Virus record (IMG/VR): IMGVR_UViG_3300022752_000244
Location: 1 to 32,726 of that record
Strand: one strand, 5' to 3'
DNA length: 32,726 bases
Source: a virus
Part shown: positions 1 to 32,726 of the stretch, piece by piece
How positions within the stretch are numbered: position 1 is the first letter of the stretch
How the letters are laid out: each line of letters begins with the position of its first letter
Notes under the pieces: generated by a model
Databases searched by the model: none
What the model was told of the DNA's origin: nothing
Seen by the model: only the letters and a program-made list of their open reading frames with translations
Program-made: the position numbers and the translations under genes

Positions 1-29
1 TTGACAAGTGTTTTAGTCCGTGGTATAAT
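1..29 (+). promoter_or_regulatory. Consensus sigma70-type promoter P1(+)
   Basis: TTGACA at 1-6 and TATAAT at 24-29, 17 bp apart, so both hexamers match the consensus exactly. It is followed by TTTGGCGCC, the downstream box shared with the promoters at 608, 1839 and 1951. It faces the minus promoter at 67-95, and no plus-strand gene follows it, so its transcript would be antisense to the gene at 156-476. Confidence 0.8.
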
Positions 30-66
30 TTTGGCGCCTCCTGGCGGATTTTTCGGCGCCTATCCC

Positions 67-95
67 ATTATAGCAGGCTTTGCCTGCTATGTCAA
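67..95 (-). promoter_or_regulatory. Consensus promoter facing P1(+)
   Basis: On the minus strand TTGACA (95-90), a 17-bp spacer and TATAAT (72-67). The spacer is mostly a 9-bp stem hairpin sequence (70-78 pairs with 82-90). It fires out of the left edge, so its target gene is not in the window. The two -10 boxes of this convergent pair are 37 bp apart. Confidence 0.75.
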
Positions 96-116
96 GCGAA
101 AAAATTGCCGGAAAGC

Positions 117-146
117 AAAAAAAAAAGCCGGGGATTTCTCCCCGGC
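117..146 (-). terminator. Rho-independent terminator of gene 156-476
   Basis: An 8-bp GC-rich stem (127-134 with 139-146) is followed on the minus strand by a run of ten T (126-117). It lies directly after the stop of the minus-strand gene. Confidence 0.9.
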
Positions 147-155
147 CCTATTGAC

Positions 156-476
156 TTATGCGGAAAGCTTCTCCCGCAGAATCTGGAGAACCAGCTTGGG
201 AGCCTTTTCGAGGCCATCCATATTCTTACCAACCAGCTTGGCAATATCGGCAGCAATTTCTTCCTTGCTTTCAATCTTGCCGCCGGTCTTGCTCACCTTT
301 TCGGCAGCCTTGTAAATGCCCATACGAACGGCCTTAGCGCGAATCGAACGAACATCCTTGCCAAACTTGGCGGCAAATTCCAGCGCCTTAGCGTTGTCGA
401 TAATGCCAGCCGAAAGCAGCTCGGCTTCCTGCGCTTCGCTGTATTTCTTTTCGACAGTCTTGGTGGTAGCAGCCAT
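156..476 (-). CDS. Small phage protein with an HTH-like segment
   Basis: This 106-residue protein is lysine- and alanine-rich. Residues about 25-55 (FAAKFGKDVRSIRAKAVRMG) look like the helix-turn-helix or SANT-like segment seen in small phage DNA-binding proteins, with a similar pattern at the N-terminus of the endonuclease at 31158. The C-terminal third (AKLVGKNMDGLEKAPKLVLQ) resembles small conserved proteins of other large phages, but I cannot name a function. The start at 476 is backed by GGAG 7-10 nt upstream. The gene stands alone, with a promoter at 526-553 and a terminator at 117-146. A DNA-binding role is inference. Confidence 0.8.
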   Translation of the reverse strand: MAATTKTVEKKYSEAQEAELLSAGIIDNAKALEFAAKFGKDVRSIRAKAVRMGIYKAAEKVSKTGGKIESKEEIAADIAKLVGKNMDGLEKAPKLVLQILREKLSA

Positions 477-525
477 GGTATTTCTCCGATTTATCGCGAG
501 AGGCCCATCCCCTCTTGATGTGACC

Positions 526-553
526 AGTATACGGATTTTTGAGAGCGACGCAA
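526..553 (-). promoter_or_regulatory. Promoter of gene 156-476
   Basis: On the minus strand TTGCGT (553-548), a 16-bp spacer and TATACT (531-526). The predicted start lies near 519, beside a CATCAAGA motif shared with the leaders of the genes at 763-1236 and 1580-1750. Confidence 0.6.
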
Positions 554-607
554 GAAAAAAATGCAGCCGAGGCGAAAATAAATACGTATGCGCCAGCGAT
601 TTTTCGC

Positions 608-636
608 TTGACAGCCGCGCGGAAACCTGCTATAAT
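608..636 (+). promoter_or_regulatory. Consensus promoter P2(+)
   Basis: TTGACA at 608-613, a 17-bp spacer and TATAAT at 631-636, then TTTTGGCGCC. It faces the minus promoter at 677-706. No coding frame follows before the terminator at 728-761, so a short untranslated RNA is the natural product. Confidence 0.8.
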
Positions 637-676
637 TTTGGCGCCAGTGGGCCGGCGCATAATGGGCATTCAGCCC

Positions 677-706
677 ATTATAGCATGCGCGCCTGGCCGC
701 TGTCAA
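677..706 (-). promoter_or_regulatory. Promoter facing P2(+), upstream of gene 156-476
   Basis: On the minus strand TTGACA (706-701), an 18-bp spacer and TATAAT (682-677). It lies just past the terminator of the gene at 763-1236 and would give a second transcript of gene 156-476 with a leader of about 195 nt. Confidence 0.7.
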
Positions 707-727
707 TAGGAAAAATTCACGATAGGC

Positions 728-761
728 AAAAAAAAAAATAGGGGCTTTCGCCCCTATTTTT
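728..761. terminator. Bidirectional terminator
   Basis: The stem 735-745 pairs with 750-760 around a TTTC loop. A run of eleven A (728-738) gives a U-tract on the minus strand, and T757-761 gives one on the plus strand. It ends the gene at 763-1236 and could end a transcript from P2(+). Confidence 0.85.
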
Positions 762-762
762 A

Positions 763-1236
763 TTAGGCCGCCAGCCTCCTATTCTGTTTAGTTGCATTGA
801 AACAAGTAATGCCGATCGAAAGCATTGCAGCGATAACCTTAAGGTTATCATCGAACATGATTGCGTTTGCTTCCGCAGCGCAAGTAAAACCTTCGCTCTT
901 GAAGTAATCTTCGAGAAGATCAATCTTAAGCTGCGCGTCCCCGCGCATATCGTTTTCACCGCGCGAAAGAAAAACGTCATGGCCAAGGCCCTGTTCTTCC
1001 AGAAAAATATGGTTGGAAGGGTGAGGCGAACGAGCCGTGCAAATGATAACCGTGTGACCGGCAGCCTTGATTGCTTTCATGCTAGCAGCAAGAGGCAGAA
1101 GCGAGTCGGCCATGATCTTTTCATGCGTGTTATTTTCGAGCCAATGCTCAAGGTTCAGCGAACCATCGGGCAGGGTATTCTGGCGATGGCTGGAGTCGAT
1201 AACCGTGCCGTCGAGGTCGAAAATTACGTAAGCCAT
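763..1236 (-). CDS. HAD-superfamily phosphatase, PNK 3'-phosphatase-like
   Basis: This 157-residue protein is a small HAD hydrolase. Motif I is FDLDGT (nucleophile D7, acid/base D9), motif II is CTARS (T67), the motif III lysine is probably K104 in QLK, and motif IV is FDDN (D129, D130). The segment with LEHW and SRGENDMRGDAQLK resembles the phosphatase half of T4-type polynucleotide kinase and stand-alone phage nucleotidases, so nucleotide or 3'-phosphate removal is likely; the exact substrate is inferred. There is no kinase P-loop. The start at 1236 has GGAAGGA upstream. It is transcribed alone from 1264-1292 and ends at the terminator 728-761. Confidence 0.85.
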   Translation of the reverse strand: MAYVIFDLDGTVIDSSHRQNTLPDGSLNLEHWLENNTHEKIMADSLLPLAASMKAIKAAGHTVIICTARSPHPSNHIFLEEQGLGHDVFLSRGENDMRGDAQLKIDLLEDYFKSEGFTCAAEANAIMFDDNLKVIAAMLSIGITCFNATKQNRRLAA

Positions 1237-1263
1237 TTGTTAGTCCTTCCGTCTTGATGTCCT

Positions 1264-1292
1264 CTTATAACTCGGCATCGCGCCCTAGTCAA
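1264..1292 (-). promoter_or_regulatory. Promoter of the HAD phosphatase gene
   Basis: On the minus strand TTGACT (1292-1287), a 17-bp spacer and TATAAG (1269-1264). The predicted start near 1257 lies at CATCAAGACGGA, the leader motif shared with two other genes here. Confidence 0.75.
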
Positions 1293-1326
1293 GAACTATT
1301 TTTCAACAAATAAATTTTATCTCCTA

Positions 1327-1355
1327 TTGACAGCCCTGCGCGCACGTGATATACT
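1327..1355 (+). promoter_or_regulatory. Promoter P3(+)
   Basis: TTGACA at 1327-1332, a 17-bp spacer and TATACT at 1350-1355. It is divergent from the promoter at 1264-1292 and points into the 3' ends of the minus-strand genes at 1417-1750. A diverged TTTTCGGCGCC box follows at about 1373. No plus-strand gene follows. Confidence 0.65.
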
Positions 1356-1386
1356 GAAAGTAGCGGGCAAAATTTTCGGCGCCTTT

Positions 1387-1409
1387 GGCTGCCTATTTAT
1401 TAGGCAGCC
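1387..1409. terminator. Stem-loop after gene 1417-1578
   Basis: A perfect 9-bp stem (1387-1395 with 1401-1409) with a TTTAT loop, 8 nt beyond the stop codon. No clean T-run follows on either strand, so it may protect an mRNA end or terminate weakly rather than act as a full intrinsic terminator. Confidence 0.5.
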
Positions 1410-1416
1410 TCGAGCT

Positions 1417-1578
1417 TTACCATGCAGGCTTGATTGCATTCGGATGCTTCAGGAAATACCAACGAGTATGTGTTTGCCGCATTGCAACATAGTTACGCCA
1501 GCTAGGGTTATTGAAGTATTCCGATTGTGCCTTGAGGTAGCGACGATATGCAATCCAGATGCGAATCTTGTTTATCAT
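1417..1578 (-). CDS. Small basic hypothetical protein
   Basis: This 53-residue protein is rich in aromatic and basic residues (tryptophan at positions 8, 27, 40 and 53). I do not recognise the family. The start at 1578 (MINKIRIW) is preferred over an ATG 30 nt further upstream because GGAGG lies 7 nt before it, inside the last codons of the preceding gene. That gene ends at 1580, leaving one base between stop and start, so the two are translationally coupled and share the promoter at 1777-1805. A stem-loop follows the stop. Confidence 0.7.
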   Translation of the reverse strand: MINKIRIWIAYRRYLKAQSEYFNNPSWRNYVAMRQTHTRWYFLKHPNAIKPAW

Positions 1579-1579
1579 G

Positions 1580-1750
1580 TCACAGCCTCCCGTCTCTAAG
1601 ATCTTCAAGGAACATATCGACCGCCTCGCTGAATGTCAAGCCATCATCGAAAGCGCCCCACCATTCCCAATCAGGGAAACTCTCCCTATCCATGCCAGTG
1701 CGCTTGATGATAATGGCATCAGCCATATGAAGCCAAGTCTCGAAATCCAT
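1580..1750 (-). CDS. Small acidic hypothetical protein
   Basis: This 56-residue acidic protein starts MDFETWLHMADAI and carries WEWWG in its middle. The family is not recognised. An upstream in-frame ATG at 1774 is rejected because it lies at or before the predicted transcription start (about 1770), whereas ATG 1750 follows ACGGAG by a normal distance. It is the first gene of a two-gene operon with 1417-1578. The small acidic, tryptophan-rich form is common among accessory phage proteins that contact host factors, but nothing here shows a target. Confidence 0.7.
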   Translation of the reverse strand: MDFETWLHMADAIIIKRTGMDRESFPDWEWWGAFDDGLTFSEAVDMFLEDLRDGRL

Positions 1751-1776
1751 ATCGTTTTCTCCGTCTTGATGCAATC

Positions 1777-1805
1777 ATCTTAGCCTAGTTGCGGCTGGCC
1801 GTCAA
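1777..1805 (-). promoter_or_regulatory. Promoter of genes 1580-1750 and 1417-1578
   Basis: On the minus strand TTGACG (1805-1800), a 17-bp spacer and TAAGAT (1782-1777). The leader holds CATCAAGACGGA, which also supplies part of the ribosome site. Confidence 0.65.
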
Positions 1806-1838
1806 GAAAAATAATTGCATCAGGCAAAATTTTTTCGC

Positions 1839-1867
1839 TTGACAACGCATCTAATTCGCACTATAAT
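1839..1867 (+). promoter_or_regulatory. Consensus tandem promoter P4(+)
   Basis: TTGACA at 1839-1844, 17 bp, TATAAT at 1862-1867, then TTTTGGCGC. About 38 bp around it are repeated at 1950-1985 with one internal mismatch. It faces the minus promoter at 1909-1937 and points into the non-coding repeat island. Confidence 0.8.
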
Positions 1868-1870
1868 TTT

Positions 1871-1890
1871 GGCGCAAGCGCGCTTGCGCC
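1871..1890. repeat. Perfect 20-bp palindrome after P4(+)
   Basis: The 20 bases 1871-1890 (GGCGCAAGCG and its exact reverse complement) form a perfect palindrome placed at the predicted start of the P4(+) transcript. It could be an operator for a dimeric repressor or an RNA stem. There is no T-run of terminator type. Confidence 0.6.
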
Positions 1891-1908
1891 TTTAACAGGC
1901 TTTTAGTC

Positions 1909-1937
1909 AGAGTAGCACGAAAAAAAGTGCTTGTCAA
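1909..1937 (-). promoter_or_regulatory. Promoter facing P4(+)
   Basis: On the minus strand TTGACA (1937-1932), a 17-bp spacer and TACTCT (1914-1909), preceded by TGC. The -10 is weaker than in the other pairs. It would add a second, longer transcript for the genes at 1580-1750 and 1417-1578. Confidence 0.45.
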
Positions 1938-1950
1938 GCAAATTTTTCAC

Positions 1951-1979
1951 TTGACAACGCATCTAATTCCCACTATAAT
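1951..1979 (+). promoter_or_regulatory. Consensus tandem promoter P5(+)
   Basis: TTGACA at 1951-1956, 17 bp, TATAAT at 1974-1979, then TTTTGGCGC. It is an almost exact copy of P4(+) 112 bp downstream. Its transcript would enter the iterons at 1999 without meeting a coding frame. Confidence 0.8.
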
Positions 1980-1998
1980 TTTGGCGCTAGCGCGCTGC

Positions 1999-2126
1999 AT
2001 TAAATTCTCACTTGCGCGTTTTGGCGCTGCGCGCACATTAAATTCTCACTCATATTAAATTTGCACTCATATTAAATTCGCACTTGACTTTTGGCGCATT
2101 AATTTTTCACTCATTAAATTTTCACT
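1999..2126 (+). repeat. Six AT-rich iterons
   Basis: Six direct copies of a 14-mer, consensus ATTAAATTYNCACT, begin at 1999, 2037, 2054, 2071, 2098 and 2113. Copies 2 to 4 are spaced exactly 17 bp and share CAT after the 14-mer. TTTTGGCGC boxes lie between copies 1 and 2 and copies 4 and 5. Such arrays are typical of replication or partition protein binding sites; the function is inferred. Confidence 0.75.
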
Positions 2127-2127
2127 C

Positions 2128-2286
2128 TTTGTTCTCGGTTTGTTCACGGTCTGTTCCGCTGTTCACGGTCTGTTCCCGGTCCGTTCCCGGTTTGTTCTCG
2201 TTCTGTTCTGTTCCGGTGGAACAAACCGGGAACAAACAGGGAACCTCTACCGAATCGGTAGACATTGATTGGAACAAACCGGGAAC
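2128..2286. repeat. 11-bp GTTC/GAAC array (GTTC-N7-GTTC boxes)
   Basis: GTTC recurs at 2131, 2142, 2153, 2161, 2172, 2183, 2194 and 2205, and in reverse as GAAC at 2219, 2230, 2241, 2272 and 2283. Six GTTC pairs and three GAAC pairs are exactly 11 bp apart, i.e. nine GTTC-N7-GTTC elements, the form of the LexA (SOS) box in many Alphaproteobacteria. The intervening bases are usually CGG followed by TTT or TCT. They could be LexA sites, enhancer sites or partition iterons. Confidence 0.7.
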
Positions 2287-2305
2287 CTCTACCAAATCGG
2301 TAGAG
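2247..2305. repeat. Two CTACC-GGTAG inverted repeats
   Basis: CTACCGAATCGGTAG (2247-2261) and a variant with a 7-bp stem (2287-2293 with 2299-2305), each preceded by a GGAACAAACCGGGAAC segment. The second larger repeat unit equals the first minus one 11-bp GAAC unit. They lie about 40 to 95 bp before the predicted start of the sigma54-like promoter at 2311, as an activator site would. Confidence 0.6.
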
Positions 2306-2310
2306 ATAGG

Positions 2311-2335
2311 CCGATTGGCACGATTCTTGCATGAC
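2311..2335 (+). promoter_or_regulatory. Sigma54-type promoter in left arm of a 25-bp inverted repeat
   Basis: TTGGCACG-N4-TTGCAT (2315-2332) matches the RpoN -24/-12 consensus fully, with GG (2317-2318) and GC (2329-2330) separated by 10 bp. The whole 25 bp recurs as an exact reverse complement at 2722-2746. The start would be near 2342, running right. No activator gene is visible in the window. Confidence 0.55.
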
Positions 2336-2342
2336 GCGATAT

Positions 2343-2484
2343 TGAGAATCATTCGCAATGCTAATGCGAACCATTCGCAAATCACATTCCAGTGTGATAG
2401 TTTCATATAGAACCACATTTTAATGTGTCCGTCCTTTATTGATAATGATTCGCAATAGCCGCCCTTTATTGATAATGATTCGCA
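2343..2484. promoter_or_regulatory. Four Fur-box-like 7-1-7 palindromes
   Basis: Fifteen-bp elements lie at 2343-2357 (TGAGAATCATTCGCA), 2365-2379, 2440-2454 (TGATAATGATTCGCA) and 2470-2484 (same). They fit the Fur 7-1-7 pattern TGATAAT-N-ATTATCA with two or more mismatches each, and ATTCGCA half-sites as in some alphaproteobacterial iron boxes. The last two sit in a 30-bp direct repeat (2431-2460, 2461-2490). Two small palindromes at 2381-2398 and 2414-2427 lie between. Confidence 0.4.
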
Positions 2485-2490
2485 ATGCCT

Positions 2491-2570
2491 GCCCTTGCCT
2501 GCCCTTGCCTGCCCTTGCCTGCCCTTGCCTGCCCTTGCCTGCCCTTGCCTGCCCTTGCCTGCCCTTGCCT
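2491..2570. repeat. Eight perfect copies of a 10-bp repeat
   Basis: GCCCTTGCCT is repeated eight times without a mismatch, with partial units on both sides. The period of 10 is not a multiple of three, so it is not maintained by coding. On the minus strand GGG recurs every 10 bp with 7-nt loops, meeting the usual G-quadruplex rule, and the period is close to one helical turn. Confidence 0.9.
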
Positions 2571-2721
2571 GCCATATCCCTCCGACCCTGCCCAAAAATG
2601 CCCGCAAATGGCCCTTAGAGCGCGAAAGCGGCCCGGCCCGCACCTACCCTAGCTCGAGGCCTTGCCCTATGCTCTACGGGCCGGACATAAGGGGAACAAA
2701 CAAAAACACGAATAGGCAGGA

Positions 2722-2746
2722 GTCATGCAAGAATCGTGCCAATCGG
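2722..2746 (-). promoter_or_regulatory. Sigma54-type promoter in right arm of the 25-bp inverted repeat
   Basis: This is the exact reverse complement of 2311-2335, so the same -24/-12 element now reads left, with GG at 2740-2739 and GC at 2728-2727 and a start near 2715. The two arms face each other across 386 bp that hold the Fur-like boxes and the decamer repeat. Confidence 0.5.
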
Positions 2747-2758
2747 ATTCCGCAGACG

Positions 2759-2791
2759 AAAAAAATGCCCGGAACAAGTTGTTCCGGGCAT
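2759..2791 (-). terminator. Terminator of gene 2795-3064
   Basis: A stem of at least 11 bp (2765-2775 with 2781-2791) around an AAGTT loop is followed on the minus strand by seven T (2765-2759). Confidence 0.9.
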
Positions 2792-2794
2792 GTC

Positions 2795-3064
2795 TTAAGC
2801 TTTATTGCCAATCACCTTAATAACGCGACCATCAGGATAAAGTAAAAATTCGCCGGATTCCGCGTATTTTTCGGCTCTGCTAATATAGGGCGAAGCATAG
2901 GCGAGATCACCGTAAGGTGTGATGCAAACGATATGGCCTTTATTCAATGCCTGTTCTGCCTCTTCCCTATCGCTTAAATAAACATATACGGGAATGTTGC
3001 GAACAATCTCGTTGTTCGTGATGTTATTCGTCCAGACGACATCGCAATTGTCCTGAATAGCCAT
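2795..3064 (-). CDS. Hypothetical protein, 89 aa
   Basis: The protein is a soluble mixed alpha/beta type without membrane segments; features are VYVYLSDREEAEQALNKG in the middle and LLYPDGRVIKVIG at the end. The family is not recognised. ATG 3064 follows AAGGGACTAATACA, a ribosome site like that of the HAD phosphatase gene. It lies downstream of a stem-loop at 3081-3115, so it is either read through from the genes to the right or has a promoter I cannot identify. It ends at a strong terminator. Confidence 0.7.
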   Translation of the reverse strand: MAIQDNCDVVWTNNITNNEIVRNIPVYVYLSDREEAEQALNKGHIVCITPYGDLAYASPYISRAEKYAESGEFLLYPDGRVIKVIGNKA

Positions 3065-3080
3065 TGTATTAGTCCCTTAT

Positions 3081-3115
3081 CAAATAAAGCATGGCGATTG
3101 TAAGTATCGCCATGC
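3081..3115 (-). terminator. Terminator or attenuator between genes 3152 and 2795
   Basis: A perfect 10-bp stem (3089-3098 with 3106-3115) with a 7-nt loop is followed on the minus strand by TTTATTT. The T-run is interrupted, so partial termination is likely. Confidence 0.6.
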
Positions 3116-3151
3116 CAATAAAGAATGGAAAAGAGGGTGCCGCGCTTCCCA

Positions 3152-3310
3152 TTATTTGAAAGCCAGCAAGTTACGGGAGAATACTGCAAAGTCCTCCGCA
3201 GTATATTCTCCCGTTGCAATTTGTTCATTAACCCAATCGCGTGCCTCTTGTTCTGTCTTAAAGACCAGATAATCGTGCGCGGGATAGTCAACGACCATGT
3301 AATCAATCAT
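3152..3310 (-). CDS. Small hypothetical protein, 52 aa
   Basis: The protein starts MIDYMVVDYPAHDYLVFKTE and is acidic, with EARDWVNEQI suggesting a helix. The family is not recognised. The ATG at 3343 is rejected because it lies inside the palindrome 3333-3354; ATG 3310 follows AAGGGGAACAATC, a good ribosome site. It is probably cotranscribed from the gene at 3362-3718. Confidence 0.65.
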   Translation of the reverse strand: MIDYMVVDYPAHDYLVFKTEQEARDWVNEQIATGEYTAEDFAVFSRNLLAFK

Positions 3311-3332
3311 GATTGTTCCCCTTGGAAAGAGT

Positions 3333-3354
3333 AGGGGCGGCAATTGCCGCCCCT
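3333..3354. terminator. Perfect 22-bp palindrome between genes 3362 and 3152
   Basis: The 22 bases 3333-3354 (AGGGGCGGCAA and its reverse complement) are a perfect palindrome just beyond the stop of the gene at 3362. No T-run follows, so it is more likely an RNA processing or stability element, or a weak terminator. Confidence 0.5.
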
Positions 3355-3361
3355 ATATTGA

Positions 3362-3718
3362 TTAGGCCGCTTGGCTATCGCGGGAAAGTCCCGCGATTGC
3401 CAGTGCCATAAGATCCACGTTTTCATCGGCAATCGTGGCCGAATCCTGCGCAATCTTGCGGGCATTGGCAAGGGCCGCTTGAATCCAGCCCTTGATTGCA
3501 ACGCGCGAATTGAGCGGCATGTAGGGGGTCGATTCCGTGTTGGAGATATCCAACACATCACCGTTGTCGAACGTGACCAGATACAGGCCAATCGTGCAGG
3601 GGCCGTCAATGTAGCGAATCGCCTTAACGCCGCGCTGCGCCAGAATCCGCTCTACCGCGTCGCTGCCATAGGAGCGGGCAGGAGAAACATTCGATTCGTT
3701 AGTGGTGTAGTAGCGCAT
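3362..3718 (-). CDS. Hypothetical protein, 118 aa
   Basis: A soluble protein with a beta-rich middle (IGLYLVTFDNGDVLDIS) followed by an alanine-rich helical C-terminus (IQAALANARKIAQDSATIA). The family is not recognised. ATG 3718 has GGAGG 8-9 nt upstream, a strong site. A GC-rich hairpin (3738-3759) lies just before the ribosome site in the leader. It seems to be the first gene of the group 3362, 3152, 2795. Confidence 0.75.
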   Translation of the reverse strand: MRYYTTNESNVSPARSYGSDAVERILAQRGVKAIRYIDGPCTIGLYLVTFDNGDVLDISNTESTPYMPLNSRVAIKGWIQAALANARKIAQDSATIADENVDLMALAIAGLSRDSQAA

Positions 3719-3737
3719 TGGAATAACCTCCGATTAG

Positions 3738-3759
3738 GGGCGCGCGGGATTGCGCGCCC
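3738..3759. other. GC-rich hairpin in leader of gene 3362-3718
   Basis: GGGCGCGC (3738-3745) pairs with GCGCGCCC (3752-3759) around a 6-nt loop, about 20 nt before the start codon on the minus strand. It may mark an mRNA 5' end or be an operator. Confidence 0.5.
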
Positions 3760-4034
3760 TAGGCAAGTGCCGCCCTATCGGGTCGACTGGTTAATCACGA
3801 TGAGAAAGAGTCACCGAAGCGACGCCCTATCCCTAGGCCGGTGCATCACCCTTGCCAAGCCCCTATCGCAACCAAAATGGCGGTAATTAATGCAAAGCCT
3901 CGAGCCTATGTCACGCAATAAAGTTACGTGAGAGGGCGGTTCAAAGACATAATGTTGCGCCGCGCGCTCGGACTACTCCGCACGTACCACTTGGGGTAAA
4001 AAACCCAAACAAGGTGCCAAATAACTGGCCCAAG
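3760..4034. other. Intergenic gap without a recognisable gene
   Basis: No open frame with a ribosome site was found. It has repeated CCCTA-type words (near 3774, 3820 and 3862), a TTGGG-CCCAA stem near 3990-4005 and an ATAACT-AGTTAT stem at about 4021-4038 that may end the operon to its right. No tRNA fold and no clear promoter were seen. A promoter for gene 3362-3718 is expected here. Confidence 0.5.
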
Positions 4035-4307
4035 TTATCCCTGGTGATGCATCCACCGCTTCTTTCGCTCCCAAACTTCCCTAGGTGAGCTAAGAGAGTC
4101 CCCGAGAACATCGTCCGACTCCTGCTCAATGGCCCAAATCATCCCAAGCACATCATCCATTTCATCCCGTAGACGAATCACGTTTGGTGTTCCGTCGTCG
4201 TACTTCGAATGCCAGCCATGCCGAATAATCTTCGAGCAAGCCTGAATCACCTCCCCGCATTCCTCCATGAGAATCACTAGCCGCTCGCGCTCCGCATCAG
4301 TTATCAT
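4035..4307 (-). CDS. MazG-like nucleotide pyrophosphohydrolase
   Basis: This 90-residue all-alpha protein has the MazG/NTP-PPase metal-site pattern: EECGE (E15, E16, E19) in helix 1 and RDEMDDVLG (E49, D52) in helix 3. Phage members hydrolyse (d)NTPs to monophosphates plus pyrophosphate, or alter ppGpp and nucleotide pools during infection; the substrate here is unknown. At 90 residues it is a short single-domain form. It is the last gene of the eleven-gene operon, and its ATG overlaps the stop of the preceding gene by ATGA. A weak stem-loop follows. Confidence 0.75.
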   Translation of the reverse strand: MITDAERERLVILMEECGEVIQACSKIIRHGWHSKYDDGTPNVIRLRDEMDDVLGMIWAIEQESDDVLGDSLSSPREVWERKKRWMHHQG

Positions 4308-4483
4308 CGAGGCAACTCTTCAACCGAGATAATACGAAAGCCACTATGAATGTAGTAGTCCTTTACTGTAAAAGGCTGTACCACATCAGTGCGAATTTCC
4401 TTCGGCATATGAGGCTCTCCATAAATGCCCACAACCTGTACGGGCCATCCCGCATGCGCGTCAACGCTTACTCTAGTTGTCAC
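4304..4483 (-). CDS. Small hypothetical protein with GTG start, 59 aa
   Basis: The start is GTG (4483), overlapping the TGA of the preceding gene as GTGA; the stop overlaps the ATG of the MazG-like gene as ATGA. The protein is MTTRVSVDAHAGWPVQVVGI at its N-terminus, then a central HMPKEIRTDVV and a C-terminal FRIISVEELPR, so it looks like a compact beta-rich domain. The family is not recognised. The precise 4-bp overlaps at both ends are the main support that this short frame is a real gene. Confidence 0.7.
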   Translation of the reverse strand: MTTRVSVDAHAGWPVQVVGIYGEPHMPKEIRTDVVQPFTVKDYYIHSGFRIISVEELPR

Positions 4484-4773
4484 CCGTATAGCTCCTCATA
4501 ATATGGAGCATCCATACTCACACTAGATACTTCTCGAAGATCCACCATTGTTGATCCCTTGAGAGTAGGAAATGTATAAGTGTACTGCTTGTCGTTGATC
4601 GCATAGGCACGATCCTTCGCGACCAGCTCAGTAAGCTCCTCGAAAGCCTTTCGCGCCTCTTCCTCGTTATTCATAAGATACTTTAGTGGCCCAGAGCAGT
4701 ACTTATTTAGAATCATAAGACTCCATTGCTTGCTCTCCATTTGATGCCACTTTTCACGCTGTTCTTCAGTCAC
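4480..4773 (-). CDS. Hypothetical protein, 97 aa
   Basis: A soluble, mostly helical N-terminal half (residues 1-55, with NNEEEARKAFEELTELVAK) is followed by a tyrosine-rich part. The family is not recognised. ATG 4773 overlaps the stop of the upstream membrane protein gene by ATGA, and the stop overlaps the GTG of the next gene, so it is a translationally coupled middle gene of the operon. Confidence 0.75.
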   Translation of the reverse strand: MTEEQREKWHQMESKQWSLMILNKYCSGPLKYLMNNEEEARKAFEELTELVAKDRAYAINDKQYTYTFPTLKGSTMVDLREVSSVSMDAPYYEELYG

Positions 4774-4934
4774 TTTAGATCTCCAATATTCGCACAGTAG
4801 TTCTTGTGCTCGTAATGCACCACAATTCTTCCTAGCTCCTTACACCGGTCCCGACTTTCATGATCATTCGATACCGACCAGGCTATCAGAGCCATAAAGA
4901 GCAGAAAAAGTATAACCCCCGCTAGCTCACTCAT
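4770..4934 (-). CDS. Small membrane protein, 54 aa
   Basis: One hydrophobic helix (about residues 5-24, VILFLLFMALIAW) follows a short N-terminus; the C-terminal 30 residues are charged with two cysteines (CKELG, NYCAN). The start at 4934 is chosen over ATG 4958 because GGAG lies about 9 nt before it and because it overlaps the preceding small membrane gene by 8 nt. The overlapping pair of short membrane proteins recalls spanin or holin pairs, but there is no lipobox and the lysis genes are elsewhere, so no role is assigned. Confidence 0.65.
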   Translation of the reverse strand: MSELAGVILFLLFMALIAWSVSNDHESRDRCKELGRIVVHYEHKNYCANIGDLK

Positions 4935-5052
4935 ACCAATGCTCCACAAATTTCTCACAGACTATCTCTAGACCTAGCAGAGGGCCTAATACAATCCCTA
5001 TTACTATCGCGAAAGGTAGCATGGCTATCAGGTATAGTCTATGCCAGGTCAT
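4927..5052 (-). CDS. Tiny membrane protein, 41 aa
   Basis: MTWHRLYLIAMLPFAIVIGI begins a protein that is nearly all one transmembrane segment (about residues 7-29), ending in a charged tail with CEKFVEHWYE. ATG 5052 overlaps the TGA of the upstream gene as ATGA, and its stop overlaps the next gene start by 8 nt. These overlaps and the clear membrane character support it as a gene despite its length. Confidence 0.65.
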   Translation of the reverse strand: MTWHRLYLIAMLPFAIVIGIVLGPLLGLEIVCEKFVEHWYE

Positions 5053-5255
5053 TTTACGAAACTCTTCAGTAGCGCCTGATACTCACGCGAGTGTTTCGTA
5101 AGAAGGTCGTCGACCTCTCGCTTCTGCTCTTGCGTGAGAACCTGCTCAATCTGTGTAGATTGGCAGATTCCATTTACTACCCCATTATTAATTTGACCGT
5201 GCATAATCACCTTATCAAAATTGATATATGCTAGGTCTAGCCATTCACTTTCCAA
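5049..5255 (-). CDS. Hypothetical protein with TTG start, 68 aa
   Basis: The start is TTG at 5255, backed by AAAGGAG 7 nt upstream inside the end of the preceding gene; the next in-frame ATG is 17 codons further in. The N-terminal part is beta-like (LDLAYINFDKVIMHGQ), and the C-terminal half is a charged helix (LTQEQKREVDDLLTKHSREY). The family is not recognised. It overlaps the upstream gene by 11 nt and the downstream one by 4. Confidence 0.7.
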   Translation of the reverse strand: MESEWLDLAYINFDKVIMHGQINNGVVNGICQSTQIEQVLTQEQKREVDDLLTKHSREYQALLKSFVK

Positions 5256-5448
5256 TGATATACTCCTTTACTTGTTCCCAGAAGAGCTTAGCGTCCCCAG
5301 TGATGTTCTCGCTTAGCCCGGTTACTTCCCCGGTTGTGCAGCTGACTTTGATCTTACCAAAGACTACGTGAGAGGGCTTCACTAATTCATTTGGAACTGC
5401 TTCGTATCTGGGAATTGAATTCCAATCCTCGTCTAGTGGCTTACTCAT
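5245..5448 (-). CDS. Hypothetical protein, 67 aa
   Basis: A soluble protein with central IKVSCTTGEVTGLSENI and a C-terminal helix. The family is not recognised. ATG 5448 lies one base after the stop of the upstream gene, and its own end carries the ribosome site for the next gene's TTG start. Confidence 0.7.
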   Translation of the reverse strand: MSKPLDEDWNSIPRYEAVPNELVKPSHVVFGKIKVSCTTGEVTGLSENITGDAKLFWEQVKEYIIGK

Positions 5449-5449
5449 A

Positions 5450-5650
5450 TTAGCATCTCATGGGTGCTGTAGCATTTGGTTGCGCATGTACTTGGTCAAG
5501 CTTTGGGTTCGGCATACTAGGATCAATCTCGTGAATGAAGACCATTGCTAGATGCTTGCGAATACTACGTACTTGTTCTGGCGTTGGTTCGTCACTGTCT
5601 GTCAGCTCAAAGAAACCCTGCAGCCAAAAACAAAAATCTCTACTTTTCAT
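5450..5650 (-). CDS. Conserved small phage protein, 66 aa
   Basis: The sequence RDFCFWLQGFFELTDSDEPT, followed by a helix with PEQVRSIRKHLAMVFIHEID, resembles a small family common in large phages (pattern RDFCxWLQGxFE then EQVxxIxxHL). Its function is unknown to me. The start at 5650 lies inside the end of the four-cysteine gene, overlapping by 11 nt. The resemblance is from memory, not a search. Confidence 0.7.
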   Translation of the reverse strand: MKSRDFCFWLQGFFELTDSDEPTPEQVRSIRKHLAMVFIHEIDPSMPNPKLDQVHAQPNATAPMRC

Positions 5651-5774
5651 TTACTCGCTCCTTTATGTGGGCAAAGCAGCCCATTTGTTTAATTCTTGGT
5701 TTGCCTCCGTAGGGGCTATCTGGATTTTTACAGAAACTATCTCTGAAGTACTTACAGGTGTCGCACTTATTCAT
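5640..5774 (-). CDS. Four-cysteine, zinc-ribbon-like small protein, 44 aa
   Basis: Cysteines at C4, C7, C15 and C33 (CDTCKYF, then FCKNP, then MGCFAH) are consistent with one zinc-binding knuckle. ATG 5774 overlaps the stop of the upstream gene by 8 nt (ATGAATAA), and the stop overlaps the next start by 11 nt. It could bind zinc and nucleic acid or a protein partner; the sequence shows no more. Confidence 0.65.
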   Translation of the reverse strand: MNKCDTCKYFRDSFCKNPDSPYGGKPRIKQMGCFAHIKERVNEK

Positions 5775-6111
5775 AGAACATTCTTTGTTCGATTTCTTTC
5801 GCTGTTCTTAAGGCCTTATCGAAATCTCGATCATAAAGCTCATATCGAAGCCTTACTAGCTCTGACCGAAACTCTCCGAAGATAAGCTCGGTAAGTGCTC
5901 GCTTGATCGCATGAACTGCGTCCTCCTTTTGGTTCTGATTGTCGTCGTCAATCCTGATAGTATGTCCGAGCTTGACTCCAACGAAATACTCTGTAAGAAA
6001 AGGATTATGAACAGGCTTGTTCATTTCCGAGTCCACCACTAGAAGTGGGGGCAACTGTGCATATTTCTTGCCAGTTATACCGGCTTCGATCTTTTTAATT
6101 ATCTCGCTCAT
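5767..6111 (-). CDS. Conserved hypothetical phage protein, 114 aa
   Basis: The N-terminal half is beta-type (PPLLVVDSEMNKPVHNPF, then YFVGVKLGHTIRI) and the C-terminal half helical (KRALTELIFGEFRSELVRLR). The family feels familiar from other phages, but I cannot name it. ATG 6111 has AAAGGAG 8 nt upstream. It is the first long gene of the operon driven from 6221-6249 and overlaps a tiny upstream frame by 17 nt. Confidence 0.75.
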   Translation of the reverse strand: MSEIIKKIEAGITGKKYAQLPPLLVVDSEMNKPVHNPFLTEYFVGVKLGHTIRIDDDNQNQKEDAVHAIKRALTELIFGEFRSELVRLRYELYDRDFDKALRTAKEIEQRMFYE

Positions 6112-6214
6112 TTAAGAACTCCTTTATTATTTGCCAGGACTTCTCCCAGTTCTCGTTAATATCCTCCAGAGGCAACAGTGCTTCTGAAATCTTTTTCATT
6201 GTTTCTATTTCCAT
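6095..6214 (-). CDS. Possible leader gene of the small-gene operon, 39 aa
   Basis: MEIETMKKISEALLPLEDIN starts a helical, acidic 39-residue protein. ATG 6214 coincides with the predicted transcription start of the promoter at 6221-6249, so translation would be leaderless, or start at the second ATG five codons in. It carries the ribosome site of the next gene within its end and overlaps it by 17 nt. It could instead be untranslated leader. Confidence 0.4.
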   Translation of the reverse strand: MEIETMKKISEALLPLEDINENWEKSWQIIKEFLNERDN

Positions 6215-6220
6215 TTTGTC

Positions 6221-6249
6221 AAACTACATGATTTTGGGCTAAAAGTCAA
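6221..6249 (-). promoter_or_regulatory. Probable promoter of the minus-strand small-gene operon
   Basis: On the minus strand TTGACT (6249-6244), a 17-bp spacer and TAGTTT (6226-6221). The -10 is poor, but the -35, spacing and place upstream of eleven genes fit. It is divergent from the late promoter at 6305. Confidence 0.45.
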
Positions 6250-6304
6250 GATAAATATTTTGGTGAGCTAATTCAGCAATACCGGCACCTCCTCTAAAAA
6301 TAGC

Positions 6305-6333
6305 TTGACCCACAATCCCCTTGCTGGTATAAT
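6305..6333 (+). promoter_or_regulatory. Promoter of the rightward late operon
   Basis: TTGACC at 6305-6310, a 17-bp spacer and TATAAT at 6328-6333. The predicted start (about 6340) is at the ATG of TerS, so the mRNA would be leaderless or nearly so. Confidence 0.75.
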
Positions 6334-6340
6334 GCAAATT

Positions 6341-6769
6341 ATGACACAGATTGCACTTACACCAGAATGCCTTGACATTGCGAACGCCTATCTTGAATAT
6401 GGTTCGGCACAGGAAACCGCTAACCAGCTTCAGATTCCTGAATATCAGGTAATCTCTCTTCTAGAGCGTAAGGATGTCAAAGACTATATAACCGGGGTTT
6501 ACCTCGATAGAGGCTTTAGAAACAGACACAAGTTGGGTCAGGTACTAGATAGAATGATCGACGCTAAGCTACAAGAAGCAGAAGAGTCGGGAATGTATAC
6601 TAGTAAAGATTTATTAGAGCTACTTCAGTTTGCTCATAAGATCCGTATGGATGAGCTTAAACAAGAAAGTGGAAACAGTGGCCCAACAGTTAATATTGCT
6701 AACTTTGGCCAAGGAAACTACGGACAGTTGATGGAGAGACTTCTCACTAATGATAAAGGAGTTAAGTGA
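6341..6769 (+). CDS. terS: Terminase small subunit
   Basis: This 142-residue protein has an N-terminal helix-turn-helix (about residues 12-50: LEYGSAQETANQLQIPEYQV), a helical middle with KDLLELLQFAHKIRMDELK, and an IANFGQGNYGQLMERL tail, as in small terminase subunits that recognise the packaging site. Upstream in-frame starts (6305 TTG, 6332 ATG) fall in the promoter elements, so ATG 6341 is chosen; there is no Shine-Dalgarno site. TerL is 5.4 kb downstream, with the lysis and appendage genes between. It overlaps the next gene by 20 nt. Confidence 0.75.
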   Translation: MTQIALTPECLDIANAYLEYGSAQETANQLQIPEYQVISLLERKDVKDYITGVYLDRGFRNRHKLGQVLDRMIDAKLQEAEESGMYTSKDLLELLQFAHKIRMDELKQESGNSGPTVNIANFGQGNYGQLMERLLTNDKGVK

Positions 6770-7385
6770 CGGATTTAAATCGCTTGTCGCTTCCTTATCA
6801 GTTAGACCGCTATCCACACTAGCGGCGGTCCTTATTATTTGTTTAGGCTATGTAGGCTATAGAAGCTACAGTGCGCTAGAGTCCATGATAGTTACTCCCG
6901 CAGAGGAAGCTAGCAGGTTCAAGGAGCAACTGGAGAGCGCAAAGCTTGTAAATGAGAGTCTAAATCAGTTAAGTACTGATTTAAAAGCTCATAGTGTAAT
7001 TATTAGACAGTTTCATAATGGTAGACACGATTTAACGGGTATACCTTTTACTGAGACTACAGCAAGCTATTACACCGATGCTTATGAGCTATCGGGCGAT
7101 GAGCCTGTGTCTTCAATGAATGAAAGCCTACGAATGATTTGGAAAGAAATTGATAAGCCGGAATGTACCGTCCTATATGGACCAGTAGATTCTTCGTCTA
7201 GAAGATATTTTAAAGCGTACAACCTGCGTAAGGTAGTACAATGCCCCCTAACTAATTTACTGAATTATCCTATTGGTACGATTACTGTGGGATTCTCAGA
7301 AGGAGACGTGGACGAGACTATAGCAGTTAATAAGACTTCTGCAATTGCCAAGCGCGTCACAGGATATTTAACAAATGGTTACTGA
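6750..7385 (+). CDS. Membrane-anchored protein, possible GAF-like domain
   Basis: This 211-residue protein has one transmembrane helix (about residues 20-41, STLAAVLIICLGYVGY), a coiled segment (about 50-80) and a soluble C-terminal domain with IIRQFHNGRHDLTGIPFTET and a later NYPIGTITVGF. The alternation of strands and the final IGTITVGF recall GAF-type sensor folds, but this is inference. It sits between TerS and the holin/endolysin pair, so a lysis-timing or envelope role is possible. It overlaps the small gene that follows by 11 nt. Confidence 0.7.
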   Translation: MIKELSDGFKSLVASLSVRPLSTLAAVLIICLGYVGYRSYSALESMIVTPAEEASRFKEQLESAKLVNESLNQLSTDLKAHSVIIRQFHNGRHDLTGIPFTETTASYYTDAYELSGDEPVSSMNESLRMIWKEIDKPECTVLYGPVDSSSRRYFKAYNLRKVVQCPLTNLLNYPIGTITVGFSEGDVDETIAVNKTSAIAKRVTGYLTNGY

Positions 7386-7539
7386 ATATATTAAGCGTGA
7401 ACAAAGAATGGGTTACGATGAAACTGGAACCCTAGTTTATAAGGTTCCTGTAAGTGAGCCATCACCTCTAGCGAGCTATAATGAGGAAGTAGTACTAGTA
7501 GTAGAAGACGAGGATATGCCTCCACTTAACCTAGTATGA
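7375..7539 (+). CDS. Small acidic hypothetical protein, 54 aa
   Basis: It starts MVTEYIKREQRMGYDETGTL and ends in an acidic stretch (VVLVVEDEDMPPLNLV). ATG 7375 lies inside the end of the upstream gene, and its TGA overlaps the holin start as ATGA. No membrane segment or known family is seen. The coupling on both sides supports a real gene in the lysis cassette. Confidence 0.7.
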   Translation: MVTEYIKREQRMGYDETGTLVYKVPVSEPSPLASYNEEVVLVVEDEDMPPLNLV

Positions 7540-7814
7540 ACTGGCTAAATCTAGAGACAAATGAAAGAAAAAATCTTTCTCTCTGGATGATGTTTGGTGG
7601 TGCAACCGTATTTACTATATTTGCTGGTGTAGGGTTATGGTTAGTAGCGGCTAATTTAAAATATGTCTTTTATTTAGCAGTACTGGCACATATTCAGATC
7701 ATTACTATAATGACTGGATTTATAGCACAATTAGTAAAAAGAAGAATAAGTGCCGGAAAAGAAGGCATAACAATTACTGACTCAGGCACTGAATCAGGAG
7801 AAACAAATGTTTAA
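7536..7814 (+). CDS. Holin candidate, two membrane segments
   Basis: This 92-residue protein has two hydrophobic helices (about residues 16-38 with GGATVFTIFAGVGLWLV and 41-65 with YVFYLAVLAHIQIITIM), a basic loop KRRISAGK after the second and a polar C-terminus. Size, topology and position directly before the endolysin gene, overlapping it by 8 nt, fit a class II holin. Holins share little sequence, so the call rests on context. Confidence 0.65.
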   Translation: MNWLNLETNERKNLSLWMMFGGATVFTIFAGVGLWLVAANLKYVFYLAVLAHIQIITIMTGFIAQLVKRRISAGKEGITITDSGTESGETNV

Positions 7815-8253
7815 ACTAAGCCAACGCTCTCTAGATAAACTAGCAGGTGTAAATCCAAAACTAGTTGCAGTGGTTAAAAGAGCAATAGAATTAAGTACAG
7901 TGGATTTTGGTGTTTCAGAAGGTCTAAGAACCCTAGAGACACAAAAGAAATATGTAGCCTCAGGTAAATCCCAGACTATGAAGAGTAAGCATCTAGACGG
8001 TCATGCAGTTGATCTAATAGCTTATGTAGATGGACAGATTTCTTGGGAATTAAATCTATATGACAATATAGCTGATGCAATGGCAAAAGCCGGTAAAGAA
8101 CTAGGTGTATCAATTTGTTGGGGAGCGGCATGGAATGTTCCTGATATTACAAAGTGGACTGGAACTATGGAATCGGCAATGAACCATTATATTGATGAGA
8201 GAAGAAAAGAAGGAAAGAGACCATTTATTGATGGTCCTCATTTCCAAATTTAA
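7807..8253 (+). CDS. Endolysin, M15-family L-alanyl-D-glutamate peptidase
   Basis: This 148-residue protein matches T5 Lys-type zinc peptidases over its whole length. SKHLDGHAVD holds zinc ligands H62 and D69, and DGPHF near the C-terminus holds D142 and H145, with the three-residue spacing of the T5 enzyme. VSEGLRTLETQKK is also typical. It cleaves the peptide stem of peptidoglycan after holin action. No signal peptide is present, so export needs the holin. The last 15 bases before ATG 8269 hold the next gene's GGAG. Confidence 0.9.
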   Translation: MFKLSQRSLDKLAGVNPKLVAVVKRAIELSTVDFGVSEGLRTLETQKKYVASGKSQTMKSKHLDGHAVDLIAYVDGQISWELNLYDNIADAMAKAGKELGVSICWGAAWNVPDITKWTGTMESAMNHYIDERRKEGKRPFIDGPHFQI

Positions 8254-8268
8254 TATGGAGATTCCAAA

Positions 8269-10659
8269 ATGAAAAGCATTAATGGAGGAATAAAGGCGAA
8301 TGTATCTGGGTTCAATACAACCTTCAGAGACTCTTTCGCAATTTTCCCAGGAACAAACTGGACACAATCAGTAGCAACAGGTGATATTGTTGCAATGGAT
8401 GGTAATGCAGTAGGTTCCTCATACCTAGTTCTATCTAAAAATCCATTAGACTCTACCGGCGGTGAGACTATTGTAGAAAGCACAGCTACTTTTTCTATGC
8501 CAATCGAAACAGCTGCAGGTATTCACTTATCTCAGCGTACTATTGGACAAGAACTATCTTTTGAATTAGTATCTAGTGAGCCAGTATCGGCTACACCAGC
8601 AGAACTAACTATAACATCTATTTCACAAAGTACCACTACTCTTACTGTAGTTACTTCTACAGCTCATAACCTAAAGATTGGTAATCGTATTGGTATTTAT
8701 GGTGTACCAGACAGCAGATTAAACTACTCACAGCTAGTTGTAGCTACTATTGTAAGTACTACCTCATTTACTTGTACAGCTGGACCTGCTGGAACTATCC
8801 CATCATTAACTGCGACAGGTTCCCAGGGATTCGTATACCAGCGCTCTGCTATGGCGTGGAGTCCTAACGGCACCTCAATGGTATTTGAAGGTGCAGCAGC
8901 AACTTCAGCTTCATTTTATGCTAAGAGTAATAATGATGATGTGATACCAGTAGGAGGTACTCTAGCCGGCTCACACCTATCTACTATTGCATCAACTGCT
9001 TCAATACAGCCAGCAGTAGGTTTAGCAAATTATAACTTTAGACCTACATCAGAATTCAGAGTTGCGCAATTAACTGATCGTCTACAGTGGCACGATGTCG
9101 GTGTAGATGTTATTACGCAGACTTCATCTAGAGCGAATATAACCCAGGTAATACCAAATAATACAGTACCTTATAAGATTCGTTTCCGTGCAAAAAACCA
9201 GAAGGGATTGACCGTTCCAGTAGCTAAGATAGTATCGGCTGCTAAAACAGGAACAACAACAGCAACTGTAGTTACAGATGTTGCTCACGGACTAACAACA
9301 GGTGACTTTGTTAATATCTATGGTGCAAGAGACTTCACTACAAACTTTCCTAACTTAACTACAGCTACAGTAGTAGCATCTGTTGTAAACTCTACAACAT
9401 TTACAGTAGTTTGGGGCCCAGCAGTTACAGCTACTACATATGGTGGATATGTTTCTCGTGTAAATGGGGGACAGGTACAGCAGGGCGCATCTACAACCGT
9501 AGTACAGTCGACCGCTGTAGCTAGCAATATTCTAACACTAGTTGGATCTGCTACTTGGGTAGGTATCGTACTTATTGGTGATTATGTAAATGTTTACGGT
9601 GTAAGAGCAGACACAACAGGAGCAGATCTTGGTGTAGATGGTGTATATAGAGTAAGAGATATAGCCACAACAACTCTAACACTAGAGCCAATAGATACTG
9701 CTACAACAACAGCACTAACAACTATTGGCACTCTAACAACCACAAATGCTGGTGGTGGTGTAATCAAAAGAACAGATATGCGCGTTAGCTTCTTACGTTC
9801 ATTTGATTTCAATAGACTTCGTATAGATGCTATAAATAGACCTGCTGGTGACGTTGCCGGCGCTCTTCCAGTACAGGTATCAAATACCATTCCTGGTATA
9901 ACTACCGTAAGTACTGTAAGTACCGTAAGTACTGTAAGTGCCCTAACAGCTGGAAACTTAAACATTCCAGGCACAATTCCTGATGCTACTTCCGCAGCTA
10001 TTACAACCACAACTACAACAGCTGCAATTACACCTACATTTGGTTCAGAATATCAAGTAAATATTCCGGTAACTGCTGTATCTGGTACAACTCCTACTAT
10101 GGACGTTGTAATTCAAGAAAGTGACGATGCTGGTACAAACTGGTTTGACGTATACCACTTCCCACGTATTACTGCTGCAGGTATGTACAGGTCTCCGAAG
10201 TTACCTCTAAAGGGTAACAGAGTTAGATATGTACAGACACTAGCAGGAACCTCCCCAAGCTTTACTAGATCTATTAACAGACTACAGGGATCTTTCAATG
10301 GAGCTGGATTTGTTAGAAGAATATTTGATAGAGCTGTTAGCTTAACAACACTAAATGCTACAACCGTTACAGCCGTAGGAAGTACAGGTCTACTAGCTCT
10401 TAATACTCAAGAGTGTAATAACGTACAACTATCTATTAACGTTGGTGCAATAACAACTACTGCTCCTGCTTTACAGTTAGAAGGATCTAATGATGGCGGT
10501 GTTAATTGGTTCTCAATTGGTACACCACTAACAGCAGTAGCAAGTTCTACTGTACAGGCAGTTAATGCTAATATTAATGCAGAACTAGTCAGAGCAAGGG
10601 TATCAACTGCAGGTGTAGGTGTTACAGCTGGTTATGTAGAAATTCACGCTTGGCAATAA
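8269..10659 (+). CDS. Virion structural/appendage protein with repeated beta modules, 796 aa
   Basis: This long, threonine-rich beta protein has three repeats of a GD/GN-V-Y-G module at about residues 108-175 (LKIGNRIGIYG), 319-400 (LTTGDFVNIYG) and 408-495 (LIGDYVNVYG), a VST microrepeat at about 546-557 (9-nt DNA period), and a C-terminal module (about 598-674) shared with the protein at 10968. The N-terminal part (FRDSFAIFPGTNWTQS) is typical of proteins I associate with phage virions. A capsid decoration or fibre role is likely; which one is inference. GGAG precedes ATG 8269. A strong terminator follows. Confidence 0.7.
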   Translation: MKSINGGIKANVSGFNTTFRDSFAIFPGTNWTQSVATGDIVAMDGNAVGSSYLVLSKNPLDSTGGETIVESTATFSMPIETAAGIHLSQRTIGQELSFELVSSEPVSATPAELTITSISQSTTTLTVVTSTAHNLKIGNRIGIYGVPDSRLNYSQLVVATIVSTTSFTCTAGPAGTIPSLTATGSQGFVYQRSAMAWSPNGTSMVFEGAAATSASFYAKSNNDDVIPVGGTLAGSHLSTIASTASIQPAVGLANYNFRPTSEFRVAQLTDRLQWHDVGVDVITQTSSRANITQVIPNNTVPYKIRFRAKNQKGLTVPVAKIVSAAKTGTTTATVVTDVAHGLTTGDFVNIYGARDFTTNFPNLTTATVVASVVNSTTFTVVWGPAVTATTYGGYVSRVNGGQVQQGASTTVVQSTAVASNILTLVGSATWVGIVLIGDYVNVYGVRADTTGADLGVDGVYRVRDIATTTLTLEPIDTATTTALTTIGTLTTTNAGGGVIKRTDMRVSFLRSFDFNRLRIDAINRPAGDVAGALPVQVSNTIPGITTVSTVSTVSTVSALTAGNLNIPGTIPDATSAAITTTTTTAAITPTFGSEYQVNIPVTAVSGTTPTMDVVIQESDDAGTNWFDVYHFPRITAAGMYRSPKLPLKGNRVRYVQTLAGTSPSFTRSINRLQGSFNGAGFVRRIFDRAVSLTTLNATTVTAVGSTGLLALNTQECNNVQLSINVGAITTTAPALQLEGSNDGGVNWFSIGTPLTAVASSTVQAVNANINAELVRARVSTAGVGVTAGYVEIHAWQ

Positions 10660-10666
10660 AAAAGAT

Positions 10667-10698
10667 AAATAACACAGGCTAAGGCCTGTGTTATTTTT
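10667..10698 (+). terminator. Terminator after the 796-aa structural gene
   Basis: A 13-bp stem (10667-10679 with 10684-10696), a TAAG loop and T10694-10698. No promoter is seen before the next gene, so partial read-through probably lowers expression of the downstream genes. Confidence 0.85.
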
Positions 10699-10712
10699 AA
10701 AGGAGAATAAAA

Positions 10713-10931
10713 ATGACAGACTATCCAGTAGATAACGCGCAATCAATAAGCGCAGTATCCGATAACACACCTTATCTAGGTACACCAGGAAGAGCAACCT
10801 CACCAAATATGGGAGATACAGTAAGTGTTCCACATGCTGCAACTACACCAAATTCATCTCTAACTATCTCAGTACCAAGAGCTAGCTCAAGTAATACACC
10901 AACTTCATCTATGCAAGGTGGAATGGTATAA
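10713..10931 (+). CDS. Small low-complexity virion-associated protein candidate, 72 aa
   Basis: The 72 residues are mostly S, T, P, N and G, with no predicted membrane segment (for example TTPNSSLTISVPRASSSN). AAAGGAG lies just before ATG 10713. It sits between two related structural genes, so it may be a linker, plug or decoration peptide, but no family is recognised. Confidence 0.6.
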   Translation: MTDYPVDNAQSISAVSDNTPYLGTPGRATSPNMGDTVSVPHAATTPNSSLTISVPRASSSNTPTSSMQGGMV

Positions 10932-10967
10932 TAGTTTAAGTGGTAGAGATTACCGAAGGAGAAATAA

Positions 10968-12164
10968 ATGATTAGTGTTATAGACGCCAGCGGTAGTACT
11001 CAGACTATAAATACTTTACCAGACCTTGGTGTTGCAGCCGCCGCAAGCAGTTTGCCTATAGTTGGAGCAGAAGACGCCATTAGTGGCACGATTTCTGTAG
11101 CAAACTCAAACTATGCTACTCCAACTATAGCCACTCCTACTACAAACTCATCAGTGGAAATCACCACAAATGGGTACAATACTGTAGTTATTCAAGTTTC
11201 TGGTACTTTCACAGCGACATTACAAGTACAGGGTACCGTAGACGGGACCAATTGGTTAACGCTAGGCGGATCTAGACTCCACACTTACACTAGTACAGTA
11301 ACCACTTCAATTACTTCCGCAGGTATTTACACAGCAGACGTTACTGGTATTTCTAAGATAAGAGTAACTTCTACTACTGCAGCCGTAACTGGTACAGCAA
11401 ATATCTATTTGTCTGTAGCCACTACAAGCGGACTACCCGGGGTATTGGGTGCTGTAAGCACAGTAAGTTTAATTTCTGCAGCCAGCTTAAACATTCCTGT
11501 AGTTGCTGTAGATGTTTCCAGCGCAGCTATAACTTCTACAACCACTACAAGTGCTATTGTTCCGGCAACTGGTTGCAGTTATGAAGTCAATATTCCAGTA
11601 ACTGCTGTTTCTGGTACAAATCCTACATTGGATGTTGTAATTCAAGAAAGCGATGATTCTGGAACAAATTGGTTCGATGTATATCATTTCGAGAGAATTA
11701 CAGCTACTGGTATATATAGATCTCCAAAACTACCTTTAATGGGTAATAGAGTAAGGTATGTTCAAACAATATCTGGGACAAGTCCAAGTTTTACAAGAGC
11801 TATAAATAGACTTCAGTCTTCCGATACGGCTGTTCCTTTAAGAAGATATTTTGACAGAACATTTAATAACACACAAAATCTTAGTGCGACTTCCTCAAGT
11901 TATACAATGGGAAGCCCCAGTAAGAATATGCAATTAATTGTGTCCGCAGGTACTATTAGTGGAACCGCACCTACTTTCAAGGTGCAGGGTTCAGAAGATA
12001 ATACTAACTGGTATGATATTCCGGGCTTAATTGTTACTGCACAGAATGCAACTACAACACATCAAACTGTATCGGATATTAGAGCCCCATTCTTACGAGC
12101 AGTAGTAACAGCAGCAGGTGCGAGTGCTAGTCTTAATTATATTTGTTTAAAGGTATACGGATAA
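10968..12164 (+). CDS. Second modular structural protein, 398 aa
   Basis: This beta-rich, threonine/serine-rich protein shares a closely similar segment with the C-terminus of the 796-residue protein: VNIPVTAVSG, then QESDDSGTNWFDVYHFERIT and GNRVRYVQT (here about residues 207-284). Two more SxDGTNW-like motifs (VDGTNWLTLGG at about 100, SEDNTNWYDI at about 345) suggest three related carbohydrate- or Ig-like lobes in one chain. It probably forms a surface appendage with its paralogue. GAAGGAG precedes ATG 10968. Confidence 0.7.
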   Translation: MISVIDASGSTQTINTLPDLGVAAAASSLPIVGAEDAISGTISVANSNYATPTIATPTTNSSVEITTNGYNTVVIQVSGTFTATLQVQGTVDGTNWLTLGGSRLHTYTSTVTTSITSAGIYTADVTGISKIRVTSTTAAVTGTANIYLSVATTSGLPGVLGAVSTVSLISAASLNIPVVAVDVSSAAITSTTTTSAIVPATGCSYEVNIPVTAVSGTNPTLDVVIQESDDSGTNWFDVYHFERITATGIYRSPKLPLMGNRVRYVQTISGTSPSFTRAINRLQSSDTAVPLRRYFDRTFNNTQNLSATSSSYTMGSPSKNMQLIVSAGTISGTAPTFKVQGSEDNTNWYDIPGLIVTAQNATTTHQTVSDIRAPFLRAVVTAAGASASLNYICLKVYG

Positions 12165-12165
12165 A

Positions 12166-13452
12166 ATGATAGTAAGCAGAGCTGACATCCCTACGGATGT
12201 AATTGTACAATACCCCGGCGCTTTTATGCGGGTTCCAATTGCGAATTATCTAAAAGAACTAGAGGTTGATCCTCTACCCTCTCAGATAGCTCTCATAAAT
12301 GGAATAAATAATCCCAAATACCGCTTTGGGTGCGCAGCTCTGTCTCGCCGTCAGGGTAAAACCTATATTGCAAACGTTGTGGGCCAGGTAGTTTCACTAG
12401 TACCCGGCTCCAATGTTCTAATCATGGCACCAAACTATAATCTCTCTAGTATTTCATTTGATTTACAAAGATCACTTATTAAGAGATTTAATCTTGAAGT
12501 TGCTAAAGATAACGCTAAAGACAGAGTTATTGAGCTATCTAATGGCTCCACAATCCGAATTGGTTCGGTTAATCAGGTTGATAGCTGCGTAGGGCGCTCC
12601 TACGATCTTATTATCTTTGACGAAGCCGCGCTCACAGATGGTCTAGATGCCTTTAACGTATCGCTCAGACCTACTCTAGATAAACCAAATTCAAAAGCAC
12701 TCTTTATTTCTACCCCTCGTGGTAAGAATAACTGGTTTTCAAAATTATTTGATCGAGGATTTAGTGATGAATTCCCAGAATGGTTTTCTGTCAAGGCTAC
12801 TTATAAGGATAATCCTAGAATGTCTGAACAGGATGTTGCAGAAGCACGTCGATCAATGTCAGATGCAGAGTTTAGGCAGGAATACGAAGCTGACTTCTCA
12901 ACCTTCGAAGGTAAATGTTGGCAGATCAAAGACGATTGTATACGTACCTTTGAACTCAATCTTAAGAAGTGTGATGTTTTCGCCGGGCTCGACCTCGGGT
13001 TTAGAGATCCAACCGCCTTCGTGGTAGTCGCATATAACTGGGAAGATGAAAACTTCTATATTCTAGATGAGTACCTGGATAGTGAGGCCGTAACTTCAGG
13101 ACATGCTAAGAGTATTAGAGCACTTATGGACAAGTGGAATATAGATTACATCTATATCGACTCCGCAAACCAGCAGCAGCGTTATGACTTCGCACAAGAA
13201 TACGATATTCCAACTACAAATGCGAAGAAATCCGTACTAGATGGAATTGGTTATGTAGCATCTCTAGCGGATAATGATAGAATTATCATTGATCCCGAAC
13301 TTAAACATGTATTATACTCTGTAGATCAGTATCAGTGGGATCCAAATCAAAGTCTACAGAAAGAAAAGCCACTACATAATGAAGCGTCACACATGGCCGA
13401 TGCTCTTAGGTACGCACTTTATAGTTATAAAACTAGTGTTGGTGGATTCTAA
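12166..13452 (+). CDS. terL: Terminase large subunit
   Basis: This 428-residue packaging motor has an N-terminal ATPase with Walker A variant SRRQGKT (about residues 60-66), Walker B LIIFDEAA (D152, E153) and motif III FISTPRG, followed by an RNase H-like nuclease with GLDLGFRDPTAF (D276), YIDSAN (D332) and HMADALRYAL (D412). The length and all three nuclease acids are as expected, so it should translocate and cut DNA. Only one base separates it from the upstream stop, and its ribosome site is weak, so coupling is likely. A new promoter follows at 13491. Confidence 0.95.
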   Translation: MIVSRADIPTDVIVQYPGAFMRVPIANYLKELEVDPLPSQIALINGINNPKYRFGCAALSRRQGKTYIANVVGQVVSLVPGSNVLIMAPNYNLSSISFDLQRSLIKRFNLEVAKDNAKDRVIELSNGSTIRIGSVNQVDSCVGRSYDLIIFDEAALTDGLDAFNVSLRPTLDKPNSKALFISTPRGKNNWFSKLFDRGFSDEFPEWFSVKATYKDNPRMSEQDVAEARRSMSDAEFRQEYEADFSTFEGKCWQIKDDCIRTFELNLKKCDVFAGLDLGFRDPTAFVVVAYNWEDENFYILDEYLDSEAVTSGHAKSIRALMDKWNIDYIYIDSANQQQRYDFAQEYDIPTTNAKKSVLDGIGYVASLADNDRIIIDPELKHVLYSVDQYQWDPNQSLQKEKPLHNEASHMADALRYALYSYKTSVGGF

Positions 13453-13490
13453 TACAATACGTTATTTTCGTACCACGGGTAATTTGCACC

Positions 13491-13519
13491 TTGACTTTTG
13501 AGTACTAAACTAATATAAT
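13491..13519 (+). promoter_or_regulatory. Promoter of the HNH-portal-capsid block
   Basis: TTGACT at 13491-13496, a 17-bp spacer and TATAAT at 13514-13519, in the only sizeable gap after TerL. A normal leader with AAAGGAG precedes ATG 13544. Confidence 0.8.
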
Positions 13520-13543
13520 TGCAGAAATACAAAGGAGACAAAA

Positions 13544-13936
13544 ATGTCAGCAACAACTCTGCTTCGCGACCCAATCAAATATGTTCGCGACCGAGCAAAG
13601 TCTAGATATGATAAAGGCTCTCAATGTGAAATTTGCGAAGCGACAACCTCTCTTGACTTTCACCACTACTATACGATGACCCCATTGTTTAATAAGTGGT
13701 GTAAATCAAAAGGTTACTCAGTTAAAACTGTAGACGACATCTTGAAAATCAGAGACGAATTTATACTTGAAGAAGAAGATAAAGTCTATAATCAAACTGT
13801 AACGTTGTGTCACGATCATCACTTGAAGCTTCACAGTGTCTATGGTAAGGATCCAGCTCTTTCTACTGCTGAAAAGCAGAAAAATTGGGTAAAAATCCAA
13901 AAGGAGAAATATGAAGCTAGGAAGTTGGCTAGTTGA
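13544..13936 (+). CDS. HNH endonuclease
   Basis: The 130-residue protein carries a zinc-supported HNH fold: C28xxC31, then the H40-H41 pair, N83, C89xxH and H92-H93. It lies between TerL and portal, where HNH proteins are often found and can assist terminase cutting. Alternatively it is a mobile homing nuclease, as its own promoter would also suit. The insertion of about 45 residues between the HH and the final C-x-x-HH is long for the family. The stop overlaps the portal start by 26 nt. Confidence 0.85.
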   Translation: MSATTLLRDPIKYVRDRAKSRYDKGSQCEICEATTSLDFHHYYTMTPLFNKWCKSKGYSVKTVDDILKIRDEFILEEEDKVYNQTVTLCHDHHLKLHSVYGKDPALSTAEKQKNWVKIQKEKYEARKLAS

Positions 13937-15089
13937 GAAATTAAATCCTGGTCAGCGCTGGATCTCCTATATGGAGCCTCAGAGTCCTACCACTGAACCA
14001 GAACAGTTATATATTAACTACTATGAAACATTAGAAATAGTTAATAGGGCAGTCAATATGATTATTGATGATGCCGCAGAAATAAATTTTAAAATAGGAA
14101 CTGAAAAGATTGGATTTCCAAAAGTATCTGGTGTTAAAAGAAAAACGGTAGAAACACTATTAAATGTTCAACCCAACCCATATCAAGATATACACGCTTT
14201 CAGACGCAATCTTGTTATGGATTTAATACTAGATGGAAATGCTTTCATATACTATGATGGTGCGTACTTATATCAACTACCTGCAAATAAAGTTACTATA
14301 TACTCAGATGAAAAGACATATGTTGAAAAATATACTTTTCAGGGTACAGTAGACTTTAAAGTAGATGAGATAATTCATATTAAAGATAATAGCTCAAGAT
14401 CACTTTATAGAGGAGCCTCTAGACTAAGACCAGCTTTAAGAACAATGAAGCTAATGAAGTCAATGAGAGACTTTCAGGATAATTTCTTTACAAATGGAGC
14501 AGTACCTGGCCTAGTAATTAGAAGTCCAGATGTACTTAGCCATCGCATTAAAGAAAGAATGAAAGAAGACTGGAAAACGTCATATAGACCTCAATCGGGC
14601 GGAAGAAGTCCGTTAATTCTAGACGGCGGCATGGAAGTAGATCCTCTCACTACTGTGAGTTTCAAGGATCTTGATTTTGCTGCATCCATTGAGTCTAATG
14701 AAAAAGTAATTCTAAAAGCTCTAGGCGTACCTCCAGTTTTAGTAGATAGTGGTAATAATGCTAACCTAAGACCTAATCATAGATTATATTACTTAGAAAC
14801 TATTATACCTATAATTAAGAAAATGAACTCTGCTTTCCAGATGTTCTTTGGATTTGATATAAAAGAAGATGTTGCTGGTATTCCTGCACTCCAGCCAGAA
14901 CTAAGAGACGAAGCAGCATTCTACTCTACACTAGTAAATGGTGGTATTCTAACCGCCAATGAAGCTAGAGAGGGCATGGGAAGAGCACCACTGGGTGGTC
15001 ATGACGATATTAGAGTGCCGCAAAATGTAGCTGGAAGCGCTGCAGACCCCTCACAGGGCGGTAGGCCTCAAGATAATACAGGAAATTAA
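13911..15089 (+). CDS. Portal protein, HK97 family
   Basis: This 392-residue protein forms the dodecameric DNA gate at one capsid vertex. It is recognised by the family pattern: an N-terminal YYETLEIVNRAVNMIIDDAA, VMDLILDGNAFIY, a KDNSSRSLYRGASRLRPA region, and the clip/stem part with LKALGVPPVLVDSGNNANLR. Length and position after TerL fit. The C-terminus is a disordered GGRPQDNTGN-like tail. GGAG lies before ATG 13911 inside the HNH gene. Confidence 0.9.
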   Translation: MKLGSWLVEKLNPGQRWISYMEPQSPTTEPEQLYINYYETLEIVNRAVNMIIDDAAEINFKIGTEKIGFPKVSGVKRKTVETLLNVQPNPYQDIHAFRRNLVMDLILDGNAFIYYDGAYLYQLPANKVTIYSDEKTYVEKYTFQGTVDFKVDEIIHIKDNSSRSLYRGASRLRPALRTMKLMKSMRDFQDNFFTNGAVPGLVIRSPDVLSHRIKERMKEDWKTSYRPQSGGRSPLILDGGMEVDPLTTVSFKDLDFAASIESNEKVILKALGVPPVLVDSGNNANLRPNHRLYYLETIIPIIKKMNSAFQMFFGFDIKEDVAGIPALQPELRDEAAFYSTLVNGGILTANEAREGMGRAPLGGHDDIRVPQNVAGSAADPSQGGRPQDNTGN

Positions 15090-15091
15090 CA

Positions 15092-15361
15092 ATGACAAGA
15101 AGAACAAGTATAATTTCTCAACTTGGTGCTTACTTTGCCTCTAAAGGAGGGGTAATGACCATGGAAGAGTATAAAAAAGCAGAAGATGCGCCTATTAGGT
15201 TTGTTTTAATTAAAAGAACAATCGGTTCGTGGGGCAGACTACTAAATATGATCGGTGACGTAAGTAACTATAGTATTGAGGTAGATATTGTTAAAGAGCC
15301 CGCTCCTAAAGAGGAAAAGCCAAAAGCTGAACCAGTAGTCTCAAAGACTAAAGGAGCTTAA
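15092..15361 (+). CDS. Small head-region protein with a possible second start
   Basis: The 89-residue protein has a conserved-looking core, DAPIRFVLIKRTIGSWGRLL, and a charged proline-rich tail (KEPAPKEEKPKAEP). The function is not known. ATG 15092 follows AGGAAATTAACA, but a far stronger site, AAAGGAGG, lies inside the gene before ATG 15155, so a 68-residue form starting MTMEEYKK may be the main product. It is placed between portal and the protease-capsid gene, with 2-nt gaps. Confidence 0.7.
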   Translation: MTRRTSIISQLGAYFASKGGVMTMEEYKKAEDAPIRFVLIKRTIGSWGRLLNMIGDVSNYSIEVDIVKEPAPKEEKPKAEPVVSKTKGA

Positions 15362-15363
15362 TT

Positions 15364-18300
15364 ATGGCTAAAGTAGGTGGAGAAGAAATTGATCTAACTC
15401 CTACCGATGGTATGGCCAGAGAAGCCCAAAAAGCACTAGACTGGAGAAAAGAAGGACATTCAGGAGGTACCTCTGTAGGACTTGCTAGAGCTAGGCAACT
15501 AGTAAATAAGCAAGAACTATCACCAAGTACAGTACGCAGAATGCATAGTTTCTTCAGTAGACACGAAGTAGATAAGAAGGGCGAGGGATTTTCTCCCGGT
15601 GAGCCAGGTTATCCATCTAAGGGTAGAGTTGCTTGGGCACTGTGGGGTGGAGACCCAGGCCAAACATGGGCTAGAGCTAAGTCAGAGACACTAGATCGTC
15701 TTGAAGGCAAAAGCATAGATTATACTAAAGAATATACTGAAGAAGAAGATATAGAAGAAAAAGCTGGCCCACAAGATTTAAAAGTTGGAGATTTTGTAAC
15801 CTGGGGATCTTCAGGTGGAACAGCAAAAGGTAAAATAGAGCGAATTGTTAGAGATGGATCCTTAAATGTACCAAATAGTTCATTTACTATTGAAGGAACA
15901 AAAGAAGATCCCGCAGCTCTTATTAGAATTTATAAAGACGGAAAAGAAACCGATACTCTAGTAGGACATAAATTTTCTACGCTAACAAAAGCATCTTCTA
16001 AATCATTAGAGGATACGCCATGTCCTGTAGTAACTCAAAATAGTGAAGCAAATATTGCAAATCACTTAATAGCAATTCAACAAGCTAATTTAGGACCAGC
16101 AGACCCTACCGCCCATAGTGATACATACTGGAATTATATGGCGGAACAGTGGATGGTTCCATCCGATGAAGCTAGAGTTCGTCAATGCCAAAATTGCGAG
16201 TATTATGACAACTCTCCAAAAGTTTTAGACTGTTTAAAGTCTTCAACTTTTAAAGCCTCGGATTTACCAGTTACTCCTAAATGGGCCGATGTTACTGCAG
16301 AAAGTGGACATTGCACTAAATGGGATATTACTTGCACTAGTATAAGAACATGTGTAAGTTGGGAGCCAGATGAGGGCGAAGAAGATACTGGAGAAATAGA
16401 CATGGAAGATGATACATCAAACCTAGACGGTCAAATGATTTCTCTTAGTATGAACAAACCAGTAACTAAGATGTTCAAATTTGACTCTACAATCAAAGCA
16501 GTAGACGCAGGTGAAGGCGAGTTAAAGATTGATGGATATGCAAGCACAGTATCAGTAGATCGTTCAGCAGATGTAATTTTAGCCTCTGCATGGAATAAAT
16601 CTGGTGGATTAAATAACTATAAAGCTAACCCAATTCTTTTATTCAATCATAACTATGACAAACCAATAGGTAAAGTTGTAGAGATGGGTACAGATAATAA
16701 AGGTTTAAGAATTAAGGGTATCATCAGTAAGAGTGCTGGAGATGTTTATAATCTTGTTAAAGAAGGAGTTCTAACTACCTTTTCTGTAGGTTTCCTAATT
16801 AAAGATGCAGACTACAATAAGGAAAGTGATGGACTAATAATAAAAGATGCAGAGCTTCTAGAAGTATCTGTAGTATCAGTACCTTGTAACCAAGACGCTA
16901 CATTCTCTGTAGCTAAATCATTTGATAATCAAGATGATTATCTAAATTTTAGAAAACAATTTGAAAATGCTCTAGGTGGTCAGCCTTCCGCTGAAACCGG
17001 AGGCTCATCAGAGGGCGCTAAAACGGCGTCAAGGAAATTAAAAATGGAAGAAAATACAAACGACATGATCCAGAAGGCTGTTGCAGACGCTCTTGCAGCT
17101 CAGAAAGCAGCAGCAGAGGCAGAAGCTGCAAAGGCTGCGGATGCTAAGGCAGCCGAAGAGAAGATCGTAGCTAAGGTACTAGAGACCGGATCAGAAAAGC
17201 TATATGCTGAGCTAGAGAAGCGCTTTAAGGACGACAAGACTGAACTAGAGACAAAGCTAGAAGGTCTACGTACTGAAATCTCCGAGAAGTCAACAGAACT
17301 ACAGGCTATTGCTAACAGCAAGCGCGTATTCGCAGATCGTAATGGTGGCGATTCTTGGAAGAAGGAACTCCTACCAGAAATGGAGAACGCATTCCTATTA
17401 GGACGTATCACTGGAAAGGGATATGAGACTAATTATGCTAAGTCACTTATGGAGAAGGCAAACACCATGTCTTCAATCGCAGTATCAAGTGACAGTTTTG
17501 AGCGTGAAGTTTCAACAAATATCGAACGCGAAATCCAACTAGAACTAGTTCTAGCTCCACTATTCCGCGAGATCCAAATGAATACTGCTAGTATGATTCT
17601 ACCAATCATGCCAGATACAAGCTATGCACAACTTTCAGCAAGTTCAGGTACTACAACAGTAGGTAGCGGATCAGGCTCATATCAGGCTGGATCACTTGAT
17701 GAACGTTCAGGTACTACAGGAGCTGGTACTGGTACTGGTATTCTTCTAAGAGAAATCGATCTACGTACTATTAAGCTAGTTGCTAAGAGCTACCTAGGTA
17801 ATGAAACTGAAGAGGACGCAATTATTCCTATTCTTCCACTACTACGTGAGGCAATGATTCGTCAGCATGCTCGTGGTGTAGAAAACCTAATGCTACTTGG
17901 TGGTGCAACAAGCGCTGGTGGCGCTTACTCAGCAGCTGCTCTAGGTACATATACAAAGGGTCTAGTAGCTTATGCAGAGACTCAGTCACGTAATATTACT
18001 AACAGTGCAACCGTTAACGGAACAGGTGGTACTGACGCAACAAGCGTAACTGGTATCGCACTTCTAGCTCTACGTAAGAAGATGGGTAAGTATGGTATTC
18101 GTCCAGGTGATGTTGTTTACATCGTTTCACAGACTGCATACTTCGATCTACTACAGGATTCAGAGTTCCAAGACTTCAACCTCGTAGGTAACATCGCAAC
18201 CAAGATGACTGGTGAAGTTGGTCAGATCTTCGGATCATCAGTACTAGTTTGTGACGAATTCGCAAACACAGGAGCTACAGGAACTTACGCAGCTCTAGCT

Positions 18301-18462
18301 GTTAACGTACGTAACTTCGTTGTTCCACGTCAGCGTGGTATCACAGTAGAAAGCCAGTACCTAGTTGAGCAGCAGTACAGAGTAATGACTACAACTCAGC
18401 GTCTAGGTTTCCGTGAAATCATTGATAACGCACCAGCAGTTGTTGGTCTAAAGTACGCTTAA
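15364..18462 (+). CDS. Accessory domains-prohead protease-scaffold-major capsid fusion, 1032 aa
   Basis: Five parts lie in one frame. Residues 1-115 are a phage domain with AREAQKALDWRKEGHSGG and VAWALWGGDPG. Residues 137-209 are a small beta domain like the DUF2945/Tudor-type HVA1 family (KVGDFVTWGSSGGTAKGKIE). Residues 219-340 form a cysteine-rich domain with CQNCEYY. Residues 360-545 are an HK97-type prohead serine protease (H429 in LFNHN, S474 in TFSVGF). From 561 a helical, alanine-rich scaffold leads into an HK97-fold capsid protein. Normally protease and capsid are separate genes. The protease should remove the scaffold and free the capsid subunit during maturation. Codon use changes at about residue 560. 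Confidence 0.9.
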   Translation: MAKVGGEEIDLTPTDGMAREAQKALDWRKEGHSGGTSVGLARARQLVNKQELSPSTVRRMHSFFSRHEVDKKGEGFSPGEPGYPSKGRVAWALWGGDPGQTWARAKSETLDRLEGKSIDYTKEYTEEEDIEEKAGPQDLKVGDFVTWGSSGGTAKGKIERIVRDGSLNVPNSSFTIEGTKEDPAALIRIYKDGKETDTLVGHKFSTLTKASSKSLEDTPCPVVTQNSEANIANHLIAIQQANLGPADPTAHSDTYWNYMAEQWMVPSDEARVRQCQNCEYYDNSPKVLDCLKSSTFKASDLPVTPKWADVTAESGHCTKWDITCTSIRTCVSWEPDEGEEDTGEIDMEDDTSNLDGQMISLSMNKPVTKMFKFDSTIKAVDAGEGELKIDGYASTVSVDRSADVILASAWNKSGGLNNYKANPILLFNHNYDKPIGKVVEMGTDNKGLRIKGIISKSAGDVYNLVKEGVLTTFSVGFLIKDADYNKESDGLIIKDAELLEVSVVSVPCNQDATFSVAKSFDNQDDYLNFRKQFENALGGQPSAETGGSSEGAKTASRKLKMEENTNDMIQKAVADALAAQKAAAEAEAAKAADAKAAEEKIVAKVLETGSEKLYAELEKRFKDDKTELETKLEGLRTEISEKSTELQAIANSKRVFADRNGGDSWKKELLPEMENAFLLGRITGKGYETNYAKSLMEKANTMSSIAVSSDSFEREVSTNIEREIQLELVLAPLFREIQMNTASMILPIMPDTSYAQLSASSGTTTVGSGSGSYQAGSLDERSGTTGAGTGTGILLREIDLRTIKLVAKSYLGNETEEDAIIPILPLLREAMIRQHARGVENLMLLGGATSAGGAYSAAALGTYTKGLVAYAETQSRNITNSATVNGTGGTDATSVTGIALLALRKKMGKYGIRPGDVVYIVSQTAYFDLLQDSEFQDFNLVGNIATKMTGEVGQIFGSSVLVCDEFANTGATGTYAALAVNVRNFVVPRQRGITVESQYLVEQQYRVMTTTQRLGFREIIDNAPAVVGLKYA
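17044..18462 (+). CDS. Nested in-frame start: scaffold plus major capsid protein, 472 aa
   Basis: ATG 17044 (residue 561 of the long frame, MEENTNDMIQKAV) has AAGGA 8 nt upstream. From here lysine codons switch from mostly AAA to mostly AAG, and CGT/CGC arginine codons replace AGA, the bias of highly expressed genes. The 472-residue product, a coiled delta-domain of about 100 residues plus an HK97 capsid protein, has the length of an ordinary capsid precursor. Such a start would give many capsid subunits per protease-bearing chain. The internal start is inferred; protein data are lacking. Confidence 0.6.
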   Translation: MEENTNDMIQKAVADALAAQKAAAEAEAAKAADAKAAEEKIVAKVLETGSEKLYAELEKRFKDDKTELETKLEGLRTEISEKSTELQAIANSKRVFADRNGGDSWKKELLPEMENAFLLGRITGKGYETNYAKSLMEKANTMSSIAVSSDSFEREVSTNIEREIQLELVLAPLFREIQMNTASMILPIMPDTSYAQLSASSGTTTVGSGSGSYQAGSLDERSGTTGAGTGTGILLREIDLRTIKLVAKSYLGNETEEDAIIPILPLLREAMIRQHARGVENLMLLGGATSAGGAYSAAALGTYTKGLVAYAETQSRNITNSATVNGTGGTDATSVTGIALLALRKKMGKYGIRPGDVVYIVSQTAYFDLLQDSEFQDFNLVGNIATKMTGEVGQIFGSSVLVCDEFANTGATGTYAALAVNVRNFVVPRQRGITVESQYLVEQQYRVMTTTQRLGFREIIDNAPAVVGLKYA

Positions 18463-18481
18463 TTTTTAAATTAACCGAGGA

Positions 18482-18517
18482 GGGGGTTGCTGCTACCAGC
18501 AGCCCCCTTCTTATTTG
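18482..18517 (+). terminator. Strong stem-loop after the capsid gene
   Basis: An 11-bp stem (18482-18492 with 18497-18507) and a CTAC loop, followed by TTCTTATTT. The T-tract is broken, so partial termination or mRNA 3' protection is likely, setting capsid expression above the connectors. Confidence 0.65.
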
Positions 18518-18525
18518 GAGATACC

Positions 18526-19101
18526 ATGGGAGCACCATTAGTAACCTTAACAGATTACAAAACATATAAGAAGATTACTAAAACAGATGCCGATGTTGAA
18601 CTACAATATATTATCGACTCTGTAAATGTTCTTGTAAGAACTTTCGTGGGGCACTCTATTATAGATTATTATACTACTCCATATGTAGAAAGTTTTAATG
18701 TAAAACAGGGACAAACTTCTCTTCAATTAAATGAGTGGCCAATTAAAGAAGTGGTCACTGTAGAAACTAGAGAGTCTCATGACCAGCCTTATACAGTTAA
18801 AAGCCCTACTGAGTATTATGTAGACACTGACGTGGACTGTATATATATCCAAGGGTCTGACTACTGGCCATCCGGTTTTGGTGCAGCAAGAGTTACTTAC
18901 AAGGCGGGGTATGAAACCGTACCTCTAGATCTAAGAATGGCGTGTCTAGACTTAGTTCATATGTATGTTAAGGAAGAGTATAAAGAAAAACGCTCAATCG
19001 GAAATACTTCTATTGATAATAGCAACAGCAGAGTTGGGGCACTAGCTACAGAATGGCCTGTTCATATCATTAGAATATTAGATATGTATCGTAATGTCTA
19101 G
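18526..19101 (+). CDS. Head-tail connector (adaptor) protein
   Basis: This 191-residue protein has the pattern of gp6/gp15-type adaptors that bind under the portal: helical start TLTDYKTYKKITKTDADVEL, beta part LQLNEWPIKEVVTVE and VTYKAGYETVPLDLRMACLD, and a C-terminal helix. ATG 18526 follows GGAGATACC and is preferred to an upstream start inside the stem-loop. The stop overlaps the next gene by 8 nt. Confidence 0.8.
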   Translation: MGAPLVTLTDYKTYKKITKTDADVELQYIIDSVNVLVRTFVGHSIIDYYTTPYVESFNVKQGQTSLQLNEWPIKEVVTVETRESHDQPYTVKSPTEYYVDTDVDCIYIQGSDYWPSGFGAARVTYKAGYETVPLDLRMACLDLVHMYVKEEYKEKRSIGNTSIDNSNSRVGALATEWPVHIIRILDMYRNV

Positions 19102-20350
19102 TATAGTAGGTGGATTAGCTGATGCTGCTATAAATAGTATAGAAAGAGATCCATTATTACAGAAGTATAGAAATAGAGTAAGTGATAGAAAAAGCCACAT
19201 ATTTGTTGGTAATTTAGAATCCTTTAAGTCCAGTGTTTATCAAGGTATAAGAACGCAGAGAAGCAGAGGATGGAAACCAACTATCAAACAAGACGAGGAA
19301 CTAACAGACGTAATTACTGAATACTTATCTAATATGTATTCAATGTTAAGAGCTGATAGTACCTCAAAAGTATTCTCTTACAGTTTTATAGGTGGAACTA
19401 AAACTGACTTTAAAGCTATTATTACCGGAGACGGAGTAATATTTAGTCACATAAAGCTGTTAAGAGACAAAGCTAATATATCTAAAGTATCAGCAACGAT
19501 TAAAAGACTATTTAATCAGACAGGCAAAAAAATAGCCGTAGACCTTACCCACATGGAATCTTCTACTGTAGCAGAGCAATTTGCTACTGAAATGTTGGTA
19601 AGATTCGAGTCCCGTGGAAATATTCCTGTCAGTACTGCTGCAATAGAAAAGCTAAAGGCTACTATAAGATATGATCCTTTGTCGACCAAAATAGCAACGC
19701 TAAAGGTAGAAGACGGCTTCGGACTAACTAATCAGAGTACAGTAACGGAAGCTAAAATTACAAAATTACTTGGTGAAGCACTAGGTAAAGACTTTATCAA
19801 AAAAGAGGCTCCAAATATTATTAAGCCCCGATTAAACAAAGAGCTTAATAATTTAATTGATATTGCTAAGAAAGCCGGAGCAAAAACTAGTAAAAAATTA
19901 CCTGTAGATAAAGGCGGAACTTCTACAAAAAGTAAAACTCTTAAGGGAAAGGCTCCTAAAAAAGGTAGTACAATTATTGATGGTCCGGATAAAGTAAAAC
20001 TAAATAATCAGAAAGAATCTGCGGATAAAGTCAACTGGTCATCTTTAAAAAATATAATTAATAATAGACTACCAAAACAGGTTGCTAATAATATGGGCGA
20101 ACCAGGATTAGTATACAGAACTGGCAGATTTGCAGATAGTACTAAAGTAGTAAACATAGAAACTACAAAAGAAGGCTACCCAAGCATAGTCTTTGATTAC
20201 CAAAGAAATCCTTATGATGTGTTCGATAGAACTTTAGGAAAATCACCATGGAATACGCCAGCAAGAGACCCTAGAGCCTTGGTTGATAAATCCGTAAGAG
20301 AGATCGTACAGGAGATGGCAATTGGTAGGTTCTACACAAGGAGAGCCTAA
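19094..20350 (+). CDS. Neck/head-completion structural protein candidate, 418 aa
   Basis: The N-terminal 230 residues are helical. Residues about 265-320 are a lysine-rich linker (KLPVDKGGTSTKSK). The C-terminal 100 residues (LPKQVANNMGEPGLVYRTGR, then FDYQRNPYDVFDR and ending GRFYTRRA) are the most conserved-looking part and resemble neck or tail-completion proteins of long-tailed phages. It occupies the slot of an HK97 gp10-type protein between adaptor and tail terminator. The exact role is inferred. Its stop overlaps the next ATG by one base. Confidence 0.65.
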   Translation: MSSIVGGLADAAINSIERDPLLQKYRNRVSDRKSHIFVGNLESFKSSVYQGIRTQRSRGWKPTIKQDEELTDVITEYLSNMYSMLRADSTSKVFSYSFIGGTKTDFKAIITGDGVIFSHIKLLRDKANISKVSATIKRLFNQTGKKIAVDLTHMESSTVAEQFATEMLVRFESRGNIPVSTAAIEKLKATIRYDPLSTKIATLKVEDGFGLTNQSTVTEAKITKLLGEALGKDFIKKEAPNIIKPRLNKELNNLIDIAKKAGAKTSKKLPVDKGGTSTKSKTLKGKAPKKGSTIIDGPDKVKLNNQKESADKVNWSSLKNIINNRLPKQVANNMGEPGLVYRTGRFADSTKVVNIETTKEGYPSIVFDYQRNPYDVFDRTLGKSPWNTPARDPRALVDKSVREIVQEMAIGRFYTRRA

Positions 20351-20799
20351 TGGTTACAAATAGAACACGTAGGAGCTCAATTGTAGAAGCTCTTACCGAT
20401 AAATTAAAGACCATTAGTCATGCTAATGGTTACGCAACAGATTTGGGCGAGCAAGCATATCCAAAAATGAGATTCTGGGATGAGATCCAAGAGTTTCCGT
20501 GCATATGTTTAGTCGCTGGAGCAGAGTCTATCGTCCATCAAGGTGGCGGAATGAAGGATAGATACTTAGACCTCACTCTTCGCGCATATGTGAACGAAGA
20601 AGATTCCACTCTTGCTTTAGAGAAATTACTGGAAGATGTCGAAATAATCATAGACAGAAATGGCAGGTTGGCATACGTCGACTCTTCCGGTAATACAGAC
20701 TACACAAGAGATATTATTATAACATATATAGACACAGATCAGGGAGCTCTATCACCACTAGGAGTTGGAGAGATGACCCTACAAGTAAAGTACGCATAA
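20350..20799 (+). CDS. Tail terminator protein
   Basis: This 149-residue alpha/beta protein has an early helix (IVEALTDKLKTISHANGY), strand segments FPCICLVAGAE and DLTLRAYV, then a helix and EMTLQVKYA at the end, the layout of gpU-type terminators that cap the tail tube and join it to the head. Its place directly before the tail tube gene agrees. ATG 20350 has AAGGAG upstream in the previous gene. Confidence 0.7.
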   Translation: MVTNRTRRSSIVEALTDKLKTISHANGYATDLGEQAYPKMRFWDEIQEFPCICLVAGAESIVHQGGGMKDRYLDLTLRAYVNEEDSTLALEKLLEDVEIIIDRNGRLAYVDSSGNTDYTRDIIITYIDTDQGALSPLGVGEMTLQVKYA

Positions 20800-20817
20800 G
20801 TACTTTAGGAGATTAAA

Positions 20818-22506
20818 ATGGCAGTAGGTGATACAAACCTCTTCTTCAATAGGGATACAAAGGTGTATGCAGTTGAATACACTGGTACAGCAGCCGCTAA
20901 TGTGTGGCAGCTTCCTGTGCTCAACGGCTATTCTTTCAGCCAATCAACAAATGCAAGCCAAGTAACGCTAAACGAAATGTCAAGCATTATTGGTAACAGT
21001 CGTCGCGGTCAAGTTTCATTCAATGACTCACTAGCTCCAGCTGAATGGAGTTTCGATTTATATGCGCGCCCAACTTTAGTAGCTAATACAGTCCGTGCTC
21101 CAGAAGAGGTTCTATGGGCCTCTCTTCTATCAGAATCGAACATGTATCCAGCACTAGGTATCGCTGGTAATACCAGTGTAAGTAGTTGGAGTTTTGCTAC
21201 AACAACCATTACTTTAACAGTAACATCGCACCCATTCAAAGTAGGTGATACTATTACGGTTTCTGGCGCAACAGCTACAACAAATGCTCCTAATGGTAGC
21301 TATCTAGTAACAAGTACTACTCCTACAACCATTGTATATACGGCAGCCCTAGCTCCAACAGGTACTGCTGGTGGTACTGTTGTTGTTACTGGTGGTGCTG
21401 TTGTAAGTAACGCCACCATTGATACAGTAACAAATACTACAGCACTTACAATTAGTTCCCTACCACCTGCAGGAGGAACATTCTTTAAACCAGGTGATAA
21501 AGTGAAATTAACTGGTACAGTAAGCTGGACCGGCGGTACAGCGCCTTCAGATAGCTTATATACTGTAACAGCATGCACAAACAGTGTAGTTACAATTGCT
21601 AATCCAACTGGATCGACTGCAGTTTCTGTAACTAATGGAAGACTTACTTCAGCTACTTATGCAACCACAGCCACTGAACTAGATTTTGTACCGGCCTCTT
21701 CAAATAAGACAAGCTTAGGTACATTTGATCTATATTTTGTTCTTGGTGCTTCCAAAGCCGCTACAGCAGACACCTATCTTGCAGGAGCTTCTGGAGAAAT
21801 CACAACAATCTATAAGATTTCTAACTGCTGCGTTAATGAAGCTACTGTTAACTTTGAGATTGACGGAATTACTACAATATCATTTTCTGGAATGGGAACA
21901 AAGATCTCTGAACAGCCAAGCTGGACTTTTACTGGAACTATTCAGAATCCAGACCAAACAGGTTCAGTTACTCATGCACTAATTCAGAATGGAGTAACTT
22001 CAACAACCAACATGATTCGTAATCGTCTAACCGCACTCAGTGTAGTTAGTGCTGCTACAAATACTGGTATTGGATCAAAGACTTATGGAATTACCCTAAC
22101 AGGAGGAAGCTTCACTATTAGCAATAATATGACATTCCTAACTCCAGAGTCAATTGGTGTCGTTAATACTCCGCTAGGGCACGTAACAGGTACACGTTCA
22201 GTAAGTGGAAACTTCACTTGCTATGCTGATGAAGTAACTAACGGAAGTATTGATCTTTATCAGGATCTTCTAACTGCGACCAATCTTATTACAAATAAGT
22301 TTGCTTTACAGTTCTTTGTTGGAGGTAGAGGAGCAACAACAGGATATCCTGCCTCACCAGGTATCATGTTTGATATGGGACAGTGCCATCTAGAAGTTCC
22401 ATCCGTGAACATTGATGATGTTATTGGTTTTGAAGTCAATTTCACCGCCCTACCAAGCGCTATTAGTAATACAGATGAACTAACAAAAATTCGTTATGTA
22501 GCCTAA
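20818..22506 (+). CDS. Major tail tube protein with inserted Ig-like modules
   Basis: The 562-residue chain has a tube-protein core split by an insertion of about residues 120-290 that contains two modules like those of the 796-residue protein (FKVGDTITVSG, FKPGDKVKLTG). The core continues with YKISNCCVNEATVNFEIDGI and ends GQCHLEVPSVNIDDVIGFEV. It should form hexameric rings stacked along the tape measure, with the modules exposed. GGAG lies before ATG 20818. Codon use is biased as in the capsid gene, which fits high expression. Confidence 0.8.
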   Translation: MAVGDTNLFFNRDTKVYAVEYTGTAAANVWQLPVLNGYSFSQSTNASQVTLNEMSSIIGNSRRGQVSFNDSLAPAEWSFDLYARPTLVANTVRAPEEVLWASLLSESNMYPALGIAGNTSVSSWSFATTTITLTVTSHPFKVGDTITVSGATATTNAPNGSYLVTSTTPTTIVYTAALAPTGTAGGTVVVTGGAVVSNATIDTVTNTTALTISSLPPAGGTFFKPGDKVKLTGTVSWTGGTAPSDSLYTVTACTNSVVTIANPTGSTAVSVTNGRLTSATYATTATELDFVPASSNKTSLGTFDLYFVLGASKAATADTYLAGASGEITTIYKISNCCVNEATVNFEIDGITTISFSGMGTKISEQPSWTFTGTIQNPDQTGSVTHALIQNGVTSTTNMIRNRLTALSVVSAATNTGIGSKTYGITLTGGSFTISNNMTFLTPESIGVVNTPLGHVTGTRSVSGNFTCYADEVTNGSIDLYQDLLTATNLITNKFALQFFVGGRGATTGYPASPGIMFDMGQCHLEVPSVNIDDVIGFEVNFTALPSAISNTDELTKIRYVA

Positions 22507-22520
22507 TAGAAAAATAGTTC

Positions 22521-22549
22521 TTGACTTTAAGGACCAACCATTCTATAAT
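22521..22549 (+). promoter_or_regulatory. Promoter before the tube-paralogue gene
   Basis: TTGACT at 22521-22526, a 17-bp spacer and TATAAT at 22544-22549. The predicted start is near 22556, just before the hairpin at 22561. Confidence 0.8.
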
Positions 22550-22560
22550 TATAGAAACTC

Positions 22561-22588
22561 GGGGGAGCAGAAGAAATTTTGCTCCCCC
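22561..22588 (+). other. Hairpin at the 5' end of the tube-paralogue mRNA
   Basis: A 9-bp stem (22561-22569 with 22580-22588) begins about 5 nt after the predicted transcription start and ends 12 nt before ATG 22601. It could stabilise the mRNA 5' end or terminate transcripts coming from the tail tube gene, although only TT follows. Confidence 0.6.
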
Positions 22589-22600
22589 TTCGTGTAAGAT

Positions 22601-23569
22601 ATGTACAACTTTAAAAAGAACGCAAAAGCCTATATAGTATATTCTGGTGCGACCCACCGTATAGATCTATATTCAGATATAACTGCTTCTCAAACCTTTG
22701 ATGAGCAAGGCTATAAAAGAAAAACGCTACATAATTTGACTGACTTGCACGATCATGCAGTAGTTAATAGCGCAAATCCTGCAAATTTTTCTTTTACAAC
22801 CCCAATTCCAAACTCAGATATTCCACCAGTGATATTAAGTTTAGGATCAAACTACTCTAGTGGAACTCTGAACTCTTTTGATTTATATATACAATCAGAT
22901 AATATTATATATATATTAAATAATTGTGTAATAGAATCAATGGCTTTTAATATAGAAATGAAAGCCGTGTTAACAGTGTCAGTATCTGGAACAGCTTCAA
23001 AATTATCCAAATTTGGTAACGTTGGCACAGTGACAATTCCAGGATCGGTGTCTGCAGATAGTAGATTTAATAGAACATATAGTAGAGTCGACCGGTTAGC
23101 AGTTACTATAGAAGATAATACTCTTGATAGTATAGCGGCACTTCATATGGATCTAAAAAATGATATAAATTGGAGTGGATATAAGACTGTGAATAAAGCC
23201 GTTATTGGCGGAATAATGTATCCAGATTCTTATGTACTTCAGGGAAGAACACTATCTGGGTCTATAACTCAATTCATTACTTCCCAAAATTCAAACTCAT
23301 TATTTGATACTAGTACAGATTCACCTATTGATATTAGTATCTACTATTTGGGGTATTCATCCGCTAATTCTCTCTTAAGATTTACTCTTCCATCTACAGT
23401 ATTTACACGAAGATTAAATTTTGAAGAGCTAATAAATAGAGTCTACGATTTTAGACTCAACTATAACTCTGCTGCTACAGTAGAGCCAATTTACAAAACC
23501 GCTAAGACGGCCACAACTATGAATTTTACAGTTCCAGCAAATAGTGGTCTAATAGCCTTAATCAACTAA
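22601..23569 (+). CDS. Tail tube-like paralogue/minor tail protein, 322 aa
   Basis: Several segments align by eye with the major tube protein: YILNNCVIESMAFNIEMKAV against YKISNCCVNEATVNFEIDGI, with SVSGTASKLSK against SFSGMGTKISE following, and a later LSGSI-type strand. It therefore looks like a second tube-fold protein lacking the Ig-like insert, perhaps a ring at one end of the tail. It has its own promoter and 5' hairpin, and no good ribosome site before ATG 22601. Confidence 0.65.
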   Translation: MYNFKKNAKAYIVYSGATHRIDLYSDITASQTFDEQGYKRKTLHNLTDLHDHAVVNSANPANFSFTTPIPNSDIPPVILSLGSNYSSGTLNSFDLYIQSDNIIYILNNCVIESMAFNIEMKAVLTVSVSGTASKLSKFGNVGTVTIPGSVSADSRFNRTYSRVDRLAVTIEDNTLDSIAALHMDLKNDINWSGYKTVNKAVIGGIMYPDSYVLQGRTLSGSITQFITSQNSNSLFDTSTDSPIDISIYYLGYSSANSLLRFTLPSTVFTRRLNFEELINRVYDFRLNYNSAATVEPIYKTAKTATTMNFTVPANSGLIALIN

Positions 23570-23578
23570 GGAGTAATA

Positions 23579-24025
23579 ATGAATTTAAGTGAACTAATGG
23601 TCGATACAAAGTCAGCATGGGTAGAGTACCCAGGCTACGAAGGCTTCGAAGTAGAAGTAGTAAATCTTTCTCGGCCCGAATTAACAGCGCTACGTAAGCG
23701 TTGCTTAATTACTAAATATGACAAGACTACACGTAAGCCTGTTGAGGAACTAAATGAAGAGAAGTTCATTGCAGAGTTCACCAAGGCTACGATCAAGAAT
23801 TGGAAGGGATTCAAGTACAAGTTCCTACAGGATTTTGTACTAGTAGATATTTCAAAGGTAGATCCAGAAAAGGAACTTCCATACAGCCAAGATAATGCTA
23901 AGCTTCTAGTTACTAACTCATCAGAGTTCGACACTTGGGTGAATGATACGGTGTTCGATCTAGAGAACTTTCGTACAGAGCCAAAGGGAGCAAATGTGGC
24001 AGCGACTGGAAAAGTGGCAGAATAA
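23579..24025 (+). CDS. Tail assembly chaperone, first frame (gpG-like)
   Basis: This 148-residue protein has the place, length and charge of a gpG-type chaperone that coats the tape measure before tube assembly: an N-terminal beta domain (WVEYPGYEGFEVEVVNLSRP) and a helical part (EEKFIAEFTKATIKNWKGF). GGAG precedes ATG 23579. Codon use is of the highly expressed type. It overlaps the second chaperone frame, which is read +1 (equal to -2) relative to it. Confidence 0.75.
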   Translation: MNLSELMVDTKSAWVEYPGYEGFEVEVVNLSRPELTALRKRCLITKYDKTTRKPVEELNEEKFIAEFTKATIKNWKGFKYKFLQDFVLVDISKVDPEKELPYSQDNAKLLVTNSSEFDTWVNDTVFDLENFRTEPKGANVAATGKVAE

Positions 24026-24356
24026 TCTAGACGTAGGAATGACAAAGGATAGGTACCTGGCCATGTGTGAACAAATGGGCCAGGAACCCTCTGAAGCTAA
24101 ATGCCCTCCTGAGTATGAGGATTTTCCGCTACCTTTGCAGCAAGCTATAGAAGTCTTTAATAGACTAGGTGATAGAGTCTATCCAGACATAGGCTACATG
24201 GGAAAGGATTACGTAGCGCTACCACTTCATATGGAAGTAGTGGGAGTGACTGAGAAAGATATTTTTCTAGAGGCCTTGGTAAGGCTTGATGCTAGTCTCA
24301 TAAAGAGATCGGCTGATCAAATGAAAAAGGCACGGGATTCCGTCAAGAAGAAATAG
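23994..24356 (+). CDS. Tail assembly chaperone, second frame (gpT-like)
   Basis: The 120-residue frame is open from 23964, overlaps the first chaperone to 24025 and ends one base before the tape measure start. YEDFPLPLQQAIEVFNRLGD and the helical C-terminus resemble second-frame chaperones of T5-like tails. It may be joined to the first frame by a +1 or -2 shift between 23964 and 24025, or start at ATG 23994 with AAAGGGAG just before it. Which of these holds cannot be decided from sequence. Confidence 0.65.
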   Translation: MWQRLEKWQNNLDVGMTKDRYLAMCEQMGQEPSEAKCPPEYEDFPLPLQQAIEVFNRLGDRVYPDIGYMGKDYVALPLHMEVVGVTEKDIFLEALVRLDASLIKRSADQMKKARDSVKKK

Positions 24357-24357
24357 G

Positions 24358-27300
24358 ATGGCAAATAATACTGGAGAGTATACATTATTAATTAATGCTA
24401 TAGGTGATTTAACCAAGGCAATAAAGCAGAATAAGAACTTTGCTGCTTCGGCAAACGAGGCAGCAGCGGCTCAAGATAGAGCACGTAAAGCTTCAAAGAA
24501 GCACAATGATATATTAAACGGTGGTGTAGCAAGTGCTAATAACGCCGGACGAAGTATGTCCAAATTAATAGAAACAGTCGGCGGTAATAATAGTGGACTA
24601 GTAGCCGCATACGCAACACTAGCTACTAATGCGTTCGCTGTTAGTGCCGCTTTTAGTGCTTTAAGAAATGCTGCTCAAGTAGAGCAGATGATGAAAGGTC
24701 TAGAGGTACAAGGCGCAAGAACCGGCAAAAATCTAAAGGGACTATCAAATGATCTCCAAGAGATAACCAATTATTCTATTAGTGCTGCTGATGCTATGCA
24801 GGCAACTGCACTTATGAGCTCCGCTGGATTTAGCTCCCAAGGGATGAAGGACCTAGTCACAGTTGCAAATAATGCCGCATTAGCACTAGGAAGAAACGTT
24901 CCAGATTCTCTAGATAGAATTAGTAAGGGTGTTACTAAATTGGAGCCCGAGCTACTAGATGAACTTGGTATTATGACCAAATTAACAGAAGCTCAATCAG
25001 CTTATGCTCTTGAAAATAATAAAAGCGTTGGCTCTTTAACTTCATTCGAAAAAAGACAGGCAATGCTTAATGCTGTAGTTGCAGAAGGCACCGCTAAGTT
25101 TGGTGGATTATCTGACCAGGTAGGAGCCAATCCTTATGATAAATTAGCAGCGACCTTCAGTAATCTAACAAACAATGTATTAGGCTTTGTAAATACTGTC
25201 GCAGGTCCTCTCGCTGCAGTATTAGGAAGTAATCAAGGCCTACTACTTGGTGCTTTAATTTTATTCGTAAGCTCAATTAGAAAACAAATGCTGCCAGCGT
25301 TAGCTCAAATGAGCGAGAATGCTATAAAAGCAAAAGATATTCACTTACAAGAAGCTGAAGCAATCAAAACAAAGACAGCAGCAACACTAGCAGATGCTAA
25401 AGCAACTAGATTAGCCGCTTTAGAAACAGCTAGAAGTTCTGTTGGTACTATTGCTGGTAAAGCAAATCCTAGAAGTTTTAGAGTTAAAGAACTACAAGAG
25501 GGAACATTATCTCTCAAAGAAATGAATAAAGAATTAGATAGATTAAATAAATCTATAACTGGTAGAGAAAAAAGTATAGAAGGAACTGGGTTTAAAGTAG
25601 ACCCATCAAAGATACCACAAAAGAAAGTAGAATTGCAACTAATAAAACAAGAGCGTGATAACTTAGCAGCTTTAATAAAATTAGAAACTGAAGGTGATTC
25701 TACTATTAAGCCTTTAAGAGAAGAGGCAATAAAAGGTAAATTAGAATATATAAAACAACAAAAATTAGCAGCTATGGAAGGTAAGAAAGCAGAAGCCTTA
25801 GAGGCAGCCTCTTCTGGTACTATAAAAGGTGTAATAGAAAGTTGGGGGAAAGCTAAAGAAGCTGTTGAAGAGTATAAAAAATCCATTAAAGCTGAAGGAA
25901 TGCAAAGTAGGGTACAAGAAGGTGGAAATATAAAACCACAAACAGGACTCGGAAGGCTCTCAGAAAAAATTAAAGGATCAATTGGAAGTGTAGGAATATA
26001 TACATCTACTATGACTGCTGGAATTATGTCATTACTTCCTTATATTGGTACTGCTACTACCGCATTATCTGCCGCCTGGTCAGTATATCAGAACTTCATA
26101 AAGTCAGATGCTGATAAGGCCCGTACAGAAGCTCTTAATAAGTTAAAAGAAACTTTAGATAATACAAGAAAATCAGTAGAAGAATTAAATAGGCTAAATG
26201 AAGCTTCTATTCCTATTGGATTAAAAGCTGCACAAACCCTAACTATTCAATCAAATGCCACTGCTGAAATAGCAGGAGCTTTTGATGAAGTCAAAAATGC
26301 GGCGGAAAAGGCAAAAAATAATACCGAAACAGATAGTATCTGGAAAGTTATCATAGGCTCCCCGGAAGACGCAGTATCATACGCTACTGGAGTGGCTAAG
26401 GATAGCGAGTTCTTTAAGCCTATAGCAGACGAGCTTAAAAATTCTACAGCATCGTATGGAGGAGCCGCTGCTGGTGCACTTATAGGGGGAATGGCTGCAT
26501 TCTTTGCCGGACCAGCAGGTCCACTAGTTGCAGCAGCAACTGTACCTCTAGGTGTTGCAATAGGTAACAGACTAGGAACAGCATTCGCACAATTACTACC
26601 AGAAGAGCTCAATGGGATAGATGAAGAAGCAATAGCAAGCTTTAGAGCTATGGATCAGCTAAGTAAAATACTAAATAAAGACGTATATGATAGCATGATC
26701 AAAGCCGCTGGCGGGGCTGACAATTTAGCTAAGAGCCCGGCTTTAAGAGACGAGTTCTTACGACAGGCTGCTTCAGCTTATGTTGGAGTCGCGGATGCAG
26801 TAAAATCTCTACAAGAAGCTTTTAAACAAACTGGAACAGCTATTACCCAGTTTTTTACAAGTGCTATTCCAACAACACCTTTTGACGGCTTAGTTAAGGG
26901 GTACTCCTCAGTTAATAAAGCATTCCAAGAACTAGATAGTACTATTGGAGGCTCTAATATGAAGGAACAGGTCAAGCTTATGTCCTCTATGCCTGAGGAA
27001 ATGATTAAACTTCTATCTGTACCACAGCAGCAAATTATACAGAATCTTCAAAAAGAATCCGCACAACTAGAGTATAATAAGACTTTAATAGATGACTTAG
27101 TTAAGAAAGGTAAAGACAGATCCAACGAAGAAGAAAGACAGTTAAATTACTTAACTCAACAAAATATCTCTATTAATAAAAATATGGAAACATATTATAA
27201 AGAGGGAGAGGCTATAAAGCAGTCCCTACGAGATACAGAAGCTACTCTAAAATCCAACCAAAGACAATCTATATTGTATAATAGTCAGTTAAGCCTGGTA

Positions 27301-30300
27301 AACGCTATATCTAGTGCTAACTCCGAGATATACTCTAAGAGCGCGGAGGGTGAGAAGGCTAGAATCCAGAGGCATAATGAGGCTATTAGACTTCAGCAAG
27401 CGCAGTTAAATCTTCAAATAAGTATAACCGAAACATATATTGCACAAGCAGAAGCTCAAATTGATCTATTAGAAATACAACAAGTAGCACTAAAAGTAAC
27501 TAAAGAAATGGATACTGCTTCTATGCAGAAGGCTCGTAATGATGCGGAAACAGCCAAAAATATAGCTTCAACAGCAGCTCTAAGTGCTGGACTAACACAA
27601 GAGTATCTAGATAGTATTGACGCCGTAATAGCTCGTAAGAAGCAGTTAGGTCCTGACGCTTTAATGAAAGCTACTATTGATTATAATAGAACAGGTGACT
27701 TACTGAAGGCAGCTGAAGCCTATGGATCTGCTCAAAAAGGATTAGAAATTGCTTCGTTCCGAGCAGCTAATTCTATAAATATTGAATCTCATAAAGATCA
27801 AATATCTAGTTTTAATCAGCAAGTATCAGCATTAAGAAATTCAGTAGCCGCTTTAGATGAGAGTATCATTGGTACAAATCAAGAAGCAGGATTAATAGCA
27901 AAAAGACAGGCAGAACTAGCCAAGGCTGAAGAGGCTCGTCAGTTACAGATAAAAGAAATCACTATTGATAATAATGAGGTTCTTAGAGCCTCTTATAATT
28001 TAACAAAACAGCGTGCAAACGCTATATATGAAACTATAAGAGCTACAACAATACAACTATCTAAAGACAAAGAGAGAGCAGCACAGGAAGCTGGAAGCAA
28101 TATAAAAATACTTGAAGCAGAAAGAAAGATTTACGAAGGTAGATTAAAGGATCGTCCTAATATGGCTCAACCAGAAAAAGAGTCATATGAAGCAGCTATA
28201 AAAAGTTTAGATACTCAAATAGCGCAGGAGAATCAGCTCAATATTTTAGGTCAGCAAAGGCTAGACGTATTAGCTCAGCAGAGTATTTTACAGTCTATAA
28301 TTGGACAAGGACTAGGTGACTCCCTGCAGAAGCTACAGGAGTCTATTCAGGGACAGCAGAAATTACTCGATCTTACCAATGAAGTAGCACAAAAAGAGAT
28401 GCAAATAGCTCAGAATAGAAGTAAGCTAGCTATTACTAAAATGGGAGGTACTGTTGATGAGGATACTCAAAAGCAGTTCGCAGTAGAGGCTGCTGAGATA
28501 GCTTATAAGGCTGCTCAAGAAAATTATATTTTAAGACAGCAATCAATTGATGCAGAATATGCTCTATTAAAAGTACAGAGAGAAGCAGAGTCTGGTAATA
28601 TAAAGGCTCAAATATATTTAATTAAAGCTTTCGCTCAAGTATTTAATGTACAGAGCAAAGAACTACAAGATAACTTAGATGCTCTAACTTCTGCAGCCGC
28701 ACGTATTGAAGCAACAGATACTACAGCAATGAAGAATCTGGCTAAAAGATCGGCGGCTGCTGATCTAGAATTGTCTCGTCAAGCTTTGGAACAGGCTAAA
28801 GCAGAGAGAGATACTGTAGGTATGCCAAAATGGCTATCACCTATAACTAATCTGATGGCAAGAATAGAATCTAGAAATAGAGCTGAAGCTACCGCTAATT
28901 CTCCAATAAATGAGTCTAGGACTCCAACTATTGTAAGATTAGACGCTCAAGTCGAGGAGCTGAAATCCCAAGTTTCATTGCTAGTTCAAATTAGAGATAA
29001 TTTGAATAAGGTATTACCGGCAGTAATTCCTCAGACTAATACAGAAACAGTAGGAGAACAGATAAGCTCATCAGTAGCTACTTCGCTTTCAAAAAGCCAA
29101 GTTTGGCAAAATCTTATACAACAAGAATCTGGTGGTAGACAGTTTAAGAAAAACGGAGAAACCCTAACTTCTAGCAAAGGGGCAATAGGTATTGCGCAGC
29201 TAATACCAAAATATGGTCCAGATTTTGCAAAAATGGCTGGAACCACTTGGGATGAAAGTAAGGCTAGAAAGGATAAAGATTATAATTTAAAATTAGGTTA
29301 CGCTAATTTTGAAAATCTAATAAAGCATTATGGTGGTGATTTATTAAAAGCAGCCGCCGCATATAATGCTGGCCCTGGAAAGATTGATAAACTTATAGAA
29401 GAAAAAGGAAAAGATTGGAGATCAGGACTGGGTAGAGAAACTAGAGATTATATAAAAACAATCTTTAAAGGTATGGCACAAGAAAAAAGAGCCATACTAA
29501 AAAGCTCCTCAGATATTGCAGCTAATCCATCTGTAATAAATACTACTGATAATGGTACAATTGGTACTCCAGAAATCTCAACTCTAGTAGCCGTTCCGGC
29601 CTCCTTAGAGACTACTGCTACCGCAGCGGGACAGGCTGCTGAAAGTGCTAAACTTAAATTCTCGGATCTCTTTGAAACAATAAACACTGCCTTCGCAGTT
29701 TCTATGGGTATCATGGAAGATCTTGGTGCTCAAATGTCAGAAAGACTAGGGCAGGACTTCGGTCCACAAGGCAAAATACTAAGCTCAATAGCTAATCTAT
29801 CAAAAGAACTAGAAAAGTTTGCTACCAACATGTCAAAAAGTTGGGAAGGCTTATTTCCAAAGATGCCAGTATTGGAAGGTATTGGTGGTCCAATGAATAA
29901 CTTCCCAGTTGCTATGAATGCACAAAGTGTTAGCTCTGTATCCGGAATGACACAACCTGTTAATACAAGTCTAGCTGGATCTGCTTCTGCTGCAGCGCCT
30001 GCAGCTCCTTTAACTGGAGGAGTAGATAACATTGGTAGTAGTTTATCTGGATTATCCGGTCTATCTCAAACTACTACTGAATTAACTGGCGGATTAGATA
30101 ATCTAGCAAGTAAAGCTTCGGAAACTGCTAAATTAAGCACAGATAGTATCAAAGCAGCCAGCGTTGAGGTAGATACTGCACAAACTAAAACTACCGAAGG
30201 TTTCAATAAACAAATGCAATCTGCTTCAGTTGCATTTGGTGCTATAGCTGGAATGATTGGTGCAGTAGCTGGACTATTAAAGTCCTCTTCTGATGCTAAA

Positions 30301-31068
30301 ATAGCCGGTATAGATAAAGAAATCGCAGCTGAACAAAGGCGTGATGGTAAATCCGCAGCTAGTGTCGCTAAACTAGATGCTCTCGAAAAGAAGAAAGATA
30401 ATCAAGCTAGAAAATCTTTCAATACTCAAAAGAAGCTAATGATGGCACAGGCTGTTATGGCAACAGCTGCAGGTGTGGCCAACGCGCTAGGCAGTGCTAA
30501 ACCTCCAATGAACTTTATCTTAGCAGGTATAATAGGTGCAATGGGTGCAGCTCAGATAGCTATTATTGCCAGTACTCAATATGATAGTAGCTATAAGGCA
30601 CCTACAGCAGCTATGCCATCAAATCTATCAATAGGCAAGCGCTCTGATACAGTAGACCTAGCCAAAGGTCCAAATGCTAGCGCAGGCGGAGAAGTTGGCT
30701 ACTTAAGAGGAGCATCTGGACAGGGTACTAATGCTACTAATTACCGCACGGTAGGCTCCGCCTACGGTGGCGAGCTAATGAGAGGCTACGGTAATCGTGG
30801 ATTCGTTGTTGGTGAGAAGGGGCCTGAAGTTATTACTCCAGAAACGCCAATCTCAGTTACACCAGCTAATGACGTTGGTTCAGCACAACCAATCAACGCT
30901 AATTTCACAATCCAAGCTCTTGACTCAAACGGTGTCCAAGACATTCTAGTAAGTCAGAAGGGTAATATTATTAAGATGCTTAGAGAAGCTGCTAACGCTT
31001 CAGGCAAGACATTCATGGAAGACGTAAACGTTAATGTTTACACAAGACCTCAAGTTAACAGGTTATAA
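24358..31068 (+). CDS. Tape measure protein with lytic transglycosylase domain, 2236 aa
   Basis: Hydrophobic N-terminal segments (ANNAGRSMSKLIETVGGNNS and following), a glycine/alanine membrane-like stretch at about 700-740, and long coiled-coil regions (about 900-1500) mark a tape measure protein. Residues about 1578-1705 are a lysozyme-like SLT domain with the catalytic ES of QQESGGRQF, SKGAIGIAQLIP and AAAYNAGPGKID, expected to open peptidoglycan during DNA entry. The last 250 residues hold a hydrophobic segment and a tail-tip-like end. At about 0.15 nm per residue it implies a tail of roughly 330 nm. ATG 24358 directly follows the chaperone stop. Confidence 0.95.
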   Translation: MANNTGEYTLLINAIGDLTKAIKQNKNFAASANEAAAAQDRARKASKKHNDILNGGVASANNAGRSMSKLIETVGGNNSGLVAAYATLATNAFAVSAAFSALRNAAQVEQMMKGLEVQGARTGKNLKGLSNDLQEITNYSISAADAMQATALMSSAGFSSQGMKDLVTVANNAALALGRNVPDSLDRISKGVTKLEPELLDELGIMTKLTEAQSAYALENNKSVGSLTSFEKRQAMLNAVVAEGTAKFGGLSDQVGANPYDKLAATFSNLTNNVLGFVNTVAGPLAAVLGSNQGLLLGALILFVSSIRKQMLPALAQMSENAIKAKDIHLQEAEAIKTKTAATLADAKATRLAALETARSSVGTIAGKANPRSFRVKELQEGTLSLKEMNKELDRLNKSITGREKSIEGTGFKVDPSKIPQKKVELQLIKQERDNLAALIKLETEGDSTIKPLREEAIKGKLEYIKQQKLAAMEGKKAEALEAASSGTIKGVIESWGKAKEAVEEYKKSIKAEGMQSRVQEGGNIKPQTGLGRLSEKIKGSIGSVGIYTSTMTAGIMSLLPYIGTATTALSAAWSVYQNFIKSDADKARTEALNKLKETLDNTRKSVEELNRLNEASIPIGLKAAQTLTIQSNATAEIAGAFDEVKNAAEKAKNNTETDSIWKVIIGSPEDAVSYATGVAKDSEFFKPIADELKNSTASYGGAAAGALIGGMAAFFAGPAGPLVAAATVPLGVAIGNRLGTAFAQLLPEELNGIDEEAIASFRAMDQLSKILNKDVYDSMIKAAGGADNLAKSPALRDEFLRQAASAYVGVADAVKSLQEAFKQTGTAITQFFTSAIPTTPFDGLVKGYSSVNKAFQELDSTIGGSNMKEQVKLMSSMPEEMIKLLSVPQQQIIQNLQKESAQLEYNKTLIDDLVKKGKDRSNEEERQLNYLTQQNISINKNMETYYKEGEAIKQSLRDTEATLKSNQRQSILYNSQLSLVNAISSANSEIYSKSAEGEKARIQRHNEAIRLQQAQLNLQISITETYIAQAEAQIDLLEIQQVALKVTKEMDTASMQKARNDAETAKNIASTAALSAGLTQEYLDSIDAVIARKKQLGPDALMKATIDYNRTGDLLKAAEAYGSAQKGLEIASFRAANSINIESHKDQISSFNQQVSALRNSVAALDESIIGTNQEAGLIAKRQAELAKAEEARQLQIKEITIDNNEVLRASYNLTKQRANAIYETIRATTIQLSKDKERAAQEAGSNIKILEAERKIYEGRLKDRPNMAQPEKESYEAAIKSLDTQIAQENQLNILGQQRLDVLAQQSILQSIIGQGLGDSLQKLQESIQGQQKLLDLTNEVAQKEMQIAQNRSKLAITKMGGTVDEDTQKQFAVEAAEIAYKAAQENYILRQQSIDAEYALLKVQREAESGNIKAQIYLIKAFAQVFNVQSKELQDNLDALTSAAARIEATDTTAMKNLAKRSAAADLELSRQALEQAKAERDTVGMPKWLSPITNLMARIESRNRAEATANSPINESRTPTIVRLDAQVEELKSQVSLLVQIRDNLNKVLPAVIPQTNTETVGEQISSSVATSLSKSQVWQNLIQQESGGRQFKKNGETLTSSKGAIGIAQLIPKYGPDFAKMAGTTWDESKARKDKDYNLKLGYANFENLIKHYGGDLLKAAAAYNAGPGKIDKLIEEKGKDWRSGLGRETRDYIKTIFKGMAQEKRAILKSSSDIAANPSVINTTDNGTIGTPEISTLVAVPASLETTATAAGQAAESAKLKFSDLFETINTAFAVSMGIMEDLGAQMSERLGQDFGPQGKILSSIANLSKELEKFATNMSKSWEGLFPKMPVLEGIGGPMNNFPVAMNAQSVSSVSGMTQPVNTSLAGSASAAAPAAPLTGGVDNIGSSLSGLSGLSQTTTELTGGLDNLASKASETAKLSTDSIKAASVEVDTAQTKTTEGFNKQMQSASVAFGAIAGMIGAVAGLLKSSSDAKIAGIDKEIAAEQRRDGKSAASVAKLDALEKKKDNQARKSFNTQKKLMMAQAVMATAAGVANALGSAKPPMNFILAGIIGAMGAAQIAIIASTQYDSSYKAPTAAMPSNLSIGKRSDTVDLAKGPNASAGGEVGYLRGASGQGTNATNYRTVGSAYGGELMRGYGNRGFVVGEKGPEVITPETPISVTPANDVGSAQPINANFTIQALDSNGVQDILVSQKGNIIKMLREAANASGKTFMEDVNVNVYTRPQVNRL

Positions 31069-31076
31069 TTAAGTAC

Positions 31077-31118
31077 TTCGACCGTAGATTAGTTAAATTT
31101 TCTACGGTCGAATTTTTT
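31077..31118 (+). terminator. Terminator of the tape measure gene
   Basis: A 12-bp stem (31077-31088 with 31101-31112) is followed by six T (31113-31118). It separates the tail operon from the endonuclease gene. Confidence 0.9.
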
Positions 31119-31119
31119 C

Positions 31120-31148
31120 TTGACTTTTTAAGTTTTTTCGTGTATAAT
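31120..31148 (+). promoter_or_regulatory. Promoter of the homing-endonuclease-like gene
   Basis: TTGACT at 31120-31125, a 17-bp spacer and TATAAT at 31143-31148. The start codon follows 10 nt after the -10 box, so the leader is only about 3 nt. Confidence 0.8.
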
Positions 31149-31157
31149 TATATTATT

Positions 31158-31982
31158 ATGAAAAATTTTAAATGGACAAAAGAAAACATTAACTTTTTAA
31201 TAGAAAACTACTCCTCTAAAGGGGCACCTTATTGTGCCTTACAACTAGAAACTAGTGTTGGCTCCGTACATGGAAAAGCTAATAGGTTAGGTATTAAATC
31301 TAGAAAGAATCAAAAAAGAACTCATTCAGAATATGAAAAGGAGTTAATGGATAAAGATATAGATTTTGTACCTCTTGAATCTTACATAGATAGTCATACC
31401 CCTATACTTCATGAATGCTTTAATAATCATATTTCTAGTATTAAACCATATTCTGTACTTAGTGGCAGAGGATGTAAACAGTGCGATACCATAGATAGAA
31501 CAAAAACACACGAGCAATACTTAATCGACTTAAGTAATATACATTCTGATATACAAGTAATCGATCAGTACAAAAATAGTATTACTCCCATAAGGCATTC
31601 TTGCTCGCATGGACATATATGGTGGGCTAGACCAGGATCTATTTTAAATACTAAATCACACTGCCCAGAGTGCGCAAATTACAGCTTTAAATTGACTAAA
31701 CCAGCAATACTTTATTATTTAAAAATAACAAAAGAAAATTTAGTGTACTATAAAATAGGTATAACAACTAGATCGGTTAAGGAAAGGTTTAGAACTGAGC
31801 CTAAGAGTACTATAATTAAGATCATACAAGAAATACCTTATACTACAGGCAAAGAGGCCAAAGATGAAGAGTCCAGGATACTCCAACAGTACTCTGCACA
31901 TAGACAAAATATACCGGAGTTACTAGTATCCGGAGGCAACACCGAACTTTTTGAATTCGATGTTCTTGGATTAGATATATAA
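31158..31982 (+). CDS. Homing-endonuclease-like protein: HTH, two zinc modules, GIY-YIG-type domain
   Basis: The 274-residue protein starts with a SANT-like helix-turn-helix (about 5-48, WTKENINFLIENYSSKGAPY). Two treble-clef-like modules follow (HECFNNHISSIKP with GCKQC, and HSCSHGHIWWARPGS with HCPEC). A C-terminal domain (YYLKITK, YYKIGITTRSVKERF, EEsRIL-type helix) is like divergent GIY-YIG/T5orf172 nucleases. ATG 31158 is chosen because the upstream start codons lie in the promoter. Between a terminator and a minor tail gene, with its own promoter and AT-rich codons, it looks like a free-standing mobile gene. Confidence 0.75.
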   Translation: MKNFKWTKENINFLIENYSSKGAPYCALQLETSVGSVHGKANRLGIKSRKNQKRTHSEYEKELMDKDIDFVPLESYIDSHTPILHECFNNHISSIKPYSVLSGRGCKQCDTIDRTKTHEQYLIDLSNIHSDIQVIDQYKNSITPIRHSCSHGHIWWARPGSILNTKSHCPECANYSFKLTKPAILYYLKITKENLVYYKIGITTRSVKERFRTEPKSTIIKIIQEIPYTTGKEAKDEESRILQQYSAHRQNIPELLVSGGNTELFEFDVLGLDI

Positions 31983-31983
31983 A

Positions 31984-32712
31984 ATGGCAACTTTTACAAG
32001 TTTTTCTGATCTTTTACCAGATCCTAATAATAAGATAAACAGTGCTGGAGCTAGTGATAGCTCCGGCACTGCCGGTCCTGGTTTTGCTAAAATTAAGTTT
32101 ACCTCGGATAATAATACCCAGGTGTCTAGAACAATAAGTGGGAGGGGCGTAACTGCCTCTCCCAGCTTTCATAAGTGGTCATTTGATATTAATTATAACC
32201 CAATGACTCGTGATGAGTTCGATCCCGTAGCTTCTTTTCTAGAAAGTCGTAGAGGTAGACTTAACCCTTTCTACGTTATTCTACCACAGCATTCTAAGCC
32301 AAAGAATACTGCATTTGCTAATTTTTGCGCAACAAATATTATAACTGCTTCAACTACTGTCGCCGGATCTCCTACTCTGATGATAAACGCTAGCACTACT
32401 ATACTAGGATCTCCTAGTGTTGGTGACTTTTTTACAATCACCGATAGTAGTGATGCAAATCATAAAAAGACCTATAAAGTAATCAGAGTAGAAGATAATA
32501 CAACCTATCAAACTGGCACTACTGCCCCCACTACTCTGCAAAAAAGAGTATGGACTCAACCGCCTATAGCAAGGGCTGTTGCCTCTGGTTCAGTAGTTAC
32601 TTTTATAAATCCTAAATTCAGAGTCATCCAAAAAGGAGACACTCTAGAATATGACTTAGATACAGATAATCTGTATCAATTCTCATTATCATTGGAAGAA
32701 ATACAACCATGA
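31984..32712 (+). CDS. Minor tail protein (distal tail/tip type)
   Basis: The 242-residue protein has IKFTSDNNTQVSRTISGRGV, then KWSFDINYNPMTRDEFDPVA and GRLNPFYVILPQHSK, a pattern I associate with tail-tip proteins lying after the tape measure. A GDFFTITDSSD module (about 145-160) resembles those in the tube and the 796-residue protein. No strong ribosome site; ATG 31984 lies just after the endonuclease stop, so expression probably comes from the upstream promoter. Its TGA overlaps the next ATG. Confidence 0.65.
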   Translation: MATFTSFSDLLPDPNNKINSAGASDSSGTAGPGFAKIKFTSDNNTQVSRTISGRGVTASPSFHKWSFDINYNPMTRDEFDPVASFLESRRGRLNPFYVILPQHSKPKNTAFANFCATNIITASTTVAGSPTLMINASTTILGSPSVGDFFTITDSSDANHKKTYKVIRVEDNTTYQTGTTAPTTLQKRVWTQPPIARAVASGSVVTFINPKFRVIQKGDTLEYDLDTDNLYQFSLSLEEIQP

Positions 32713-32726
32713 GTACAACGGAAAGA
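32709..32726 (+). CDS. Start of the next tail gene, cut by the window edge
   Basis: ATG 32709 overlaps the preceding stop as ATGA and the frame is open to the last base (MSTTER). Only six codons are visible. By position it should be another tail-tip gene. Confidence 0.5.

Follow-up and report, generated by a model that had tools for sequence, protein, structure and literature searches.

An array of 11-bp GTTC repeats recurs in unrelated water-borne phages and may be part of a replication origin

Several described systems are built from short repeats in DNA. Iteron-type origins consist of tandem short repeats; lambda ori is an example within gene O, and lambda-type origins lie at the linker of this gene. 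The pac site of phage P1 has repeated hexamers that flank the cut site on both sides, proteins of the OmpR/PhoB family bind 11-bp direct repeats head to tail, and the terminal repeat of phage T5 is a noncoding region. In Alphaproteobacteria, the LexA box has the form GTTC-N7-GTTC (PMC3323433, PMC9578287).

We analyzed a 32,726-nt stretch of viral DNA (IMG/VR record IMGVR_UViG_3300022752_000244, positions 1 to 32,726; hereafter the window), a T5-like phage fragment with a GTTC-rich array in a noncoding block of about 1 kb. The original prediction described nine GTTC-N7-GTTC elements in one array, and our count agreed: the whole window contains exactly nine matches, all within 2131-2286, with six on the plus strand (2131, 2142, 2161, 2172, 2183 and 2194) and three on the minus strand (2219, 2230 and 2272). 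Dinucleotide shuffles of the window gave a mean of 0.73 matches and a maximum of 3. The six forward and three reverse matches were as predicted, but the proposed 11-bp period is broken once, where 2153 to 2161 spans 8 bp, and the final forward units are crowded at a spacing of 5-6 bp. Counted as half-sites, the array has 15 elements between 2131 and 2286, with 10 GTTC (2131, 2142, 2153, 2161, 2172, 2183, 2194, 2200, 2205 and 2210) followed by 5 GAAC (2219, 2230, 2241, 2272 and 2283), in two halves:

2131..2213, plus strand: forward half-array of 10 GTTC, mostly 11 bp apart, with the unit TTTGTTC[ACT]CG[GT]
2219..2286, minus strand: reverse half-array of 5 GAAC in two groups (2219-2244 and 2272-2286)

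These halves are inverted repeats with 26-bp arms that are 88% complementary, and their predicted single-strand folding is strong (z = -7.25). A search of the array region for known RNA families found none.

The noncoding block also holds promoters, promoter-like repeats, palindromes, an inverted pair of sigma54-like sites, Fur-box-like repeats and a 10-bp tandem array. These features and the relevant neighboring genes are:

763..1236, minus strand: polynucleotide-kinase-type phosphatase gene
1839-1867 and 1951-1979, plus strand: two consensus promoters (TTGACA-17-TATAAT) directed into the array block
1996..2126, plus strand: six copies of [CT]ATTAA[AT]TTNNCACT, immediately left of the array
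2245-2262 and 2288-2305, no strand assigned: two CTCTACCNAATCGGTAGA palindromes, interleaved with the reverse half-array
2311..2335, plus strand: TTGGCACGATTCTTGCAT, a sigma54-like site and the left member of a perfect inverted pair of 25 bp
2340..2488, no strand assigned: four Fur-box-like repeats, e.g. TGATAATGATTCGCAAT
2486..2573, plus strand: 8.8 perfect copies of TGCCTGCCCT, the 10-bp tandem array
2722..2746, minus strand: right copy of the 25-bp sigma54-like pair, pointing inward
2765..2791, minus strand: strong terminator that ends the leftward gene set and insulates the block
6341..6769, plus strand: terminase small subunit gene (terS; PHROG 3802), the start of the late module

The promoters at 1839 and 1951 have no recognized gene in front of them, and the six repeats left of the array resemble pieces of these strong promoters. 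Facing pairs of consensus promoters, with about 90-115 bp from -35 to -35, are present elsewhere in the window (1-100 and 608-706) and in G005, G008 and L214, and such pairs are found repeatedly between genes in the T5-like group. Judging from the sequence, the rightward promoter of each pair would drive a short transcript antisense to the leader made from its leftward partner. The repeats at 2340..2488, which we take to resemble Fur boxes, lie beside the array, and single copies are also found in the corresponding block of L214 and G005. Besides the TGCCTGCCCT repeats of the window, C-rich stretches adjoin the arrays in L107, L145, L181 and L136.

The original prediction offered as one alternative that the array provides upstream activator sites for a sigma54-type promoter. 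The promoter part of this suggestion was borne out, as a consensus site (TTGGCACGATTCTTGCAT) lies 27 bp right of the array. The activator role fared worse: next to the arrays of the other phages that we scanned, no sigma54 site of this kind is present except for weak TGGCAT matches in L117, and the site in the window has an inward-facing twin at 2722-2746. We therefore rejected activator sites for the promoter at 2311-2335 as an extremely improbable explanation, on the grounds that a comparable site is absent beside the other arrays. Both copies of the 25-bp pair face inward onto a gene-free stretch.

To place the array among other viruses, we searched IMG/VR with a 26-bp pattern of three half-sites and retrieved 68 stretches, many of which are arrays, often organized as two facing halves. 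The unit over these arrays is GTTC[A/T/C]CG[G/T]TTT at 11-bp spacing; the GGT in the query fixes part of the unit in two units per array, and the remaining units are free. Among neighboring half-sites on the same strand, a spacing of exactly 11 bp clearly predominates (123 cases), with 14 bp next (17 cases). The carriers are environmental, water-borne viruses that are unrelated by gene content. They include T5-like phages (the window, L150, L138 and G032), contigs with an Sf6-type TerS (L107, L117, L121, L145, L151, L181 and others), contigs with a Terminase_2-type TerS (L110, L120 and L134), and G020/G023, G021, G024 and G025. HMM clustering of 984 ORFs of at least 70 aa, from contigs that are mostly fragments, found no family present in all carriers, and ORF clusters that overlap the arrays were discarded as artefacts of the repeats. 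Of the 13 long contigs scanned, 12 have the motif at a single main locus, if lone boxes that lie 0.6-0.7 kb off the principal cluster in a few of them are allowed for; the thirteenth (G024) has one additional isolated box 7 kb away, and a reversed control pattern gave 0. No array was found in the 12 cultured phage records scanned, and BLAST with a 40-base array consensus returned only weak matches. Likewise, species-representative bacterial genomes showed no arrays built from this unit; their tandem GTTC repeats have other units. Contig ends close to arrays were set aside as evidence, because repeats are also a cause of assembly breaks. Inside the array region of two contigs there are parS-like palindromes (L121 4200-4520, TGTTTCACGTGAAACA; L107 6440-6720, a near match).

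The window itself has the T5-group gene set of portal, terminases, capsid and tail, which identifies the carrier as T5-like. Genes for T5-like terS, terL, portal, protease/head and tail tape measure proteins occupy its right part, and the portal is 44% identical to those of T5-group phages. No nucleotide-level match to phage records was found. The gene order is T5-like, and the array block lies on that side of terS on which the T5 terminal repeat would be expected. Unlike the window, the T5-group phage SHSML-45 has no array. Copy number, which the original prediction had proposed to check, varies among the T5-like relatives: L150 and L138 have full arrays and G032 has three units, and only one box is present within or close to the matching promoter block of G005, G006, G008 and L214. 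In L150 and L138 the arrays occupy divergent intergenic regions, and related small HNH endonuclease genes lie directly beside them (L138 4152-4505, L150 1378-1722). In L150, a relative of the phosphatase gene at 763..1236 lies across the array from its position in the window, and this contig also has a second, more divergent GTTC-rich stretch at about 1070-1160, upstream of the terS-side genes.

The original prediction read the array as LexA boxes that would act as a LexA sponge or an SOS-sensing switch in an alphaproteobacterial host. The half-site sequence, the direct orientation and the 11-bp register all agree with the alphaproteobacterial LexA box (PMC3323433, PMC9578287). The nearest named relatives of several carriers, as judged by similar terminases, infect Roseobacter, Ruegeria, Sphingobium, Rhodobacter or Pelagibacter. 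Because these named phages infect Alphaproteobacteria, we compared the spacers of the arrays with those of 25 GTTC-N7-GTTC boxes that precede lexA in a sample of Pseudomonadota genomes. The two sets differed sharply (YANNTGT in the lexA boxes and [ACT]CG[GT]TTT in the arrays). Spacer position 2 is A in 17 of the 25 lexA boxes but in 1 of 130 array units, and position 6 is G in 17 of 25 versus 2 of 130 (Fisher p ~1e-15, a nominal value since units within one array are not independent). These statistics indicate that the array is not built from LexA boxes of the type found before lexA, and mainly for this reason we rejected the LexA sponge. The arrays also tile every 11 bp, with up to 15 half-sites and odd numbers included, and none of the genes adjoining the array was recognized as SOS-type. 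One sampled lexA operator, in L324, does have three GTTC at 11-bp spacing, and LexA may bind the array weakly, but a sponge or SOS switch is very unlikely. As a clue to the host, GANTC was not depleted in the window.

We also considered whether the array is a packaging site of the pac or cos type bound by the small terminase. Like P1 pac, it has two groups of repeats near packaging genes, and in several lineages the arrays are close to terS or terL, mostly within 2 kb. An Sf6-type terS lies tens to about 400 bp from the array, the array of L153 is 590 bp from terL and that of L136 is 725 bp from terS, and in group B, L150, G021 and G032 the terminase genes are 0.8-1.9 kb away. However, the array unit differs from that of P1, and the TerS families of the carriers are unrelated, yet they have one motif in common. 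The terminase genes are distant in some contigs (terS 6 kb in L138, terL more than 10 kb in G020, and terS 5.6 kb in G022 even if circular). In the window, where terS begins with an ATG at 6341 within a frame listed from 6305, the distance is 4.1 kb, beyond the usual 2 kb. Most tellingly, the TerS of G005 is 94% identical to that of the window and goes with a single box. We therefore disfavor a TerS-bound pac site and regard a packaging site as unlikely.

A further explanation is an operator array: a regulator encoded by host or phage would occupy the 11-bp direct repeats in head-to-tail order and control the early/late switch from divergent promoters. The direct-repeat geometry, the placement of the arrays between divergent genes in several lineages, and the sufficiency of one box in relatives are all consistent with this possibility. 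A host protein would also explain the occurrence of the motif in unrelated phages that have no detected common gene. On the other hand, no regulator was identified, and in 200 Pseudomonadota genomes GTTCNCGNTTTGTTC was scarcely commoner than its reversed control, with matches mostly inside genes. We consider an operator array possible but doubtful.

We tentatively favor an iteron-type, cis-acting array for protein assembly that is common to unrelated phages and is most likely part of a replication origin, and we put this reading at somewhat under an even chance. Protein binding, head-to-tail loading and a replication role are the inferred parts of the following model. One DNA-binding protein, encoded by phage or host, would recognize the 11-bp unit TTTGTTC[ACT]CG[GT]. 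Because the units are about one helical turn apart, its copies would line up head to tail along a single face of the helix. The two facing half-arrays would then assemble into a single large nucleoprotein complex at or close to the boundary where the leftward gene module meets the rightward late module, which starts with terS. The likeliest use of such a complex would be as part of a replication origin.

Of the alternatives named in the original prediction, an 11-bp replication or partition iteron is the best remaining reading. It agrees with the one main locus, the 11-bp spacing, the skew position and related repeats in initiator genes, but not with the results for an AT-rich element or a shared initiator. 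In 10 long contigs combined, the arrays are closer to cumulative GC/TA-skew extrema than random positions (0 of 20,000 draws as close), with the array of G020 not at a strand-composition switch. Skew switches are no proof of an origin because they also mark changes in coding direction, and the position of the arrays fits an origin or a start of divergent transcription alike. The same 26-bp pattern also retrieved 11-bp GTTC repeats inside DnaD/O-like helicase-loader (initiator) genes, in the interdomain linker, in at least six further lineages (the L093 group, L091, L101, L126, L141, L144 and L148). Since a period of 11 bp is not a multiple of 3 and gives no peptide repeat, these repeats must be kept for the DNA sequence. 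By analogy with lambda ori in gene O, they give the best indication that GTTC repeats with an 11-bp period serve as iterons of an origin, although the linker unit (e.g. GTTCACGGTTC) is closely related rather than identical to the array unit and the initiator is different. The array resembles lambda ori in its tandem short repeats and one main locus per genome. It differs in being noncoding, with an 11-bp unit and two facing halves, and in having neither an adjoining initiator gene nor an enriched AT-rich element.

Several observations count against an origin. AT-rich unwinding elements are not enriched next to the arrays (combined p = 0.23, and 0.32 for the window by itself). The window, a fragment, has no initiator gene beside its array, which is 4 kb from the divergence point, and a single box is enough for its close relatives G005, G006 and G008. 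Nor was an initiator common to the carriers, most of which are fragments: D5_N was found in 1 contig, DnaB_C in 5 of those searched and an O-like PHROG in 2. A shared DnaB helicase or O/DnaD-like initiator was rejected as not common to the carriers. The P4 iteron, which we take to be GGTGAACA, had suggested a shared P4-type primase; this candidate was rejected with D5_N in only one carrier, and a literature search for GGTGAACA found no paper.

It is conceivable, though rather unlikely, that unrelated lineages, each of which has kept or acquired the same 11-bp array as an assembly point for starting replication or packaging, make use there of a DNA-binding protein that is as yet unnamed, probably host-encoded and present in the hosts of numerous aquatic phages. 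For phage genomes in general, the spacer of GTTC-N7-GTTC matches needs to be checked before they are called SOS boxes. Should the array prove to be an origin or assembly site, it would give unrelated environmental phages a common cis-acting signature that is searchable in uncultured genomes, show at which place these phages have their genomes processed, and point to a common, unnamed binding protein.

Follow-up and report, generated by a model that had tools for sequence, protein, structure and literature searches.

Do two consensus sigma54 sites that face each other in a phage genome serve to start transcription, or are they there for something else? The question is raised by positions 2311–2746 of a viral contig, of which we analysed one stretch of 32,726 nucleotides, referred to below as the window. 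The initial annotation described this locus as a perfect 25-bp inverted repeat with a convergent sigma54-type promoter in each arm, and allowed that the arms might also delimit a segment that is mobile or can invert.

The inverted repeat and its sigma54 sites

Positions 2311–2335 and 2722–2746 are indeed exact reverse complements over 25 bp and are separated by 386 bp. By our own arithmetic, a perfect repeat of this length within about 450 bp is expected about 1e-8 times in such a window. Both arms read TTGGCACG-ATTC-TTGCA, with the GG-N10-GC spacing and zero mismatches to the sigma54 consensus including its flanks, which confirms the full RpoN −24/−12 consensus assigned to each of them and their facing orientation. 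The strict pattern TGGCACG-N4-TTGCW matches twice in the 771-bp region 1990–2760 and nowhere in the rest of the 32.7 kb, and it was not found in 2000 dinucleotide shuffles of this region. No exact match to the arm was present in 2.9 million viral contigs.

A gene-free array of regulator-type sites

The arms belong to an array of about 770 bp (1990–2760) that contains no convincing gene and holds nine alphaproteobacterial-type LexA boxes, four Fur boxes and the two sigma54 sites. The features of the array and its anchors are as follows.

763–1236, minus strand: homologue of T5 dmp (deoxynucleoside-5'-monophosphatase), matching dmp of Demerecviridae
1998–2126, plus strand: CATTAAATTNTCACT, five copies
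2131–2208, plus strand: six LexA boxes of the alphaproteobacterial type, GTTC-N7-GTTC, overlapping one another at 11-bp intervals (motif class from PMC3323433)
2219–2286, minus strand: three LexA-type boxes in the opposite orientation (2219–2233, 2230–2244, 2272–2286)
2245–2305: two palindromes CTCTACC(G/A)AATCGGTAGA (CTACC...GGTAG), at 2245–2262 and 2288–2305
2311–2335, plus strand: left arm of the inverted repeat, with sigma54 site TTGGCACGATTCTTGCA at 2315–2331, facing right
2341–2381: two Fur-type boxes (2341–2359, 2363–2381)
2383–2427: two CACATT dyads, CACATTCCAGTGTG and CACATTTTAATGTG, read from the sequence (2383–2396, 2414–2427)
2438–2486: two identical Fur-type boxes ATTGATAATGATTCGCAAT (2438–2456, 2468–2486)
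2486–2573, plus strand: decamer TGCCTGCCCT, 8.8 perfect copies
2722–2746, minus strand: right arm of the inverted repeat, with sigma54 site TTGGCACGATTCTTGCA at 2726–2742, facing left
2760–2796: hairpin flanked by A/T runs, bordering the array on the right
12166–13452, plus strand: T5-like large terminase, right anchor

The nine GTTC-N7-GTTC boxes at 2131–2286, which had been overlooked in the initial annotation, keep an 11-bp phase, and their mean number in shuffled sequence is 0.012. Alphaproteobacteria have this motif as their LexA box, whereas CTGT-N8-ACAG serves in most beta- and gammaproteobacteria (PMC3323433). The four Fur-like boxes and the decamer array previously reported between the arms are real and lie at 2341–2486 and 2486–2573. 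With the patterns used for the array, the other 32 kb of the window contain no LexA-, Fur- or sigma54-type site; the search patterns for Fur and DnaA were taken from general knowledge. Zur boxes were not found in the window, and palindromes resembling TGATATAACATATCA are visible by eye in a metagenomic relative, L086. On its minus strand, the decamer array shows GGG at each 10-nt step and could fold into G-quadruplexes. The hairpin at 2760–2796 is a probable terminator of the minus-strand gene 2795–3064.

Position of the array in a T5-like genome

The terminase of the window is about 50% identical to those of Vibrio T5-like phages, and its portal, prohead protease and tail protein families are T5-like as well; judged by these proteins, the contig belongs to a T5-like phage. 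The array sits between the homologues of T5 dmp and terminase. In T5, dmp is a pre-early gene located in the first-step-transfer terminal repeat. Therefore, with 763–1236 as the dmp homologue, the array would lie in the counterpart of the T5 first-step-transfer zone, i.e. in the DNA that enters first, the window itself being a linear fragment. The pre-early gene A1 has no match in the window at 1e-5 (the contig is a fragment), and it adjoins dmp in the relative G037. The host is probably alphaproteobacterial, an assignment that derives from the same LexA motif that is under discussion here.

Positions 1–1990 of the window also contain perfect sigma70 promoters (TTGACA-N17-TATAAT, then TTTTGGCGC) that face minus-strand sigma70 promoters, at 1–29/67–95 and 608–636/677–706. 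The plus-strand promoters oppose all genes of this part of the window. The same facing arrangement is seen in the relatives L083, L084 and L086, whose non-coding DNA on the dmp side has AACATAAT...TTTATC as a recurring repeat, together with palindromes TTAACC-N5-GGTTAA; both resemble further regulator sites.

Recurrence in relatives and cultured T5-like phages

At the corresponding place, metagenomic relatives carry three sigma54 sites within 63 bp (L074), six sigma54 sites arranged as three head-on pairs and accompanied by Fur boxes (L112/G041), or sigma54 and Fur sites (G068). Alphaproteobacterial LexA boxes together with Fur boxes are found in G004, G034 and G037, and one such LexA box in G033. 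The terminase of G004 is 93% identical to that of the window, yet G004 has LexA and Fur boxes and no sigma54 site, so that the mixture shifts quickly while the site classes recur. The initial annotation had named conservation of the repeat with loss of the GG-N10-GC core as an outcome that would speak against promoters; the relatives show the opposite, as the cores recur and the 25-bp repeat is absent.

A similar picture is given by ten cultured T5-like phages of gammaproteobacteria (T5, phi3, AhSzq-1, 70E35-1, ABurr, Sealy, My1, Stubb, Eps7 and phiR201). All their LexA boxes with zero or one mismatch fall in the terminal-repeat/pre-early region, the matches elsewhere having two mismatches. 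These boxes are of the gamma type, CTGT-N8-ACAG, and thus match the class of the host. The window, G004, G033, G034 and G037 have the alpha type without the gamma type, and the gamma phages the reverse. Fur boxes of the cultured phages are also located in the terminal-repeat/pre-early region, where the Fur-like matches at T5 228, Sealy 204 and phiR201 147 are inside dmp, near the left end, and may be a coding coincidence; phi3 and ABurr have no Fur box by the pattern used. Sigma54 sites are present in this region in five of the ten (phi3, AhSzq-1, 70E35-1, ABurr and My1) and absent from T5; one Klebsiella sigma54 match is inside the A1 gene. The annotated injection stop signal (iss) of T5 contains tandem Fur boxes, three of them by the pattern used for the other phages, a LexA box and one or more DnaA boxes, all intergenic.

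Ten unrelated non-T5 phages (1.1 Mb) contained no LexA box, no sigma54 match in which GG and GC were both intact, and three Fur-like matches. The unrelated phage rV5 (DQ832317) has two Fur-like boxes 136 bp apart, at 116907 and 117043. Rhizobium phage RHph_N37 and Dinoroseobacter phage R5C, which bear A1 and are outside the T5 family, lack the arrays, so A1 alone does not predict them.

Sigma54 pairs in other viruses

Tightly paired sigma54 sites occur face to face in 57 viral stretches, where our own arithmetic gives an expectation of about 0.02, and back to back in 64. We had considered the face-to-face orientation a special feature. However, as back-to-back pairs are equally frequent, the claim is limited to clustering. 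Near the pairs, the density of Fur boxes is about 6–10 times, and that of DnaA boxes about 12 times, what it is at a greater distance, although the counts are small and many of the stretches are related. Two further ideas were dropped: the density of alphaproteobacterial LexA boxes near the pairs in these mixed viruses was not above that of the reversed control, and the pairs are not strictly non-coding, as 67 of the 153 pairs are within ORF calls of at least 120 aa against a background coverage of 71%, which is a modest depletion only. One of the stretches, L312, belongs to a T7-like podovirus whose terminase has an array of sigma54 and Fur sites nearby, and the habit of carrying such arrays is therefore not confined to T5-like phages. 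In L312, many sigma54-like sites and several Fur boxes occupy about 600 bp of positions 1–780, at the contig end. Tight sigma54 pairs are seen in many unrelated viruses (L105–L161 and L282–L332), where several adjoin a terminase and several are accompanied by two DnaA boxes TTATCCACA, 11 bp apart.

Interpretation of the array

Fur and LexA both act as repressors. The closed complex that sigma54 holoenzyme forms is stable and silent (PMC3844500). Stable and silent binding of a host protein is, by their sequences, the common denominator of the three site classes. The explanation that we favor, with rather better than even confidence, is that the array is a set of candidate landing sites for host DNA-binding proteins and acts as a brake on injection or as a decoy. 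The facing “promoters” are then probably not ordinary promoters, but bait for host proteins or sites at which these act as a brake. Each arm would provide the sigma54 RNA polymerase holoenzyme with a high-affinity site within an array for LexA, Fur and perhaps other host proteins, and the entering DNA, bound by host repressors and poised sigma54 polymerase, would become a dense, mostly transcriptionally silent protein–DNA block. Such a block might hold or pace injection until the pre-early proteins act, for which few molecules would be needed. Alternatively, replication would multiply the sites and thereby withdraw the regulators from the host. The analysis establishes the sites, how they cluster, where they lie in the terminal-repeat/pre-early region of relatives and, for the cultured gammaproteobacterial phages, the agreement between LexA motif class and host class; from these we infer protein binding, the window's host class and the brake and decoy roles. 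The uneven distribution of the site classes, with Fur boxes missing from phi3 and ABurr and sigma54 sites from T5, speaks against a landing array. Against the decoy role, so few sites would titrate the abundant Fur and LexA weakly before phage replication, and the podovirus array of L312 is at odds with an injection brake that is purely T5-specific.

Transcription of phage DNA from convergent sigma54 promoters under a host activator would employ the left-facing arm for the minus-strand genes below 1774, which it could reach, and the right-facing arm for an antisense RNA. The full consensus, the correct spacing and the regulator-like sites between the arms agree with it. However, the right-facing arm is directed in antisense at the minus-strand gene 2795–3064 and is followed by no gene on its own strand, sigma70 promoters are already available on both strands of the zone, and relatives have sigma54 sites that face each other at a distance of 1–5 bp, form arrays of six (L112) or stand back to back. 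Sites that overlap head-on or are arrayed in this way cannot all fire, and a spacing of a few bases appears to suit protein capture better than transcription. We consider such transcription unlikely. The sites, their orientation, the regulator-like surroundings and the recurrence of sigma54 sites in relatives survive from the original proposal, whereas convergent promoters with enhancers find no support. The repeated sites taken for enhancers fit better, as Fur and LexA sites, with further host-protein binding. A mobile or invertible segment of 436 bp would agree with two perfectly inverted 25-bp arms that enclose 386 bp, but the core of the repeat is accounted for by the sigma54 consensus, PHROGs recognized no recombinase in the 19 window proteins that were scanned, the sequence flanking the repeat shows no target duplication, and the arm has no exact copy among the viral contigs. 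This suggestion of the initial annotation can be given very little credence.

The 11-bp repeats, AT-rich 15-mers and decamers could instead be iterons and the unwinding element of a replication origin, recognized by a phage initiator and resembling host sites only secondarily. Dense direct repeats in helix phase and the DnaA boxes in the counterparts of the gamma phages are in keeping with an origin. It is nevertheless improbable, because three unrelated host consensus motifs are matched together, the LexA motif shifts with host class, and the array has neither a turn in GC skew nor a strict DnaA box. Still less credible is ordinary regulation of the pre-early genes by the iron, SOS and nitrogen state of the host: the array is upstream of minus-strand genes and two of the regulators are repressors, but the LexA and Fur boxes of the window are clear of the sigma70 promoters found, and those of the T5 iss lie between two gene 3' ends.

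Relation to known systems

The landing array that we propose most closely resembles the iss/first-step-transfer DNA of T5 (Demerecviridae), which is likewise non-coding, repeat-rich and near dmp, and combines tandem Fur boxes with LexA boxes and sites for further host proteins; the window differs by its alpha-type LexA boxes, its sigma54 sites and the lack of a DnaA box. Repeats, palindromes and DnaA boxes have been described in the iss, and host components have been suspected (PMC13250531). We also tried the T5 iss repeat GTGCAAATCCGAC as a homologue of the window 15-mers, but a profile from T5 and phi3 gave a weak match and no cluster of strong hits. Phage P1 uses a host SOS box too, at the LexA-controlled promoter P2coi. 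There, the LexA site overlaps one promoter, whereas the window has nine boxes in phase, together with sites for other regulators and away from the promoters found. With sigma54-dependent bacterial promoters the window shares the −24/−12 sequence and spacing (PMC3844500), but its sites form a facing pair without genes ahead and those of its relatives overlap or are arrayed. The open literature that we searched, which did not extend to older work on T5 pre-early functions, contained nothing relevant on phage decoy arrays or on Fur boxes in T5-like phages.

The injection stop signal of T5 has been known for decades and lacks a mechanism. DnaA boxes are the only host-protein sites named for the iss in the open paper that we found (PMC13250531). 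The Fur, LexA and sigma54 arrays across T5-like phages supply named host candidates, which can be removed singly in E. coli K-12. More tentatively, at somewhat less than even confidence, we suggest that phages carry “regulator trap” DNA dedicated to this end: gene-free arrays that join sites for several global regulators of the host (LexA, Fur, sigma54 polymerase and DnaA), recoded to the motif classes of the host and placed in the first-entering DNA, which would brake entry or disarm the host regulatory network. If binding is confirmed, these arrays would represent a kind of phage DNA whose action lies in capturing proteins and not in genes.

Follow-up and report, generated by a model that had tools for sequence, protein, structure and literature searches.

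How can a gene that joins a prohead protease and a major capsid protein in one chain build a phage head? A shell takes hundreds of capsid subunits and few proteases, and a protease on each subunit would crowd the prohead. This puzzle of stoichiometry is raised by a marine phage gene at positions 15364-18462 of the window, i.e. the entire stretch of 32,726 nt from the IMG/VR record IMGVR_UViG_3300022752_000244 that was analysed here. The gene is a single intact frame of 1032 residues with a good Shine-Dalgarno motif at its start. Its domains, two neighbouring genes and the control signals proposed for it are listed in Table 1.

Table 1. Coordinates of the head gene, of its parts and proposed control signals, and of two neighbouring genes in the window.
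Feature	Position	Strand	Remarks
Terminase large subunit	12166..13452	+	Pfam/PHROG
Portal protein	13911..15089	+	Pfam/PHROG
Full-length frame, DUF-Tudor-Cys-protease-scaffold-capsid	15364..18462	+	1032 aa
Helical DUF (PHROG 2859), residues 1-115	15364..15708	+	Five helices, pLDDT mostly >90 (predicted model)
Hva1/Tudor-like SH3 barrel, residues 136-210	15769..15993	+	Pfam PF11160 and structure match
Cys-rich domain, residues 219-345	16018..16398	+	Core CxxC...GxCx6Cx5C
S78/HK97-type prohead protease, residues 372-524	16477..16935	+	H429, S474
Near-frozen synonymous sites, codons 526-561	16939..17046	+	Candidate RNA element for control of the internal start
Two predicted hairpins (16970-17013 and 17014-17030)	16970..17030	+	Just 5′ of the internal ribosome-binding site; fold z -2.0
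AAGGA, Shine-Dalgarno-like motif	17031..17035	+	8 nt before the internal ATG
Proposed separate scaffold and capsid product from Met561	17044..18462	+	472 aa, from ATG 17044
Ala/Glu/Lys-rich coiled scaffold (delta-like), residues 561-699	17044..17460	+	Helices 601-654 in a low-confidence model
HK97-fold major capsid protein, T5 type, residues 700-1032	17461..18459	+	Alignment with the mature T5 capsid chain (5tjt) starts here

Protease, scaffold and capsid in one frame

A sequence-only reading of this DNA had described one chain of 1032 residues with the domains named above, and this description is borne out by the frame itself, by Pfam and PHROG matches, by profile matches to T5 capsids and by colinear independent contigs. 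The same reading had assigned an HK97-type serine protease with H429 and S474. Pfam Peptidase_S78 was indeed matched at residues 377-522 (E 1.8e-19), the scores lie above the curated cut-offs (PF04586, 70.9 bits vs. 21; TIGR01543, 76.8 vs. 59), and both catalytic residues are unchanged in 20 of 20 aligned sequences. By family score and catalytic residues, this part is an S78/HK97-type prohead protease, and it is predicted to cleave the capsid precursor. The PHROGs detected on the chain are 2859 (unknown function, residues 9-105), 80 (head maturation protease) as well as 617 and 267 (major head protein). In profile searches, the capsid part matched T5-type capsid structures with E-values of 1.4e-63 to 1.4e-71, including the structure of T5 pb8 (5tjt) over the whole mature domain (E 1.4e-63). 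In the alignment, the mature T5 capsid chain starts at window residue ~700, from which we infer a maturation cut near residue 699/700. Structure prediction, suggested earlier as a check, was informative for the Tudor-like barrel (Z ~7-8) and for the DUF helices, and it failed for the chain as a whole, as the full-length model reached a mean pLDDT of 48.9 and is too poor for use.

The gene is part of a T5-type module in the order terminase, portal, a small gene, the head gene, head completion, a T5 p143-like gene, tail terminator, major tail, p140-like baseplate tube and pb9-like distal tail proteins. Directly 5′ of the terminase gene, at 10968-12164, lies an ORF of 398 aa whose product has an F5/8 type C (carbohydrate-binding-like) domain. 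An endonuclease-like gene (31140-31982; T5orf172 and HNH-type PHROGs), probably a homing-type insertion, separates an ORF of 2236 aa (24358-31068, tape-measure-like by position) from a distal tail protein, and a Peptidase M15-type protein at 7807-8253 is a probable endolysin.

The same colinear frame is present in independent contigs that are 83-88% identical to the window gene: L002 (1057 aa), L003 (969 aa, lacking the Tudor part only), L004 (truncated) and L061 (1036 aa). Purifying selection acts on all domains, with dN/dS between ~0.04 and 0.25. The earlier statement that protease and capsid normally have a gene each understates the frequency of the fusion. About 34 related marine T5-type contigs carry a protease-scaffold-capsid fusion of 687 aa without the N-terminal 370 residues, and T5-type fusion relatives also occur in contigs of marine MAGs, mostly labelled Gammaproteobacteria. 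Such chains are annotated as “major capsid protein” in the cultured phages CRP-811 (DUF-Tudor), CRP-406 and S-CBS3 (both DUF), and database families for the protease-capsid fusion already exist, one in NCBIfam and one in PHROG. S78-capsid fusions are thus a known kind, which is common, named in databases and found in many cultured phages. Among the loci fetched by homology, whose counts are not natural frequencies, the architectures were DUF-protease-capsid (n=21), DUF-Tudor-protease-capsid (n=11), DUF-Tudor-Cys-protease-capsid (n=4, window included) and DUF-Cys-protease-capsid (n=1, L003). The combination DUF-(Tudor)-Cys-protease-capsid is rare and was seen in the window and four contigs. The new points are this Cys-bearing architecture and, more broadly, the reading of the fusions as genes with a nested start.

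N-terminal accessory domains

Residues 136-210 are a Hva1/Tudor domain, as the Pfam cut-off is passed by Hva1_TUDOR (PF11160; residues 142-195, E 2.8e-6, 27.8 bits vs. 24.1) and Tudor/SH3 barrels are matched structurally over 55-60 residues with an rmsd of ~2-3. L003 lacks exactly this part, which shows that the Tudor domain is a removable module. The fold of the DUF gave no convincing match among solved structures, and one of its structure-match lists was taken up by the Tudor part. The DUF (PHROG 2859) also follows portal proteins, from several portal families, and elsewhere it precedes a ClpP-type prohead protease and adjoins a ferritin-like domain. In L148, L151, L154 and L201, from several phage types, it is attached to the C-terminus of the portal ORF or close to it. 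With no Pfam family of its own, it seems to be a widely distributed module of head assembly. In L175 (2814-6002), the DUF and a Tudor-like part occur together with a ferritin-like domain and a weak S78-like protease in one protein of 1063 aa.

For the most part, the Cys-rich domain is encoded by a small gene of its own, which was confirmed in at least 592 viral stretches; in the alignment behind the model of the domain, its first half was misplaced. Of 83 stand-alone loci, eleven have a DUF or Tudor gene no more than 200 nt away, and fusion to Tudor was found twice. In L094 (3953-4594) and L124 (3962-4591), a stand-alone Cys-rich domain is followed by a Tudor-like one, the order being opposite to that of the window gene. 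Stand-alone copies are labelled “high potential iron-sulfur protein” in public records, but an identity as HiPIP found no support in the sequence: neither a Pfam match at E 10 nor a PDB match by profile was obtained, and the record consulted has no PF01355 match. In L140, the Cys-rich domain is replaced by a DUF5824-like domain. The latter lies at residues ~247-294 there and at residues 253-338 in L209, and the N-terminal slot looks swappable.

In summary, DUF, Tudor and Cys-rich domains recur as modules in the head genes of phages; they are neighbours elsewhere and joined here. They may act inside the prohead, near the portal or the protease, and could serve there as anchoring or cargo modules.

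A candidate internal start after the protease

Met561, the first residue of the scaffold, is unchanged in 20 of 20 fusions although the linker around it varies, and the start of the capsid gene of T5-like phages aligns to window residue 558, three residues before it. The corresponding Met of the 687-aa relatives is preceded by AGGAG or GGAG at a distance of 6 nt, and this motif falls on codons for different amino acids. Across 38 T5-type fusions, the Shine-Dalgarno interaction at the corresponding Met has a mean of -6.7 kcal/mol, compared with -2.0 kcal/mol for other in-frame ATGs. Furthermore, position 2, counted from the internal Met as 1, is enriched in S, T and A, as in true N-termini.

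For a comparison across lineages, the Met was picked blind to the motif, by taking the ATG that comes first downstream of the S78 domain, and a site of at most -5.4 kcal/mol was counted as strong. Such sites were found in 19 of 24 lineage representatives, compared with 14% of other in-frame ATGs (Fisher 1e-11), and in 16 of 22 held-out loci gathered afterwards, compared with 13.5% (Fisher 2e-9); the lineages are related, and both tests somewhat overstate independence. The held-out set takes in eleven cultured phages, including VP882, phiHAP-1, RcCronus, ep3 and R4C. When synonymous codons were shuffled with the protein held fixed, the combined p was 9e-6, with singly significant results in only 7 of 24 lineages. 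Besides this last figure, two observations in this comparison count against an internal start: the motif in the window itself is only moderate (-5.4 kcal/mol, equalled by 8% of other ATGs and fourth of the 22 in-frame ATGs of its gene), and an internal site was looked for in the cultured fusion phage S-CBS3 and none was seen.

Directly upstream, the coding sequence is conserved at the nucleotide level. Over codons 531-561, i.e. the 93 nt ending at the internal start, pS between the window and its three relatives is 0.023 vs. 0.52 gene-wide, a value as low being reached in 0 of 940 windows. A second lineage has a pS of 0.074 vs. 0.446 (0 of 628 windows as low) and a third one 0.161 vs. 0.400 (15 of 605). 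The long frozen element is absent from the lambda-portal-type fusions, in which the Shine-Dalgarno motif itself is kept; this absence also counts against the nested start. An overlapping reading frame was rejected as the cause of the freeze, no other frame being open through the element. Within the window lineage, substitutions in the element fall almost only in loops and bulges of the predicted hairpins, and hence no covariation is seen. In two sister lineages, with few distinct sequences, the pairing of short hairpins at the equivalent place survives double changes. The search of Rfam returned no match in the element, apart from a minus-strand isrG match far below its cut-off, and no sigma-70-like promoter was found on its + strand, phage and other promoter types being outside this test.

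A conserved internal start codon, its Shine-Dalgarno motif and the constraint on nucleotides indicate that the window gene is probably nested. Translation from Met561 is a strong prediction from these sequence comparisons, and the ratio of the two products would follow from it. The earlier reading implies a giant chain in every copy; this is probably wrong, as the conserved start downstream of the protease is expected to yield scaffold and capsid as a protein of their own. Nothing found in the open-access literature searched describes protease-capsid fusions with an internal start, which is a weak negative.

A Shine-Dalgarno motif and ATG also stand just before the protease, at 16402 in the window (Met347, -6.4 kcal/mol) and at 4515 in L140 (Met339, -9.4 kcal/mol). 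No synonymous constraint was seen at that place. A start there might yield a product like the 687-aa fusions.

Proposed model, rival explanations and known systems

We consider it likely that the window gene is the head gene in a T5-type siphovirus module, that it arose when protease and scaffold-capsid genes became joined in frame with the capsid start retained, and that its two products co-assemble. In the simplest history, a T5-like protease gene would have lost the stop that separated it from the capsid gene, the ribosome-binding site of the latter being retained within the coding sequence. Ribosomes starting at 15364 would produce a minor chain of 1032 aa with accessory domains, protease, scaffold and capsid, and those starting at ATG 17044 the main scaffold-capsid chain of 472 aa, equivalent to T5 pb8. 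Co-assembly through the shared capsid and scaffold parts would place the protease and the three accessory domains inside the prohead. A cut by the S78 protease near 699/700 would then release a mature capsid protein of ~333 aa, the rest being destroyed or freed. The nested start would meet the stoichiometry problem because many 472-aa chains assemble with few full-length ones.

That every capsid subunit bears all 699 N-terminal residues in a true, self-processed polyprotein, with the internal motif a coincidence, appears improbable to us. The internal Met, the Shine-Dalgarno motif and the synonymous freeze are conserved in several lineages, and some 77 kDa extra per subunit would, as a rough estimate from general capsid sizes, occupy the interior of a T=7 or T=13 prohead largely or completely. 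A polyprotein is favoured by the fusion of S-CBS3, which is without an internal site, and by a paper on Gifsy-2, cited in PMC7762592, whose title speaks of a “tripartite capsid gene”. Alternatively, the stretch 16939-17046 might chiefly be a promoter, an RNA-processing site or an mRNA-stability hairpin that leads to a separate capsid transcript, the internal start being a consequence. This would agree with an element of ~93 nt, longer than a ribosome-binding site needs, a length that also counts against the nested start; the two predicted hairpins and the confinement of nearly all substitutions to bulges and loops point the same way. Given the lack of a sigma-70-like site on the + strand and of an Rfam match, and a fold z of only -2.0, we hold this to be even less probable than the polyprotein. 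As to an assembly or sequencing error that joined two genes, for which nothing speaks beyond the unusual length, its probability is negligible. The colinear frame of the independent contigs and the dN/dS values of the domains exclude the frameshift or missed stop at 16900-17100 which the sequence-only reading had named as its own refutation, and dozens of related fusions exist.

The preferred reading, a nested gene with two starts, may hold more widely, and we lean towards this extension with less confidence than we have in the model of the window gene. Across many tailed phages, protease-capsid “fusions” would be nested genes in which a conserved ribosome-binding site within the coding sequence starts the scaffold-capsid protein and sets the ratio of protease to capsid, in the T5-type group with an RNA element of ~93 nt with hairpins. 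The full-length chain would be a minor carrier of the protease and of swappable DUF, Tudor, Cys-rich or DUF5824 domains into the prohead. If this is true, the built-in second start solves the stoichiometry puzzle and explains how fusions build capsids. Many genes annotated as “major capsid protein” would have to be reread with regard to the true precursor length, the start of the scaffold and the choice of clones for structures. A cargo principle would also emerge, by which fusion to the minor long chain is enough to bring a module into the prohead.

Several known systems resemble the window gene in part. In the fusion proteins of NF045541 and of PHROG 617 and 4523 (VP882, phiHAP-1, ep3, FoX, RcCronus, S-CBS3, CRP-811), S78 protease, scaffold and HK97 capsid likewise share one frame. 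With 53.3 bits vs. a cut-off of 525, the window gene is not a member of NCBIfam NF045541 but works alike; it differs from such fusions by a capsid of the T5 type rather than the PF05065 type and by the added Cys-rich domain. Gifsy-2 reportedly has protease, scaffold and capsid in one gene as well, going by the title of the work of Effantin from 2010. Its protease is said to be ClpP-like, in contrast to the S78 protease of the window, and we know of no accessory domains in it. In lambda C/Nu3, the scaffold portion of a protease-scaffold gene is made on its own from an in-frame internal start; the capsid is a separate gene there, whereas the nested product of the window would comprise scaffold and capsid. 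The T5-like phages (Tequintavirus) share with the window the order of head genes, an S78-like protease, capsid homology, T5-type neck and tail genes and a capsid precursor whose N-terminal scaffold is removed at maturation. In contrast to the one frame of the window with its three extra N-terminal domains, they encode protease (210 aa) and capsid (458 aa) by separate genes, and the proposed nested product of 472 aa comes close to the latter in size.

Follow-up and report, generated by a model that had tools for sequence, protein, structure and literature searches.

In phage lambda, a protease and an abundant assembly protein are specified within one gene, the nested product Nu3 being made in the same frame as the protease C by means of an internal start. 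Herpesviruses possess a rare protease-scaffold chain (UL26) and an abundant scaffold (UL26.5) that share a frame and co-assemble, the short form coming from a separate transcript and lacking the capsid protein. In phage T5 and other Demerecviridae the protease (pb11) and the major capsid protein (MCP, pb8) are encoded by separate genes, which in T5 are neighbours. According to the accessible parts of the respective papers, the T5 head contains about 775 copies of pb8, from which the scaffold domain is cut off by pb11 (PMC5292684), and in DT57C the first 160 residues of the capsid protein are removed (PMC10713586). Single genes encoding both the protease and the MCP have also been reported, namely gene 5 of Pseudomonas phage MD8 (PMC8508860) and genes of Arthrobacter phages Circum and Maggie (PMC5513430) and Rhodococcus phage Jflix2 (PMC13313380), as far as the available text of these reports goes. 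The available text of the MD8 paper includes a passage on the shared lambda gene C/Nu3, citing Shaw and Murialdo 1980 (PMC8508860). An internal capsid start is not described for the MD8, Circum/Maggie or Jflix2 fusion genes in the accessible portions of these sources, which is weak evidence of novelty given the thin coverage of subscription journals; the word "internal" is absent from the main text of PMC8508860 and PMC5513430.

The DNA analysed here, referred to as the window, comes from IMG/VR as a virus record 32,726 bases long. It contains a fused ORF flanked by a portal gene and a small ORF on one side and a head completion gene on the other, with the following features:

15350..15356, plus strand, Shine-Dalgarno sequence (SD) AAAGGAG of the full-length product, 7 nt ahead of ATG 15364
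15364..18462, plus strand, fused ORF of 1032 aa: N-terminal module, S78 prohead protease and scaffold-capsid part (T5 pb8-like)
15388..15678, plus strand, N-terminal domain (residues 9-105) matching phrog_2859, a family of unknown function
15787..15948, plus strand, Tudor-like domain PF11160 (residues 142-195)
16492..16929, plus strand, Peptidase_S78 prohead protease domain (residues 377-522) with conserved H429, S474 and E500
16970..17013, plus strand, distal RNA hairpin predicted ahead of the internal start, without significance in the window by itself
17014..17030, plus strand, predicted proximal RNA hairpin, its last base directly before AAGGA
17031..17035, plus strand, internal SD AAGGA, 8 nt (spacer 17036-17043) ahead of the ATG
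17044..17046, plus strand, internal in-frame ATG, codon 561 (17044-15364 = 1680 nt = 560 codons)
17044..18462, plus strand, putative nested scaffold-capsid product of 472 aa, an end-to-end homologue of T5 pb8 (458 aa)
17044..17457, plus strand, predicted delta (scaffold) domain, removed at maturation, as judged from the T5 alignment
17458..18459, plus strand, predicted mature HK97-fold shell protein of about 334 aa

The fused ORF matches PF04586 (Peptidase_S78) with an E-value of 1.8e-19 and has PHROG matches to both protease and major-head families. The conserved His, Ser and Glu, which we take to be the catalytic residues by reference to the S78/HK97 protease family, are found wherever the position is present in 85 aligned rows of relatives (H 81/81, S 84/84, E 85/85). 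From M561 onwards the sequence aligns with T5 pb8 over its full length at 32% identity, so that the start of the nested product coincides with that of the separate T5 pb8 gene. Profile matches of this part include 8zvi, 8ho3 and 5tjt, and a PDB major capsid protein of 458 aa is matched with an E-value of 9e-178. The 299-residue T5-type capsid chain 5tjt aligns from profile position 163, which would put the maturation cut at about residue 138, counted from the nested start. An AlphaFold model of the full 1032-aa chain had a mean pLDDT of 47 and was set aside.

The N-terminal module (window 15364-16437) is variable among relatives, which may possess, lack or have shortened forms of the phrog_2859 domain, the Tudor-like domain and a Cys-rich stretch (L002, L055, L062), and residues 136-219 have no match in L002 by tblastn, as if exchangeable domains had been added ahead of the protease. 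Elsewhere in the window, positions 1-6111 have a GC content of 46-50% vs 37-41% in the remainder, with minus-strand ORFs and a higher third-position GC, and a polynucleotide-kinase-phosphatase-like ORF lies at 763-1236. A T5orf172/HNH-type endonuclease-like gene (31140-31982), resembling a homing endonuclease, is located between a 2236-aa ORF with a lytic transglycosylase domain (24358-31068) and the distal tail protein gene. At 23579-24356 two tail assembly chaperone ORFs overlap in different frames; such ORFs are often joined by programmed frameshifting.

The window thus resembles T5 and its kin in gene order, in the S78 protease, in the delta-bearing pb8-like MCP and in having an SD before the capsid, but differs in that both proteins lie in one ORF. 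All six cleanly annotated cultured phages of the T5 type (T5, PG07, Athena, D386, Proteus phage 2 and Klebsiella phage rec23; the fragmentarily annotated AhSzq-1 was omitted) have two separate genes, and their upstream hairpin is weaker. With MD8, Circum, Maggie and Jflix2, going by the accessible text of those reports, the window shares a single gene for protease and MCP, but the available MD8 text aligns that protease to the lambda type (PMC8508860), whereas the protease of the window belongs to S78. As in lambda C/Nu3, a protease chain and a presumably abundant assembly protein share a gene, and an in-frame internal start with its own ribosome-binding site is found by inspection of the sequence; unlike Nu3, which is scaffold only with the capsid protein E encoded separately, the nested product contains scaffold and complete MCP. 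The proposed scheme is like UL26/UL26.5 in being nested and co-assembling but differs in that the herpesviral short form has its own transcript and does not include the capsid protein.

The initial annotation had proposed that AAGGA, 8 nt before ATG 17044, directs the synthesis of a second product, giving chains of 1032 and 472 residues from one frame. Both the position of the motif and the two chain lengths agree with our reading of the sequence. The internal SD is moderate, with a duplex energy of -5.4 kcal/mol vs -7.9 for the stronger SD of the full-length product, and ranks third among the 22 in-frame ATGs of the ORF. It is spelled with AGG, an infrequent choice for Arg in this gene (2 of the 20 Arg codons among codons 1-560), and when the five codons before ATG 17044 were resampled synonymously, the SD was equalled in 3% of draws (p 0.033). 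The stretch from -14 to +6 around the internal start is 72% unpaired, compared with an ORF mean of 47%, and in 24 hand-picked lineage representatives the unpaired fraction of the SD-to-ATG stretch is 0.59 vs 0.42.

Relatives were collected from three sources: a protein search of viral contigs yielded 43, a profile search contributed the best 80 of 550, and 2 came from genome contigs, all belonging to a single gammaproteobacterial MAG. The resulting 126 loci comprise 111 with both domains in one ORF (the window, L044, included), T5 with split genes, and 14 without a protease, where the contig begins inside the ORF. All 110 relatives holding both domains have them fused, a set that draws on the best 80 of 550 profile matches and comes from searches favouring close relatives, so that split forms may exist among more distant ones. 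L034, L035, L038 and L043, which are truncated near or after the junction, as well as L036 and L037, were omitted from early locus comparisons. Inteins or similar insertions, which split protease matches seemed to indicate in some relatives, proved unreal, the extra matches scoring near zero.

The 111 fused ORFs were reduced to 85 non-redundant junctions. Each of these (85/85, drawing on the best 80 of 550 profile matches), to be read as a count over non-independent samples, has an in-frame ATG with an SD of -5 kcal/mol or lower, and 76 reach -6 or lower. At the same threshold, an SD precedes 118 of the 1317 ATGs that lie in frame elsewhere in these ORFs, and 4 of the 301 that lie out of frame in the linkers. 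Where the ORF is complete, translation from the chosen start would give a C-terminal product of about 450-500 aa. The Met occupies the aligned column in 84/85 rows and, in an alignment of 17 sequences, M561 is the sole invariant residue between F533 and E611. The SD is spelled differently among lineages, in 29 distinct contexts: AAGGAAATTAAAA in the clade of the window, and CAGGAGAGACAT, ACGGAGACGAAA and TAAGGAGAATCGC in others. In L046, L047 and L049 the first Met was used for the junction SD counts and for the clade codon-switch analysis, and in the resampling, hairpin and accessibility analyses the start was shifted 7 codons downstream to the Met homologous with that of the window.

Three relatives carry a second in-frame ATG with an SD of about -7.4 to -8.4 just ahead of the protease domain (codon 362 in L052, 236 in L055 and 235 in L056, counted in the stop-to-stop ORF), which hints that some of the relatives whose N-terminal module is long may have a third nested product. 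The window showed no such SD at the corresponding position when its sequence was read by eye. Strong-SD in-frame ATGs at codons 185 and 220 of the MD8 fusion gene were considered as a second case of an internal start, and no claim is made for them in view of the high GC content of that genome and the position of codon 185 within the protease.

The SD appears to be maintained beyond what the protein demands. The 85 junctions have a mean SD energy of -6.59 kcal/mol, which synonymous resampling of the five preceding codons weakened to -2.40 kcal/mol, with a median p of 0.040 and p of 0.1 or less in 51/85. In ATGGAG contexts p is only about 0.23-0.36; there the SD is partly set by the amino acids, because the ATG is forced. 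Where Glu stands at codon -3, inside the SD, it is encoded by GAG in 66 of 68 cases vs 1039 of 4151 elsewhere in these ORFs. Across 43 conserved Glu columns this position has the highest GAG fraction (0.97), followed by a column 14 codons upstream (0.96). The latter falls within a second zone of strong synonymous constraint in the relatives, codons -14 to -11 (GAG CAG CCA AGY), which adjoins the predicted distal hairpin.

A hairpin directly 5' of the SD recurs in individual folds of lineages with differing sequences. In a stretch chosen after inspection of these folds, nucleotides -36 to -10, it was formed in all 45 distinct sequences, with a median synonymous-shuffle p of 0.052 (0.05 or less in 21/45, worst 0.226); a median fraction of 0.071 of windows from the same ORF were equally stable. 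For nucleotides -72 to -10 the mean z over 57 distinct sequences was -1.58, with 29/57 below -1.5. Among 60 distinct upstream sequences, the 30 ungapped ones were submitted to RNAalifold, and in their consensus a 3-bp stem alone survived, with one covarying pair (-26/-21: A-U in 15, C-G in 15, no mismatches) that differs even between the otherwise alike L102 and L108. The 130-nt fold of the window itself was not significant against dinucleotide shuffles (z -0.53). When 65 offsets were scanned in the 24 hand-picked representatives, structure beyond synonymous expectation was strongest immediately 5' of the start, at offset -6 (mean z -2.03, against a mean of -0.72 and sd of 0.49 for all offsets), with offsets -36 and +90 likewise reaching about -1.55. 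The same upstream stretch has an energy of 0 to -4.1 kcal/mol in the six split relatives vs -3.7 to -8.2 in fused ones. Taken as a signal of a structured internal ribosome-binding site, these predicted folds appear real but moderate.

Codon use changes in the middle of the ORF. AAA/AAG counts go from 35/11 in codons 1-560 to 1/25 in codons 561-1032 and AGA/CGT counts from 13/3 to 2/17, with further shifts past codon 561 from TTA to CTA, CAA to CAG and ATA to ATC. An unsupervised change-point search over all synonymous codons placed the best split at codon 565 (log-likelihood gain 99.0), with codon 561 at 97.8 and codons 561-570 nearly tied; 60 synonymous shuffles gave a mean gain of 26 and a maximum of 36.5, and a repeat with 40 shuffles agrees. 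With Lys and Arg codons only, the optimum falls between codons 581 and 590 (34.1), followed by the split between 560 and 571 (32.8). The initial annotation had put this switch exactly at the ATG; a switch is indeed located there, but given the Lys/Arg split its exactness holds only within about 10-20 codons. In codon use, the next most MCP-like genes of the window include the tail chaperone (23579, score -0.006) and the major tail protein (20818, -0.101), along with a 72-aa ORF (10713, -0.029) and ORFs 1559 (-0.058) and 4480 (-0.118); the portal and ORF 24358 score about -0.43. The capsid itself scores 0.323 when trained on itself, and 0.14 and 0.22 when each half is scored with the other.

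In the clade of the window (L044, L001, L002, L046, L047 and L049-L056) the gain exceeds all 50 shuffles in 13/13 non-redundant members. For 10 of the 13 the change-point gain peaks no more than 8 codons from the Met used there; for the remaining L049, L050 and L052 the gain close to the Met falls short of the peak by at most 1.7. Among all 85 non-redundant ORFs, 30 beat their shuffles anywhere and 12 within 15 codons of the start. A codon switch as a signature of the whole family was therefore ruled out: it is consistent in the clade of the window only and is a property of that clade, whereas the internal start is a property of the family.

These observations bear on several other ways in which the locus might work. 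All capsid subunits could come from the full-length chain and be freed by the fused protease, the internal ATG and SD remaining unused. A protease with conserved H, S and E in the same chain fits such a polyprotein, as does the annotation of the MD8, Circum and Jflix2 fused genes as single products in the accessible text of their reports. Retention of ATG and SD at 85/85 junctions despite sequence change, together with the GAG constraint, speaks against it; moreover, a codon shift in mid-chain would be unexpected if the two halves were always made one to one, and one protease per subunit would be wasteful. We regard a polyprotein alone as very improbable. The nested product could instead be translated from a shorter mRNA, arising from an internal promoter or from RNA cleavage at the hairpins, with the same start codon and transcriptional control. 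Hairpins directly 5' of the SD could then serve as processing or stabilising elements, but a scan covering sigma-70-type promoters found no sigma-70-like site on the plus strand from 16207 to 17044, and we consider this route unlikely without being far-fetched.

The SD and ATG might also be an inactive relic of a capsid gene that preceded the fusion. Split T5-like relatives do have an SD ahead of the capsid gene, and that of Proteus phage 2, AAGGAAATTAAAAG, is much like the AAGGAAATTAAAA of the window. Yet retention in 85/85 junctions, across lineages about 45% identical and in 29 contexts, and the isolation of the invariant Met are unlike a relic, and we find the idea of an inactive remnant scarcely credible. 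The same likeness points to the internal site being the former ribosome-binding site of a separate capsid gene, whose SD and start would have been kept upon fusion. As for the codon switch, it could mark recombination that joined a capsid module of foreign codon habits rather than a difference in expression. In close relatives capsid identity is lower than protease identity (0.81 vs 0.98 with L002, for example) and identity is patchy. On the other hand, the switch is present in 13/13 clade members whose capsid domains are 58-95% identical, and so has been kept, the codon use of the major tail protein leans the same way, and protease and capsid distances are rank-correlated (0.84 over all pairs, 0.41 within the clade). 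Recombination as the source of the switch is quite unlikely in our estimation.

Taken as a whole, one frame encoding two nested proteins, with an internal start at ATG 17044, is in our judgement very likely the best explanation of the locus. The claim of two products from one frame finds strong support in the 85/85 junctions with ATG and SD, in the coincidence with the T5 pb8 start, in the codon constraint on the SD and in the codon switch of the clade, and internal initiation at ATG 17044 is likewise strongly supported by comparison of these sequences. Very probably, then, the shell protein is also made alone from the conserved ribosome-binding site in mid-ORF. In a scheme that draws on the fusion, the conserved start with its accessible SD, the pb8 homology and the codon switch, all of which were observed in the comparison, ribosomes starting at 15364 would produce the 1032-aa chain, consisting of the N-terminal module, the S78 protease, the scaffold (delta) domain and the HK97-fold shell. 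Other ribosomes would initiate anew at ATG 17044 by means of AAGGA 17031-17035, which lies in locally unpaired RNA immediately 3' of the hairpin, and would yield the 472-aa scaffold-capsid protein. The protease would be brought into the prohead covalently on a capsid subunit, among many free capsid subunits, and after assembly it would trim the delta domains and probably release itself.

We conclude that most of the capsid protein is probably the 472-aa product and that the 1032-aa chain would ferry the protease into the prohead joined to a capsid subunit. We infer that both products are made, at a given ratio, and that they co-assemble before self-release. Since the full-length start has the stronger SD, the proposal of a rare full-length and an abundant nested product is founded on codon use and on the hundreds of MCP copies that a capsid needs. 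More tentatively, the fused loci may represent a large uncultivated T5-like lineage that has lost the stop codon between protease and capsid and gained a dedicated internal initiation element, tandem hairpins abutting the SD, which would allow fresh loading of some ribosomes while others continue through from upstream, would thereby set the protease-to-capsid ratio, and would bring in the protease attached to a shell subunit; our confidence in this broader reading is somewhat below even.

How hundreds of capsid subunits are supplied for a few proteases is left unaddressed in the accessible accounts of the MD8, Circum and Jflix2 fusion genes. The family of the window may offer a concrete answer, which could be tested by changing a single codon, and would supply many natural variants in which to study internal initiation inside a frame that is itself translated. 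If so, annotation of such fused ORFs as a single product would miss the main capsid protein.
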